Source: Polytrichum commune
Taxonomy: Eukaryota > Streptophyta > Polytrichopsida > Polytrichales > Polytrichaceae
Reading direction: 5' to 3'
Assembly: GCA_950295325.1 (NCBI GenBank)
Contig: OX485804.1
Coordinates: 27,468,001 to 27,532,000 of the forward strand
Length of the DNA: 64,000 bases
In this document: positions 1 to 64,000 of the stretch, one piece after another
How positions within the stretch are numbered: the stretch's first letter is position 1
Layout of the letters: each line of letters begins with the position of its first letter
The notes under the pieces: model-generated
The model's database searches: none
Seen by the model: the letters and a program-made list of their open reading frames with translations, nothing else
What the model was told of the DNA's origin: nothing
Made by a program: the position numbers and the translations under genes

Positions 1-3000
1 AGAAGTCCTGTGTCACCTGACTTCTCTAGACAGAGAACTTTGTCAGGTTACTGCTGGTCTGGATCCTAAACTATCGAGTGGTAGAACTGAAGGTTTAGTG
101 CAATCCTCTGATGGATTCATCACGAGCTTCCTCCAGAAAGAGGGAGTTCCATAGTTCTGGTCATCTGGCATGCCGAAGGCAGACAAGGCCATCGCTGTAC
201 TCTACAATTTTTTGTAACTTTATGGGTATGACGCTACGACATTCTATTGTTGAGTCGCTACCATATGGTAAATGCTGCACACTACACTCAATATGATATT
301 TGATGTCACCAATCCTAATTGTCTTGCTCAATACTGATTGTCAACCGCGGTATAGTGTCATCAACACTAAATGTTAATCCAGTATTATTTGTTATTCCTT
401 GTAAATTTTCGGGGGGATTATAGACTTACATTGTTGCAATTACTGTCAGTTACTAAGTTCTCTTTCATCCAAATTTCAATCATCCATGACAATATTTCAT
501 TACAAGTTGCTGACAAGAGAAAGTAGAGTTTTGGCCCATGGATGAACTCACCTATCATCGATGACGATATTTGTTCACTTATTCATAAGTGGTGTCATCT
601 GAAAAGTTATCATAGCGATATAAAATGCCACATGACACTGAATACCATATTTAGTGTAGTTGTTATTTTTTGCTTCATAACTCATCATATTCGGACACCT
701 GTACTCAAGTGGTATGTGGTTTGTTGTAGCTCCAAGAATGGATACCAAAAATATGTGTCTAAAAGAGATTAGACTGCATGCTCGATTTTTGATAAATATT
801 CTAGGCTCAGTAGTCACCATAACTGGGGAGTGCTATATCGTTACACACCTTAAACTCCGTAGTATCACACCTGTGGCAACCAAAGTGCACGCGATATTGT
901 GGAGTTTTATAGTGTTAACATGGATGTGTGATACTATTGGACTAGTGTAACATGTGACATTTTGGAACAACACAAAGGAGATGCAAGGACAATTTGAATT
1001 CGTTCTCTTGTCACCTACGTTAGTGTGGTCCATTGCACTTGGCCTTCCCTGGCGATGTGGTGGACGCATGCACCAACATTCAACAAAGTGGCATAAGAAG
1101 AAGAAGGAGAAGAAGAAGAAGGAGAGCAAGGTTCCATGTACCGGTCCCGCTCCGTTTTAAAATAAATAAATGGGTGGGCCAGTGAAAAGAGGGTGGTGCC
1201 ATGTGCCCATCCCTCTCACCCAAGGACCGGTACCCCCCATGGATGGGTGTCCCACATTTTGTGTTATGCAAGAACGGGTGCCAAAGGACCAGTGGTCCTA
1301 ATGGTCACAAGAAGGACATGTGCCGGCTCGAAAGCTCCGGTGACCAGATTGGCCGGTCACCTAGGGTACACCCTTCGGTACTAAAGGCCACTTTGTTCTT
1401 CAAGTCCTTTCTTTTGAGGAGTACTCCGAGGGAACGTGTATTTTATGATGTTTTAAAAATCTAGATCTTAACAATAATATATATATATAGACACACACAT
1501 AAGGCAAACAAACCAAAGGAAACACTCATGAAATATTTAAAAGACTATTTTGGTATCATTTAGGTGTTAGAGTTAAGTTTTATTAAAACAAACACATGAT
1601 TATTTCACTTTATGTAGTGGTTACATTGACAATTAGATTATCAATTAGGGGTATAAACTTAAAAAATCTCACGGGTAGATCACTTAGTGCATTTTAAAAA
1701 CGACGTGCGGCATAATATAGAGAGGACTAAAATTATTTGAAATAAAAATTATAAAGGAATTCGAAATAATGAGGGGGCCATTAAATGTAGACAATCCCAT
1801 TATAAGTAAGTTAGATGGACATAAAACGTGGGCCATTATTTTTTTGTAAAATTAATATAGGGGCTGAAGATAAGGATCCTAGAAGGTATGTTTAGTATGG
1901 TATGTAAATGGGTTTAGGATTCACGGGGATGAATGATAATTGGGATTTCCGTCTGTCCAAAATTACTTAAAAGGAATATAGAGTACAAAAAATTGCAGTG
2001 ACTTGGACAATATAAGTAATGAAAGGGTGCAAACAAATGGGCCATTTTTGAAATTTAAGTAATTATAGGGAGGCTTTAATTCAGCCCTTGAAGGTAAATA
2101 GCCCCAAAACAAAAAACCCCCAGCCGCACGTGGTGCACAAAAATGCTCTTAGAGTGATCTACCCGTGAAAAATCTCTATGTATCAGTACATGCAATGTTG
2201 ACAACCACTTGCCTCACTCTAATTACCTAAACAACAATCCGGCAGTGAGTAGGCCATTTACTTACCAAAACCGGGGGCACTTGGGTATAGTCCATTCTCT
2301 TGCATTTAATTTATAAAATTGGTGTAACTTGAAATTTACAATGTAGTCAACATTAATCAAAATTGTCAACATTCTTAGATTAATCATGATTTAAAATTAG
2401 GTTGTCCTGCTATAGCCTTTTACCCAATCTTGGCCAAAGTAATTAGAATATTCATGGATTACGTCAATAAGCTAAACCACATATTGACAATCACATGAGG
2501 AATCTCTCCTCTGTAATAATTCAATTCTTCTACGAGGCAAACCCTAAACCATGTAACAAACCATGTAACAAACCCTAAACCATGTAAATGCATGTTATTT
2601 TTGCAAATCCATTAACGCAAAAATAATGAACTATGTGTTTTACTTTAATTTCATTCTAGACTACCGTTATCTTAATTCTAGTCAATATGTACTAATGATG
2701 GCCCATGTTACGTGTCGGGTTTAATAAAATAAAATTTAATAAAATGAGTGGTTATGGCAAACTCTAGATATTAATGATACGTTGGGACCGACTTTTGGAT
2801 TAAAAAATTCATAAGTTTTCAATTCAAGGAATTAAATAACCAAAAAATTTGTAGCCCTTCTTTTTGCACTGCCTTATACTTCTCTAGTTTTGGTGCAAAA
2901 TCCCCTTAAGTGATCGGTTATGGACGCCTCTACTCTAGTCTGCACAAACTCTTTTTGAAGCTTGACCCCCCCCCCCCCCAAATAAAACACTTTCATTTGG

Positions 3001-4141
3001 GAGGTCTTGAAAGTCCTCTAGACCACTTGAAAGTCTTCGACCATCTGCATTGATTGAATGGGCTCCAACACCTTGGGCACAAACACTTGTTTCTTAGGGT
3101 GGTTCAGGTTGCTCCAATTCCTTGCTCATGTCCCAATCACACCAAACTTTCTGTTCGGTTCCGGCCGTTAAAATTGTTGGGGATTATCTTCAGAAATAGA
3201 TGTTGGCCCAACACTTTTCACACTATTATAGCTGGAGATGCCAACGCATGAGGTGAGATACTAGTCGTTGTGATCAGCCCCTCGTAACTAATGCCAAGCT
3301 CTAGGTATAGCTCGAAAACATTCACAATTTTTTTGTCGAAGCTCACCTGGATTCATCCTTGATAACCGTTGGAAAATTCCTCACCAACCTCAAAAGCCCG
3401 CCTTATCCCTCTTGGATCCGGTTAAATTCAACAACCAACCCTATAACACAGTTACAGTGGCTTCATAACTAGTTGGCACAATGCAACATCAATTAGACTA
3501 TTTCTTCTAGTCATGGACGCGTTTCGTTATACTAGCTACTCCCGTCTTCTGAAATTTGGACCCATTTACTAACCTTTTCCTCCTGGTGATCAAGGATGGA
3601 GTTCTAGACCATCATTGGTTCTCTTGAGTCTCTTGAATGTAGATTTCATGACCTTAACTATCTTGAAGTTGATCATATTTTTTGAATTCATCATGTACTT
3701 GAGGGCATCATCACTAAGCTTTGTAGAAGACCATTAACCCTATGTAATTTTATCAATTTAAAACAAATTTAGATAGTCACTTGTTCAATATCACCTACTT
3801 GCACACCACTTGCACCATCTTCTAAAATATGTAGCCTTTTCTTAGAATTTATTTTGTCATCATAAAATGCTCGGCTTTGTAAATTAACATGTTTTTAGAA
3901 TATCTACGATTTTTTTCTTCACAAAATTTAAAGTGAATATATGAAATTGAATCACTTTCACTTAACACTAGGTAGGGATGAGGATCTGTCCACTTTATAG
4001 TAATTACACCTATTTACTGTCACTTACTAAGTCATTTCTCGTCCAAAAATTTAATCGTCCATGACAAATTTTTTAATATAAAAATGTTGGGATGTAGAAA
4101 ATACCAAGCCTTGTTACTTTAATCAACATTTGAATGAACTA
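1..4141. other. Gene-poor flank with dispersed repeats
   Basis: I see no supportable gene in this AT-rich stretch. The short open frames lack family signatures and splice-compatible partners. It holds a GAA-type microsatellite around 1096-1126, a run of 14 C at 2966-2979, telomere-like CCCTAAA motifs near 2545-2585 and one copy of a dispersed repeat at about 425-660 (listed separately). Confidence 0.6.
425..660. repeat. Dispersed repeat family A, copy 1
   Basis: This stretch resembles 4005-4140 plus 4550-4650. Shared blocks include a 'tactaagt' segment followed by 'catccatgac' or 'cgtccatgac', then 'gaaaagtta' and 'aatgcca' blocks, and a shared end reading 'atatttagtgtag'. The second copy is split by a MITE. 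The family is probably an old non-coding transposon; I did not find terminal repeats for it. Confidence 0.5.
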
Positions 4142-4650
4142 AGGTAGGGGTGGCTATTTCCGTCCAAATTTCAGATGTGCCTAGTTGGGATGTTGAAACT
4201 ATTTTTTTATAAATTTTGAGCGCTCCGCAAAGCTGGTGCAAGAGCAACTATGAAAAAATCAAAAATTTCCGGCATGTTTATGATTTCCTACAAAATTTTA
4301 AAGGAAACCTTGTAGAGTGACCAACACTCGCACATAAGGTACGTGGTATATCCACAGGGTGGATTTCTAAAACCGACCGCTGGCAGCATTAAACCGACCG
4401 TTGGTAGCCAATGAAATGCTGGCAGCGCTGTGAACGGTAAAAGCACTTTGATAGGTGCTTTTGTAAACCCAGGTAAAAGCACCTTAAAAGGTGCTTCCGA
4501 CATAGGGGTCGACTTTAGGACCCGCACGGAAATTGCCACCCCTACCTTAGTCTAAGTTGGTTAAAGAAATTCATAAAGTGTCATGTGAAAAGTTACCAAG
4601 TGACATTAAATGCCATATGGCAATTAATGCAATATTTAGTGTAGGGGAAA
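4005..4650. repeat. Dispersed repeat family A, copy 2 (split by a MITE)
   Basis: Diverged second copy of the repeat at about 425-660. It is interrupted by the TIR element at 4142-4547; similarity resumes after the insertion near 4550. The nesting gives a relative age: the repeat is older than the MITE. Confidence 0.5.
4142..4547. mobile_element. MITE with ~25-bp terminal inverted repeats
   Basis: Left end AGGTAGGGGTGGCTATTTCC is matched in inverse by the right end, which reads GGAAATTGCCACCCCTACCT. It is flanked on both sides by TA, which could be a 2-bp target duplication as in Tc1/mariner elements, but two bases are weak evidence. The interior carries repeated 'aaagcacctt' and 'ggtgctttt' blocks and no convincing ORF. 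The terminal motif and an internal 'aatttcagat' block match the larger element at 42605-45008, so the two are probably one family. Confidence 0.7.
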
Positions 4651-5781
4651 CACTTAAAAGCAAAGCATGACTTTCCACCAACAAAGCTACAAGTACCCAA
4701 AGGCTCCATAAGGTGGGAGCGCTTGTTGTGAACACCTTGAGCAATATGGTCTGTTACCTAACTCGAGCAAATTAGTCAATAGTTTATTTGGAATAGCTAT
4801 TACACTTCCACCACAAGGACATTCAGATCACATGAATCATAAACTTACCTGATTTATGTAAACATATTCAAAGTCACAAACCTTTCAACAAATGAGTAGC
4901 ACTTTCAGTCCTAAGAATAATATAATTAATGTTCATATTGATATATGTGGTTGCCCACTTTGGAGAAAAAGTAGGTGTTGGAATTGTTGCTAGTGTCTGA
5001 ATTAGACGCTTCTGCCTTAGTTCAATCACATTTCTCAAAGAAGATTGCTTTGAGTTATATGGTGCATTGAAGCCACCCTTTACCAAGGCATGTTGGCATA
5101 CGAGTGACTTATTATCTATATATCATCACTTGAAACTGCAGGAACATTCTCAAGAATCAGTCACATTCTAAGATCATTCCAGAACGTTCAAATCCAACAA
5201 CTTCTTCAGCATGTGGAATACAATCTAACACTACATTACACTCAAGTATTTTCCTGATTCTAGTACACAAGAAACTGAGATTCAGAAGAAATGATTAAAA
5301 AATGGGAACACATTCGACAGGGAACTTCAGCACACGTACCTATCTTTACATAACCTCTTTGATTGTCAGAAAGTATTCGTTGATGAATTTGACCAAGGCA
5401 TCTCAAGTTTCAGTCTGGCGTTACAACATGTCCTAAGTATTACCTAATCCTGATCTCCCACAATTCCTTCATAGAACATGAGAGATTATCACAGTGCTTA
5501 ACCAATTCCCTCCATCCATGTTCGAGGTCACTCTTCCTGTATGATCTAAACGCACCTTTACAGGCACCTAGTCAGCATGCTGGTTGAAGATTCAAACTCA
5601 ATAATGCCAACCTATCAATCAGTGGAGCAACCCCTAGGAACTTAAGACATCTGAGAACCTATCAATAAATACACTATACAGTACAAATCCATGATCATAA
5701 TCGGTATGCACATGGATCATCCTTCCGATTGGGGTTCATTGTTATTCACATTGAAGGAGCTCATATTTGGATTCTACCTAT
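4651..5781. other. 3' flank of the CYPRO4-like gene
   Basis: No coding evidence on either strand. On the minus strand this lies directly downstream of the CYPRO4-like stop codon, so part of it is expected to be its 3' UTR. Confidence 0.4.
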
Positions 5782-8375
5782 TTATTGAGAATCATTATCA
5801 TTGACATTAAAGGAGCTGATGTTTGTGGACGTTGCCACGACCAAAGGAGCCTCAAATCCATAGGAGCTCGACTGCCCTTCATGCATGAATCGGCTCTCCA
5901 CGATGGATTCCTCTTTTGGCACCACCTTGTAGCAGTAACAGCTTTTAAGACCTTTCTCATGTTTGTAGCATTCGTGATCACTTTGCTTCACGCGCCGGAA
6001 ATTCCAGATGACAGTGAAGTTGCCCACCGTCACCACAAGATTTCGCTCCAGCTGCCCACTCTCCGTCACCTGTAACAACCATCACACAAATCCTTCAGTC
6101 ATGTGTCATTAAAGTACATGGGCCTACAACGATTACTTTTTGGAGGTTTCACCTCTACTTATATGCAGTAAATTTCGGATAGTAAACCTAGTCACTTAGA
6201 GAATCTTGTACGAATCCAATGCCATATGAATGAGATTGCAGTGGCATGCTTTCGATCTTAGGTGAATTTCCAAAGAGCAGATATGCCAAAGTTAAAGTAG
6301 ATAGTGTTGAGGGACTGTTGAGCATTGCAAATTTTTGGCTATCGCAACCGATGAGCCATTGTCTTGATCCTTAAAATCGTATTAAAGGTTTTTGTTTTAG
6401 GAGAATATCAAACCCTTCAGACCCACAAGTAGGTACCTATTTCAATAAGTCGGTGTTAGAATCAAGACAGGTCTAGGTTATACTAAATGAAGAAAACTTA
6501 TACAATGCCAATCTGGTAAGTAAGCAAGAAAGGCACGCACGCACAGAGAGAAAGACAACAATCCAGTTCTCAAACTTCAACCGGCAATCTACGTGATTCA
6601 TCGATCACAATTGCTAACCAAACGGATGACATGTGTCCCAATCCGATTCAACTGCCAAAAGTGTCTGGAGTTGGTAGTGGCAAACTTACGCAATGTCAAT
6701 TTGAAAAGCGAGAGATAGAGAGATAGAAAAAAACACTTACCCAAGAGAATTGGCCCCCATGGAATTTGTGTCCCTTTCCAGCATTGTGTGCATCGACAGG
6801 GTTGAGCTTCAAGAGCCTAGGCGCGGCAATTTTACCACCCATCCGCCCATGGAACCCCGTCTTAGTAACGCCATCCTTATCTTTGAACATGGTGCTGATG
6901 AGGATCATGTAGGTGTCAGTGGTGGCCAGGATCCATTTACCATCATAAGTGACATCCACATGGGTGATGGGGGACCCTAATCCCGGGAACGCAGTTTTAG
7001 CCTGTCGCATGGAAGAAGTTCCATACAACCTCACCTTCCCATCCTTGGAACCCACCACCACACCACCATCTCCAGTACTCGCAAAGCACTGGAAATTGGT
7101 ACCTCTCGCAAATTGATGCCCCTCACTCCACCCCAACACGGGGCTGGACAAATCCTGCACAACACCATGGCGATCCCGCATGTCCCATCGCACAAGGCGG
7201 TTATTATCCAACCCCAAAAAAGTGCTGGAGTTTGTATCCAGCTGCGAGGATTTCGTGTCATTTGTCACATCCAGCATGGTAATTGGAGTCCCATCCTTTT
7301 CGAATTTCCACTCTGCAACAGTCTTCCCCGTGTACAAATCGAGCTGGCTAACCCCACCAGCATGTGGGTCGCCTTGATCCTCTGGGCTTAATAGCATCAT
7401 TTGTCGTTCCCCACGAATGAGCATTCCCTTCTTCGGGGTTTGATACGGGGAGGATTTTTTACTGCTCAATGTGAGAGTTATCCCTTTATTATGCACACCT
7501 TCAGAGAGATTCGACAATACATCAATCCCTGTGTTTCCAACTAAAAAACTGTTATCAAGAGCTCCCATGGTGAGGGATTGCACTCCACCTTTAGCTTGCT
7601 CACGGTAAGTTTCTCGAAGAGCTCTCTGCTTGTCATCAAACGCATCTTCCGCATCTTCCCAAATGGATTCATCTTCTCCTTCCCCTTTCGCCCAGACAAC
7701 AAAATCCTTTCCAAAGATTTTGATCTTATTCTCCTCGGTTGGAGGCAACCCGTATGTATTCTCGAACATGTGATTCTGAAACTCATCCACGAAACTGCGG
7801 TAATCAGCCGAGTTCATAAACTTCATAGCCCAGACTCCCTTCCACACAAAGTCCACACGGAGTTGGTCATCGAAGAACTTCATCTGCAAAGAGTCATCCA
7901 CTCGTGCACTGAACTTGCCCCCAACGAGAAGTAACCAGTAACGGAAATTTTTCTTCATGTTAACCCTATAGGTATCGTCGTCATCGTCTTCATCGTCGTC
8001 TTGCTCTCGAACAAATTCCCAACCGATTTGCTTCTCCACGGGATGCCATTTGGCGGTTTGCGTGCTGCCCCCGATGTGTTGGTAGAGCTTAACCCTCTGT
8101 AGTGTCTGCGAGCTAGGCTGGAGTGACAGACCGCCTAATTTCGCCCCCAAGGCATCCGCATTGGCTTTGGAAGTTGCGGTTGAGGTCTCCCCCTTTGCCT
8201 TGTGTGCTGGTTTGCCAAGTACTCCTCCCCCGGTTCCTGCGCCCCCGCTTGTGGAGTGGAAACTGTCGTTTGAACTTTCTTGCGAAGTCGATGTTTCCGA
8301 TTCTGATTCGGACTCCGAGCCTGTCTCTGAGTCCGTGTCATGTAATCGACCCTCGCGGCTCTGCGCGGTTCCCAT
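5782..8375 (-). CDS. CYPRO4: CYPRO4/DEM-like, Vid27-family protein (2 exons)
   Basis: Exon 1 is 8375-6741 (545 codons, phase 0) and exon 2 is 6069-5782 (95 codons plus stop), giving 640 residues, the usual size of plant CYPRO4/DEM proteins. The intron is GTAAGT...TTACAG. The N-terminus MGTAQS fits an N-myristoylation signal. Residues 10-45 are Ser/Glu/Asp-rich and an acidic run lies near 126-134. A PH-like Vid27 segment follows, then a C-terminal WD40/propeller-like Vid27 domain. Exon 2 carries the conserved stretch with '[17 protein letters not shown]' and 'SCYCYK'. Tomato DEM is known to be needed for embryo and meristem organisation; the molecular role of the family is not settled. No disruption is visible. 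Three tandem ~330-bp repeats lie just upstream. Confidence in the family is high. Confidence 0.95.
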
Positions 8376-8409
8376 CGTCGAAACTCAACCGAACTACAGA
8401 TTCTCCGAG

Positions 8410-9400
8410 CTGCATATACAGAACGAGACGAAGTGACACAAGATTAGTGTGCATGCATTTCAGGGTGACCTCTAAAATTCCTCGGGAATTCCTCGAAAAC
8501 CAACTTAGTGTAGGTACTTCTTTGTCTAAAATTTCTGACACAAAACTAGTGCGCGAATCAAATTTTGCTTCTCAAGCCGAAAAATACTAGTTGCTGTGGA
8601 TAACTTCAGTCAACATCTGCTCCCTTTCGTACATGTTAACCAAAGAAAAGCAGGTTCCCTAGAGCCGCTGTATGCAATTCGTTCTATATTTTCTTGAAAC
8701 GAAGAAATTACAAGATGCGAGTACAATCTAAAGACCTCAAAGAATAATATCAAGCAGCAGAACGGAACGAACTCATACTAAATTAGTATTCATACATTCC
8801 AGTGTAACCTCGAAATTTCCTCGAAACGGCCAATTTGGTGTAGGTACTTATTTCACTAATCTCTGATACTAAAGTAGACTTGCGCAAATGAAGATTTTCT
8901 TCTCAAGTCGAAATGCTAGTTGCTGTACACAAAATATAGCCGTCTTCTTCTTTTCGTCGAATTTGAACTAAAGAAAGACAGGGGCGTTAGAGTCGCTACG
9001 CGCAGATGGCTCTCTGTTTTGTTAGTAAATAGAAATTTCAAAGTTCGCTTACAATCTAGAGACTTCGAAGGAAAAAAATCAAGCCACAGAACGAAATGAA
9101 CTCACACAACGTTAGTACCCATGCATTCCAGTGTAACTTCGAAATTTCCTCCAAACACACCAACTTACTGTAGGTGCTTCTTACTCTAAATACCCTGACA
9201 CTAAACTATTGCTCGATACGAGATTTGATTCTCAAGTCAAGAATACTAGTTGCTGTACGTAAAGTTCAGTCGTCTTCTTCCTTTCGTCAAATTTTAACTC
9301 AAGAAAAACAGGTTCCCTAAAGTTGCTGTACGCAGTTAGCTCTACAGTTTCTTGAAACTAAGAAATTTACAAGGTGCGAGTACAATCTAAAGACCTCGAA
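8410..9400. repeat. Three tandem ~330-bp repeats upstream of CYPRO4
   Basis: Three diverged head-to-tail copies. The landmark 'ctagttgctg' recurs at 8587, 8916 and 9246, spacing 329 and 330 bp. Further shared blocks are 'cattccagtgtaac', 'cctcgaaa' and 'agtacaatctaaagacctc'. The array starts about 35 bp upstream of the CYPRO4 start codon, so it covers the likely 5' UTR and promoter. I see no coding potential in it. Confidence 0.8.
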
Positions 9401-10014
9401 GAAAACGGCCACCACTCCAAGAACCCGCAATCAAGTATAGTACGCAGAAACGGCATCGGAGCACTTACCAGGTTGAAGAGCGCACAAAAATTCCTTAAAC
9501 CGAATCAAGACCTCGCAACCAAAACTGGACTACAAGTCACAGTGAAAGACGACTTGAAGGTTTCTTGACTCCGATTCTTCACCAAATTTTCTCGCAATTG
9601 GACTAAAATGGAAGGTTGCAAGCCAGTGAACTTCCTTAATTTATAGATTTCCACCGACCGTCACGGAATCAATCCTCCGAACCCAAAACGAATGTGCAGC
9701 GGGGGTTATAAACGAGGGGAAGGAAGGCGGAACCACGACTCCTTCAAGGTAGGAAGCGGAGGGCGAGGTCAGGGTGCTTACGTGGCATAATGACGTGCTC
9801 TGCAAGCTTCCACATGTCACCGACACGGTGTCCGCCGTGGAATAATTGCGTGAGCTGGACCTGAAATGTGCTGAGGTGCAGAGAGAGGCTCCCCAGATAG
9901 CCTGGAGTTCACGCAGGGACGACAATTTTTTACTTGTCTTTTGAGGGCTAAGGTAGAGTGGGTCTTAAATGGTTACTTTTTTCCTAACTAGCCCACCTCT
10001 CCTACGAGATATAT

Positions 10015-10215
10015 TAAAATGTGTGATTAGTGCGAGATGGTTAGCACATCCAAATCGTGCCGGACCTACCTATTTGTCTCGTGAATTTTGGGGTTCATGT
10101 GAATATTTTATTCAATATCAAAGTGAAGATTCTCGTGCTCATTCAATGGTCATACATGCCCCTCCAAATTATGTTCTCTATTGAGTTTAGAATGGTTAGA
10201 GTATTTTGAGCAAGT
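10015..10215. repeat. Dispersed repeat family B, copy 1
   Basis: Shares the order of blocks 'gattagtgcgagatggttag', 'ttttggggttcatgtgaata', then an 'attcaatatcaaa' stretch and 'gagtttagaatggtta' with 11748-11940 and, partly, with 41730-41850. Non-coding, with no terminal repeats found. Probably fragments of one old element. Confidence 0.5.
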
Positions 10216-11747
10216 AATCCAATCTTTTTGGAACGCATGATTCTTTTTGATGTCCATTCTTAGATCCACACATAACCACATAACCACATGTCACTCAAAT
10301 CTCTATGTTTGATTAAGTCCACTGTTCGATTGATGTCCATCTATCTCAAGGTATGTGGGCACACTTTTTTTATTGGACACCTATTATTTGAGTGGCATAA
10401 TATGACAAGACTAGTTTGTGGTCAAGAACGCCCCCCCCCCCCCCAAAAAAAAAAACATGTGGTATGATGCGATTCGACTATGTGTGTGAAACATAGACAC
10501 TGTTAAGTTTAGTTGTCAACACAACTAGGATAGTCTATATGATCATGGGAAGAGAAAGAGAACCCTAACTTTGACCCCCAATGACTTATGCATTTCAACT
10601 CCGATTTCAAAGCTTGAAGTCGTAATATGCACGATTTGCAATTGTTAAGCGGATGAGACCTTAATTTCTTAATTCGATCCAACAGTCAAAAATGCTTTCA
10701 GAGTAGGAAGTGGCCCTCAGAACATACATGTGTACACTGGAACTAGTGTATGTGCTCAAAATAGGAAACCGGCCTAGGTTCCATAGTTAACATCACACAA
10801 CTAGCTAGATTGGTCAATTTGATTGTGTACAGAGAACCTCCGGGATATTCTTTTCAATATCTCCTACGTATTACATTTCAGCCCTAACTTTTGAGGCTTG
10901 AAAGGGGCAATCCACGTGATTCACAACTGCTGCTCCGATGAAGCAATCTTTGATCCGATCCAATGACCAAAATTATTTGTGGAGCCACGCATTCGAAATG
11001 CCCACAACATGGCCACATGCCTTGAAGCTCATTGTGCGTTTATAGTACGCACCACCATTTGACAAATTTGTGTGAAATCGTGTAGCCGGGCGCAAGGTGG
11101 TTTTGGATTGTGAGCCGATGACGATAAGGGCTAGAGACCGGAATATCATGCATTGCTTCCTCTATCGATGAGGTTCTTGAAGCCATCAAAGGTTGGATAA
11201 TATGCTCTATAAAGTGTATGATATATATATGTTCGTGTTGTGCTTTGTAAAACATCATATCCTTGGCAAAGAGTTGTGACACTTACACAAACTCTAAATC
11301 AATCACGTAGTCCCCGGGGCAATTTAGGCAAATCGTTGTCAGGTGATTCATTTATTCTCAAGAATTCAATTCAATATACGGACTATTCACTAGATTCTCG
11401 TTTTTCTTTATCAAAATGGGATTTATATATATATATATTTTTACGACAACTTATTTCAAAATTGTCCATAAATCCCCAAGTACTATAATGAAGGCCGAAA
11501 TCGTCAAATTAAGTACGGTATGTTGTCTACACTAACTGAAATTGAAGGTGTTGTGTAAACAATTGCCTGTACAATTTGTGACTGTAGTTATGTGGAAGTG
11601 TAGCACTTGAGCAAGATGGATTGGATTCTGAGCCCTTGGAAGTTTAAAAAGATTTAGAGGACAAGGGTGGCCATTTAGAACTTGGCATACATTAAGTGGG
11701 CCTCAAGATTAGCTCTTAATCCACTTCTAGTAGGACATGAAACACAT

Positions 11748-11940
11748 AATTAGTGAGGTTATTAGCAAACCCCATTGTGCTCGTACCCATTTTCCTCATA
11801 ATTTCCGGAGCTCATATGAGTATTTGTTTCATTGGCAAAATGAATACTCTCTTTCTTATTGAGTGACCCCATATATATATATTCCTAATTATGTTTACTA
11901 ATAGAGCTTAAAATGGTTAACAAATTTCGAGCATGCAAGC
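11748..11940. repeat. Dispersed repeat family B, copy 2
   Basis: Diverged copy of 10015-10215 with the same block order, including 'tttccggagctcatatgagt', 'tcattggcaaaatga' and 'gagcttaaaatggtta'. Confidence 0.5.
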
Positions 11941-14900
11941 CCAATTTCTTTGTGTCGCATTGGCTTTAGAATTGTATACAATGCAGCTTTTGATTTTTGA
12001 GATGTTGTGATTTTTGCATATCATAACGCCAAAATGGTTATTATGTATTCTCCTTTAAAATAGTAATATGTGAGCTTTGTTAAAATATTGGTTATGTATT
12101 AATTGGTTGATTAAATACGTTCATTTGTTGAGTTCAATGTGAGTAGTTATTGTTACAAAAGCGGTTGCTAAGTGGAGGTAAACAATGAGAACGTTACATG
12201 GAAACGCAGTATGAGTAACTTATCATCCATTATGTACATTCATTGACACAATTTATTTGAAACCGGGTTTGGAGGATTTGGGCCTTTTGAGACAATGTCC
12301 GGGGAGAGTTTTGGGTATAATCGGTCAAATTCCAAGTGTTTCCAAATCCAACTGGTTACATGTTGTGAAATTTTGGTTTTGATTCATTAACTTGAGGTAT
12401 ATTCCATAGATTCCTCTAAAATGATTGATAATTTTTTTGGAGTCTTGAACCTCATCTACTTATTTTTCAAACTCAACCAGTTCATCTGTAACCAAGGAAC
12501 ATGAGGCTAGTGTGGACATCTCTAGCTCTATGGAATCATCCAAGCCGATGGATTCAAGCATTAGAAGCTCGAGCATGTTAGCAATTGCAAATCAAACCAA
12601 ATAGTTGAAATTGCTGAAACCGGAAGGTGTTGAGGAAGGTGTTGATCTAGGCTCCGGATTCACAAATTCACAGATCTCTACTTCCCAATTTGGTGTTATA
12701 AGGAGGGATTCTTTTATCATTTAATGTTGTGTAAGTGAATGACAACACGAGCATATTCTACATGGGTCATTTGCCAATGAAAATCAAGGTTAATGTCAAT
12801 ATTGGTTGTGTCATGTCTCTAAAACCTTGGGTCAAGGGTAAGATAAAATGTTGCTGAATTGGCTTGTCATTATAGAATACCCACAATACAAGTTGATCGG
12901 CACATCACAACCACATGCTGCCTCCGAATTGGCCCACCTCGCCCACAAAATCAAGCGTGTCGTAGCTCGGTGGATAGCACTCCTAATTTTCAAGGATGGT
13001 GGGTGTAGTATGATTTTTGTGAAGGTGACTAACCCAAATATCATCAAGGTGGTGACTAAATCAACATGTATCACTCACCCACCGATTTATAGCAATTGTG
13101 TCACTGATTAAAAGCCAAGAATAGGTGTCCAATTAAGAAGCAAATCGAATTAGCCTCATCTACCTTAGCAGTTAGTTCTAGGCTGTTCATTGTTTTGAAA
13201 CGAGCCGGGTGGAGAAATGACTTATAAACCACCAGGCCTTCAACGTTGGCTAAATGATGTAGCGGCATACGATATATCGTGTCAATTTACACTAAACTGA
13301 TGAGGGCATGTAATGATGTAAGTAGTCAGATTTTTTAAAGTTTTCTTATTCAATCGGTGGATGAATAGCAAATAAATTCAACACTCACATGAAATTGTAA
13401 TGTCAACAAATGTGTCCTTTTCTCTTCTATTTCTCTCTTAATATATCCAAGCCAATGTCTAAAATCATTTTGGAATTTCCATGGAAGTTCTTTTGGCCAC
13501 TCATAACTTAGCACTTGAAAGATTTTCAAACATAGAGGCTTAGTTCAATTCGACTGCGGAGCCTTCACTTTTTAATTACCATGAATCCAAATTTGGATTT
13601 CTTTGGGCCACATCATTGAAGAGGGTCTTGAAGATGGGGAACAATTGCCCCATGTTTTCACAATTGTGTTCATAATTCATTATGCGGCAACACACAAACT
13701 ACCAGAGGCATACCCACCGCTTTGAAATTACTTAGGGTTTTTACTTACAGTATATGCACACACACGCACATGAACATCGAACTAGAAATAGTGGGAGTTG
13801 CAAGAACACAAATTAGAGTTCAATTTTTCCCCAAATTATTGTGGGTCACACTCTTTATGTATATGATGTGATGTAGAGTGATTAGTTCAACATTTTGAAT
13901 GCGGAGAGCTAATTCCCATGATTGAGCAAGGTCTTGAACAATGCGGACAGGACATGTGGCAAATTACTTACAAGACTTAACTATTTTGTGTTGAACCATA
14001 CTGCACCTTATGATACATGTTCATGTGATTTAGTGAGGGGCACCACTTTTCCAAACTCCCACAAATAACCAATGTCGGACGGGTAGATTATTTACTTGGA
14101 TATACCTTCTAGATGTGCATTGGGTGTATGCTTATGCATAAGCTTTTGTGAGGATGATTGAAAATCATAACTAAACTAGGGTATGTCTAGTGGGATTGAG
14201 TAATATGCATCAGGATATGTGTTGGGGGAAAAACAAACAAAAACACCAAGTCATTGTCTTATTACAATTTGGTTCCTTGAAGTTTCTTGCGGTCTTGCCC
14301 CATTGTTGTAGGAAGGCAGGTAAAGCACCACACCTCCATGGGCTTGTCATGATCAATGAGCCACCATAGAGCTTCGTGATCATGTAGAAGTTACGTAGGC
14401 TACAGTTTTTAGTGTTTAGACAAAGCACATTTTAATGCCATTGAATTTTCATGATGGGAGAAAATATGCGATTACAATTAAGCAGATCTCCCTTGCAACT
14501 TGCACATAAACATGTAGACTTTAAACAATATCTTTATACTTTTAAGATTTTGACATCATGAAGTTGTATTTTCTAATTTTTGGTGTACACGACTAATCCA
14601 AATTATGTATTTTTCATATTACTTTGACACGATTCAGATCACAAATGAAGATTAAAAATACGTTTCAATACTGAATTCACGTTCTTTAACTTCAGGTTCC
14701 CTACAATTGCACATTCCTGCTCAAAACTGGAAATAACCATGCATAGGGCCACTTTGCACTAGAGCTTGAGGACCCTTGACGTGTAGTATACATTATGTGA
14801 TTGGTTGAGAAGTCAGAGACAGTCCAAGGTGTACATGGCAACAAGTCAATAATGTTTCATGGTCTACCAGATATTGCATTAGGTCCCTAGTAATACACTG

Positions 14901-15247
14901 AAACCAAAAACAATGTTGTCGACAATCAAAATCATCTGGTAGAATGGGATGCAACACAAGACAACTGTTCTAGAATCAATCAATGATGATGATGGTGATG
15001 ATGCTCAACTAGCAAACATGTGGTCATCAACCATTTATTCAGATAAAATTTATGAATTTAAATAATTAACGTCTTTGTTTCTAGTTTGGATCTAGGCTAA
15101 ACTTGTTCTCAGGACCAAAATTGCTAGTAAACTCGACGCCTCCTTCACTGTGCTCCACATTCCTCTTGCTCTGCAGAAGCAGTTCAATGATCTCTAGCCC
15201 TCATATCTTCTTCAAGTAGGATCGGTTGACCACATTGACTGTTAATT

Positions 15248-15880
15248 CCTGTAACATAGGATGACAGACCCAAGTCTGTTATAAGTCATCAAACCCAGAA
15301 AACTTTCACTAAAGTAAGTGGACCTGATTCGATTACTAATTTTGATCAGACACCTATGATAGAGTGGTGTATGGTTAGGTGTGCATCCAAGGAAGATCCT
15401 GAAAAAGACGTGTTTAAAAGAGCATGGAAACCTAGAGGAGATAAAAATACGTGCTCAAAATTTGTTTCTAGGTATCCATAGTCAAACATAAATAGAGGGA
15501 TCTTACACTTTGGTAATGAGTAAGATATTCAAATGAGGTCAGAAAAATATCAGGATAATAGCTACGGCCTTGATTTGGATCTGTTGATCTCATGATTAAA
15601 AATGGGACTGACAAGTATGCTTTTTGCTTAAAAAGAAAATTAACTCATGGCCAGAAGTCTGACTGATAGACTTCAGAGTGCACAGATAGGGTTACAATTG
15701 AAGTAAGTTTACTCACCAACACAGGAACCAGGGGCAGCAGCGGTTCGATGTCTGCGGAGAAGGAAGCTCTACCTACACCCATACCACTGTGCTTAGAAGT
15801 AATAACTTGTACTCAGGTGGAATATGAAGGAGGAATCAATGAAACGTCCAATACAAAGAAGAGATTCTGTATGGAACCTT
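15248..15880 (-). other. 3' flank of the DNAJC25-like gene, with splice-like signals
   Basis: On the minus strand a donor-like GTGAGT (15716-15711) and an acceptor-like GTTACAG ending at 15249 lie downstream of the DNAJC25-like stop codon. They could bound an intron in its 3' UTR. A short open segment follows the acceptor and ends at TGA; I do not recognise it. Confidence 0.25.
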
Positions 15881-18800
15881 TCATCTTCTTCGCTTGGAAT
15901 CTTTTCGAGCTTCAGCTCGATATGCATCCAGATTGGACTTCACCCAGAGTCTTTTTTCCACAAGTTCATCTCTTATTCTATCACCTGTAAACATGACAGA
16001 TTGAGAGATGGTATCAGGAAAAAGGGATTGAGGAACAACATGTAAGACTGTATACAGAACTGTACTGTCAAGGTTTCCTCACTCTTATAGAAGTCTTGCC
16101 AAATTTGTGTGTTAGAAGTCTTACTCATGCCTCTCCACGTGGCAGCTGGGATTCCCAGCAAATAACATGTCAAGTATGCAGCATCCTCCCAAGTGTATGG
16201 CTTCTTCTTGATCCGGTACTGCCAAATCCATGACCCTTGCCAGAATGCAAGCTGCAATGTCCAATCCTCAGTAACATACTAACCATGTTTGCACCATTAG
16301 GATTTCTACATAAGATTATTAAGGGTTAGTTTCCATGTAGGCCGCTCACCAACCATGTTCTAGTGGAAATGTAGATGTCACTAGGTGGAATCCACATTTC
16401 CACTAGAATCTTGTGGGCTAGCGGCCTACATGGAAACTAACCCTAAGTAGCCAAATTCATTTCCGTAACAAATAGAATAATTCTTGGGTAGTCTGGATAA
16501 CCAACAAATGATCCAATCTGGGACGCAGATTTTAAATTGAATCTTGGTAGAGGTAAGAAGGCTTTGTGTCCAAAGATAGGCAACAATGAGGTGTACAGGT
16601 TAAGCGTCAAGTGTTCTAGATTGCCAAGGAGGCAATTCACACCAGGACGAATGTGGCCATGACAACAGATGTCTCTGGAAATTACAAGAGGTAAGAGCTA
16701 ACCTTTCCAAGGGTGTAAGGCAATAGGATGAATCCGACACCAATCAATCTCCACGGAGTTGGCTGTTCTGCCCCAGCTATCTGCAAATCCAAGTCCTTGC
16801 TCAAATCATCTCCATCCATCCTGGCAGAGTTCACTTCCAGTCAATCAAGTGAACCTCTGAACATTTCATCCAAATCAGGCTTGCAGCTCTATGTGTTTCT
16901 CCACAGCTAGTATGAAACGCAGCTCATGAGTAATATCATCTTAAGCCAGATATAGGGCCTTGCAAACCACTGCAGGCGGCCATAAACTCCACATATCAAA
17001 GCCACCCAGGACTAACCTGCTTCTATACTTTTGACCTTTTTTCTTGTTGGAAACAGCACCATTTTTTTGTAGTTCAAGTGCTTTCAGCTTATTCTTGTAT
17101 GCAGGGGTTTGCTTCACCATGTCCACCATCTACAGAGTGACAGCTTGCACTTGTTAAGTCAATGCACATTTTGTTCTCCAGGCAATCACAAGTCTGGCCT
17201 TAAATACTTTCACTATGCCACTTCTGTCAAGGAACAATCCTCCAAGATAGGAATAGAAAGCTCTGAACTTCATAAGAAGATAATCTTATCTACGACATTA
17301 CGTCCCACCAAACAAGGAATTTGATAAATCAGAACTCGATCTTTGGCAAAATGAATATCTCATGCTGACTCACCTGAGCATGACGCATTTTCTCGTTCAA
17401 GAACTGAAAAAATGACAGAATAACCAGGATTCCAACAAGAACTGCTCGCAAGTCCTGGGAATCCCAACACTGGGAATCAATACAAAGCCCGCCAGTATTC
17501 ACCTGCTAAATCTTGCAGGTATCACAACAAAAAGATAACATTTGGAGGAAACTACCAATCCTGAAGCAAGGAATTCATAAAATCCAACTTTAATAGCCAA
17601 AAGCAGGTGGTAACATGAGAGAAGTGGACATACTGCTTGGGGACCATAGTAAGCTTGATAGTAGCGAGCAGTGTTGTAGAAGAACTGCACCAAACCACAA
17701 CTATAAGTTTCAAAACCCGGTTGACAAATTCGGAGCAGAGCATTAAGGTATTGAGGCCTCAGATTCCGGAATGCCAAGGACTTCACCATGACTATCCCTA
17801 CCTGGAACCTACTCAAACAATTGAGCAGACCAATACCCTGGTCCTATGTGATTGATGGACCCACAGAATTTTTAGTATTCAAATGTACCAATCTAGCGTG
17901 AACCTATACATATTCAATCTGAATCTGGCCCTGAGGATAAGAAGTGGCTAACCTCCTCTGGATGAGCAATCGCATAGTCATATTGTTCCCGCTTTACTTC
18001 ATCTTTCAAGATCTGGCCACAAACACCCAAATTCAAACATATTCAGAATTTGTACTTGGAGCAAGCTGCCCGGCATAAGCCTTCAATGATGGCATATCAG
18101 AGCACAAATGCAGAAAACAGGCAGAAGGTTGACAATTTGAGTACCTCGTAAGCAGTAGCAATTTTTTGAAATTTCTCTTTAGTCTCTGGATCAGGATTTT
18201 TATCTGGATGACTGCAGTACAACGTGTAAGTACAAATGCCACATTCAGATCTTTAAGGTATAATTGGCGTGCAAAAGATCAAATGCAAAGTGCTGCACAA
18301 TAACACATACTGTTTAAGTGATAATTTGTAATAGGCCTTCTTGATATCCGATGCTGTTGCAGAAGTTGGAACCCTGGCAAGCAACAACAACAACCAGTAT
18401 ATTTTGTAAATTCCATATCACCCAACCGTCTCCTGTAATTCCACAACAATGCAACCCTTCATCCTCCGAATACAACCTTCTACCTTCAAAGCAATCAGAA
18501 AGCCACATGAACCTGCTAAAATTGACTTGGTGCCAAGTACAATTAATTGGGAATGACTTTGCAACCAAAGTAGAGTGAAGACCCACGATTCTCAGCTCCT
18601 GCTCTCTATAAAGAGGATCTAAGAGTCGAAATGCACTACGAAATTCTAAGAATTGAGGGTTTCAGGTGCAGAAAGGTTAGGGTTTAAGAGGAAACTAAGC
18701 TGGAGGACCATCACAGAGCGGAAAGAATTCAACAGGCCACTCTTGTGTGCAATCTTTGGATACATTAGAAGATTACCCTACATACATGAGTCTGCACATT

Positions 18801-18986
18801 CCATTGCGAAGAATTCCACATGCTGGACATCTTTCCAAGCTTGATTACGGTTCGTGCCTCTAGATTGGAAACATCAGCAATTTCTTACCCTAGGAGGTCG
18901 TAGCAATCATCATCGCCGCAGTAGATGGCAGATGCCGTTTGCAACATGGCCAGCAACAACAAGGCTCGCCATGCCATGGACGCCAT
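15881..18986 (-). CDS. DNAJC25: DNAJC25-like ER membrane J-protein (10 exons)
   Basis: Ten exons joined by GT-AG introns with consistent phases: 18986-18889, 18373-18311, 18211-18145, 18012-17953, 17684-17634, 17454-17374, 17129-17017, 16820-16703, 16251-16125 and 15984-15881. The sum is 882 nt, 293 residues plus stop. The protein starts with a signal peptide (about residues 1-20, rich in Leu and Ala), then 'IYCG' and the J domain with 'CYDLLG', 'IKKAYYKLSLK' and the HPD motif. A hydrophobic segment with 'AVLVGILVILSFF' follows, then 'MVDMVKQTPAYKNKLKALEL', a second hydrophobic stretch, and a basic KRRR end. This is the order of DNAJC25 family members, J-domain co-chaperones of Hsp70 at the ER membrane. 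The length fits plant homologues. No break is seen. Intron 8 carries a MITE. The start was chosen because it gives the signal peptide directly before the conserved 'YCG'. Confidence 0.93.
16323..16443. mobile_element. Tourist-like MITE (PIF/Harbinger type) in an intron
   Basis: A 121-bp foldback. The ends are GGGTTAGTTTCCATGTAGGC and its near-perfect inverse, and both arms extend to 'GGCCGCT' and 'AGCGGCC'. The flanks are TAA (16320-16322) and TAA (16444-16446), a 3-bp target duplication typical of PIF/Harbinger MITEs. It sits in the intron between exons 8 and 9 of the DNAJC25-like gene, away from splice sites. A Harbinger transposase lies at 36-37 kb, but I could not match its ends to this MITE. 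Confidence 0.88.
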
Positions 18987-20062
18987 CGCCGCTCCACTCC
19001 CGCGATCCTCTTCTCACTCTGCGATGGAGATAAAACCTAATACGAGAAAGAAGAGAAAGAGCCCCTTTCTGCCTGTCCCGGCGTTAGCCAGTTAGCTAAC
19101 CTTTTTCCGTCACAGAACCATAACTGGGCCCACCACCCACCGTAATAATCCAGGATACTAGCCCCAAGAAGCTGACGTGGCATCCAGGTCGGTAACCTCA
19201 TTTGAGGACCTCGACTTGGACCATAAGGACTCATCAGAGGTGCACCGATAACGAACAGTTTACTGACTTTGCAACATGGAATGCGTCCTCGGGGTCTTCG
19301 AATGAAGGAATGAGATGACGGGATGGTCTCAAGCTGGAGTCTTACAAGTTTAGCGGGAACCACAAATTCGAATTTTCAGATTTGGAGCGGATGTTTTTGC
19401 TTCAATATGGCGAAATCTGACATAGGGTTTAGATGATGGTGAGTAGGTTAGGATGATCTCCTGAGTAGGTTAGGGTGACTCTTGATGATCTCCGACATTG
19501 GAGTTGCTTCCTTCCTGCTTCTGTGTGTGATTTTCATTCAGAAGTTGATGTGCTGGCCATGCTAAGTCTATCCTGTCTGAGTTAAGCTTACTCGTTCAAG
19601 AGCCTCCTCGTTTGGGATGCAGGGACACCACGCCAAGTGTTATCAGAGGTCATGTGAATGTATTTGAATGACATTAGGATGTTGTCGCGGAAGACGTAGA
19701 TTTGCGTGTGACATGTTGGTGTAGGGAATTCCTTAGTGCACATCATCACTTGGATGGAATCCGAGCACACGTTCGAATTTCGTATGATAACTTAGGGCAT
19801 AGTATATCTAATGCAACCAGAGTCGAATCAACCGCAAGCGGCGCTTAAGCTATGTTCTGACGATGCTAATAAACGCTTGTATGTCTTCCTGCAGAGATGT
19901 CGATGATCAACTATGGAAGGCACTGATATGTGCAAACTTTTAGGTTTATGTACAAATTTGTTGGAATTGCCAGTGTTAGTGCATTCTGTGACCCTGCGAG
20001 GAACAGATTTGTTTGATTTTTTCTACGAGTCGAAGGATTAGGTCGGTCGGTTTTGGAGTAAG
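18987..20062. promoter_or_regulatory. Divergent intergenic region, putative bidirectional promoter
   Basis: 1.08 kb between the start of the DNAJC25-like gene (-) and the start of the 475-residue gene (+). No coding evidence. It must hold both 5' UTRs and promoters if both genes begin where proposed. I do not identify specific elements. Confidence 0.4.
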
Positions 20063-21490
20063 ATGGTGGACAGCCATGGCACAGAGAAAGGAGACACATC
20101 GAGGAAGCGACATGGATTGGTGGACAATGGTGCAGTGGATAGAAGGGCGGGGAAAAAGCTGCGACCTACAAAGGTGCTTGATAGGGTGACGAGGAAGAGA
20201 GTCTGGAATGAGATGGTAGAGACAGACATTGGTGTGAGTAAACCCCAAACCCTAAATAGAGACAGCAGTTTTTCGGAGTCACAAGGGGAGATCACGAGTG
20301 ATAGCCCAGTTCGGAAAGTCTTACGAACTGTCTCTTTGAAGGAGGAGGATGATCATATTGCTGCGGAGGATAAGAATATCACCAACCTTTCCCAGAATGG
20401 TGATGATACTGTTTCTGGAAGAGGGAGCTCGGAATTCTCAAAAGGGGTTAAGTCTCAATGTAAGTCTGAAGTATTGGGTGACACTCAAAGCTCCCGAGTC
20501 CGACCAAGGCGTTGGAAGCCGCACGCAACTACAACCTCCAGTGTACATCAGCGCAGAGATGATTCGGATGGTGCGATTCGAGGATCAGCTGAATGTGAAG
20601 GTGACAGAAATGCTGATAATCCTCTTAGTTTGAATGCTGGAGAAGCAGATGTAGTTGTAGAGAAAGTGGATGTTGGTAAAGAGCGGAAAGTTTATCAGCA
20701 TGAGGCAGTTAGGAAAGGCTTGCAGACTGTCAATCTGGAAGAAAATGGTCTGGAAGATTCTAAGCAGTCAATCAGAGAAATTCCTCAGGAGGATGCAGTT
20801 ACAGGGGGTGGAAGGCATTTGTTAGAACCGGCTCAGGGGATCACAGGCTCTCGAGATAAGAAGAGGAAAGGAAAGAAGACCGATGAGTTGCCGCATCAGC
20901 ACCTTGCGAAGAAACTTCGCACCACGAGGATACCAGAGCCTTTGCAAGAAAAGGAGTACTCCACAAAAAAGACGTGGAAAAGGCTTGTTCGAGAGGATTC
21001 TGAAGTTAGAAATACCCCAGAGGATGTGGGAGTAATGGTTTCTGATGCTTGGAAACGATTGCGGGAGAAGAGTAGTGACACTTCATGTAGCTCGGTAAAT
21101 GGGCAATCGGAGAGCGACTCGTCAATGTCTTCAGATAATGCGGTTGAAGAACTCGTCAAACGAAACACAAAGAAGGCTCGATATGAGCAGCATGTTCCAC
21201 TCAATGGTAAGAAATGGAAGAGGATAAATAGAGAGAAGAGGGAGGGAATCACCAGCAAAAGAATACGAGAGGATAGTGTAAGTGAGTCTTCGACAAGTTC
21301 AGGGAATGATGTAGCACAAGCCTACTTACATAACAGAATGTGGAAACGGCCACGATTTGAGAATTTAATGTCTGTCCAAGCTCGTCCATGGAGAAGGCAA
21401 AACAGAGACGTTGAAGTGAGTGAAGAAAGCACACGAAAACGATCACAAACTGATACTGCAGAGAGGTCTCAGAAGCGGGCGAGAAAGTAG
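20063..21490 (+). CDS. Unrecognised basic, repeat-bearing, probably nuclear protein
   Basis: A single open frame of 475 codons with an in-frame TAG eight codons upstream of the ATG. I do not recognise the family. The protein is very hydrophilic, rich in Lys, Arg, Ser, Glu and Asp, with clusters such as 'KKRKGKK' and a C-terminal 'RSQKRARK' that look like nuclear localisation signals. It has internal repeats: 'KKLRPTKV' and 'KKLRTTRI'; 'VRKVLRTVSL' and 'VRKGLQTVNL'; and at least five units built on a W-K/R-R core ('KTWKRLVRED', 'DAWKRLREKS', 'KKWKRINREK', 'RMWKRPRFEN', 'RPWRRQNRDV'). It is likely largely disordered; a role in RNA or chromatin binding is only a guess. It is divergent from the DNAJC25-like gene. 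The length of the frame in AT-rich DNA and the repeats argue that it is real. Confidence 0.65.
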   Translation: MVDSHGTEKGDTSRKRHGLVDNGAVDRRAGKKLRPTKVLDRVTRKRVWNEMVETDIGVSKPQTLNRDSSFSESQGEITSDSPVRKVLRTVSLKEEDDHIAAEDKNITNLSQNGDDTVSGRGSSEFSKGVKSQCKSEVLGDTQSSRVRPRRWKPHATTTSSVHQRRDDSDGAIRGSAECEGDRNADNPLSLNAGEADVVVEKVDVGKERKVYQHEAVRKGLQTVNLEENGLEDSKQSIREIPQEDAVTGGGRHLLEPAQGITGSRDKKRKGKKTDELPHQHLAKKLRTTRIPEPLQEKEYSTKKTWKRLVREDSEVRNTPEDVGVMVSDAWKRLREKSSDTSCSSVNGQSESDSSMSSDNAVEELVKRNTKKARYEQHVPLNGKKWKRINREKREGITSKRIREDSVSESSTSSGNDVAQAYLHNRMWKRPRFENLMSVQARPWRRQNRDVEVSEESTRKRSQTDTAERSQKRARK

Positions 21491-24400
21491 AGTATATCTA
21501 AGCCAATTCTGTTAGTTTGTATTTCAATTCTTCACAAGAGGACTCTCAGGTGTTATTGGGGTGAGGCGGACTTTTTGCGTATCGCAAAAGAGCGTGTATG
21601 AAGGGGCTACACTTTTCCCACCATGCCCTGTTGAGACTATCCAATATTGATCTGAAGGAAGTCGCAGAGGAGGAGAGAAAAAACTAACACAATACTGAAA
21701 ATTGTTTTACTTTCTATGCCGAAAGTGTGCTGTTTTACCTGGCAGGTCTTGAAATGTATTAAATGGTCTGTTCAATAGTGGAGGCATTCTTTCTATCATC
21801 AAACTTAGCCCTTTGCATCAACGTAGTAGCTCCATCCCTGGCAGTGACATCATGGCTATCAAGTTGGGATCACTGATTGTCTCTTACTCAACATTATTTG
21901 TAGCGTCAGGTACTTTCTTCCATATAACTTCAACTTTCTTGCATAGTGTGTTGGTTGTGTAGTTCCTCATTGCAAGCTCCTGTTCTGCCTGTTCATCCTC
22001 TCTGTTTCTTGGTACGCCCTGACATATTCAGAACTCAATAAGTAGGTGGTTGCTCTGTTATGTGATGTACGCTGTGTGAGGAGCTCACAAGTTGGTGGGA
22101 AGTGATGCTGGCTTGTCACTGCCGTGTATTTTGATTTTGTTGGTACACAAAACTGGTGAGATAGCTGCAAAGTCTTGATTGCAAATGTCTATTAAATCTT
22201 GAACAGGAAAGAAAAAAACCATCAGTTTCATTTGTTCCCTTCGTATCTGTTTGTCCTGTGTCTACTATCCTTCCCAAAAAGCCTTGTACTCCTGTATCTG
22301 ACTTCTTATACATAATGATGCATAGTTACCTTTCTTAAAGTGCAACGATGTGTTGCAATGGTTGGGATTATTATAGGATACATGGGATATCAGTATATAC
22401 ATCAGATACTCTGGAATGTTTAGATAGATGAGTATATAAGTTTCGAAGTTTCTGACACTTCGTGGGTTTGGTCTAGTCTGAGGTGTTGGTTAGGCTGTGG
22501 TCGGAAATGTTACTGAGCAATGCCATTGACAATATTCATTACTTATCTAACTGCAGGTCGGCTGGTGTGATTGCTTTCATGGGGCTCATGGGAAATGCAA
22601 ACCATTGGCTTCCAAAGCAAGAGGTATTACCTAGAAATGGCATGCCTATTCTTGTGGAGATAGACTGCATAGGTGATGGCTTGTAAGCATTGGTGGTCTA
22701 TAGTTCTGACTGCCCATCACAGGCTGCTCATTGCATAGACCCACCAGTCTAAAAAAAATTTGTTGATTCGTTTTTGAAGGACGGATGTGATACTGATAAT
22801 TTGGACAACCATGTCTTGCTATCTGAGAAACCTAATGCATGATTTACCAAGAGTAGCCTTGGGAGGGTTAAGTAGTTAATTAGAAGCACATGGTAAGGTC
22901 ATGGTATCATTGAAGAGCTGAACCTTCATTATAGAATGGTATCTTCCATCTTTTATTTAGCAGCCACTCCTCTTTCCCTTGAAGCATGGATAATGAAACA
23001 TGGGAGCAATTAGTGAGCAAGGAAACGTTTATTATTGATGCAAACATGTAGAGCACTTTGGGACAAGTGGCAATTTTCAAGCCCCTTCCGCTTACCTATC
23101 ATTAACTTGCTCTTTGCGTTACATTTTTGGGGAGGGAGGAGGGGGTGGAAGGAGCAAGCTCCTAATGGGAAAGGCAGTGATGGGGGGTTGAAGGTTCAAA
23201 TCTGATTAGACCCTTCAGCTCGCTCAATAGAAATGTGTCCTAGGCCAGGAATTTGCCATGATTTTAGTCAAGTCTCAAAGTAATCACAATATAAGGTATG
23301 TGGGTTTTATTCAGTGTGGAGATGTTAACCATATCCAACTCGAAATTGTTTCAGGATTTAATCTTAAAACTTTATGTGTGAATACAGTTTAAAGCCTGAG
23401 AAATACATGCTTGCTACAAAGATGCTAACCAACTTCAGGATTCTGCTACTCAGTAGACAACCAGAATTAGCAGTGTCATCTGATGTGAGGTGTTTCATTG
23501 ATAATCAACATTGGTTAAGGTATTCAGTCCTCAAATATGTAGATCATAAATTAAGTATATAATACTTATCCAAATACATGTACTTCAATAACATTCAAGA
23601 GCAAGGGACACAACATGGTACATATGTACATGTTTCTGTGGATGATGGAAATGGATTGCAATGATTCCTTTTGTGGATTCAAATGTACAGAATAGTTTGT
23701 TTTTCAACATATGCTGTATGAGTTGCCAACAAAGGAAGCAACAGAGGGCTCATAATGTGACGACATAGCCAAAAACCAGTGGCATTGCCTATGTTGGAGC
23801 CTCCACTCACTTGCTTTTGTCATGGTGGGCTACAAGATGGACTAGCCATGTGTGCATATAGGTCATACTATGCCTCCACCTTTATTTTATCCTATCGAGG
23901 GACCATTTTATATATATATGTATACACTATTCACTCCTTATTTCATGTAGAACATATGTTTCATGTCCATCATATCTTAATTTAAGATGTCCATAGTGGT
24001 TGGGGCTAGTGCTCATGCCATTTGGGTTGGCCCCGGCAGTGACACCCCCTTTCCCTCCATGATGGGTCATGATTTGGTTGGATGGGGCCCGCCCAAATGG
24101 CTTGAGCTCTAGCCCTAGTCCATAATAGGTCACAAAACAAAAAGTACACCTACTATGTTAAGATGCATATAACCAAGCATTTATTGGCCAATGTGCAATG
24201 GACCCCATCACAACCCAACAATCTCCCCCCTGTGGGCTAGGGTGAACCAACCCGTACATTGATTCCTTGGAGGCAAGGGTTTAGGCATCCAAATCCCCCC
24301 CGTGGGAGCCAATGAGGTGTGGACATCACATCTAAATGAAAAAAAATGAAAATGCTCATCTTAGGCCCATACCACGCGGGGGGCAGGCAGGTTGAATTGG

Positions 24401-24782
24401 GGGCCCTGATTGGGTGAAGAGGCCCCCCACTTACCACACAAGCGGCAATTTCCGCGGCGGGAAGATGACGTGGCAAGGTGGACTTCACCTTAGAATTTCC
24501 GGGGGGAAGAGGCTGGCAATATGTGTTTACAGGGCACAGGGCCCACCCGGATGTCTCCCTCCTTCGTCTCCGTCGCGAGCTCCCTCCTCGCTCCTCGCCC
24601 CTGTCCTTGCTCCTGTCCAACCTTGTCGCCCCTGTCATCGCTCCTCACCCTCGCTCGTCGCTCCTTGCCGAGGCTCCTCTCTCCTTGCCATCACCATCTC
24701 CGGCACCACCCTCCCGCTCCCCGGCGCTTCCCCCCTCCTCGCCGCACCATTTTTCCATGGCTTTAGAAGAGTGGGGAATCAA
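21491..24782. other. Intergenic region, no convincing gene
   Basis: Downstream of the 475-residue gene; its 3' UTR should lie in the first few hundred bases. I see no further gene. A foldback sits at 23991-24129. The stretch from 24.2 to 24.78 kb becomes GC-rich and leads into the Harbinger-type ORF1; the left terminus of that element should be here, but I did not find a clear inverted repeat. Confidence 0.45.
23991..24129. mobile_element. Foldback/MITE-like inverted repeat
   Basis: Two ~43-bp arms pair with each other. The left arm contains 'GGGGCTAGTGCTCATGCCAT' and the right arm, read in reverse complement, 'AGGGCTAGAGCTCAAGCCAT', both followed by TTTGGG and GGCCCC-type blocks. The loop is about 50 bp. 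No target duplication could be fixed, so the class is uncertain. Confidence 0.6.
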
Positions 24783-25826
24783 ATGCTGTTTCTATATCCC
24801 CATTCCTTCATGCCTCCAATTCCAGGGTTGGGGTTCACAGCTCCCGCCCATGGTACTCCTAGCGCCACGGTCGATCTCACAGAAGGATCCCAAAAACGAA
24901 GCCCCCAAGAATCCGTCACGGACCACACCAAATCCAACAAGAAACGGAGAGGTCCTCAGAAAAGAACGGAAATTGTCGAATTGGACGACGCCAAAGAGGA
25001 TGTGGACCTCTTGAAGAATGCTAGCCACTGGAACGACCACTGGGCGATTCAACTCATTTCAATATGGGGGGAAATGCAAAACATTTTCAGTGCACCACCA
25101 AAGCAAGGTGAGCCTCTGTCTCTTCTTTTTTTTTTTTTTTTTTTTTTGGTGGGTTCATGTTATCGAATGCCCGCCAAGAAAGTGGAAACAGGGCTGCAGG
25201 CAACTGCAGCTTGTGAATACCGGGCATCAGGGCTGCAGCTTGTGAGTGGGCTGCAGTTGTTCGAAGCTTGGTTACACTGCAGCTGGGCTGCAACAGTTGC
25301 TCGCAGCCTGGCTGCTGAATTTTTTTTTTCAAATTGAATTCTGCATTCTGGTGTTAAATGTTGGCTGTGCACTGCAAAGTGTGACTATTGGGCCTCCTCG
25401 TTGCATTTTTGTCCGATGTTTTTTTTTTTGTTTTTTTAAATATTTTTTACTCGATGTTGGTCGTATGCGTAAACTTCTTTGAAGTCACATCGCATTCGCC
25501 AAATACTCTTTGGTGTTGTGCATTTTACGATTTTTGAGTGCGATTTGCAACGATGTGCAAGTGTGGACAATTGGTCCCGGTTGCACACAAAATCTGTGTC
25601 TCTTTGTCCGGATTTCACAAAAGATAGCGAAGCTTGCAGGAAGAAATGGAGTGCCATCTACAATGACTATAAAGAAGACAAATCCTTGAATATGAGGTCT
25701 GAATCCCAACGATCCGAGAAATGCCGTTGGTATCAACTTGTGGACGAGTTCATGTCAGACATGACACATATTGTTTCACATGCGCATGCGAGCGCAACGA
25801 ATCCAGATGGCCCGAAGTCCATAAGC
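24783..25826 (+). pseudogene. PIF/Harbinger ORF1 (SANT/Myb-like), left part, cut by the Ty3 insertion
   Basis: Exon 1 (24783 to about 25107) has a Lys/Arg-rich region with 'KSNKKRRGPQKR', an acidic stretch, and 'NASHWNDHWAIQLISIWGEM', the start of a SANT/Myb-like fold. A GTGAGC donor follows. The second exon (about 25540-25826) carries 'SEACRKKWSAIYNDYKEDK' and 'KCRWYQLVDEFM', the rest of the trihelix/Myb-SANT-like domain that PIF/Harbinger elements encode as ORF1 and use with the transposase for DNA binding. The frame runs to 'KSIS' and is then interrupted by the LTR starting at 25827. It resumes at 35688 in the same frame. I could not settle the 3' splice site. ORF1 family confidence is good; start codon uncertain. 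Confidence 0.75.
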
Positions 25827-26265
25827 TGTCGTGTAAATAACGATCGTGTATCACTGCAGCTCGAGTACCAACCACCACTAACAAACAACACTAAAACATA
25901 GCAAAGTCACACATAAACAAAACACCTCGACAAAGAAGGAAGGGAGTAGAACACTCATAAAAGCTCTAATTTCTCTCCAAATGCACACAACTAGTCAAGC
26001 TATCTCTCACTCCACCAAGGGAGAATCCAAGAATGTAAGTAGGGGAAGAAGAACTTAAGATTTATTGCAAAATCATGCAATCTACACCTCAAACAAGCTA
26101 TCTCCACACACTAACTCACAAGACTTGACTTGGCAAGAATGCCAAGCCAAGGAGGAGGCTCCTCACTTAGGAGCCTTTCTCTTCACATCTAGATTCATCC
26201 ATCCAAATCTAGATGGATGAAACCCAACGGATAAGGTGCGGCCGTCGACGCCGCATACCGTGACA
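25827..26265 (-). repeat. 3' LTR (left copy): 106-bp block plus 331-bp block
   Basis: Consists of a 106-bp block X1 (25827-25932; ends TGTCG...CGACA) and a block B (25935-26265) that is shared with 35357-35687. B ends CCGTGACA. The left copy of B is followed by GC and a second copy of X (26268-26373), so the LTR structure is not simple. Confidence 0.75.
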
Positions 26266-26267
26266 GC

Positions 26268-26373
26268 TGTCGTGTAAATAACGATCGTGTGTCACTGCAG
26301 CTCGAGTACCAACCACCACTAACAAACAACACTAAAACATGGCAAAGTCACACATAAACAACACACCTCGACA
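26268..26373 (-). repeat. Second copy of the 106-bp block (X2) next to the PPT
   Basis: Same length as X1 with about three mismatches. On the minus strand it starts TGTCGAGGTG immediately after the polypurine tract, which is where an LTR is expected to start. It is absent from the right-hand LTR. X has TG...CA ends of its own. Confidence 0.8.
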
Positions 26374-26385
26374 TGCCTCCCCTCA
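26374..26385 (-). promoter_or_regulatory. Polypurine tract
   Basis: On the minus strand TGAGGGGAGGCA directly precedes TGTCGAGG. This is the usual position and composition of the plus-strand primer of an LTR retrotransposon. Confidence 0.75.
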
Positions 26386-26656
26386 GCTGACTATGGAGTC
26401 CCGCCAAGCAGCTAGGACCAATGCCAATCTAAAGGGCATGGATAATGAAAGATTGCTCCGCAACTAACTAGTGTGGTAAACGTTATTCCAAGGAACTGTA
26501 GGCTGGGTGCAATGTGAGCCCCATCCTTAATCGCCTCTGATGTTTGGCCATCAGATCCCAAAGAATTAAATCCACCGCCTCATGTTGATTGCGTCTCTAA
26601 GCCATAACTCCTCATTTTCCATTTGGGCAGACACAAGATGATGAAACCACACAGGA

Positions 26657-28360
26657 TCATTGAGTACGATTGGTGGAAGCACCAAGTACCGAAGATCCTC
26701 GACAGCGAGGACAACTCCACTGTCCAGATGGTAGAGAAGTCAAGGGTGGCCGCAAGTATGCCATGTGCCAACCGCGTTGACATTGATCACACAAGAGCAT
26801 AGTAGCAGCTCCTTTCTTCTCTCCACACACAAAACATGGAAGACCCTCTGGCACGACGGCCAGTTCAGGATGAACTGTACCCTCAATAGGTAGATGACAT
26901 GGGGCACAGTTTTTGGAATGTTCGCGACATTGCCTGCCATCCTTGCCTTCCAACAACAACAAACCACTCGGCAACACCTCCTTCACCCGAAGGATAGTGT
27001 GCCCCGCCCTGACATCCAATGTCGTAGGCGCCTCACGTTGGAGATAGACATAATCCCCTTGCCGAAATCTCCGCAACTGAGGTCGGTAAGCACCACTACG
27101 AATGCGTGCATAACGCAATGTGTCACAGTGCTGAGCAATGGACAAATTCTCCATGGCCATAGGCATGGCCCTTTGGAAGAATTGAGCCCGCTCCTGCAAA
27201 CACTCTGCCCAAAAATCTGGGTTATCCAAGTTCACAACAGGAGCTAGTTTTTCCCGAATAGAACTCGGGAGTATAGGCTCACGTCCATACAATAATTGAT
27301 ACGGGCTGTAGGATGCCAGAGAGGCCTGCCTATTAAATCGATAGCCCATAGCAATCCATGGCAACATAAGATCCCAATCCCGGTGGCTTCCCCGAAGTAA
27401 TCCATACTTCCTCAAGCCACGCTTGGTTGTCTGAACAACCCGTTCAGCCAAGCCATCTGCCTCCGGATGATCCCGAGAGGTGGTGCGGTGATCTATGAGA
27501 GCCTTCGTGCACAACTCCTCAAAAGCACCAAGGAACTCCCTCCCTTGGTCCGTCAACACCTCAGCTGGTGCTCCAAAACGTGCTAACACACGATCCAAAA
27601 AATCGGCCGCGGCCAACTCTGCAGATTTCTGGGGTAGAGCAACAAGCTCAATCCACTTGCTAAAATGCTCCACCATCACCAAAACGTATTTTGCTCCACG
27701 TGGTGTAACCACCAACGGCCCTGCAAAGTCCAGCGACCAACGGTAGCCTAATCTCATGATAGGTAAGGGTTGTAACTGAGGTGATAAGGTGTTAAAGCTA
27801 GACCTGACCCGGTTACAAACTTCACACCTCCCGACATATGCAGCCACCTGCTGATACATGCCAGTCCACCAATATTGGCCACGCAACATCGAATGTGTCC
27901 TGCGTATGCCAAAATGGCCAAGTTCCTCGTGCATTTGTCGCACCAAGGAGGCCCTCTGATCCGGCCTAGGAACAATACGCCTTGTCCCATCCGGCCACAA
28001 TCGAAATAACAAACCGTTCTCCCAACGGAACCTTGTTATCCGATGTCCAATCCTATTCCTTTCCATTGCCGAAATAGACAAAGGAAAGGTACCCTGTTGA
28101 AGCTTTTGCAATACGGGAAGGTCCTCCCATATATCCGCAATAGCTTGAGGCCGATCAGTCTCATCATCCGAGCCCTGTATCGGAATCTCAACAGATGAAC
28201 CAGAAAATAAAGTGAGGTAGGCAGCCGCGTGCCAACCTGGAACCGCCTCTCGATCACAATCTCCATGCCACCTGGCCCCGGTCAAGTCCTCTTCCGAAGG
28301 ACTTGGATTGCGTGAGAGTCCATCTGCATCCATGTTGGTAATCCCAGCACGGTGTACCAC
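26657..28360 (-). pseudogene. Integrase with C-terminal PHD finger (end of pol)
   Basis: Open over 567 codons but without its own start; it is the 3' end of pol, separated from RNase H by a frameshift near 28385 and a TAG at 28376. Residues 144-182 hold the zinc-binding HHCC motif (H144, H149, C179, C182). The catalytic triad is D211 ('WSLDFAGP'), D271 ('LTDQG') and E306 ('DGLAERV'), with the D,D-35-E spacing. After a linker, residues 509-553 form a PHD finger: C509, C512, C524, C527, H532, then Tyr535 where Cys is expected, C550 and C553, with 'MLLCDQC', 'GWHM', 'RPPL' and 'PSGQWSCPRC'. Chromoviruses carry a chromodomain at this place; PHD fingers read histone H3 tails, so an integration-targeting role is inferred. 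The Cys-to-Tyr change (TGC to TAC type) probably ruins the finger in this copy. Confidence 0.9.
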
Positions 28361-29286
28361 CTCAAAGTCATACTCCTAGAGCAACAAAGCTTGCCAGTAA
28401 GCTTATCCGACTCCATGAGCCACCGTAACGGCTGATGGTCAGTCACCAAAGTAAAGTGTTGACCATAAAGATATGGCCGGAAATGGGCAATAGCCCACAC
28501 CGCCGCCAATGCTTCTCCCTCATAGGACGAATAATTAGCCTCCGCTGTGTTGTTGCTTCGCGACGCGTAAGCAACAACATACTCCCGGCCAACGTCATCT
28601 TTCTGGGTAAGAACTGCTCCCAAACCCAATGAGCTCCAGTCTGTATGCAACTGGAAAGATTTGGAGACATCTGGACGTCGAAGCATTGGAGCCGTACCCA
28701 GTTTCTGCTTCAATGTCTCAAATGCCTGTTGCTGCTCACGACCCCAAGTCCAAGGTTGGTCTTTGCTCGTGAGAATGGTGAGCGGCTTGGCAATCAAGCT
28801 AAAGTTCTTGACGAATCGCCGATAGTAATTCGCCAAGCCCCAAAAAGCACGAAGTCTCGGCACATCTACCGGTGCCGGAATCTTCTGCAATGCATCCACC
28901 TTAGCTTGTTGTACCCCAAGACCTCCTGGAACAATCATATGCCCCAAATATGCCAACCGGTTATGGAAAAACTTGCACTTGCCGTGATGCAAGCGTAATC
29001 CCCACCGCTGCAACCGTTCAAAAACGGCTTGCAGATGCCTCACATGCTCCTGTGGTGTTGTGCTGAAGATGATCACATTGTCTATGTAACACCGAGCAAA
29101 GGGCAAGCCAGAGAGAACCTGATCCATCACCCGCTGAAACTCAGCGGGTGCATTCTTCATGCCAAATGGAAGAAACTTCCAATGATAAAGTTGATCTTTC
29201 CCATCTTGATCAACTCCCCAAAATGCGGTCTTCACCCAATCTCCCGTAAGTAATGGAAGTTGGTGATATCCGGATCTCAAGTCCAA
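28282..29286 (-). pseudogene. Reverse transcriptase (C part) and RNase H
   Basis: 334 codons continuing the RT of 29277-29777 in another frame. Visible RT motifs are 'DLRSGYHQ', 'PFGMKNAPAEFQ' and the active-site motif, here YIDN (residues 67-70) instead of YIDD. The second catalytic Asp is lost by a GAC to AAC type change. The RNase H part follows, with 'LHTDWSSLGLGAVL', 'SYEGEALAAVWA' and 'VTDHQPLRWLM'. There is no ATG; the start is defined by the frameshift. The frame goes wrong again near 28385. Confidence 0.9.
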
Positions 29287-29777
29287 GTTGCTAAAGACCG
29301 AGAAAATCCGATGGCATCGAACAACTCCTCCGGGATCGGCATGGGATACCGATCCGACTTGGTCTTCCGATTAACTGGACGGTAATTCCCACACATCCGT
29401 TTCTCCGTCCAATTGCCAAAGATATCCTTCTTCGATGGCATAACCGTAGCACAAGCATACTCCCCGTTGGAAAGTTCGATTAGCCCTGCTGCCAAGAGCT
29501 CTCGGCAACGAGCCTGAACGCCAATCCGCTCGGAAACATTGAGCCTGTAAGGTCTCCGAAAAATGGGATGGTCGTCCTCCAACTGAATGTGGATGAGTTT
29601 TCCTTTATAACCTTCAAGATCCTGAAGGCTAAAAGCAAAACATCTACGGTACGAGCGAATAAATGCTCGTACCTTCTGTGCCTCAGCACCAGTGAGACGA
29701 GGGCCTAATTCAAGTGGCCAATCATCAAACTCTATAGTCTCCCTCTCCACCAAAGGAGAACCACCTGATGCTGGCAC
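29277..29777 (-). pseudogene. Reverse transcriptase, N-terminal part
   Basis: 166 codons with the segment leading into Ty3-type RT: 'DDHPIFRRPYRLNVSE', 'LLAAGLIELSNGEYA', 'MPSKKDIFGNW', 'RMCGNYRPVNRKT' and 'DRYPMPIPEELFDAIG'. It ends at a frameshift near 29287, after which RT resumes in the frame of 28282-29286. Upstream it is in frame with the preceding segment except for a TAG at 29790-29792. Confidence 0.88.
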
Positions 29778-29789
29778 AGACTCTAATTG

Positions 29790-30272
29790 CTAATGAGAGG
29801 AGGGGGCATTAACCATGCCCCCAGTCTCGGTACTAGTACTAGAGTCTGACATTTCTTCATCACCACCAATATGTGATGATGAAGCCACCACCGGAGGCGA
29901 AGAAACCGAAGCAATGTAAAAATGTTGAGCTCGAAGCTCCTCCATCACATGCTGCTCGAATTGAAAAATTCGTTCGGCTTCTCCAACCATGGCGTGAATT
30001 CCCTCCTCCATGGGTGTGGACCGCTGTGCCCCCTGACCAGAGTCCTCTGCCCCTAGAGATAACCATTGGTCACCACGATGCCTTTGCAATGAAAGGCATA
30101 AAGCAACAGTCCACACCATAGTATGAAGATCCATAGCTTGGCCCAACACGAAGCGTCGTTGGCCTTCAGAAAGGCCGGGGGCTGCGGTGGTGCCAGTGCG
30201 GAATCCCATGGCATGTTCCCGTTCGTCAGCCAATGGTTCGGTGTGGGTTTTGGTGTGAACATCCCACACCAT
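29790..30272 (-). pseudogene. Methyltransferase motifs IX-X and linker to RT
   Basis: 160 codons in the frame entered after a single-base shift near 30260. The first ~70 residues look like the C-terminal end of a DNMT3-type catalytic domain: 'EREHAMGFRTG' stands where the motif IX region (M-E-x-x-x-G-F-P type) is expected, and 'RRFVLGQAMDLHTMVWTVAL' fits motif X (R-x-x-x-L-G-x-(S/A)). The remainder is a Ser- and Glu-rich linker ending 'SSTSTETGGMVNAPSSH' at a TAG. The next codons continue in frame into RT, so the TAG probably replaced a sense codon of a continuous polyprotein. Confidence 0.75.
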
Positions 30273-31473
30273 ACCCGACCCCCTTATCTAGGAAAGCGAA
30301 TGACTGTGGAAACGTCATAAATGTGGGAAAGGCCCGCCGTGGTGCCCCCATTTTGTTGACCAATGCCAACGGGGGTAAATCATCTCGAACAACCGGCAAA
30401 GAAGTCCGGTTTGGATCCAAGATGTCATCCACCTTTTGATCAAAAGGTGGAGGCACTGCAGAAAATGTTGTAGCTAAAGTAGATGACGGTGCGAGGTTGG
30501 TCCAAATCCACCGAGGCCGGTGGGCATAAGAACCAATGCTCGCGGCATCCACAAAAATGGGATCTCCAAGGTGTTGACGAACATAATAATCGCCTTCCAA
30601 CACCTTGTCCCGAGAGTCTCCCAACAAAGGTACATTCTCGCAAATATACCCTGGAGGGAAAGGTTGGTGGGAATACCACCAGTGCATAAGCCGGAGGAGG
30701 TCCCAGAAAAGGCTAGACTTGGGATCCTCTAAACCTCGGCCTGCTCCAGCACGTGAGTGGCCTTGGCATGGCCATCCCGCAATCACCATATCCACCGGGC
30801 CCAAGTGTCGTAAGTCGGCCTCACTGATGAGTGTAACATCACGAAGGAGACGTGAAAAACACCCATGAATGGCAGTTGGGTGTAACTGCTGGGGGTACAA
30901 TACCATCAACTGGTGAAGATGGTGACGAACCACACGGGTGGACACTGGAGAGTTGTCCACATAGACATACCGTCTGACCGTGAGGCCAACCTCCAATACG
31001 GCCGCTAAGCCTGTGCCGATGCCCCCAAACAGTTCCATCAAAGTAATCCCCGCGTCTGACGGCTGCCATAAAATGGGATGTGCCAATGCCGAGAGGACAC
31101 CCGGTATGACCGGTGTCCTAGGAGTGAGAGAATGAACAATATCCTCGCACCTTCGAAATAGCTCGGCGGAATCACGCCAAGGAGGAAGGGGATCCTTGGG
31201 ATGGTGCACCAATGCACCATTAGGTGCCATATTCCGTTGATCGTCTGTACTCCCCATGAATGCCAATGACTCCTCCAACAATGCGGAACCATAAGGCAAT
31301 GTGTCCACCATAGCACCACATCCAAAAACCATAGATAATGGTGCTATGGTCGCGGCCGCCGCGAAAGCCACGGGAATAAGTTCCCTGCGGCCATCCCCAG
31401 CCGACCAACCTGGTCGAATCCACGCCTCCTCAGTGCAGTTGTCCAAACCAAAACCAAGAGGGTAAAGTGCTTG
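30226..31473 (-). pseudogene. C5-cytosine DNA methyltransferase domain inside the Ty3 polyprotein
   Basis: A 406-codon frame (first Met at 31446) in frame with the protease upstream, separated from it only by a TAG at 31474-31476. Numbering from that Met: motif I 'MELFGGIGTG' at 137-146 (AdoMet binding), motif IV 'AGWPCQGHSR' at 223-232 with catalytic Cys227, motif VI 'CENVPL' at 269-274, motif VIII 'YAHRPRWIW' at 307-315. 'FPTFMTFP' near 373 begins the region leading to motifs IX-X, which continue in another frame (29790-30272). The unrearranged I-IV-VI-VIII-IX-X order with a short target-recognition stretch, and 'GPVDMVIAG' before PC, point to DNMT3-like rather than DRM or MET1. Such enzymes transfer a methyl group from AdoMet to cytosine C5. 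About 100 unrecognised residues precede motif I. Confidence 0.92.
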
Positions 31474-31983
31474 CTAACCAACTAAAATGTCATAGTTGGT
31501 CGCATCCGTCACCGCACACCTAAGAAGAAGAGGTGCGGGTGAATCTCTAGGCTTCACTCGGAAGCTAAGCTGTAATGGCTCTCGAGTATAACCCATGGCC
31601 CGCTCCACGTGACCAATGGATGTGACAATGGTAAATGGACAGGGAGCCAAATCCTCGGCCGTCAACCTCAACTCTTGGGCAAGCCTCTTGCCGATCATAA
31701 CTGGTTGTGCCCCTGAATCCATCATCACACAACGGGGAGCAACCCGAGTAGCATTGCTCCCAGTGCGACTGACCACCAAAATTCTGGTATCATTCACCAT
31801 ACGCACAACGCCGGGTCGAATACCGCAGCGCTCGCGGACAGGTCTAGCAGCGACATCAGACAGATAGGTTGCACCCGCGGATACTGGTGAGTCATAAGAC
31901 GTGGTCGGTGTCTTGTCATCTGAGGCGTGTGCGTCAAAAGACGCAATGGTCTGCCGCAAGTCTCGCTTGCCGTTTGGCCACAT
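31474..31983 (-). pseudogene. Retrotransposon aspartic protease
   Basis: 169 codons with the pepsin-like retroviral-type active site 'VMMDSGAQPVM' (D89-S90-G91) and a downstream 'TNYDILVG' close. It overlaps the end of the gag frame by 50 bases in a +1 relation around 'GTCTTTTGAC' (near 31937), which may be a decay indel or a frameshift signal. It ends in TAG (31474-31476), after which the same frame continues 'QALYPLGFG' into the methyltransferase segment. Confidence 0.85.
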
Positions 31984-33731
31984 CCTCAGGATCTTCAGAA
32001 GCAGGGATGTCCGTAGTGGCTTGAGCCACGGTCAGAGAAGGTAAGGATGCCTTCCCTTCCAAAATCCTACCTGCTAAGTGAAAAACCTTAGCAGGTTGGA
32101 ACTCTGGCGATGACCATTCCATGGCCGTGAACAAAGGTGTGTGCAACACCTTGGATGCCAACGTGTGTGCCACATCAGTCGCTGAATGTGAAACCTCATC
32201 GTTCGGATGACGACCACTGACAGATTGGACGGCATCGGCCAATCCAAAAGATAATGGTAGTCGTGCCTGACCAATTTGGTCCGCGGGCGCATTGTCCCAA
32301 GCTTGCGAGCTTGCCACATATTCATTTGTAGTCGAAGGTATGGATTGTGACACGGCTTGAGCACGTGTCATGGCCGCGGAACTCACCACCTCGCCCGAGG
32401 CTCCGAACATATAGTAATCCGGAGTGGAAGAACTAGCCTGAGCTCCGGAGGAAGACGGTGAGGCCAAGATTTGGCCGGATGACGCCAAGCTTTTGAACTT
32501 CTCCTCCATGGCTCCAATCTGCTTTGGTAACTGATTACCCGTCGTCCCCTTCGCCGAGCCCTTAGCGGGAACAAATGGTTTCCGCTTCGGAGTAGTGACG
32601 GTCTGGGCTTGCCTTTGCTTTGAAGGACAGTCCTTCTTAGCGTGGCCGACCTGCCCACAAGACCAACAATACATGGTCTTGTCTACCTCGGCCTCCGCCA
32701 ATCCCGCAGCCGCAACCGGAACCGCAATCAGTGGCATCGTGCTGACATAATGCACGATCACACTGCTCCACCACGGCGAATGTCTCTGCGAGTGTCGCTC
32801 GACCACCAAACTCCATGATGATCCTGGGTAACGCCAAGTCAATGAGACGTTTGTCAATCTTTGACAAAAACACCTTCACCAACTGACTTTCCGCGAACAC
32901 ACCTCCAGATTCTCTGGCAAACCTCGCCAACCTCGTATACATGGTACGAGGTGTATCGTCCTTCTCCCGTCTGAAATCTTGTATCCGCTGCATCTGGTCA
33001 CGACGGAAGCCTCCGTACTCCCCCTGTAGATGTAGCTCAAATACCCGCAATGGCTCAAACTCTTGCGGAGCCCCTAAAGAGGCTAAAACCGCTTGGGTGG
33101 CCATGGCATAACGCGATAGTGGAAGAACTGGGCTCGACGTACTCACCGCAGTGGGAGCAGGACCCGTAGCCCTCGGCTCACCAGGAGGAGCTCCCTCCAC
33201 ATCCACCACATAACCTCCCTCCGGTACCTCTGTCTTGACATCTGGAACGGCCATGAAATTGGAAGCTGCGCCTCCCTTCAATGCGGATACCAACTCAACC
33301 CGAGTCTCCCAGTACCGCTCCACCTGGCGCAGCTCCATCCAATGAGCCTCCGTCCACTGCTCATAAGTTTGGAGAGCTTCATGCTCCAAATGCTGAGGCA
33401 GAAGCTCAAACGCATACCAATCGTTAAAATTGGTATTGCGTTGGCGTTTCTCTCGCATCCACGTACGAAACCGGATTTTCCAGTCTTGCAGAGAAATGGT
33501 CCCTGCTCGACCGGAAAACCGGTCCCGTATCCCTCCCCTAGTCTCCTCCTCCATGTCGTCAAAGGTTCCCACCCACAGGACGTGAGACCGAGTGATAGTC
33601 CCCCACGCCGAAGTAGGCTGAAAAGCCTCATTGGGTGCTACCACTGGTTCAACGTCCGAGAGGTCCGAGAGATGACCTTCCGATGCTCCTGGGGACGGAG
33701 AACGATAATGCTGAGTACGAGTTGTAACCAT
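31934..33731 (-). pseudogene. Gag with CCHC zinc knuckle (frameshifted)
   Basis: Starts at ATG 33731. The first frame (33731-32637) is a Ty3-type gag: basic start 'MVTTRTQHYRSPSP', then 'LQDWKIRFRTWM', 'LRVFELHLQGEYGG' and 'VEQCDRALCQ'. A frameshift near 32735 moves the gene to the frame of 32857-31934, which carries the knuckle 'CWSCGQVGHAKKDC' (C-x2-C-x4-H-x4-C). A Ser/Pro/Lys-rich tail follows and stops at 31934 in an overlap with the protease. Gag packages the RNA into virus-like particles. Confidence 0.88.
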
Positions 33732-35356
33732 AAACCCACAATGGGATGGTCACCGAATCAACAACCCAAATGAATTAGTATCCAGGTACAAAGAGAAAAA
33801 GGGTCAAAGGCAACCTGCACTTGCAACCACCACCAAAACTTATGGTCTGCTGGTCATTAACCCAGCCTCACCACAAGTGAAAATAAGCACCGCCCATTTG
33901 GTGCACAAACAAAGGTCCCGTCGGTCATTAATCCGACCTCACCTCCACAGTACCCTATCACAATCTAAGACTACACAAAATGGGGTAGTGCTAGAACACT
34001 CCAGCACTACAGCCCGCCACAGGGGAAGGTACCAAAACAAAATACAAGGAACAATGCAAGAACAACACTGGATCATCTTCCCCAAAACAACATTCAAGCA
34101 GAAATTGAAAACGACCGCAACCAACTGGCACCCGCCTGCAGTTGGTGGTCAAAATAAAGAACCCCTATTGCTTAAGAAAAGAAATTGCATAAGCACATCG
34201 TTCATTTTCCCACCACTACCTAAGAATCTCTCCTCACAACAATGCCGGGAATATGTGTTGATAAACACAATTCGACCTTAATAATAATTTATTTTAGGCC
34301 GAACGTAAATAACACATGCCACCCAATTCCCAATAACATTTCTTTCGGAAATTTTGTACAACACAACTCCTAAAAGAAATCCCAAATATGTTTAATACTT
34401 CATAAGAGCTTAAGTTTTTTTTTTTTTTTCTAGTATCCTTGATTAATGAGCCCAAGAAATTAACCTCTTAGAGAGAAGAGAAAGGATTAGAAGTTGTAGG
34501 AATCTAAAGTAATTCATTAATTCATTAAAATAAAAAGAATCCGGTTTTTAATTATTAAATTTAAAAAATCCGGTTTTAATTAATTAATTAATTAAAACAA
34601 AAATAAAAACAAAACAAAAATAAAATGTAACCGGTTGGACTTGCAAACACCTAGGCCCCAACCAATTAAGCCCAAAAATATCCGACCAGGACCTCAACCT
34701 GGTCGAAAATGCCCGAAAATCTTCGTCCACCTGGCTGCCAGGGCCTCACCCTGCTACGCCCACCAGAGTCTGCTTCCTGGCTGCCAGGGAGGTAGCCAGG
34801 GTCTCACCCATTTATGCCCAAAAATCTTCGTGTTCCGTAGAGGCCAAGAAGTCTGGCTAGGTCAGCTGGATGTGACCTCCGGCTATCTCGCCGAGGTCCC
34901 GAGTTCGAATCTGGGCTCGGGCGACTGCGGGCCAAGTGGCGGGCCACCGCAAGGCACTGACAGAAACCGGACAGCAGCGGCCAGGAGCCAGAAACCAGAA
35001 GCTACACGTTCTTCTAATTTTATTTTATTTTGAATTTTGAATTTATGTTTTCTTGAATGAATGAATCGCTTTCGAACACAAACAATAATTGTTTCTAACA
35101 GCTTAACGCCGTGAATTCAAGCTTGCAAGCACTCAATTGACATAAAATTCTGTGGAGAATTCAACACCTTATCACCACAATTCACCTTCACGTGATCTTT
35201 ACAAGCGAGCATTCTTCATGTTGCTTCACAAATCCGCGGTGTTCTCGCTCCGGAACTTCACAACATCGTCACTCCTTGTCTTCACGCCCTCCCTTGCGCG
35301 TTACATCTCAAGAATGAAGAAGAAAATATCAAAGATGAAGCATTCTTGCCAAGTGA
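33732..35356 (-). other. 5' leader and unshared part of the 5' LTR
   Basis: No coding potential. It contains an A/T-rich stretch (34.4-34.65 kb), a pair of direct repeats around 'ctggctgccaggg' (34725-34830) and a tRNA-like segment (34851-34925). A possible left limit of the 5' LTR is TGTTTTC at 35047, which would make that LTR about 640 bp. I found no clean primer-binding site complementary to initiator tRNA-Met. Confidence 0.45.
34851..34925 (+). repeat. tRNA-like segment (SINE-head type)
   Basis: On the plus strand, antisense to the retrotransposon, 'TGGCTAGGTCAGCTGG' fits a Pol III A box and 'GAGTTCGAATCTG' fits a B box 35 bp further on. The T-arm pairs partly, but the acceptor stem does not close, so it is not a functional tRNA gene. 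It is either a tRNA-derived SINE head inserted into the leader or, because its complement lies on the retrotransposon RNA strand, a trace of copied primer tRNA. Confidence 0.45.
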
Positions 35357-35687
35357 GAAGGAAGGGAGTAGAACACTCATAAGAGCTCTAATTTCTCTCC
35401 AAATGCATACAACTAGTCAAGCTATCTCTCACTCCACCAAGGGAGAATCCAAGAGTGTAAGTAGGGGAAGAAGGACTCAAGATTTATTGTAAAATCATGC
35501 AATCTACACCTCAAACAAGCTCTCTCCACACACTAATTCACAAGACTTGACTTGGCAAGAATGCCAAGCCAAGGAGGAGGCTCCTCACTTAGGAGCCTTC
35601 CTCTCCACATCTAGATTCATCCATCCAAATCTAGATGGATGAAACCCAACGGATAAGGTGCGGCCGTCGACGTCGCATACCGTGACA
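35357..35687 (-). repeat. 5' LTR (right copy), part shared with the left LTR
   Basis: 331 bp matching 25935-26265 at the same length. By eye there are about 11 mismatches, nearly all transitions. On the minus strand it starts TGTCACGG. Beyond 35357 the two LTRs stop matching. Confidence 0.85.
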
Positions 35688-35790
35688 AAGCGCTTCGGAC
35701 ACCAACACCACGGAACACAAGAGTGGGGAGAACACATCAAAATCTTCAGAGCCCAAGCGCAAGGAAGACATTTTCATGGAACTATGGTGA
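35688..35790 (+). pseudogene. PIF/Harbinger ORF1 (SANT/Myb-like), right part
   Basis: Directly after the target duplication, the frame broken at 25826 resumes as 'SASDTNTTEHKSGENTS' and runs to 'PKRKEDIFMELW' before TGA at 35788. Further in-family sequence ('KSLMDSLKATDEMKMAYS') continues in another frame to about 35880, so the 3' end was frameshifted. The exact continuity across the retrotransposon shows that the insertion hit this gene. Confidence 0.75.
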
Positions 35791-36066
35791 CATTAGAGAA
35801 AGTGACAAGAGTCTCATGGATAGTTTGAAGGCTACTGATGAGATGAAGATGGCTTATTCATGAGCATGCAATAAACAATGCAAAAATTGGTAGAGAAGCT
35901 CTAAGTAGATGTTTTTTCAAACATTGTCCAACGTAAAAGTATGTGCAATGCAGGCCTTCGTCTTTGCCATTCAAAAACTTCTTGCAATGCTATTTCATTT
36001 TGTTGGCAGCTCTTTGAATGATTTTCCGCCAGTGCTCGTTGCAATCTCGAATTCCATGGCCGCCTC

Positions 36067-37323
36067 TTATTTTATGTATTCCAAAGTTTTTCTAGAGTTG
36101 TCGTCAATGCATGCTAAGCTTTGCAATGCCAAATTGACAACTGTCAGTCGTTCTTGTATGGATGCACTCGGGACTTTTGCGATGGCAAGTCCATTGTGCA
36201 CCTCATCAGTAGCCTCCCGCATCCACTCTTGTTTCCAAAAGTTGTCACCGAAAATTATGCACATGTTGTGCAGGACCAAACACGTCGAAACCAAATCAGA
36301 CACATTCTTCAAATGCATATCCACCCTCTTCAAGAGAATTCGCCATCTTCCTTTGAGCATTCCGAATGCTCGCTCAATGCACATGCGTGTGGAGCTTTGG
36401 ACATAGTTCCAGTGAAACTCCTCCCGTGACAGCCCATCTTTGTGACCTTTGAACGTAGCCAACATCCAGGGACGACACACGTACGCAACATCGCCAACCA
36501 AAGCATATGGTAAGAGTTTGTCCGCCTCACAGTACTGTCCGATCTCAGTCCTAGCCCACAGGTTGGCATTGTGCATCAAACCCGCCCAGCCTATGTCAAA
36601 ATCCCAAAACAAACATTTTTTGGATACTACGCCCTGCAATAGGATTGAATGGAATCTTTTGCGGTTGTAGTAATCGGCAGCATGCAATCGGGGAGCAACG
36701 ATGGATATGTGGGAGCCATCGACCGCCCCCATCACGTACAGAATCTAGTGGAGGTCCTGAAACTCCTATGCATATCTCTCCATAATGGCAAGAGAAGGCC
36801 ACTTGATGAATTTCTTGAGCATATTTGTTTTTATGGCAACACAGAATTGGAAGACTGCTAGCTGACTAGATGAGAGACCAATCTTATACAAATCCGCAAT
36901 GCATTGCGTAGAATTATCTGTGGCCAATCTTGAAATCGATACAGCAACCTTCACCTGGACTGGAATGGCTAACCGCATGTTCATATCTTGTCTCTGCAAA
37001 TTGGGTGCAAGAGTACTACATAAATACTCAAATGTCGAGACGTCCATACACATGCGCCCTTTGAACTCCCTTGCATTAAATGAACCCAACAGGTTTTGAT
37101 TGAAGAAACCAGGTTGGTGCACCCCTCTCTCGTGTACCCACAACCGTTGTTGCCGTCTCCAATGCAAGAGCTTGAATCCGTGCAGTGCAAGTATCATGCA
37201 ACACAGTTGTTGCCAATGCCACAGAAAAATCGCCTCCTCATCTCTGGACATACACTCCAAGGTAGTAAACAATGAAAGCTGAAAGAGGAGAAAAATTGTG
37301 AGCTTGTGGACGTCGGGGTCCAT
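36067..37323 (-). pseudogene. PIF/Harbinger DDE transposase, two in-frame stops
   Basis: One continuous frame from ATG 37323 to a stop at 36067, interrupted only by TAG at 36766-36768 and TAG at 36745-36747. The N-terminal half has the helix-turn-helix-like part ('FKGRMCMDVSTFEYLCSTL', 'AIPVQVKVAVSISRLAT'). The C-terminal half is a DDE_4 domain: 'GAVDGSHISI' (first D), 'VGDVAYVCRPWML' (second D) and 'CIERAFGMLKGRWRIL' (E). Both TAGs lie in the conserved stretch just before the first Asp. The transposase is on the opposite strand to the SANT-like ORF1 and converges with it, a normal Harbinger arrangement. The enzyme would excise and insert the element at TWA-type targets; this copy cannot make a full protein. 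Confidence 0.9.
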
Positions 37324-37731
37324 CTTTACAAAGTTTGCTCTCGGAAGTTAACTACAACAAAATACGTCTTTTATTCCAACACCCACTTCACTACATGTCT
37401 TTTACTACTATAAACAATGATTGGAGGAATTATAGAAATCCACCTTTGCTCATTTCATGTCCGAATTAACTTTGTGGAGTCATGTTAGTGAAGTGGGACA
37501 ACAATTCAATTGGGAACGCACTTGTAAACGCGTTTGGGAACATCTAATAGAACATGCATGACTGTAGGTAGTGAAGTGGTCGATTTGGATTTGTCAAGTC
37601 AAAGTGTCATATGTTTCAAGGGTTTAGACTGAGTACTCACAGAAAATGATCCATCATTTTTTTTTAATTCATAATGAAATGTACATATTTGTACATAATA
37701 AAGCATTTCTACTCATCCAACATATTTTAAT
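37324..37731. other. Spacer between the Harbinger transposase and the CACTA fragment
   Basis: No coding signal. The right end of the Harbinger element and the left end of the CACTA fragment should both be here. I did not find a convincing inverted repeat for either. Confidence 0.4.
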
Positions 37732-40260
37732 TTAATCTGTTTGAGCAGTTCTATCTTTTTCAATTCCAAATTCATCCTCATCTTCATAAGACGGTTCATA
37801 CTCATTTGTGTTCAAAGCTACAACCACTTCATCGTTGCTTAAAATTATAACCTCATCCAAGATTGGATCAGTTGGTGTTGCATCATTCTCTAAAGATGCT
37901 GGTACCAATTCACAATGCTCTTCAACGTTGTCTAGTGATAGGCATCTTATGTCCGGTATAAAGTCTTTACTAGAAATAACTCTTGTTCCCCTTGGTTCTT
38001 TCCGTAGAACCACCTTCCATCCATGATTGTTCAAATCATCCGCAAAGAAAACTTGTTCAACATGGAGTGAAAATGCGAAAGATTCAGCTGATAATGGTAC
38101 CAATCTATCAAAATTCACTAGACTAAACCCATAATCATCTCGCTTTATAGTGGCATTGTGTCCAACCATATTTGTCATCACCTAATTACAATACAACACA
38201 ACCAATTCATATCGATCATAGTCCACCGCCAATATTTCCTCCACCCATCCCACATACTCTAAGTTTCATGCCTTCAAGTTCTTGGTATGTACATTTGACC
38301 GACAATTTTGGGAGAAGGTGGCGGCCACGCCAGAGTCGACTGTTGTCAATATTCCTTCTGCACTATGCACACGGATATGGTTTCCGAAAGCATTCATGAA
38401 TTGGTAAGATGTTGCTTGGCTAGAGGGTGGAAGAGACAAGACCAACACATCTTCATCAATCTCCTCTCCCGCTGCTTTGGCACGTTAAACCTCTGACTTG
38501 AACCAATTGTGGAAATGCTCATTTTGGAAATTTTCTGGATAAACAATCATGCCATTTCGTTTTTTCCTTCGATATTCCTTACGATCCAATTTGCGTTGTG
38601 TCATACTTGCAGTGTGGCGCATGTAAAATAACATAATTTTGTGATGCCTTTTATGTTTGTAAAGTATACAATCTCTAAGCATACATAAGTGGCATGTATT
38701 GGTGATACATGAAGTTTTTTTCATTACAAACCAAATTCATTTTCAATTTGCATGACATAAAATATGATTTCATTCTTTGGGTATGAACACTCTTTTCACA
38801 AATATCAAAACATTGTGCATTGGTGATGAAGTAACTTACTCTTTCCACGACTCCAAGGGAGCCATATTATTCACCACAAATTCATGTATCCAATCGCGTA
38901 TCTTGGGTGTTAATATCCTTGGTTGCCCAACACCTTCTAGTATTTCGTCGTTCATTGTAGGATCCTCTTTATCATCCCATATCATATGACTTGTAATGGT
39001 ATATGTTTGTATGTATTTCGTGCAAAAGCCAAGCGCTTTATCTATGACATATCCTTCGGCCATACTAGCTTCGGGTCTTACACGATTTCGAACATAGCCC
39101 TTTAATGTCTGCAAATACCTTTCCATAGGATACATCCAACGGGCATGTACGGGCCCACAAATATCTAATTCTTCAACCAAATGCACCAAAAGGTGCGTCA
39201 TGACATCAAAAAATGCCGGTGGGAACTTTATTTTGAGCATGCAGAAGGTGATGGCCGTATCCTCTTTTGATTCATTCATTTCCAAGGGATTGATGGTTTT
39301 AGCACATAAGCGTTTGAATATGCGGCTTAATCTTATTATACATATACGTACATCTTTTCTCATGATTGTGCGTATACAGAGGGGCAAAATTTGTTGCATA
39401 AAGACATGGTAATCATGGGATTTCAATCATTTCAGGCTTCCATCCACGTGAACTTTTTTTCGCAATTGGCCAACATAGTGAGTTGGAGTTTTCGACTGCC
39501 GCACAACATCCACGAATACCTCATTTTCTTTCTTTATAAGCACATACGAAGCTTGTGGCAAAGTTAGGCTTCCTAATTTTCTCCCCGGAATGGACCACAA
39601 ATGCGGCCGTTTGTTGGTTTCTTGTAAATCCATGCAAGCCTTGAGTGTATCCTTCTCCCCAAATAGGGTTTTTATGAGACTTTCTATTATGTTTTTCTTG
39701 CAATGCATTACATCCAACGTATTGCGTATAAGAAGGCCCTATTGGTCCACATAATATCAGGGTAAGTATATTATCTACCAAATACCATATAAGAAAATTT
39801 TACAAAGTGTTACAACAATTGTTGTCCGATATGACCATACCATTACTTATATAAGTATTGGAATATTAACATGACTACAACTACATGTGTTCAATTACCT
39901 CCAACAGTCATGTTCATTTACTTCTAATAGACATGCATTACTTCTCATAGTCCCGGTCGACATTTACTTTCGCAGTTACACAATCAAATTGAACCCTTTG
40001 TGAAATTATGGTGTTCAAGTAGGGCCCATAAGACTTGGTCAACAATACCGGGAATATGAGTCGCCAGGGTGTACCTTCCAATATGGTAATGCAAAGAGTG
40101 TGTTCTTCCTCTTCACTCCATGCTCGTGGATTGGATCCAGTTTGTCTCCTTCTTTATTTCCGGTTGATCCTGCCAACCAATGTTCTCTTTGTTTTGCAAA
40201 CCGCAAAATATCGCGTGGAAACAATACCCGCAAAACACCGTGTGAGGAAGTTGGGTCAGG
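37732..40260 (-). pseudogene. CACTA (En/Spm) TNP2-like transposase fragment
   Basis: Read on the minus strand in order. About 40250-40085 has 'RVLFPRDILRFAKQREHW' ending 'FALPYWK' at a GTACAC donor. At 39717-39427 lies 'DVMHCKKNIIESLIKTLFGE', a tnp2 C-terminal signature. At 39426-38836 lies DUF4218 ('CGPVHARWMYPMERYLQTLK', 'RPEASMAEGYV'). Further pieces lie at 38724-38485. DUF4216-type sequence lies at 38448-37732 ('VHSAEGILTTVDSGVAATF', 'NNHGWKVVLRKEPRG'). In-frame stops separate several pieces, for example at 39427. The N-terminal half of TNP2 and the terminal repeats are missing, so it is a decayed, 5'-truncated copy. It is a different copy from the one at 50 kb and clearly diverged from it. 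Confidence 0.85.
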
Positions 40261-40320
40261 TCTTGGACCATGAGTCAGATTCTCGATCCAAAGAGCTTGG
40301 CTCGATATCCCTCCAAGTTG

Positions 40321-41010
40321 TCAAATAGAAATGATTTGGCCAATTTGCTCGCCAATGATTTTGAGGAATGTATCTTTCCATAGCACTTGACAAAGGTCCA
40401 CTATTTGTACCCACACTGGGTGATCTAATTTATCCGGTGTGTGTGGTGCTTTGGAGTCGAAATGTGGTTGCCAACTAGAGAAAAAGATCATTGTTGTTTC
40501 GCATATTAGGTCTACTTGTGTCAGCACATGGATCCTCCCCTCCGGCTGAGCAAATGTAACCTCAAACGGATTGTTAGTTTTTAAGGAAAGTAGAGAGAGG
40601 GATGGGTGTAGAGTATCATGAGCCCAAGTTGTAAGAGCTTTTAGGCCGGTATGCTTACCTTGGATTTTGCCTAATAATGAAAATTCTGCTTTTGTTGCGC
40701 AAGTGGACCTTAGGGTAGCCAAAAATACCTTTGCTATGGTCGCAACTAACTTATGCCTTGCGTTCAGGTGTATGCTCTCCTCCGGCTCTGGACCGGCTAG
40801 AGTGGTGGTATTCATTGGGCTAAGTTGTGGGTGTGGGCTAGAGGGTAAGGAAGGGAGTATCTGGGACGAATCTATCAACCTTGTTGTTGGCTTTGGAAGG
40901 TTGCTCTCTCCTACCTGTGCGTTTGGTCTACTACTATGAGATTGAGGAGTTGCAGCCGGAGAATGTTGTGGCATTCGCCTCCACTGTCCGGTGGCCTGCG
41001 CACCCTTCAA
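40321..41010 (-). pseudogene. DUF4283-type fragment (LINE ORF1-like)
   Basis: A 229-codon frame. The first ~80 residues are Pro/Ser-rich. The rest has 'NPFEVTFAQPEGRIHVLTQV', 'TTMIFFSSWQPHFD' and 'HPVWVQIVDLCQVLWKDTFL' with 'IIGEQIGQII', which fits the DUF4283 domain found in plant LINE ORF1 proteins and related gag-like proteins. No zinc knuckle, endonuclease or RT follows; the frame stops at 40321, next to the CACTA fragment. Probably a partial LINE copy or a captured piece. Confidence 0.55.
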
Positions 41011-42604
41011 AATCGTGCCTCTACAAATCCCATCGCCGCGTCTGTGGAACTCCGGCCGGGTGTTTCTACTGGTCTCCGCCTTGAAGCGCCACGGTGTTAG
41101 TGCTCCAAATGGTCAATGTTGATAGTCGTTAGATTCGCAATTCATAGGCGTCTCCCGTGGTAGTAATGTTGATCCTTGATACATCATTGTTCATTAGAAA
41201 TCTATCATAATTCATGCATTCTTCCTAAAAATTCGGATCTCACCCGATTTTTGCGGAGCTCCCGCCCACGGTCCTCGAAAATACCTCACAACCCTACTCC
41301 AACACCTTAGCCACCGACACATTGCACATTACATGTGTATTCCGAGGGCTTTTAAGCAGTTTATATGTTAAGCCGGCATTTACCTTGTAATGTAAGAATT
41401 TAGAAATTAAGACACCTCTCCTCCATCCAACATAAAAACTTGTCCCTTATAAATTTTTGGTAGATTCATCTCAAATATTTGGACTAGACTAATTTGAGAT
41501 TTGTGAACCTAAATCCAGTGTCTAAATGACTAAAAATAATAAGTTGAGGCTTGTTTACTATTTCAAGGCTTCTTGTTGGATGAGTGAAAAACACTTGTAG
41601 GTTCTCTCTCTCTCTCTCTCTCTCTTAATTACTTACGAAGGTGACTCACATCTAGATCTAGATTAGAAATACAATATCTTTGAAATGAAACAAAGATAGA
41701 AAATTCTTTCATGGACATTCAATAATAAACAAGCGATTAGTATGAGATGATTAGCAAAAATCCAAATCGAAGTTGTAGTCACTTTCCGATAATTTTTGGA
41801 GCTCGTAATGATACGTTATTCATTGTCAAAGCAAAAACCCTAAACCAGCGGAGATAGAGTCAAGTGTGGAGGAGCCATCATGTTTTGAAATAAAATTTAT
41901 TGTATTCCCATTATTAAAAAATTGAAATTGTTCATTTGATTGAGAGGGACATTTGTGAGATGAAACAAATTCTCATATTTGATGCATCTCACTTTGGTTT
42001 GTCCCATGATGATTCCCTTCTATCATGGGACATGCAAACTTCCCATCTATAACACTGTGACCCATGGAATTTAAGGGGTATGTCCCATGTTTTTTGCATG
42101 CGCCACAGTTGGAAGTTGCTATGTGAAGCATCTAACTTTTTATCATCATTGTAGGCCAAGTACATGTATTCTCCCATGCTTAGTCCCACATATTCCCATG
42201 ATATCAACATGTGGTGAATTCACCTACAACGAACGAGTGCACGGATCAAAGACTGTCCACTTTCATGTACTTGTCCCCATAATGCAACTGACAATATTGA
42301 AAGCGATGATACAATAGTTGAAAGTACACTAATAACCTTTGAAACAAAAACTTATTGACATTTCACATCTCATTCACAACATACGAACACTTCAAAAGGA
42401 TAGAGGATCTTGGCAGGCACAAGAATCTCACCAAACTACTTTAAATTCATTCTTCCAATATGGTTAGATGTATAATGACATTCATAACTTATACATTTTC
42501 ATCCTTTATTTATATAAGTATTATTATTTTAATCCAAAGTCACGTAAGTGTTACAAATTGTCTACACTACCCTCTATAAGTTGTAAAAGTTTTAACACCA
42601 CATA
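41011..42604. other. Intergenic region with simple repeats
   Basis: No gene seen. It holds a CT microsatellite at 41606-41627 and a partial copy of dispersed repeat family B at about 41730-41850. Confidence 0.5.
41730..41850. repeat. Dispersed repeat family B, partial copy 3
   Basis: Shares 'gattagtatgagatgattag', 'atttttggagctcgtaatga' and 'tcattgtcaaa' with the copies at 10.0 and 11.8 kb. Confidence 0.45.
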
Positions 42605-43453
42605 AGGTAGCGGGGCACATTCCCGCTCGAATTTCAGATTGGCATGTTCATTGGGGAGTTATTAAGGGGGAATCAATCTTGGAAGATGTGCAAAGTACAT
42701 TGGAAATTGGACCAATTGGCTCGGGGGGGGGCACTCCCTTGTATATTTTGCATACACCTGCGATAATGACCTATTAAAATGGGGGCTATTTACCTATGAG
42801 AAAGGATTATAAGGGATGCTAATTTTTGAAATAATGGTAAATTGTTGTGATTATTTGCACCCTATTGGTAATTATAAATTCTTGGATGGTTGATTTTATG
42901 GTACCCTATATTACTTATATGTAATTTTTTTCCCCTGATTGCCCCCATTCCTTAAAGTGTATGATACAATAGAATTCTCGTTAGAAGCACGTGTACATAG
43001 TAAGAGAAACAAACATTTACTAGGGTTTAGGGTTTAGGGTCACACTGAAGTCCGGGAAAAGCAAAACACTAAACAATAACAACAAAAGATTGCAATTACA
43101 TGTCATTAAGCAACACGAGCCAACGAATAAAAGTTGTGTTGGATAACACAGTTAGAAACCTTGAGGTCTTAGGGAACAGGCCAGCCACATGTGTCTCAAA
43201 GTCACATTTACAAGGTTTGCAGAAGCCCTACAATTGATACCTTGATCTTCCAATCCTACACATTGGAGGAAAATCCCACGCCATGCAAGCAAAATCCACC
43301 TAAACTAACTAGGCTACCATTTACACATGTGGGAGATATGAGGGTACTCGAACTGAAATGACCATTACAGATTTCAAGGTATACTAATGATCATTCAACC
43401 CTTTTTCCAAATTATATCTCCACATGTGTGAGATAGTACAAATTTAGCAGGTT

Positions 43454-43798
43454 TTATTTTTTATTTGAAATGAACTCACTCAATGAGTTTGCATCTACCT
43501 CATCTAAGGTGTAGATTTTGCTAGTTGATTCATACACTAGAGACACAGTTGAGATAATAGCATCCACATCAACCCACACACAGTCACTCTCAACATACTT
43601 ATATTTGTTGAGACCCGGCTGTTTTTTGAACCAATGGAGGTAAGCCATAGCAGTTGGGAAGAGCGTTTCTCTATTTCCGTTCTGGACTGCACGTTTCATC
43701 AAGTCAATGGGTTGCCAACAATTGCCCCACTTAGTACCAACCTTCACCCTTATCTTTTGGACCCTTCCTATATAGAACATGCCATATTTTGGTGGCAA
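43454..43798 (-). CDS. Unrecognised 114-residue ORF inside the TIR element
   Basis: Open from ATG to stop with a protein-like composition: 'YIGRVQKIRVKVGTKWGNCW', 'YKYVESDCVWVDVDAIISTV' and 'IYTLDEVDANSLSEFISNKK'. I do not recognise the family. It looks like the C-terminal part of a larger transposon-encoded protein rather than noise in an AT-rich element. No upstream exon was found. Confidence 0.4.
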   Translation of the reverse strand: MPPKYGMFYIGRVQKIRVKVGTKWGNCWQPIDLMKRAVQNGNRETLFPTAMAYLHWFKKQPGLNKYKYVESDCVWVDVDAIISTVSLVYESTSKIYTLDEVDANSLSEFISNKK

Positions 43799-44465
43799 AG
43801 TATTTAATTTTTGAAACTATCGCTTTTTCTCCATGCTATTTTATATGTACCACTTAGGTAATTTAATCATGTTTTTTCAAATGCTATATTACATATAATC
43901 ATGTTTCACAATCCCAGAGCACCCTATACTACATCTAATAATTTTACAAATTTTACGCCAAATTTTTATACAAGACCCTATATTTTATCGCACGTAGTTC
44001 CTACGTTTTTCGCCAGTGCCCCCCCCCCCGAGCCAATTGGAATAATTAATTTTGGATTAATATTGAATTAGTTATGAATTTTGGAAGGAGAACTCATAGG
44101 GGTACCCAAAACCACTCACCCCAAAAATGTACACCATGATTACATAGAAATTTGAGGTTGGAAGCTATCGTACATATGCCACTTACCGCTCACAGCCACT
44201 AACCGTGCACTTTACCGTGCACTTCACCGTTCACTACTCTATTGTTCACCGTTCGTCTCCTCTATTGTTGTTTTGTTCTTTGACAATGTATCTTGTGATA
44301 CTGCATGTGTATGAGTTTTGCTTTGAATATATCATCGGGATAATCTGCTTGTTTGAAGGAAGTTAAAATGTCAGTGGAAACATACAGAGGTAGATGGTTT
44401 ACAACGATATCTTACTGCATAAAATTGGTCAATGGAGTAGCACACTAGAGTGAATCTCTGTAAGC

Positions 44466-44699
44466 GTGACGAAGCTCAAAATCACTCATGCAGGTGGAGC
44501 GAAGAATGATGAAAAAATCCGGAAGCAGCTAGAAAAGGAGAAGGTAGCAGAACTGAAGAAGAAAGAAAAACAAGAATGCCCAACAGATAATAAGGTTGAG
44601 AAAAAACAAGAAATGAGGCTTAAAAGCCAACAACGTCCAACAGTCGTGTTTGCCAGAAAGAGAGCTTCTTTTGTAACGCATGTAACAAAAGTTGAATGA
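44466..44699 (+). CDS. Unrecognised Lys/Glu-rich 77-residue ORF
   Basis: A short frame with a charged, coiled-coil-like stretch ('KIRKQLEKEKVAELKKKEKQ'). It has no family match that I recognise. It lies within the same TIR element and may be an exon of a captured gene or chance. Confidence 0.25.
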   Translation: MTKLKITHAGGAKNDEKIRKQLEKEKVAELKKKEKQECPTDNKVEKKQEMRLKSQQRPTVVFARKRASFVTHVTKVE

Positions 44700-45008
44700 A
44701 CATTGATAGTGCACGGTTAGTGGTTAAGGTAGTTAATTTCCAATGCCCAATACAGTTGTATGAAGAACTATGAAAAGGCCATGATTTTTCAATAAAAATT
44801 TCCATTTTACTTTTCAACACTAATATTAGGTGATCCATTAATTTAATTCAAATACCAAATTTGGAAAATTTTGCTACCCACCTCAAAAAATAAAACATCA
44901 AAGTCAAATGTGCACGGTTAGTAGCTTGCTTACGATATAACGTACCTCTTGTTTGGATAGGTCTAGTGAGCGGTTTAAGGACCCGAGTGGGAATGTGCCC
45001 CGCTACCT

Positions 45009-45589
45009 TAAGTGTGACAATTTTCGTTGCTCCAAAGTATTCATGAGACATGGAGGGTGGGCTGGTCCAGCCACTGTCACTCTAGACTCCGATCCCTCAC
45101 AATATCGAAGTACATATATGAGACAGAAGATTCCATTTTCTAGTTGCAAAGAATTAGCTCTGGGACGAAATTCATGGTCGACAAAATCATTATCAGTGGA
45201 CAACAAAAGTGAGAGGATCAATTTATCATCAGGTCCAATGGACGCCGGAAAAGGAAGGCTCCAATGCACATGCCTACTTCCAAGAGAGGTCATGACAGAT
45301 GGCACATTAGGGGAATTGCCAGGGAAAGTGGCCGCTAAAACGGCAGCGCGTGCGGCAACGTCACGGATGATGTACCGACAGGTGATTAAAGCAGAACATA
45401 TACGAAACTTCTGCCGAACCTACCTAAGATGCATTTCAGGAACTACCCTACTCGAATTCCATTCGAATCTGCTCACTCCACTTTAAATTGCTCTAGACCG
45501 CTCCCCTCCGGATCATTATTGCATAATCAAATTCACAAGGACTTAGTATCTCCTAAGCATTGAACTACGTATAATCGCGTTTAAGGTAT
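45009..45589 (+). other. Spacer between the TIR element and the tandem array
   Basis: An open stretch on the plus strand at 44953-45486 overlaps the right terminal repeat of the transposon, which argues against it being a native gene. No family recognised. Confidence 0.3.
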
Positions 45590-46970
45590 GTGATTGTTGC
45601 GGCTTTTCTTTTGGAGACAGATGCAACTGTTGTGTTTGTGTGTGGTCCATCGCTATGTGCAATGTTTCTTCACCTTAGTAAACAGAGTTTTGATCATCTC
45701 AAGCCTGAAGGTCTGTTCATGTGCATGGAGGTACAGCAGGTACAGGAACTTACTTACAGTTTGCTCCTCCTCAGGTGCATTGGAACTTACTAACTCGAAT
45801 CCTCGCTCCCTTAGACATTGGTCTAGATGTGCGAGTCCATTTTGGAATCATTTTGCAATCGTTTCTTCTAGGAACATAGTATTTCTTAAGCTTTGAGGTA
45901 CGCGGTACTTCATGGAGGTTTGTGACTGTTGCGGTTTTTCATTTTTGGACACAGTTGCATCTGTCGTGTCTGCACGCGGTCCACCGCTGCGTGCAATGTT
46001 TCTTCACCGGGGTAAACAGAGTTTAGATCATCCCAAGCCTGAGGGATTGTTCATTTGCATGGAGGCACAGGAACCTGCCTACAGTTTCCTCCTCCTCAGA
46101 TGCACTGGAACTTACTTACTCGAATCCTAATTCCACTATAAATTTCTCTAGACCTGCTCCATTTCTGAATCATTTTTGCAATCATTTCTTATGAGGACAA
46201 ACTATGTCCTACCCTTTGAGCTATGTCAATTGCGTGAAGGTATGTAGAGGTTCCGGTTTTTCTTTTGGATTTGGTTGCATCTATTGTGTAATTTGCATGT
46301 GGTCCATTGCTATCTGCAGTGTTTCTTCACCGGGGCAAACAGAGTTTAGATCATCGCAAGCCTGAGGATTTGTTCATGTACATGGAGGCACAGGAACATA
46401 CGTGCAATTTCCTCAGATGCACTCGAATCCTCACTCCATTATAGATTTCTCCAGACCTGCTCCATTTTGATATCATCTTTGCAATCATCTCTTATGAGGA
46501 CTTCATATTTTACAAGCTTTGAGCTACGTCATGTCGCGTGGATGGTATATAACATAGCTATTGCGGTTTTAATTTGGATAAGGTTTCACCTCCAGTAATG
46601 TCTTCACCTCCAGTAGCAATGTCTAATATTTTTACAGGGGTAAGTGGAGTTTCGATATTCGAGTCCTCACTCCAGTATAAATTGCTCTGAACCTGCTCCA
46701 TTCCCCCATCATATTTGCAATCCTGTCTTACAAGGACCTACCTATTTCACAAGCTTTGCACTGCGTCATAGTACCGTGTGAAGGTATGTGACTGTTTTTC
46801 TGTTTGTCTTTCGGATACAACTACGACTCTCGTCACTATCTGTATGTGGTCCGTCGCTATATGCAACTTTTCTTCACCGAGGAGTACTGAGTTTAGATCA
46901 TCAAAACCGTGAGGGTTTGTGTATATGCATGGAGGCACAGCAGGGGCCTGTCTCTGTGTTCGTCATTTGA
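45590..46970 (+). repeat. Five tandem ~270-335-bp units upstream of the MDR gene
   Basis: The landmark 'gcaatgtttcttcacc' or a variant recurs at 45659, 45993, 46316 and 46863, with a decayed unit near 46600. Each unit also contains 'cagagttt(a)gatcatc', 'catggaggcacagga' or close variants, and 'cgaatcct'. Several units have an 'aaggtatgtg' block that resembles a splice donor. The array ends about 340 bp before the start codon of the oxidoreductase gene and may cover its promoter or 5' UTR. Confidence 0.8.
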
Positions 46971-47307
46971 TCTCTCCCTATATCTACATGTTTATCGATC
47001 TCTAATTTCATGGAGCAACAGTGGGAATAACGTTGCTCACTCTGGAATCCCGGTACTGTATGGTACAGTCGACACTTAGGTGCTTTGCCGCCTCAGAATG
47101 GCGGCTCGTTAAACTGATCCCCAACTGATCGTATTGAAAAAGTGTGTTAATTCTGCAGACTGAAGTTTGTGTTTAGTTCCAGATGTATATGCAAATTGAC
47201 CTAATGCGTGTGTGCGCGTGTGTGCGCTTGTTAATTGTGCCATGCAGCTAGCCTGCCTTAGGGTTTAGGAAAGGAACGTAAAGCAGAAGAAGCAGCAGCA
47301 GAAGAAG

Positions 47308-49228
47308 ATGAGCATGTCAAGAGCTATTGTGCAGGATGGATTCGACACAGTGAATCCTCTCAGCAAATTAAAATTGGTGACGAGACCGGTGCCTAAAGCG
47401 GCGGCCGGGCAGGTGGTAGTGCACATTACACTGCGTCCGGTGAACCCCACGGATCTCATCAGCCTTCGTGCGGGATGGGGTAAAAATGACCTCCTCACCG
47501 ACGGAAAAGGGTGTGTAGGATCTGAGGGTTTTGGCATCGTCCATCAGGTATGTGTCTTATACATGGAGCAGAATTATCATGCTCTTCTTGCATAGAAATT
47601 ACTAAGCCCATAGATTACGCTTTCGAATTCGGTTACCATTCTGTTGAGGGTGTTTTCCTTAAGAAGGATGTATAATCTGAAAATGGACTCTACACAGAGC
47701 TTGCTCACAAGGTGGCAATTATGTATCTGGAGCTGGAAGCATCATACTTTACGACTATACATTCGGATTATTAATTTTCAACCTTAGAAGTAAAGCTCCA
47801 AAAATACCTAGAGCGTCTGGACATTAGTCTTGCCTATTATTAGTTTGAAAACCATCGACATCCGAAAGTGTAAGCCATATTTATTTAAAACACAAATGGT
47901 ATTAATGGATATCTTTTCTTAATGCCCTCGTCTCTTCCCAAGCCTGTGACGAGTTTTTGCAAAATACAAATTCTTCATCTCTTAGAAACATTTATCGTGA
48001 TTACTGGAGTTATCCTTCAACTCAATGGGACTTTTGGACGGGAGTTGGTTCCCAATGATTTCCATTCGCTGTTTTGTATACAACATCAATAATTTCTTTC
48101 CACTTGCGCTACATGCTCAGAGGTAGTTCTCAAATCTGAACGAAGAGGTACCTATTTGGGTTCATTAAGTGCCAAACTCGGTTGAGCACCCCTTGGCGTG
48201 CCGAATTGAGTTCCACCCGCAATGCATTAACATAGAATGTTCTTTGATCCAACCTCTATACTACCTCCAATAATTCACCGAAAACCTATCGAACCTGGAA
48301 GGTGTTGTATGCAAAACAATCAACTCCTTACTAAAATCTATGAGTTAGAGCATCACTGTAACTCAAACCCGAAATACATTCAACATCTCACATTCCATGA
48401 CTTCATATTGCAATTGACATGCTCAGCAGTCGTTTAACGATTTCGTGCATACAGGTCGGCGAGGGTGTGACAAAGGTGAAGACGGGCCAACGGGTGGTAC
48501 CCGTGACAGGTTTGGAGGCGTTCAAGGGAAATGGATCGTGGCAAGAGTACATTTGCCTACCTGAGGATCTAGTTTGGCCGGTACCTGACTATTTATCCGA
48601 CGAGACGGCCGCGCAGTTTGTAATCAACCCCTGGACTTCGTACGGGATGTTGAAAGACTTGGCCGTGCCAGCCGGCGAGTACGTTTTGCAAAGCGCGGCG
48701 GGATCTGCACTCGGAAAGCAGGTCATCAAGCTCGCCAAACACTGGGGCGTCAAGACGATCAACGTGGTGCGTCGTGCCGAACAAAAGGCGGAGCTCCGGG
48801 CCTTGGGCGCCGACGAGGTGATTTGTTCCTCGGAGGAGGACATCGTGGCCCGGGTGAAGGAAATCACGGGTGGACGGGGCGCTTACGCGGCTCTCGACGC
48901 CGTTTCGGGCGCCATGACCGAGGCGTTTGTTGCGAGTGTGAGGGACGGGGGCAGCGTTTACGTGTACGGGTTGTTGGGAGGAGATGGCTTCCGGTTATCC
49001 ACGGCTCACCTTTTCCGAGGGGTGCATGTGCATGGGTGGATCCTTTACAAGCAGATCATGACCAGCCGCGAGAAGAGTGAGCAGACCGCGACCGAAGTGG
49101 CGGAGCTTTTGAGAGATGGCGTTTTCCAAGCTGCGGAGGTTGAGAAGTTCGATTTGGCCGACGTTGTGGTGGCGATTGCCAAGTCGGAAGAGGTCGGTAA
49201 GGGCAAAAAGATCTTGCTCTCCAGTTAA
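47308..49228 (+). CDS. MDR-family NAD(P)H oxidoreductase (quinone oxidoreductase/enoyl reductase type, 2 exons)
   Basis: Exon 1 is 47308-47547 (80 codons) and exon 2 is 48455-49228 (257 codons plus stop); the junction is phase 0 with GTATGT...ATACAG. The total is 337 residues, normal for zinc-free medium-chain dehydrogenases/reductases. Visible features are 'VNPTDLISLRAGWG', 'GSEGFGIV', 'VGEGVTKVKTGQRVVPVTG', the hinge 'VINPWTSYGML', the Rossmann segment 'SAAGSALGKQVIKLAKHWG' (AxxGxxG type at 161-167) and 'INVVRRAEQKAELRALGADE'. The 'NPxTxY' and 'INVVR' features are closer to trans-2-enoyl-CoA reductase (MECR/ETR1) than to zeta-crystallin quinone reductases. No transit peptide is evident with this start, so I infer a cytosolic NADPH-dependent reductase of unknown substrate. 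It appears intact. Confidence 0.92.
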
Positions 49229-50035
49229 GTTAGTGGGTGAGGTCGAGAGAGAAGAGAACATTTCTGAAAAGGGTGTACAGTATGTGTCAAACAAGCCATC
49301 GAGAGTGCTTCCTTTAGTTAAGTATGGTCGATAACGTATTGCCTATCTTTTACATGGTGATCCTTTCCTGTGCATATTTGTTGCGGGAGACCATGACTTT
49401 TTTTAATATTTTTTTTAGCACGACAAATCTCAGGACAGATTCCAAGGCAGGTTTCATAATAAATTCTAGGACATATTCCGGGACAGACAAACACCACCAA
49501 GTAATTCTCTTAAATTAATAAAGGTTGAGACATATTATATTAGACCAAATCCTCCCCTCTTTTTCCGCCAACAAAATATGCTATGGTCCTGCAACATGCA
49601 TTCTCACTTCACACTATGCTTGAGGACCCAAGACATAAAATGGCTTTCTCAAACACCCATGGTACGGCCTTTGGATCAGAGTCAAGGGTCCTCACCATTA
49701 CAAGGTCACGGCTCTTGGCTCATGTGTAAAGTGGCCCTTAGTATAAGCAAAGCTAGCTCCAGAGCCTCCAGTAATGAAGGAACGGTGGATCCCCAAGTAA
49801 GAGCATGTGTGAGCTGCCCATATGTGTGACCTCGAACTTCATTAACAATGGCATATTTGTGGCACTTATTGATGCAACCAAAGTACAAAGTCTTTGTTGT
49901 ATAAATATAGTCTTAGCAAATACCAATACTATAATTCTTCAGAAGGCCAGTTGGAGATGGAGGACGTTAAGTACCCCCCACGAACTTTTCGGGGGGGGGG
50001 GGGGAATATTTTGTGAGGGGCAGGGTTCGCCATTT
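49229..50035. other. 3' flank of the MDR gene
   Basis: No gene seen. A run of 14 G lies at 49991-50004, about 30 bp before the CACTA terminus. Confidence 0.5.
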
Positions 50036-51145
50036 CACTATAAGAAACCCGTGTTTTTTGTGATGTTTACAAAAAACGTCTACGTCAACATGGACATCTA
50101 CATTTAAACAGAGAACATCTACAAGAACGTCAGAATGAACGGGACGTTGTAAACAACAACTTAATGTTAGTAGGCAAACGTGGGCATGTTGGCGGGCAGA
50201 CATGTGGATGTTAGCCACCAAACGTGGGGATTCGGTCGTGAAACATTGGGATGTTAGCAGTTTAACGCGTAAATGTCTGGGGTAACTTGAGCGTCGATGG
50301 CGACATTATGTAGGACATGGAGAGAGGAGTCCAAGTGCCACGTCGGCAAGGGCTCCCGGTTTTGACTATGGGGAAGACTTTGAAATTTGGTGCCACCTCA
50401 GCTACAACGCTGCCCGGCACCAAAAAAGTGAAGTGCCCGGGCAGGTTTTCAAAAATCCAAAAAATATATAGTTTTTTTATTTTAATAATAAATTCCGGGG
50501 TTGGTCCGCATTCAATTTCAATACTTGAAAAATGTACAATTTTCATATTTTCATGTTCTTAGTGTTATTATAAAAAAATCGAGAATGATATGGAATATTT
50601 CAACATGGCAATGACCATGGAATATTTTAGGCTAACTTGGAATTTGGTTTACACATAGATTTCATCAAATTGTTATTTCAAGATCCTTTTTCTGCGTGGC
50701 CAACGATATTCCATGTCAGCAACGCTGACGTGTCGCACAGTGTTAGGGTCAACGTCACTTGCAACATTGGCCGTGGCAGGAACTGCATGCCAATTACACG
50801 TCCTAGTAAACGTTGTATCCAATGTCCATATGGATGTCTAGGATGTGGTTTTGGGTGTATACTTGAACGTCCGCAGTAGCAATGTTACGTTTTCTGGCCA
50901 CGCGTGCCAATGTTGCCCATGGAGACATTGGCAACGCTGTTGGTGATGTGCCTAGTGGTGTGCACGATGGCATTGCCATAAACATGTTGATTTTAGGGTG
51001 CAGTTTGATGGCATGTATTCAACTCTAACACAGACAATACTGAGGCATGGTGAACATCTGAACATGCTATCATTATCACGTCCAAACTAGTGGACATACA
51101 TTATCATCAGCAAAGTGATTTGTCTCTGCATAGAAAACCCTATCG

Positions 51146-54100
51146 TTATTCCTCTTCTTGGGTCTCCGTAAGCGTTGTGTTTGTTGCCGCTGTAACGTAG
51201 CTGCCCCCAACGGCCGCAGGTCTTCTGAGCGGTTCCGTTTCTTGTATTGTTGGCTGAAGACCACGGAAGTCGTCGTCATTCCCCACAGCAATGACGTTGG
51301 CAACGGGTTGAGGTTGATGTATCGGCAGACGTCTCCCCCTGACGTCCGTGCGGAGCACAACCTTCCATCCGCGTCTCGTCGGATCATCAGATAGGAATAC
51401 TTGTTGGCAATGCAGTGGAAATGCGAATAAATCAGCGTGCACCCTGCTGTCCATGTGGTTGAAGTTTGCCACCGTGAAGCCGTACTTGTCGCGTTCGATG
51501 TTGGAGAAACGCGCGTCACGTGTTGCCTTGACCCACTCACACAACAATACCGTCGTGCAGTGATTCCGGTAATCTAGCTCAAGTATCTCTTCGATGAAGC
51601 CGACATGCTCTACGGTTCTCTCGATGGGCTTCCCGTTGCAAATCCCCCAACGGAGCTGTTGCGTGAAGGCTGCCACCACACATGAGTCCCTAGTTACGAG
51701 ACTGCCTTCCGAACTGCGAACACGCAAGTGCATTCCGAAACAATACATTTGTCTGTGCGATGTCGCGTACCGCTCGGGCGGACAGGCGTATTGTATGACG
51801 TCTTCATGTAAACGCTCTCCTGAGCGTTGGGCGTGTTGCACACGCTCCTTCAACCAATCTGCGAAGGGGGGGATGTCGCTTAGGTCGGGAGGGTATGTCA
51901 CAGGACGGCTTGGGCGAAGACGTCTTGAACGTCGCCGAAACGCCTCCCGCTCTTCCCACCTTCGAGCCTTTGCAACAATGTATTCCCTGCGTAGGGGTCC
52001 ACGTATTTAGTGTCCGCAACATGCATGCTACTGGATCTCGTCACATAAATTACTGTCAACGTCAACTGTGCCCTGAAATCGTTGGCTCTCTCTTCTGTTA
52101 TCCAAGGCGTCTGGTTTGACATCTGTTGTGACATGCAATATTTAAGGACTCGTCATTCAGCATGCGCATGATGTCAATGGACACGTCCAGTATGACAGTA
52201 TTATGTGGTTCAGGGCCTCACTCTCGCCACGGTTCCAGGCACGGCGCATTGTCGATGACAAACGCATGGGCGTACGAACGCACCTCATCGGACAACTTGC
52301 GCATTGTGTGTTCGTTTCGCCTCAATACCTCATCGTTCATGGTTGCATCTTCATTGGGATCCCATACACGGTGCGTTGTTGCCCGATGCCGTTTCATGTA
52401 TTCCGTGCAGAAGCCAAGAGTGTCCGATTGCCGATACCCTTCCGCTATGCTCCCTTCCGGGTGTGCGTAAGCCCTAACGTAGTCTTTCAACGTCTTCATG
52501 TATCTTTCAATCGGATACATCCACCTGCAGTGCACAGGTCCGCAAATGAACAACTGCTCCACAAGATGTACTGGAAGATGTGCCATAATATTCAAAAACG
52601 TCGGTGGAAACTCCTTCTCCATCACACATGTTGCCATTATGACGTCGCGCATGAGATCCCCCTCGGCGTTTGCTCGGACCTCTTTCTCACAAATTCGTTG
52701 AAACACCCGACACATCTTGATGATTGCCATGCGCACTTCTTCATCAAGGACATTTCGTACAGCCACCGGAAGTATCTGCACCCCGGCATTTGGATTTCCC
52801 ATTCAATCATTCAATCATATAGGTGTCATGCGGGTTGTCTGCTCTAGCATCGAGGATGTCTATGTTCACATGAGAGGTGTTTGTGCCAGCAACTACTCTC
52901 AAGAGCGTACATGTACGACGTATGTTAGAATGTCTTACTTGCTGCATGAGTACATGGTAGTCGTGTGACTTCATGTACTGCAGCTTGCCATCTTGTAGTT
53001 GTTTATGAATGGCTCCAACGTAATTTGTGGGAGTGCGCATACTTGACACAATGGACACAAACTCGCTCCTCTCCACTGGCTTCAGTATGTAAGGGGCGTG
53101 CGGCATGTAATACTGATCACCCTGTCGTCGTGGAGGCTGCAACCAAATCTTGGGTCGTATGTTCAAGTCCTACACATCTTGACGACTTCCCGGGCTGTCA
53201 TTCATGCCGAACAAAGTTTTCAATATGTTTTCACATAGATTCTTCTCGCAGTGCATCACATCCAAGACGTGTCGGATCTTCAAATGCTGCAATTATACAT
53301 CATGTGCAAGTTACATGTCTGACATGTCAGGACAAAAGGCTAGGTTGCATCGTCTAACCACTGTTGCAACACGCGTTTTTCCCGTTGTTAAAAAAAACAT
53401 GGCTAAAATTACCAAAAACATTGCAAATGTTAACCTAGATGTGCCTTCGACGAACCCCATGTTCAATAGTTATTGTCCCCATGTTTGGAAACTAACATAC
53501 CAACATTTTTTTACAACATCACGTTCATTTTGATGTTCATCAACATTTCATAGTCCAACATGTTGATGTCCACAAAAACGTCTACGGTTTTTGGTGACGT
53601 CGCAAAAACAGTGGTATCTTATAATGGTTGATCAACGATTGCGGTGTGGGGTGTTCAATACAACACCTACCAGTACGGAAGTTCAAATAAGGCGCTCAAG
53701 CGCTTCACGCCAGTGTTGTGGACAGGGTCACTCTTCGCTCCTTTTGTGCCACCTAGATCCAGGTATGACTGTCGCCATGCGGCGTATTTGATCACATCTG
53801 ATCCTGAAAGGCATTGAGGCCTTGTCCTTGTCTCGCGTTCCCCATTAAAGCGCATGTTCCGTCGATATGGATGGTGTCGAGCTAGATATCTACGTATTCC
53901 TCCATACACAATCTTTGAACCTTTGGTGCTTCGGTCTGGACGCAAGTCTCCTGTTTTTGCACTGCGACCATCCGTGTCGGGGCCGCAGCAGGGACATCCT
54001 TTATATCCCTTGCAACACAGGCCTGAAATGAGCCCGTACGCCGGAAAATCGGAGATTGTCCACATCAACATCCCCCTCATGTTGAACTGTCGACATCCTG

Positions 54101-55448
54101 CGGGTTGGGAAAAATCAAGTGTTGGCACACCATGCCACAATTCCTTCAGCTCATCCAACAAGGGCCGTATGTACACATCGATGTTTCCGTCATGCGGTGA
54201 CCGCTTCCCCGAGATCAGGATGCATAGTGAAATGAAGAATTTCTTGGTTACAAACCAAGGCTCTAGATTATATATCAAGATCAACACTGGCCACGTGGAC
54301 CAGTTTGTGTTGCTCAACTTGAACGGATTGACACCATCCAATGCCAAAGCTAGCCGCATGTTTCTCTTCTCGCTGCCAAAGTTGTTGAAAGCAACGTCGT
54401 TGTCAATGTGCTTCCAGGCGGGACTATCAACGACTGATCGCATGATGCCGTTTGCGCTGACATGTTTTGTGTAACCAGTCAACATGCCGGCAATCTCCGG
54501 TGAACGCCACATACGTTTCAGCCTGGGTATTAGTGGGAAGTGCCGAATCACTTTGCTCGGGACATTATTTGTGCCCTCCATCCATCGTGACTTTGAACAT
54601 CTGGGACAAACGTTTAATTCTGCGTGGTCGCCGTCATAGAGCACACATCCGTCCGGACATGCATGGATGTTGTTGTAGTTCATGCCCAACTTGCGGATTG
54701 TCTTCGCCGTTGCGTATTGACTGCGTGGTAGCTTGTTGCCCTCAGGGAGCAGGTCTTCCGACAAGTACCGCAGCAATTCGGATGTGAAGTTGTTGCTGAC
54801 ACCAAAGACGACGCACATGTTCATTATGACGATTGTGGCGGAGACGACGCTGCACTTTGAACCTGTGTACAAAGGGGTGGTGCATTGCCTGTACAATTCC
54901 TCCAATCCCTCCAATCCCTCCACGGTGTCGCTGTCCATGTCGACCTCCATGTCCACGTCGGTTTCAAGGGCGTACTCCCTGTGCAACGCATCACCTCGGT
55001 CCAGAGCCTCCATCACCTGCCTGTGGACATCATGGTACGGATCGAGTGGCGTGTCGGCGCTGCCAACTGGATAGGAGCTCTGGACATTTCCGCCGACATC
55101 GGCGTTATCCTGAATGTCTGGATTGGCGTCGACTACATCATCGTCAAATGACATGTCCTCGACCCAGATACCATCCGGAGGGTATCCATCGAGAGGATCG
55201 CCGCCTATGATAGATTTTGTCAAAAACGGATCTCGGCCAACCGAGGTGTGATGCTCTCTGACAACATAGATGGGTTTACGCAGGCCTCCGTGACAATTGA
55301 CACATGGGCATGGGTAGGCCACAATGTTCTGCTCTGTTGCAACTCGAAGCTCTGTCTGCAGGATGAGATCGCCAAGGGGAATATGTCGTTTTGTACGTCC
55401 GTCCTCCGTTATTCGTATGCGAGCACCGCGAGGCCGTGAATCGGCCAT
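51146..55448 (-). pseudogene. CACTA TNP2-like transposase
   Basis: Likely start 'MADSRPRGARIRITEDG' at 55448. Exon 1 runs to 53667 and holds the TNP2/Transposase_21 region ('LGMNYNNIHACPDGCVLYDG', 'CPRCSKSRW', 'MRLALALDGVNPF', 'YGLISGLCCKGYKGCPCCGP', 'GVKRLSALFELPYW'), ending in TAG just before a GTGTTG donor. A second exon (about 53292 to 52935) has 'LDVMHCEKNLCENILKTLFG', an in-frame TAG at 53170-53172 and 'MKSHDYHVLMQQ', then an intron to about 52780. DUF4218 follows to 52218 ('CGPVHCRWMYPIERYMKTLK') and DUF4216-type sequence at 51901-51146 ('RSSEGSLVTRDSCVVAAFTQ', 'TRRGWKVVLRTDVRG'). TNP2 is the catalytic subunit that cuts CACTA ends. Two TAG codons make this copy inactive unless read through. 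Confidence 0.87.
53400..53626. repeat. CACTA terminus-like sequence in a TNP2 intron
   Basis: Read in reverse complement from 53626, CATTATAAGATACCACTG and the following 'tttttg' and 'gacgt' blocks resemble the element's left end CACTATAAGAAACCCGTG. Subterminal-type motifs ('aaacgtctacg', 'catgttgatgtcc') accompany it. It lies between two TNP2 exons. Confidence 0.5.
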
Positions 55449-55539
55449 CTCCCCTGTATCCACGTAGTTGATTATAAAAAAATACTCATACCAGCAGTGC
55501 CAAATTGATTCCGCCGTATTCATGTACTAATTGTATTCA

Positions 55540-55665
55540 TACGAATGTCTACAGTGACATCACTGCATTCAGGTACGATAGTCTACAGTGACATCTTTGA
55601 TAGTTATATGAATGTCTACAGAGACATCTTTGATAGTTGTTCGAATGTCCACAGTGACATCCATA
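55540..55665. repeat. Four ~33-bp tandem repeats before TNP2
   Basis: 'gtctacagtgacatc' or a one-base variant recurs at 55547, 55581, 55614 and 55647 (steps 34, 33, 33), mostly followed by 'tttgatagtt'. They lie about 100-200 bp upstream of the TNP2-like start codon. The layout recalls the short repeated binding sites for TNPA in En/Spm. Confidence 0.8.
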
Positions 55666-56932
55666 AGTGCATATTTTTGTAAAATATAAGTTATACCACA
55701 ATGAGCATACCAATGAGCGAATCACTTGCACGCTCTCCAAAAGCAGCCAAACTATCTCCGAAAATGTGTACCGTGGACCTGTGGGCGCACTCCGTGGGCG
55801 TAAAGTGGTAGTACTGCCACACTGCACAACAAACAACGAAAAACACCATCCCAACCAAACCTCTATTCTCCTCAGAATTCTACTATAACCACCACAATAT
55901 GAATGTTGATGTATTCCAATTGGTATTGATTAGAGATCAAGGCAGAATCCACTCATGAGCTGTAAGTAAACATGTCTCAGTGCCCCACTTGTTCGTCAGG
56001 TAACACCAGACACGGCTACGTCAAGAAGGTTCAATTCTGAGAACAACCTAGCAAAATATGACGCAAGTAAAATCCAGAACAGGCAGGTCACACTTGGAAA
56101 GCAAACACATGGTATGCACGGTAAAATCGGACCTGTGGCTACCACATTTCAACACATTGAGGTACAAGATTTAAAGCACTTCTGAGAAATAACAGTGTGT
56201 AGGTCTTATGGAGCCTCAATATGAAACACAAGAAAACATCACTCTATCGCCATAGGCAACGATACGCTGAAATAGGAAGAAGTGCTCCTTCCAATAGTAC
56301 TAGCACATCTTCAATGTTTGTGCCACAGCCTATCACAAATCCAACCATGCTTTAAGATTGATGTCTCATGTCTAACTCAATATAAAACAAGAGCAAATAG
56401 ACCAACCAGATGTGTTTTGGTCTCTAGAATTCCAATTCCTTGTAGTGTCACCAAAATGAAAATGCAGAGAGGTACTACCTGATTTAAAGTGACGTATTTT
56501 GCTATTCCAACCATATTACGGTAAAAATCTCTGCATTAAAAATTGAAACATTCCACTTGTCAGTTCCACTAAAAGGATATATGTTTTGTGCTCTTGCAGA
56601 TAATGGAACCTTTGTAGCCTTGAGCCTTTTGAGCACGTTGGGTGATGGCTGACCCAACAATGGCAATTTGACGAGGTGAAAAATAAATTTCTGGAGTAGG
56701 ATCTGAAGTACCCATTAGGTAGTATGTGGAGGGTCAAAACCTCTTTGCAGTTCTTTCATTTTCTTCTTGGAAAGTATCTTAAGGTTACAACATCTGCTTC
56801 TTGGAGAGTATTTTAAATCGCAACATTTTGCTCAAATTCTTAGTCTAGATAGATGTCCTCAGCAACATGTGTGATGACATCCCCGAAGATGTCGTCGCGT
56901 TACGCAGACGACGGATAGGCATTTACCAAAAA

Positions 56933-57187
56933 TCAAGTCGCCCTCACTTTGCACTTGCACATCCACCTTGGAAGCAACCGACCGTTCTTCCATCGGCACT
57001 TGCACTTTAATCGTTGTTTGCGCACGGCGAAATCCAACCCGAACGTGCCGTTCAACTGCAACGGACATGTGCAAGGTGGTTTAAGGCAACCCCACCTATC
57101 ACGGCCACAATCTTGACATAAGCAGTCACAGGGCTTCTTGGTCTTGGAACACACGTGCTTCATCTGCAAATCACCCCCATTGTCCAT
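56933..57187 (-). CDS. Small cysteine-rich ORF inside the CACTA element
   Basis: 84 codons with about a dozen Cys, many in C-x-C or C-x2-C pairs ('CDCLCQDCGRDRWGC', 'PPCTCPLQ', 'CKCRWKNG', 'WMCKCK'). I do not recognise it. It could be an exon of an accessory element protein with a zinc-binding fold, or chance. Confidence 0.3.
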   Translation of the reverse strand: MDNGGDLQMKHVCSKTKKPCDCLCQDCGRDRWGCLKPPCTCPLQLNGTFGLDFAVRKQRLKCKCRWKNGRLLPRWMCKCKVRAT

Positions 57188-58129
57188 GCATAAATATAAG
57201 GAATCTCAAGTCTCACATCCCTAGTACACATAGCTAGGTATCCCTCAATCACCATGTCTGACCTCACCACCGCATGGATGTTTGGGAAGATGTGTACAGT
57301 GACATCCAGAGAAACAAGATAATATATATAGTATTTAGGGTGTACATGTCCAAAGTCAGATTCCCCATCAAAGCCATGCCGCCACCAGGTTCACAGGGTT
57401 GGTAAATACCTTGAGCTACATTCACGGTTGTGGGTTTAGGGTGCATGTGACCATGGCGCAGGGGTGGGACCTCTATGATGGTGAGGGCAGCGATTGTCCG
57501 TCAATTCTCGAAACCCGTCAAATTCTACAAGCAAAAATTACAGTCTTAGCAATGCTTACACTACGGCAGCAATTCCAAAATAAAAATTCAAGTTGAAGGA
57601 CAGTTGTGTATCTTTTTCTTATTTAAATGCAAACTGTAACAGTGGATTCCAATGCGTGCAACCCGGTACCCTATTTTACATCAGCTTGGCCTTAAACCAT
57701 GTATAATGAGACCCTCATGATCAATTCGTAGAGAAGTTCCAAACATCTTCATCATCATTATGTCCTCTAGAATTTTAGACTGGTTTGCCCACTTAAACAA
57801 ATACAAAGACTTGCTGCAATCTTTAAATAGGGTTCACCTGCAATAATTAATCCTGATTGTTACAGTAGAATTCCCATCTGACTAATGACTCTCCCTGTGT
57901 GACTAAATTGAGCCCCTATATATTGACTTCATCAACTAATGGCTGCTCTGCTCCATGACTGATAGACATGATGTATCAATTGATGTCTAGGAAGACATCC
58001 ATAACAACACGACAATGACATTTACAATGTCATGGGTGACGTCTAGGATGACGTCCCGTATTTCAAGCAAGGGTGCATCCACACTCCACGTGTCCCACGT
58101 CATGTATACCCATGTGCTGAAAACGATAC

Positions 58130-58579
58130 TTGAGGAACGTGCAAGCTGTGAAGACAACATTATGGTCGGGGAAGGCTGCGACAAACCCTAGCCCTTGGTT
58201 TCGCAGTAGCGATAGATCACGGTGTAACATGGGCTCGCATCCACAATCCGTCACGGAGGCTACACTTTTGGGAGAGATAGAAGGTGCACCACAAGTACAG
58301 TCGGTGGGGTTGGGAGTCACAGATGCAGCACTTGATGTTTTCAACAATTTTGTGCAGCACATTGCAACAAAATTTGTTCCCATAAGTGAAGCTACCCTCA
58401 ACGTGCAGCCAAATAATCATGCACCGCGGCGGAGCAAGCGGTTCGCAACCCGCCAAGAAGGAGAAGCCCCTTGTCCGCTCACGCTGCCCGCGCCCTCACA
58501 GCAAGCGGTACGATCCAGGGCCTTGGTGTCATGCAGCGATGGGCTCCAGTTAGGGTTAATCTCGGCTTCGGGGTCATAG
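58130..58579 (+). CDS. Uncertain 149-codon frame upstream of the TNPA-like gene
   Basis: Open on the plus strand and protein-like in its middle ('TDAALDVFNNFVQHIATKF', 'NHAPRRSKRFATRQEGEAP'). It may be an upstream exon of the TNPA-like gene or a separate accessory gene of the element. No splice link was established. Confidence 0.3.
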   Translation: MRNVQAVKTTLWSGKAATNPSPWFRSSDRSRCNMGSHPQSVTEATLLGEIEGAPQVQSVGLGVTDAALDVFNNFVQHIATKFVPISEATLNVQPNNHAPRRSKRFATRQEGEAPCPLTLPAPSQQAVRSRALVSCSDGLQLGLISASGS

Positions 58580-59099
58580 GTCTAATCCGGGGTCCACGGT
58601 CATGGGTGCCCGCGAGTGGGCATGAGTGCCCATCACCGCCATTACTTGTAGGCTGCTGGACGTCGGGAGCTTAAAATCCATGTTGACACGGACGTCCTGA
58701 GTTGAGCAGGAGTGCCGCCGCCACCAATTGCACTCGAGGGCGTCCACGCCCTCCACACATCTCGCACTCAATTGCAACTTTGTTTGGTTGTCTATAACCA
58801 CTCTCCCTAGCATCAGGGTAGAGTCCATTGTGCCATTGGCGTTCGTGATCCCAGTGACATCAAAGTCCTCAACTCCCTCGCTGCCTCCCTGTAGGACTGC
58901 GGTGCTCTCTCAATTATCCCTGTCTGATCTTACCTGTGAGTGGCGAAGGACCTGGTGTGGACATCGCCCTCAAGCGTGGGCAGCAATTGCTGGTCTCCAG
59001 TTGTGTAGCTCCGTCCATTTCCCTTGCTGACTGCTTGTGTGTTGGTCGTTGCAGGTGCGTGGCGAAGCCTTCGTCCCCTGGCGCGCACCTCGGCTGAGA

Positions 59100-62000
59100 A
59101 TGCCGAGGCAATCTGGTTCGAGGCTGAAGAGGGCGCGATCCCCACCTCGGCAGAGGGTGGAGGAGAGCTCCGACCACGGAGGTGAGGATACGGCCACTGA
59201 AGACGAGGCCCTGGAGCGTAGGACGAAGCAGCGGCATGACCCGAGGTATGCTGCTCGCACCACCAAGGACAAGGCCGCAACTCGAACGCCGCCCAATCGG
59301 AAGCGGAGGGTGGTGGTGGCAGTATCATCAGGGGAGGAGGAGGAGAAGGATCAGTCGTCGCGGGGAGAGGACTTCGACCTCCAGCAGGACTTCAGGTACG
59401 TCCGGTCTCCCGTCCACGTCCACACTCGTTAGGCGGAGACGTTGCATAGGACGTCTCCGCAGACATCGATGATGCGGAAGCGGATGTCTCTGTCAACATG
59501 CAAACGTCTCTGTCGTTTCATATACCTCAAACTTCGTACATTGTCCCAAACCCTAAACCCGGGATAGTCACCTTCTTCGAAATACATGAATCTTCGCACA
59601 ATGTGAACCTTTTCACATTGTGCATGAACGCTAAACCTAGTGGTGTTGTTGCCCTATGCAGAGTACCTGTAGTAAACAGGTTCAATTCTGATATCCAGTG
59701 AGTGTTCGATCAGTAGAGAGAGTTAGGGTATAATTTATTGCTTTGAGAGTCGGGATCTCTGCAACCCGACTAGAACCCCATTTTTTTGCTGAATTTATGA
59801 TGCAGTCAAGCCCTGATTGCAAAATTTTGGCCCATTTTGGTCCAGCAGGGTAGACTCCATCAGGGTAGACTCCATATTGTCAACCTGCTGACAAATCTTG
59901 CCTTTCTGGGTATGATAACCAGTGCTTAGGGCCCAAATTTTTCTGAAAACCAGGATGCAAAGTAACTCAACAATCTGAAACTAATTAGCTTTCAGTAACC
60001 AATTTTCAGGTCACAAGAACTGTTCCAATGCCTTTCTAGCCTTAGTAGATTAGCCTATTTCCTAGTATGTAACAGTTGTGAGGTTAGTGAAATGTCTATA
60101 AACTAAAATGAGATAATTTAGACTTCTCAATACAAACCATGGCTCAACCAAAACAAGTCTGTAGCACTGGAAAATAGGTAGGAATTGTAAGAATGGACAA
60201 ATGCCTTTGACAATCACGCAACGAAGCTGGTCTTCAACATAGTGAGATTAAGGAAAATAACAACTATTTTTAATAGTACCAGCAAAAAAACTCCGTAAAC
60301 TCAGTGGAAAAGCCGTCTATGATAGGAGGTGGAGAGTGATTTTAGAGGAAGGCACAATTCTACGTCAGTATGCAGTATTCTCCCCTGATCCAAAAGAAGA
60401 TGAAACTCCTGTCTCCATGGCAATGTGGCAATTTGAGAATTATGCCAACCTTGCACTAATCAGTAGGAAACAAAGGATTCACAATTTCCCCCTTCAAATG
60501 GTTGACCAACAAAGCTTAATTTTGAATGTTACCCTGTAAGGAAAATAACAATTCAGTTACAATCCCAGCCAACCCGGTATTTGAATTTTTCGCATGTTTG
60601 AAGAAATGTGCAAGCCTTGCTTTAATCAGCAACAAACGGCATTTTCAAAGTTTTCTATATGTTTTCAAAGTTTGTAACAGTTTCTAGAGTTTTCAAAGAT
60701 TTCCATGTTTTCAAGTTGTCAGGATCTTCAAGTTTTGAAGTTTTGAAGTTTTCTGTTACAATGCTAGCTGACCATGGGATTTGAAAAGTGTGAATTATAG
60801 AGAAGACTTAGAAATATTCAAAGTCAGCTCTTTAAGCAGTTTAAAGAGAATTTTTGTCTACACGCAGTCAGATATGGAATAGTAGCTCTGATTAAGTAGT
60901 GTTGTGCTTGCAACAAATTTAACTTAGCTTGTGATTTCAAACCATAACCAAACACTTGTAAGGTCAGCAGAAATTAATTAATCACAGTTCAATCACATTG
61001 CAACTATGAGCAGTGTGCTGGCTTTCTTGAACAAACCCAGGGGTAATAATCGAGTACCAATGGCCCCATAAAGAGGGTTCTGATTCTTCCCATTGATGGC
61101 CTCAGTACGTAGTCTAGATCAAATTGGTATCTCCGATCCCTGCATAATGGTCAAATTAGCTGTCGTTTGTAAATTATTCAATGGACTAAACCATGTGCAT
61201 ATTTTCTGGGCCATACAGAAGTTTTCGATTTTTTTAACATGAAATTGCCATGTCCCGTATAGAGTCCTCAAATGCAGTGGTACTTGACGCAATCAGATCC
61301 ATGAGGATTATGTCATGTGCGTCAATCTCTTTGCCCTGACCGAATTGAGTTTCGCATACGCCTCTTTTATCTTCATACCTCATTCTTTGGCACTTGACTG
61401 TGTTGGGGCAGCCGCGGATATGACACACACACGGGCGAGTCGGATGGCCACGACTCTGGACAATACTCGGAACCGTTCATGGACGAGGACGACACTCTGC
61501 CTCGGAAGCGCCGCATCAAGACACACACGCACTCCGAGGACATGAGGAAGCCCGTGTTGGTGGATTCCAAGGGCATTCCTTACGGCACTATGAAGAAGGT
61601 CTTGGAGCAGGAAGTGAAGCTCCTGGCGAAGGACCTTGACCCCCGCTACAGCTGGGAAGGGCAACCCCAACATGCCAAGGATCGCTTCTTCAAGCGGGTA
61701 TATGCAGGTATGGCCCCTCTACCACCACGCCATACCCCTGATGTCCATAGTGACACCCAAAGCAACGTCTAACTTAACATCCAGGATGTTCGATATGATG
61801 TTTGTTGCAATGTCAGAGTGGGAGATTAAGGGGAAGGGCAATGGAAAAAAAATCGACGAGATGTGGTTCCAGAAAATTGTAACGAAGGTCCTCATCAATT
61901 GCCGATTCCGACTGGGGCGTTTGATTGACAGTAAGGCCCCTAAACCCCCGGAGGTGTCAACTGAATGTTGGAACGACCTTGTGAAATGGCGGGCCTCCGA

Positions 62001-63385
62001 GTTGTCGAAGAAGAAGTCGGCGCAGATGCGGTCGATCTCACGACGGAGGGCGTCAAAGGCATCTCAAATGCAGGGACTTCGAGAGGCCGCGCTTGTTAGG
62101 CTGGTTCGCACCCCTTCCCACTGGTCTTTCCACATCCAATATGTCACGTTGCTGTAGATGTTCGTGTCAGCGTGGACAAATGTTGTAGATGTTTGGTCTG
62201 ATGTCTGTCCCCATTGTTGCAAACGTCTTATCCGCGACAAAGCATACGGCTTCAACGAGAGCCTTTTGAGACGGAGATCAACGAGGAGGTGGAGAAGGAA
62301 TACGAACGATTGGAGGCGGAGCGGCTCGGCGAAGAGCAAGGGACGGAAAATAGCATTGCAGATATGGCGACGAGGATGGAAGAGTTGGAGGCGAAGCTCG
62401 ATGCGTCGAACGAACGGCTGGAGGCCAAGATCGATGCGTCCCAATCGCGGCTGGAGGCAATGTTTCAGCAGCTTCTAGCGTCCAGAGCACCTATCTCCTG
62501 CACCCCCCATGTGTCCCCGAAAGAGAACTACCCTACTGTTAGCGTCTTGCTCCCAATCCTAGCTGACGGGCCAAGGAATAAAGCGAAGGAGAAGGATGTT
62601 GGTAGCCCTGAACTAACCCTGCAGGTCGGAGAACGTGTTGCACAGTCGGTGATTACTGAGGGGTGCGCCGAGGAGGCGCTGAAGGAGAAGGACAAAAGCA
62701 CGATTCCGTCACCGGGCTTGGACACCGTAACAATTGGGGCCGGGTCAAGTTCAAGAGTGGGGCCTGAGCCACCAGAGCAGGTATCCTAACCCTAGACAAC
62801 ACATATTCAACGCAGGCACGGTTTATAACCCGATGTCCTGGAACATGTAGTTCATCCCGTAGATGTTCTTGGAAACATACCTGACAACATCTCTGGAAAC
62901 GCGAGGATTCTCTTTTGATGTCTCCGTAGATAGACATGTGAGCAGCCTGCGGGAACACACCCCCCCAAGCAGATTTGTATTCAATTTTTGCAATGCTTTC
63001 AGATTTGTTGCATTTTTGCACATATCCAGTCATGTGTCTAGTAATGTGATTGGTTGATGAGGTATGTTCATGCACGGTCCCATGGCTACGTCTTGCATAG
63101 CTAGACGCTGAAATGCATGTCCAGGGTGCGGCGGAAACACTTCCCGACAACGATGGTGTTCCTCCACGGCGACCTGCACAACCCGAGAAGACGCAGAAAG
63201 CAGTTAAAGTGGTCGGCCTGCCAAAACCTAAAAAGGCTGATGAACAGAAGCCCCCAATTGCCCGAAAATCGGTTGGATTTTGTGAACCCGGGAAGAGCAT
63301 TGCCAAGGTCGGGAGCTCCACTAGAGCCGAGGTGGCGAAGAAGAAATCAGCTCGGATGTCCACCGCCATTGCTGAATCTTCGTAG
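59100..63385 (+). CDS. TNPA/Transposase_24-like CACTA accessory protein (5 exons)
   Basis: Exons 59100-59395, 61412-61707, 61817-62094, 62271-62780 and 63125-63385 join with consistent phases to 546 residues plus stop. The third exon's end (GTTAGG donor) and the fourth exon's start are the least certain. Exon 1 is Arg/Glu-rich ('RSPPRQRVEESSDHGGEDTA'). Exons 2-3 hold the domain: 'SKGIPYGTMKKVLEQEVKLL', 'RFFKRVYA', 'DEMWFQKIVTKVLINCRFRL' and 'STECWNDLVKWRASELSKKK', the W-x-x-x-V-x-x-W plus basic pattern of Transposase_24 (Ptta/En/Spm). Exon 4 is a coiled coil with repeated 'LEAKLDAS' and 'LEAKIDAS' units. Exon 5 is Lys/Pro-rich. TNPA-type proteins bind subterminal repeats and assist TNP2. The gene is divergent from the TNP2-like gene, and unlike it shows no stop in the joined frame. 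Confidence 0.7.
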
Positions 63386-64000
63386 TGCGGTCGCAGTTAG
63401 CTTTCCTGAACGTGTAGGGTGAGGGCCGGTGTTCATACTGCAGCTCGCTGGACATTGAACTCATCTTTGCCACTGTATGTGCACACTTGCAATGGATTTT
63501 CAGCACGGTGACAAAAAGCCCGAAGACGTTGATTTTTTGCTTTAATGTAATTTCATATGTCCCCATGAAAATATGTGCAATGTCGAGTACACTCACAGAT
63601 GCCAAAAGCGACATCAATGGCAATAGTAACATACGGAGCAACAAATGTTAGCATAGACAGGCATTGTGCACAGCCAGGGTCATGTGCCGTCGTGGATCAC
63701 ATTTTAGTGGACGCCAGGGCCGTTGACCACACATGGCCCCTTGACAACAAACATGTCGAGCACTATGTCCTAAACAATTACGCGTACATTCACACAAACA
63801 TCCTGTGGACACCATTGTAATCCAAATGAACACTTCGAACATCAAGCTCCATATCGAAGGCAACGGCAGTTGTTGTCTCACATAGTGACGCCGACATGCA
63901 CATGAAAATTTATGGATGATACGATAGACATCTCTCGGGACGTCACAAATACTGTGAATAATGTTAAAAGCGACATTCCATATGTGCTTTCTCATGTTTA
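63386..64000. other. CACTA interior, truncated by the window end
   Basis: Downstream of the TNPA-like stop. No gene is supported. Motifs such as 'agacatctctcgggacgtca' near 63930 resemble the element's subterminal repeats, but no terminal CACTA-type inverted repeat is present before the window ends. Confidence 0.4.

Follow-up and report, generated by a model that had tools for sequence, protein, structure and literature searches.

A Ty3/Gypsy-type retroelement family found in bryophytes carries a DNMT3-like cytosine methyltransferase and a PHD finger on its integrase

That mobile DNA can bring along the very enzyme with which its host counters it was pointed out as a paradox in 2018, and the one Gypsy case then came from an alga (PMC5890265). 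This element, KnitGypsy-Dnmt3 of Klebsormidium nitens (de Mendoza et al. 2018, PMC5890265), is by its description the closest known system to the one reported here. Its methyltransferase (MTase) is reported to be under purifying selection. The SymbioDIRS-Dnmt3 elements of dinoflagellates contain an MTase that methylates CG in yeast (PMC5890265). A preliminary description of the present locus had mentioned retrotransposons with cytosine methyltransferases from charophytes and dinoflagellates, which is correct (PMC5890265). In plants, self-priming of reverse transcription has been predicted for the Tcn1 and TAR elements (PMC6317226).

The window, the whole stretch of DNA analysed here, comprises 64,000 nucleotides from Polytrichum commune. 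Its minus strand contains, at positions 25827-35687, a decayed retroelement of the Ty3/Gypsy type of about 9.9 kb, which is a member of a family found in bryophytes (Table 1). The element is formed by a repeat A, a long leader, gag, a CCHC knuckle, protease, MTase, reverse transcriptase (RT), RNase H, an integrase with a PHD finger, a purine tract and the repeats B-A-B. The order RT-RNase H-integrase of a Ty3-type pol is present as Pfam domains in this copy and in a relative designated L007. The integrase is of the rve type, and the scanned ORFs of both elements show no match to the phage-integrase (tyrosine recombinase) domain. The window copy is dead. Relative to L007 with its two open ORFs, it contains five frameshifts and one extra stop. 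The frame changes are placed at gag/knuckle, at knuckle/protease, within the MTase, within the RT and at RNase H/integrase; the YxDD motif of the RT and one zinc ligand of the PHD finger are damaged as well, which bears out the decay claimed in the preliminary description. Compared with the whole window, the stretch 24000-38000 shows no similarity beyond the repeats of the element itself and a handful of very short matches.

Table 1. Features of the element in the window, in the direction of the element (PBS, primer binding site; TSD, target-site duplication).
Feature	Position	Strand	Evidence or remark
Presumed TSD GCTT, 5' side	35688..35691	-	matches 25823-25826, outside TGTC...GACA ends
Repeat A, first copy, at the element start; opens with TGTCACGG	35356..35687	-	332 nt, 96.7% identity to 25934-26265
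Presumed self-primer segment in repeat A, part of hairpin	35550..35564	-	15-nt perfect reverse complement of 35340-35354
Presumed self-priming PBS, just inside repeat A1	35340..35354	-	0/2000 shuffles as long
gag, N-terminal part	32637..33731	-	ORF, ATG at 33731; 56% identity to L007 gag over 335 columns
gag, C-terminal part; CCHC zinc knuckle at 32668-32627	31934..32875	-	shifted frame; PF00098 E 1.2e-4
Aspartic protease, DSGAQP at 31719-31702	31477..32031	-	shifted frame; PF13650 E 0.0049, below family cut-off
Extra in-frame stop, protease/MTase boundary (decay)	31474..31476	-	relatives covering the site read through
DNMT3-like cytosine MTase, motifs I-VIII	30229..31473 (ORF 30226-31473, 415 aa)	-	Pfam, DNMT3A match, L007 fold
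MTase motif I	31035-31015	-	in frame of ORF 30226-31473
MTase motif IV (GWPCQG)	30777-30760	-	in frame of ORF 30226-31473
MTase motif VI (ENV)	30642-30628	-	in frame of ORF 30226-31473
MTase motif VIII (AHRPRW)	30525-30508	-	in frame of ORF 30226-31473
MTase C-terminal part, motifs IX and X	29793..30287 (ORF 29790-30287)	-	beyond frameshift; 52% identity to L007
MTase motif IX	30227-30201	-	neighbouring ORF 29790-30287
MTase motif X	30146-30123	-	neighbouring ORF 29790-30287
UAG then CAA-UUA, presumed leaky stop MTase/RT	29790..29792	-	L007 at the same place: UAG-CAA-UCA
RT, N-terminal part	29280..29789	-	79% identity to L007 ORF2; alone without Pfam match
RT and RNase H	28285..29370	-	shifted frame; PF00078 2.9e-25, PF17919 1e-35, PF17917 3.9e-33; YxDD damaged
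Integrase (H2C2, rve) with C-terminal PHD finger	26660..28375	-	shifted frame; PF17921 1e-17, PF00665 1.3e-14
PHD finger, integrase tail	26702..26836	-	PF00628 5.4e-9; one zinc ligand lost
Polypurine-tract-like GAGGGGAGGCA, directly before repeat B1	26374..26384	-	read from sequence
Repeat B copy 1	26265..26373	-	109 nt, 97.2% identity to other B copy
Repeat A copy 2, B1/A2 junction GACAGCTGTC	25934..26265	-	L007 junction identical, about 7049
Repeat B copy 2, element end ...CGACA	25827..25932	-	repeat comparison
Presumed TSD GCTT, 3' side	25823..25826	-	read from sequence

The surroundings of the element include other mobile DNA. A Harbinger-type DDE transposase fragment (36067-36744; PF13359, 2.1e-28) is located a few hundred bases from its 5' end, and remains of CACTA-type DNA transposons are placed at 53667-55526, 52218-52802, 51146-52006 and 38836-39426 (Transposase_21 and DUF4218, with DUF4216 just under the cut-off). 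The ORF at 20042-21490 (482 aa) is highly charged, appears repeat-like by eye and has no Pfam match at 0.001. A VID27-type gene is present at 6696-8384. In a tree of 30 hand-picked rows, formed by the window and 29 from the best 120 of 965, its row is placed with liverworts and Physcomitrium (97/99 for a group of 13 rows, with an unsettled fork inside), and its nearest rows are metagenomic. By this one gene, the host is a bryophyte. Among the matches listed, none of the named VID27 rows exceeds 63% identity, and the best by score are those of Marchantia and Riccia, at 61%.

The element L007 (contig CADCWO010000201.1) is 9158 nt long, and its ends overlap by 127 nt. Its two ORFs, ORF1 (gag-protease-MTase) and ORF2 (RT-RNase H-integrase-PHD, 1047 aa), are uninterrupted, and it is an intact relative of the window element from another source. 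As in the window, its protease match (PF13650, E 7.8e-4) is below the family cut-off. The contig is recorded under a cyanobacterial metagenome bin (Synechococcales cyanobacterium), whose name we take to stand for desert soil crust. Another relative, P0011, is recorded under an Obscuribacterales bin as 'DNA cytosine methyltransferase' and has the sequence of a plant-type retroelement. Both bacterial-bin records look like contamination and could mislead annotation.

The main ORF of the MTase, which falls inside the coordinates given in the preliminary description, matches the DNA_methylase family (PF00145, 1.9e-10) and DNMT3A (6.7e-12). The C5 MTase motifs I to X follow the normal order and not that of the DRM type, and in L007 motifs IX and X are in frame. 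The series I, IV, VI, VIII and IX-X, which the preliminary description had placed between a protease and a Ty3 RT on one strand, was confirmed: all lie on the minus strand, with IX-X behind a frameshift. The DNMT3-like identity claimed there also holds, by the profile match to DNMT3A and by the predicted fold of the L007 relative. Ranked by similarity, and not by a tree, the element MTase is nearest to DNMT3A/B. The DNMT3 profile scores 62 bits vs 23.5 bits for the DNMT2-type tRNA methyltransferase; in the comparison of folds, the Z scores of bacterial C5 MTases are nearly as high (4dkj 25.6, HhaI 24.9), the lead of DNMT3 being 2 to 3. The profile for the PDB comparison was built from 13 and the fold prediction from 47 of the 86 sequences described below, all hand-picked for length and spread. 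The catalytic residues are conserved among the element MTases, the motif counts being taken over the alignment rows, that is, the domain pieces that reach each column.

Between the window and L007, the identity is 64% in the MTase core and in the protease, 79% in the first RT piece and 86-88% in most of the RT and integrase. The MTase thus diverges faster than most of the RT and integrase, at about the rate of the protease. For most pieces dS is at or close to saturation; substitutions were therefore compared as pN and pS in place of dN/dS, and selection is measured only roughly. A prokaryotic or phage origin of the MTase was considered and rejected, as the phage (107 records) and plasmid (28 records) matches never reach 80% query cover. 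The IMG/VR matches to the MTase query (6 loci) span at most 218 of 637 residues; the matches from all three sources look like ordinary bacterial-type MTases.

Two protein searches, each scoring the best 8000 or so candidates, recovered at least 84 different relatives: 51 with the window MTase as query and 35 with the L007 protease-MTase, two being shared. No row named K. nitens is among them. The plant-named relatives belong to Sphagnum troendelagicum (P0041), Marchantia polymorpha (P0192, P0194 and P0196-P0198) and Calypogeia fissa (P0193). All of these are annotated gene models; P0041 is without motifs VIII and X and P0193 without the protease motif. The protease motif and the MTase motif X are found in one frame in 23 of 86 sequences (the 84 relatives, L007 and the window ORF, many of them fragments), a count made by motif patterns that misses rows starting downstream of the protease motif or varying in it. 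Three of these 23 are from Marchantia, and relatives of this kind also occur in metagenome contigs; the RT motif is found in none of the 23. The MTase belongs to the element family and is not a stray insert.

A second layout, RT-RNase H-MTase-integrase-PHD, is present in P0202 (1966 aa). In roughly the last 170 residues of this protein, after the PHD finger, an extra stretch (LDPWAGNPAVSKAFRQQG...) resembles by eye a second, different methyltransferase-type fold; it has no Pfam match. In P0035, MTase and integrase pieces are fused in 281 aa, the product either of an internal deletion or of chimeric assembly. The MTase-domain tree contains 51 rows, element MTases only, with a match span of at least 260 profile positions, shorter and bacterial rows being omitted. 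In this tree the window falls within a 25-row clade that includes L007 and is separate from the liverwort and Sphagnum rows, and P0202-P0204 are outermost (midpoint rooting, with long-branch warnings).

The two ORFs of L007 are adjacent and in the same frame, with a single UAG between them, and ORF2 has no Met upstream of residue 117. The sequence CARYYA after a UAG is a readthrough motif of plant viruses (PMC3542737). Such contexts follow 4 of the 1512 UAGs on both strands of the window, the element stop included, and 2 of 190 in L007. Both elements fit this context, which is read from two related DNA copies, the downstream early start having been examined in L007. The UAG between MTase and RT is therefore probably leaky, and gag-protease-MTase would be translated as one polyprotein. 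Placed before a leaky UAG, the MTase would therefore be expected in Gag-like amounts, in excess over the RT.

The PHD finger on the integrase is a feature absent from the preliminary description. In L007 its zinc ligands are complete (PF00628, 4.3e-10), and it is likewise present in P0202 and P0203. Chromoviruses have a chromodomain at the integrase tail, the place of the PHD finger here; the scanned ORFs of the window element and of L007 have no chromodomain match. Among the best 60 of 95 solved structures, the relatives of this PHD finger by sequence include CHD4, PHF12, UHRF1, KDM5, PHF21A (BHC80) and ATXR5. Several of these proteins read the histone H3 tail.

The repeats of the one copy are arranged as A1-body-B1-A2-B2, that is, as split direct repeats, and not as two equal LTRs at the ends. 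Of the preliminary claim that the genes lie inside LTRs, the flanking direct repeats stand and the pair of equal LTRs does not. A presumed short target-site duplication of the DDE-integrase type is seen in this copy as GCTT at both ends. A chance agreement of four bases in the window has a frequency of 0.0043, and a higher one once the freedom to choose the boundary is taken into account; the first three bases also follow B1, so an alternative boundary is possible. The junction between B1 and A2 reads GACA-GC-TGTC, which looks like a joining of the two ends, and an identical junction is present in L007. There the repeat is present once, which cannot decide the arrangement because assembly of either would leave one. 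The A copies differ at 11 of 332 positions (10 transitions) and the B copies at 3 of 109 (two transitions). This pattern fits the decay of methylated DNA, short of proof. An IMG/VR contig (L012) with an exact 18-mer match to the B/A junction has no repeats of at least 40 nt there and phage-like ORFs (by eye); the match was taken as chance.

The complementarity of A1 to the adjacent site suggests self-priming. The corresponding site in L007 has a 13-nt match with compensating differences, and in neither copy was any of 2000 site shuffles as good. In the minimum-energy folds of both copies, the presumed primer is in its own hairpin and the self-priming duplex is not formed. The site after A1 contains TGG in the window element, whereas L007 has TGA there; for this reason a tRNA primer was set aside in favour of self-priming.

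Taken together, these features can be arranged into one explanation, including the leaky UAG, the PHD integrase and the permuted form, which we regard as slightly more probable than not. A Ty3/Gypsy-type family would have taken in a DNMT3-type cytosine methyltransferase and then kept it. From the gag-protease-MTase polyprotein, few ribosomes would pass the UAG into RT-RNase H-integrase-PHD, and the MTase, made at Gag-like levels, would be packed into the particle. There it would methylate the fresh double-stranded cDNA, probably at CG, before integration. Subsequently, the PHD-bearing integrase would insert the cDNA into chromatin selected by the state of histone H3 there. A newly inserted copy would arrive pre-marked, and the likely gain is that it would not be met as unmarked foreign DNA, or would be quiet enough to spare the host. 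Reverse transcription would perhaps be self-primed, and the integrated form would be the permuted A-body-B-A-B. As regards the role of the MTase, the guess with the best support is that it methylates the element's own cDNA, the analogy being with the dinoflagellate enzymes active on CG in yeast. The fast divergence of the MTase, the nearly as high Z scores of bacterial C5 folds and the folds that do not form the primer pairing count against this explanation. So do the stop context, read from two related copies, and the 4-bp duplication and permuted ends, read from one.

Other roles of the domain have to be weighed. The chief target of the MTase may be host chromosomal DNA near the landing site and not the element's cDNA, or the enzyme may damp the element for the host's benefit, with the PHD integrase guiding it to chosen chromatin. 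The resemblance of the PHD finger to those of CHD4, UHRF1, KDM5 and BHC80 and the presence of both domains in one element speak for this role, as does the fact that animal DNMT3 also senses H3. It is rather unlikely, since in the 23 one-frame sequences the MTase lies on the Gag side; the other layout, in which it shares a frame with the integrase, is that of P0202. A role as a nucleic-acid chaperone or an RNA methyltransferase in the particle, with DNA methylation not its job, is quite improbable. The MTase of KnitGypsy-Dnmt3 gave no methylation in yeast, which also counts against cDNA methylation and is regarded by its authors as inconclusive, and an RNA function has been suggested for the LINE type (PMC5890265); against such a role, the catalytic residues are conserved and the DNMT3 profile is preferred to that of DNMT2. 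Nothing favours the idea that the MTase is an isolated insertion or a host gene fragment of the window copy alone, which the preliminary description had named as what would refute its own claim; the relatives in which protease and MTase share a frame leave this idea practically no probability.

The repeats also allow different readings. They could be ordinary LTRs rearranged in the window copy, the A-body-B-A-B order being meaningless, given that a single integrated copy is readable and that a possible priming site after A1 and a purine tract before B1 are what a normal B + A LTR needs. This is doubtful: the TGTC...GACA ends and the 4-bp duplication stand at the start of A and the end of B, the B/A junction is identical in L007, and the same DIRS-like order is given for the K. 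nitens relative in the legend of Fig. 4 of PMC5890265. A bolder proposal, which we regard as improbable, is that MTase and split repeats belong together. The cDNA would be a circle with two tandem B-A units, marked or protected by the MTase, and the pairing would have arisen on both a tyrosine-recombinase chassis (with an adenine MTase in the DIRS group and a DNMT3 in SymbioDIRS) and a Gypsy chassis. The insert would be permuted and still have a 4-bp target duplication because the DDE integrase opens the circle at the palindromic B/A junction. Against it, there are elements with split direct repeats that lack an MT domain, namely Ngaro and Viper (PMC4157794).

The occurrence in land plants, the PHD finger on the integrase, the MTase before a leaky-type UAG and the possible self-priming site are apparently new. 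The split repeats in place of plain LTRs are apparently a further new point, though as in K. nitens. Among the matches listed from open-access PMC, no paper describes a land-plant retrotransposon with a DNMT or a Ty3 integrase with a PHD finger. The passages considered of PMC6453930 and PMC9516144 make no mention of DNMT-bearing retrotransposons, and PMC12344493 reports such DNMT3s 'in streptophytes', calling the LTR type Copia, which counts against the novelty in land plants. DNMT3-bearing Gypsy-type elements are present in land plants, among them Marchantia polymorpha, which makes the family testable. One element combines a DNMT3, which writes chromatin, with a PHD finger, which possibly reads it. 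Marchantia polymorpha is a genetic model and permits gene removal, methylome reading and the tracking of new insertions.

With KnitGypsy-Dnmt3, the present family shares a Gypsy-type polyprotein with a non-rearranged DNMT3-type MTase and the DIRS-like repeat order; the host is a charophyte alga there, vs land plants here (PMC5890265). The main text of that article has no occurrence of PHD, and its passages on KnitGypsy-Dnmt3 considered here note neither a leaky stop nor self-priming. SymbioDIRS-Dnmt3 likewise has a retroelement DNMT3-type MTase and a DIRS repeat arrangement, but has a tyrosine recombinase where the present element has a DDE integrase, and the authors see no kinship between the retrotransposons (PMC5890265). 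The PAT elements have the same split direct repeats A1-B1-A2-B2, and DIRS-group elements have a methyltransferase domain (PMC4157794). In DIRS/PAT, this is a Dam-like adenine MTase (PMC5890265) together with a tyrosine recombinase, whereas here it is a DNMT3 with an rve integrase and a 4-bp target duplication. Chromoviruses, including the plant Tcn1 with its predicted self-priming (PMC6317226), share the order RT-RNase H-integrase and a chromatin-type domain on the integrase tail; unlike them, the present element has a PHD finger in that place and carries an MTase, and neither PHD nor methyltransferase occurs in the main text of PMC6317226. Unlike animal DNMT3A/B, the scanned ORFs have no ADD or PWWP match, and the identity in structural alignment is about 22-25%; the catalytic motif order and the predicted fold are shared with them.
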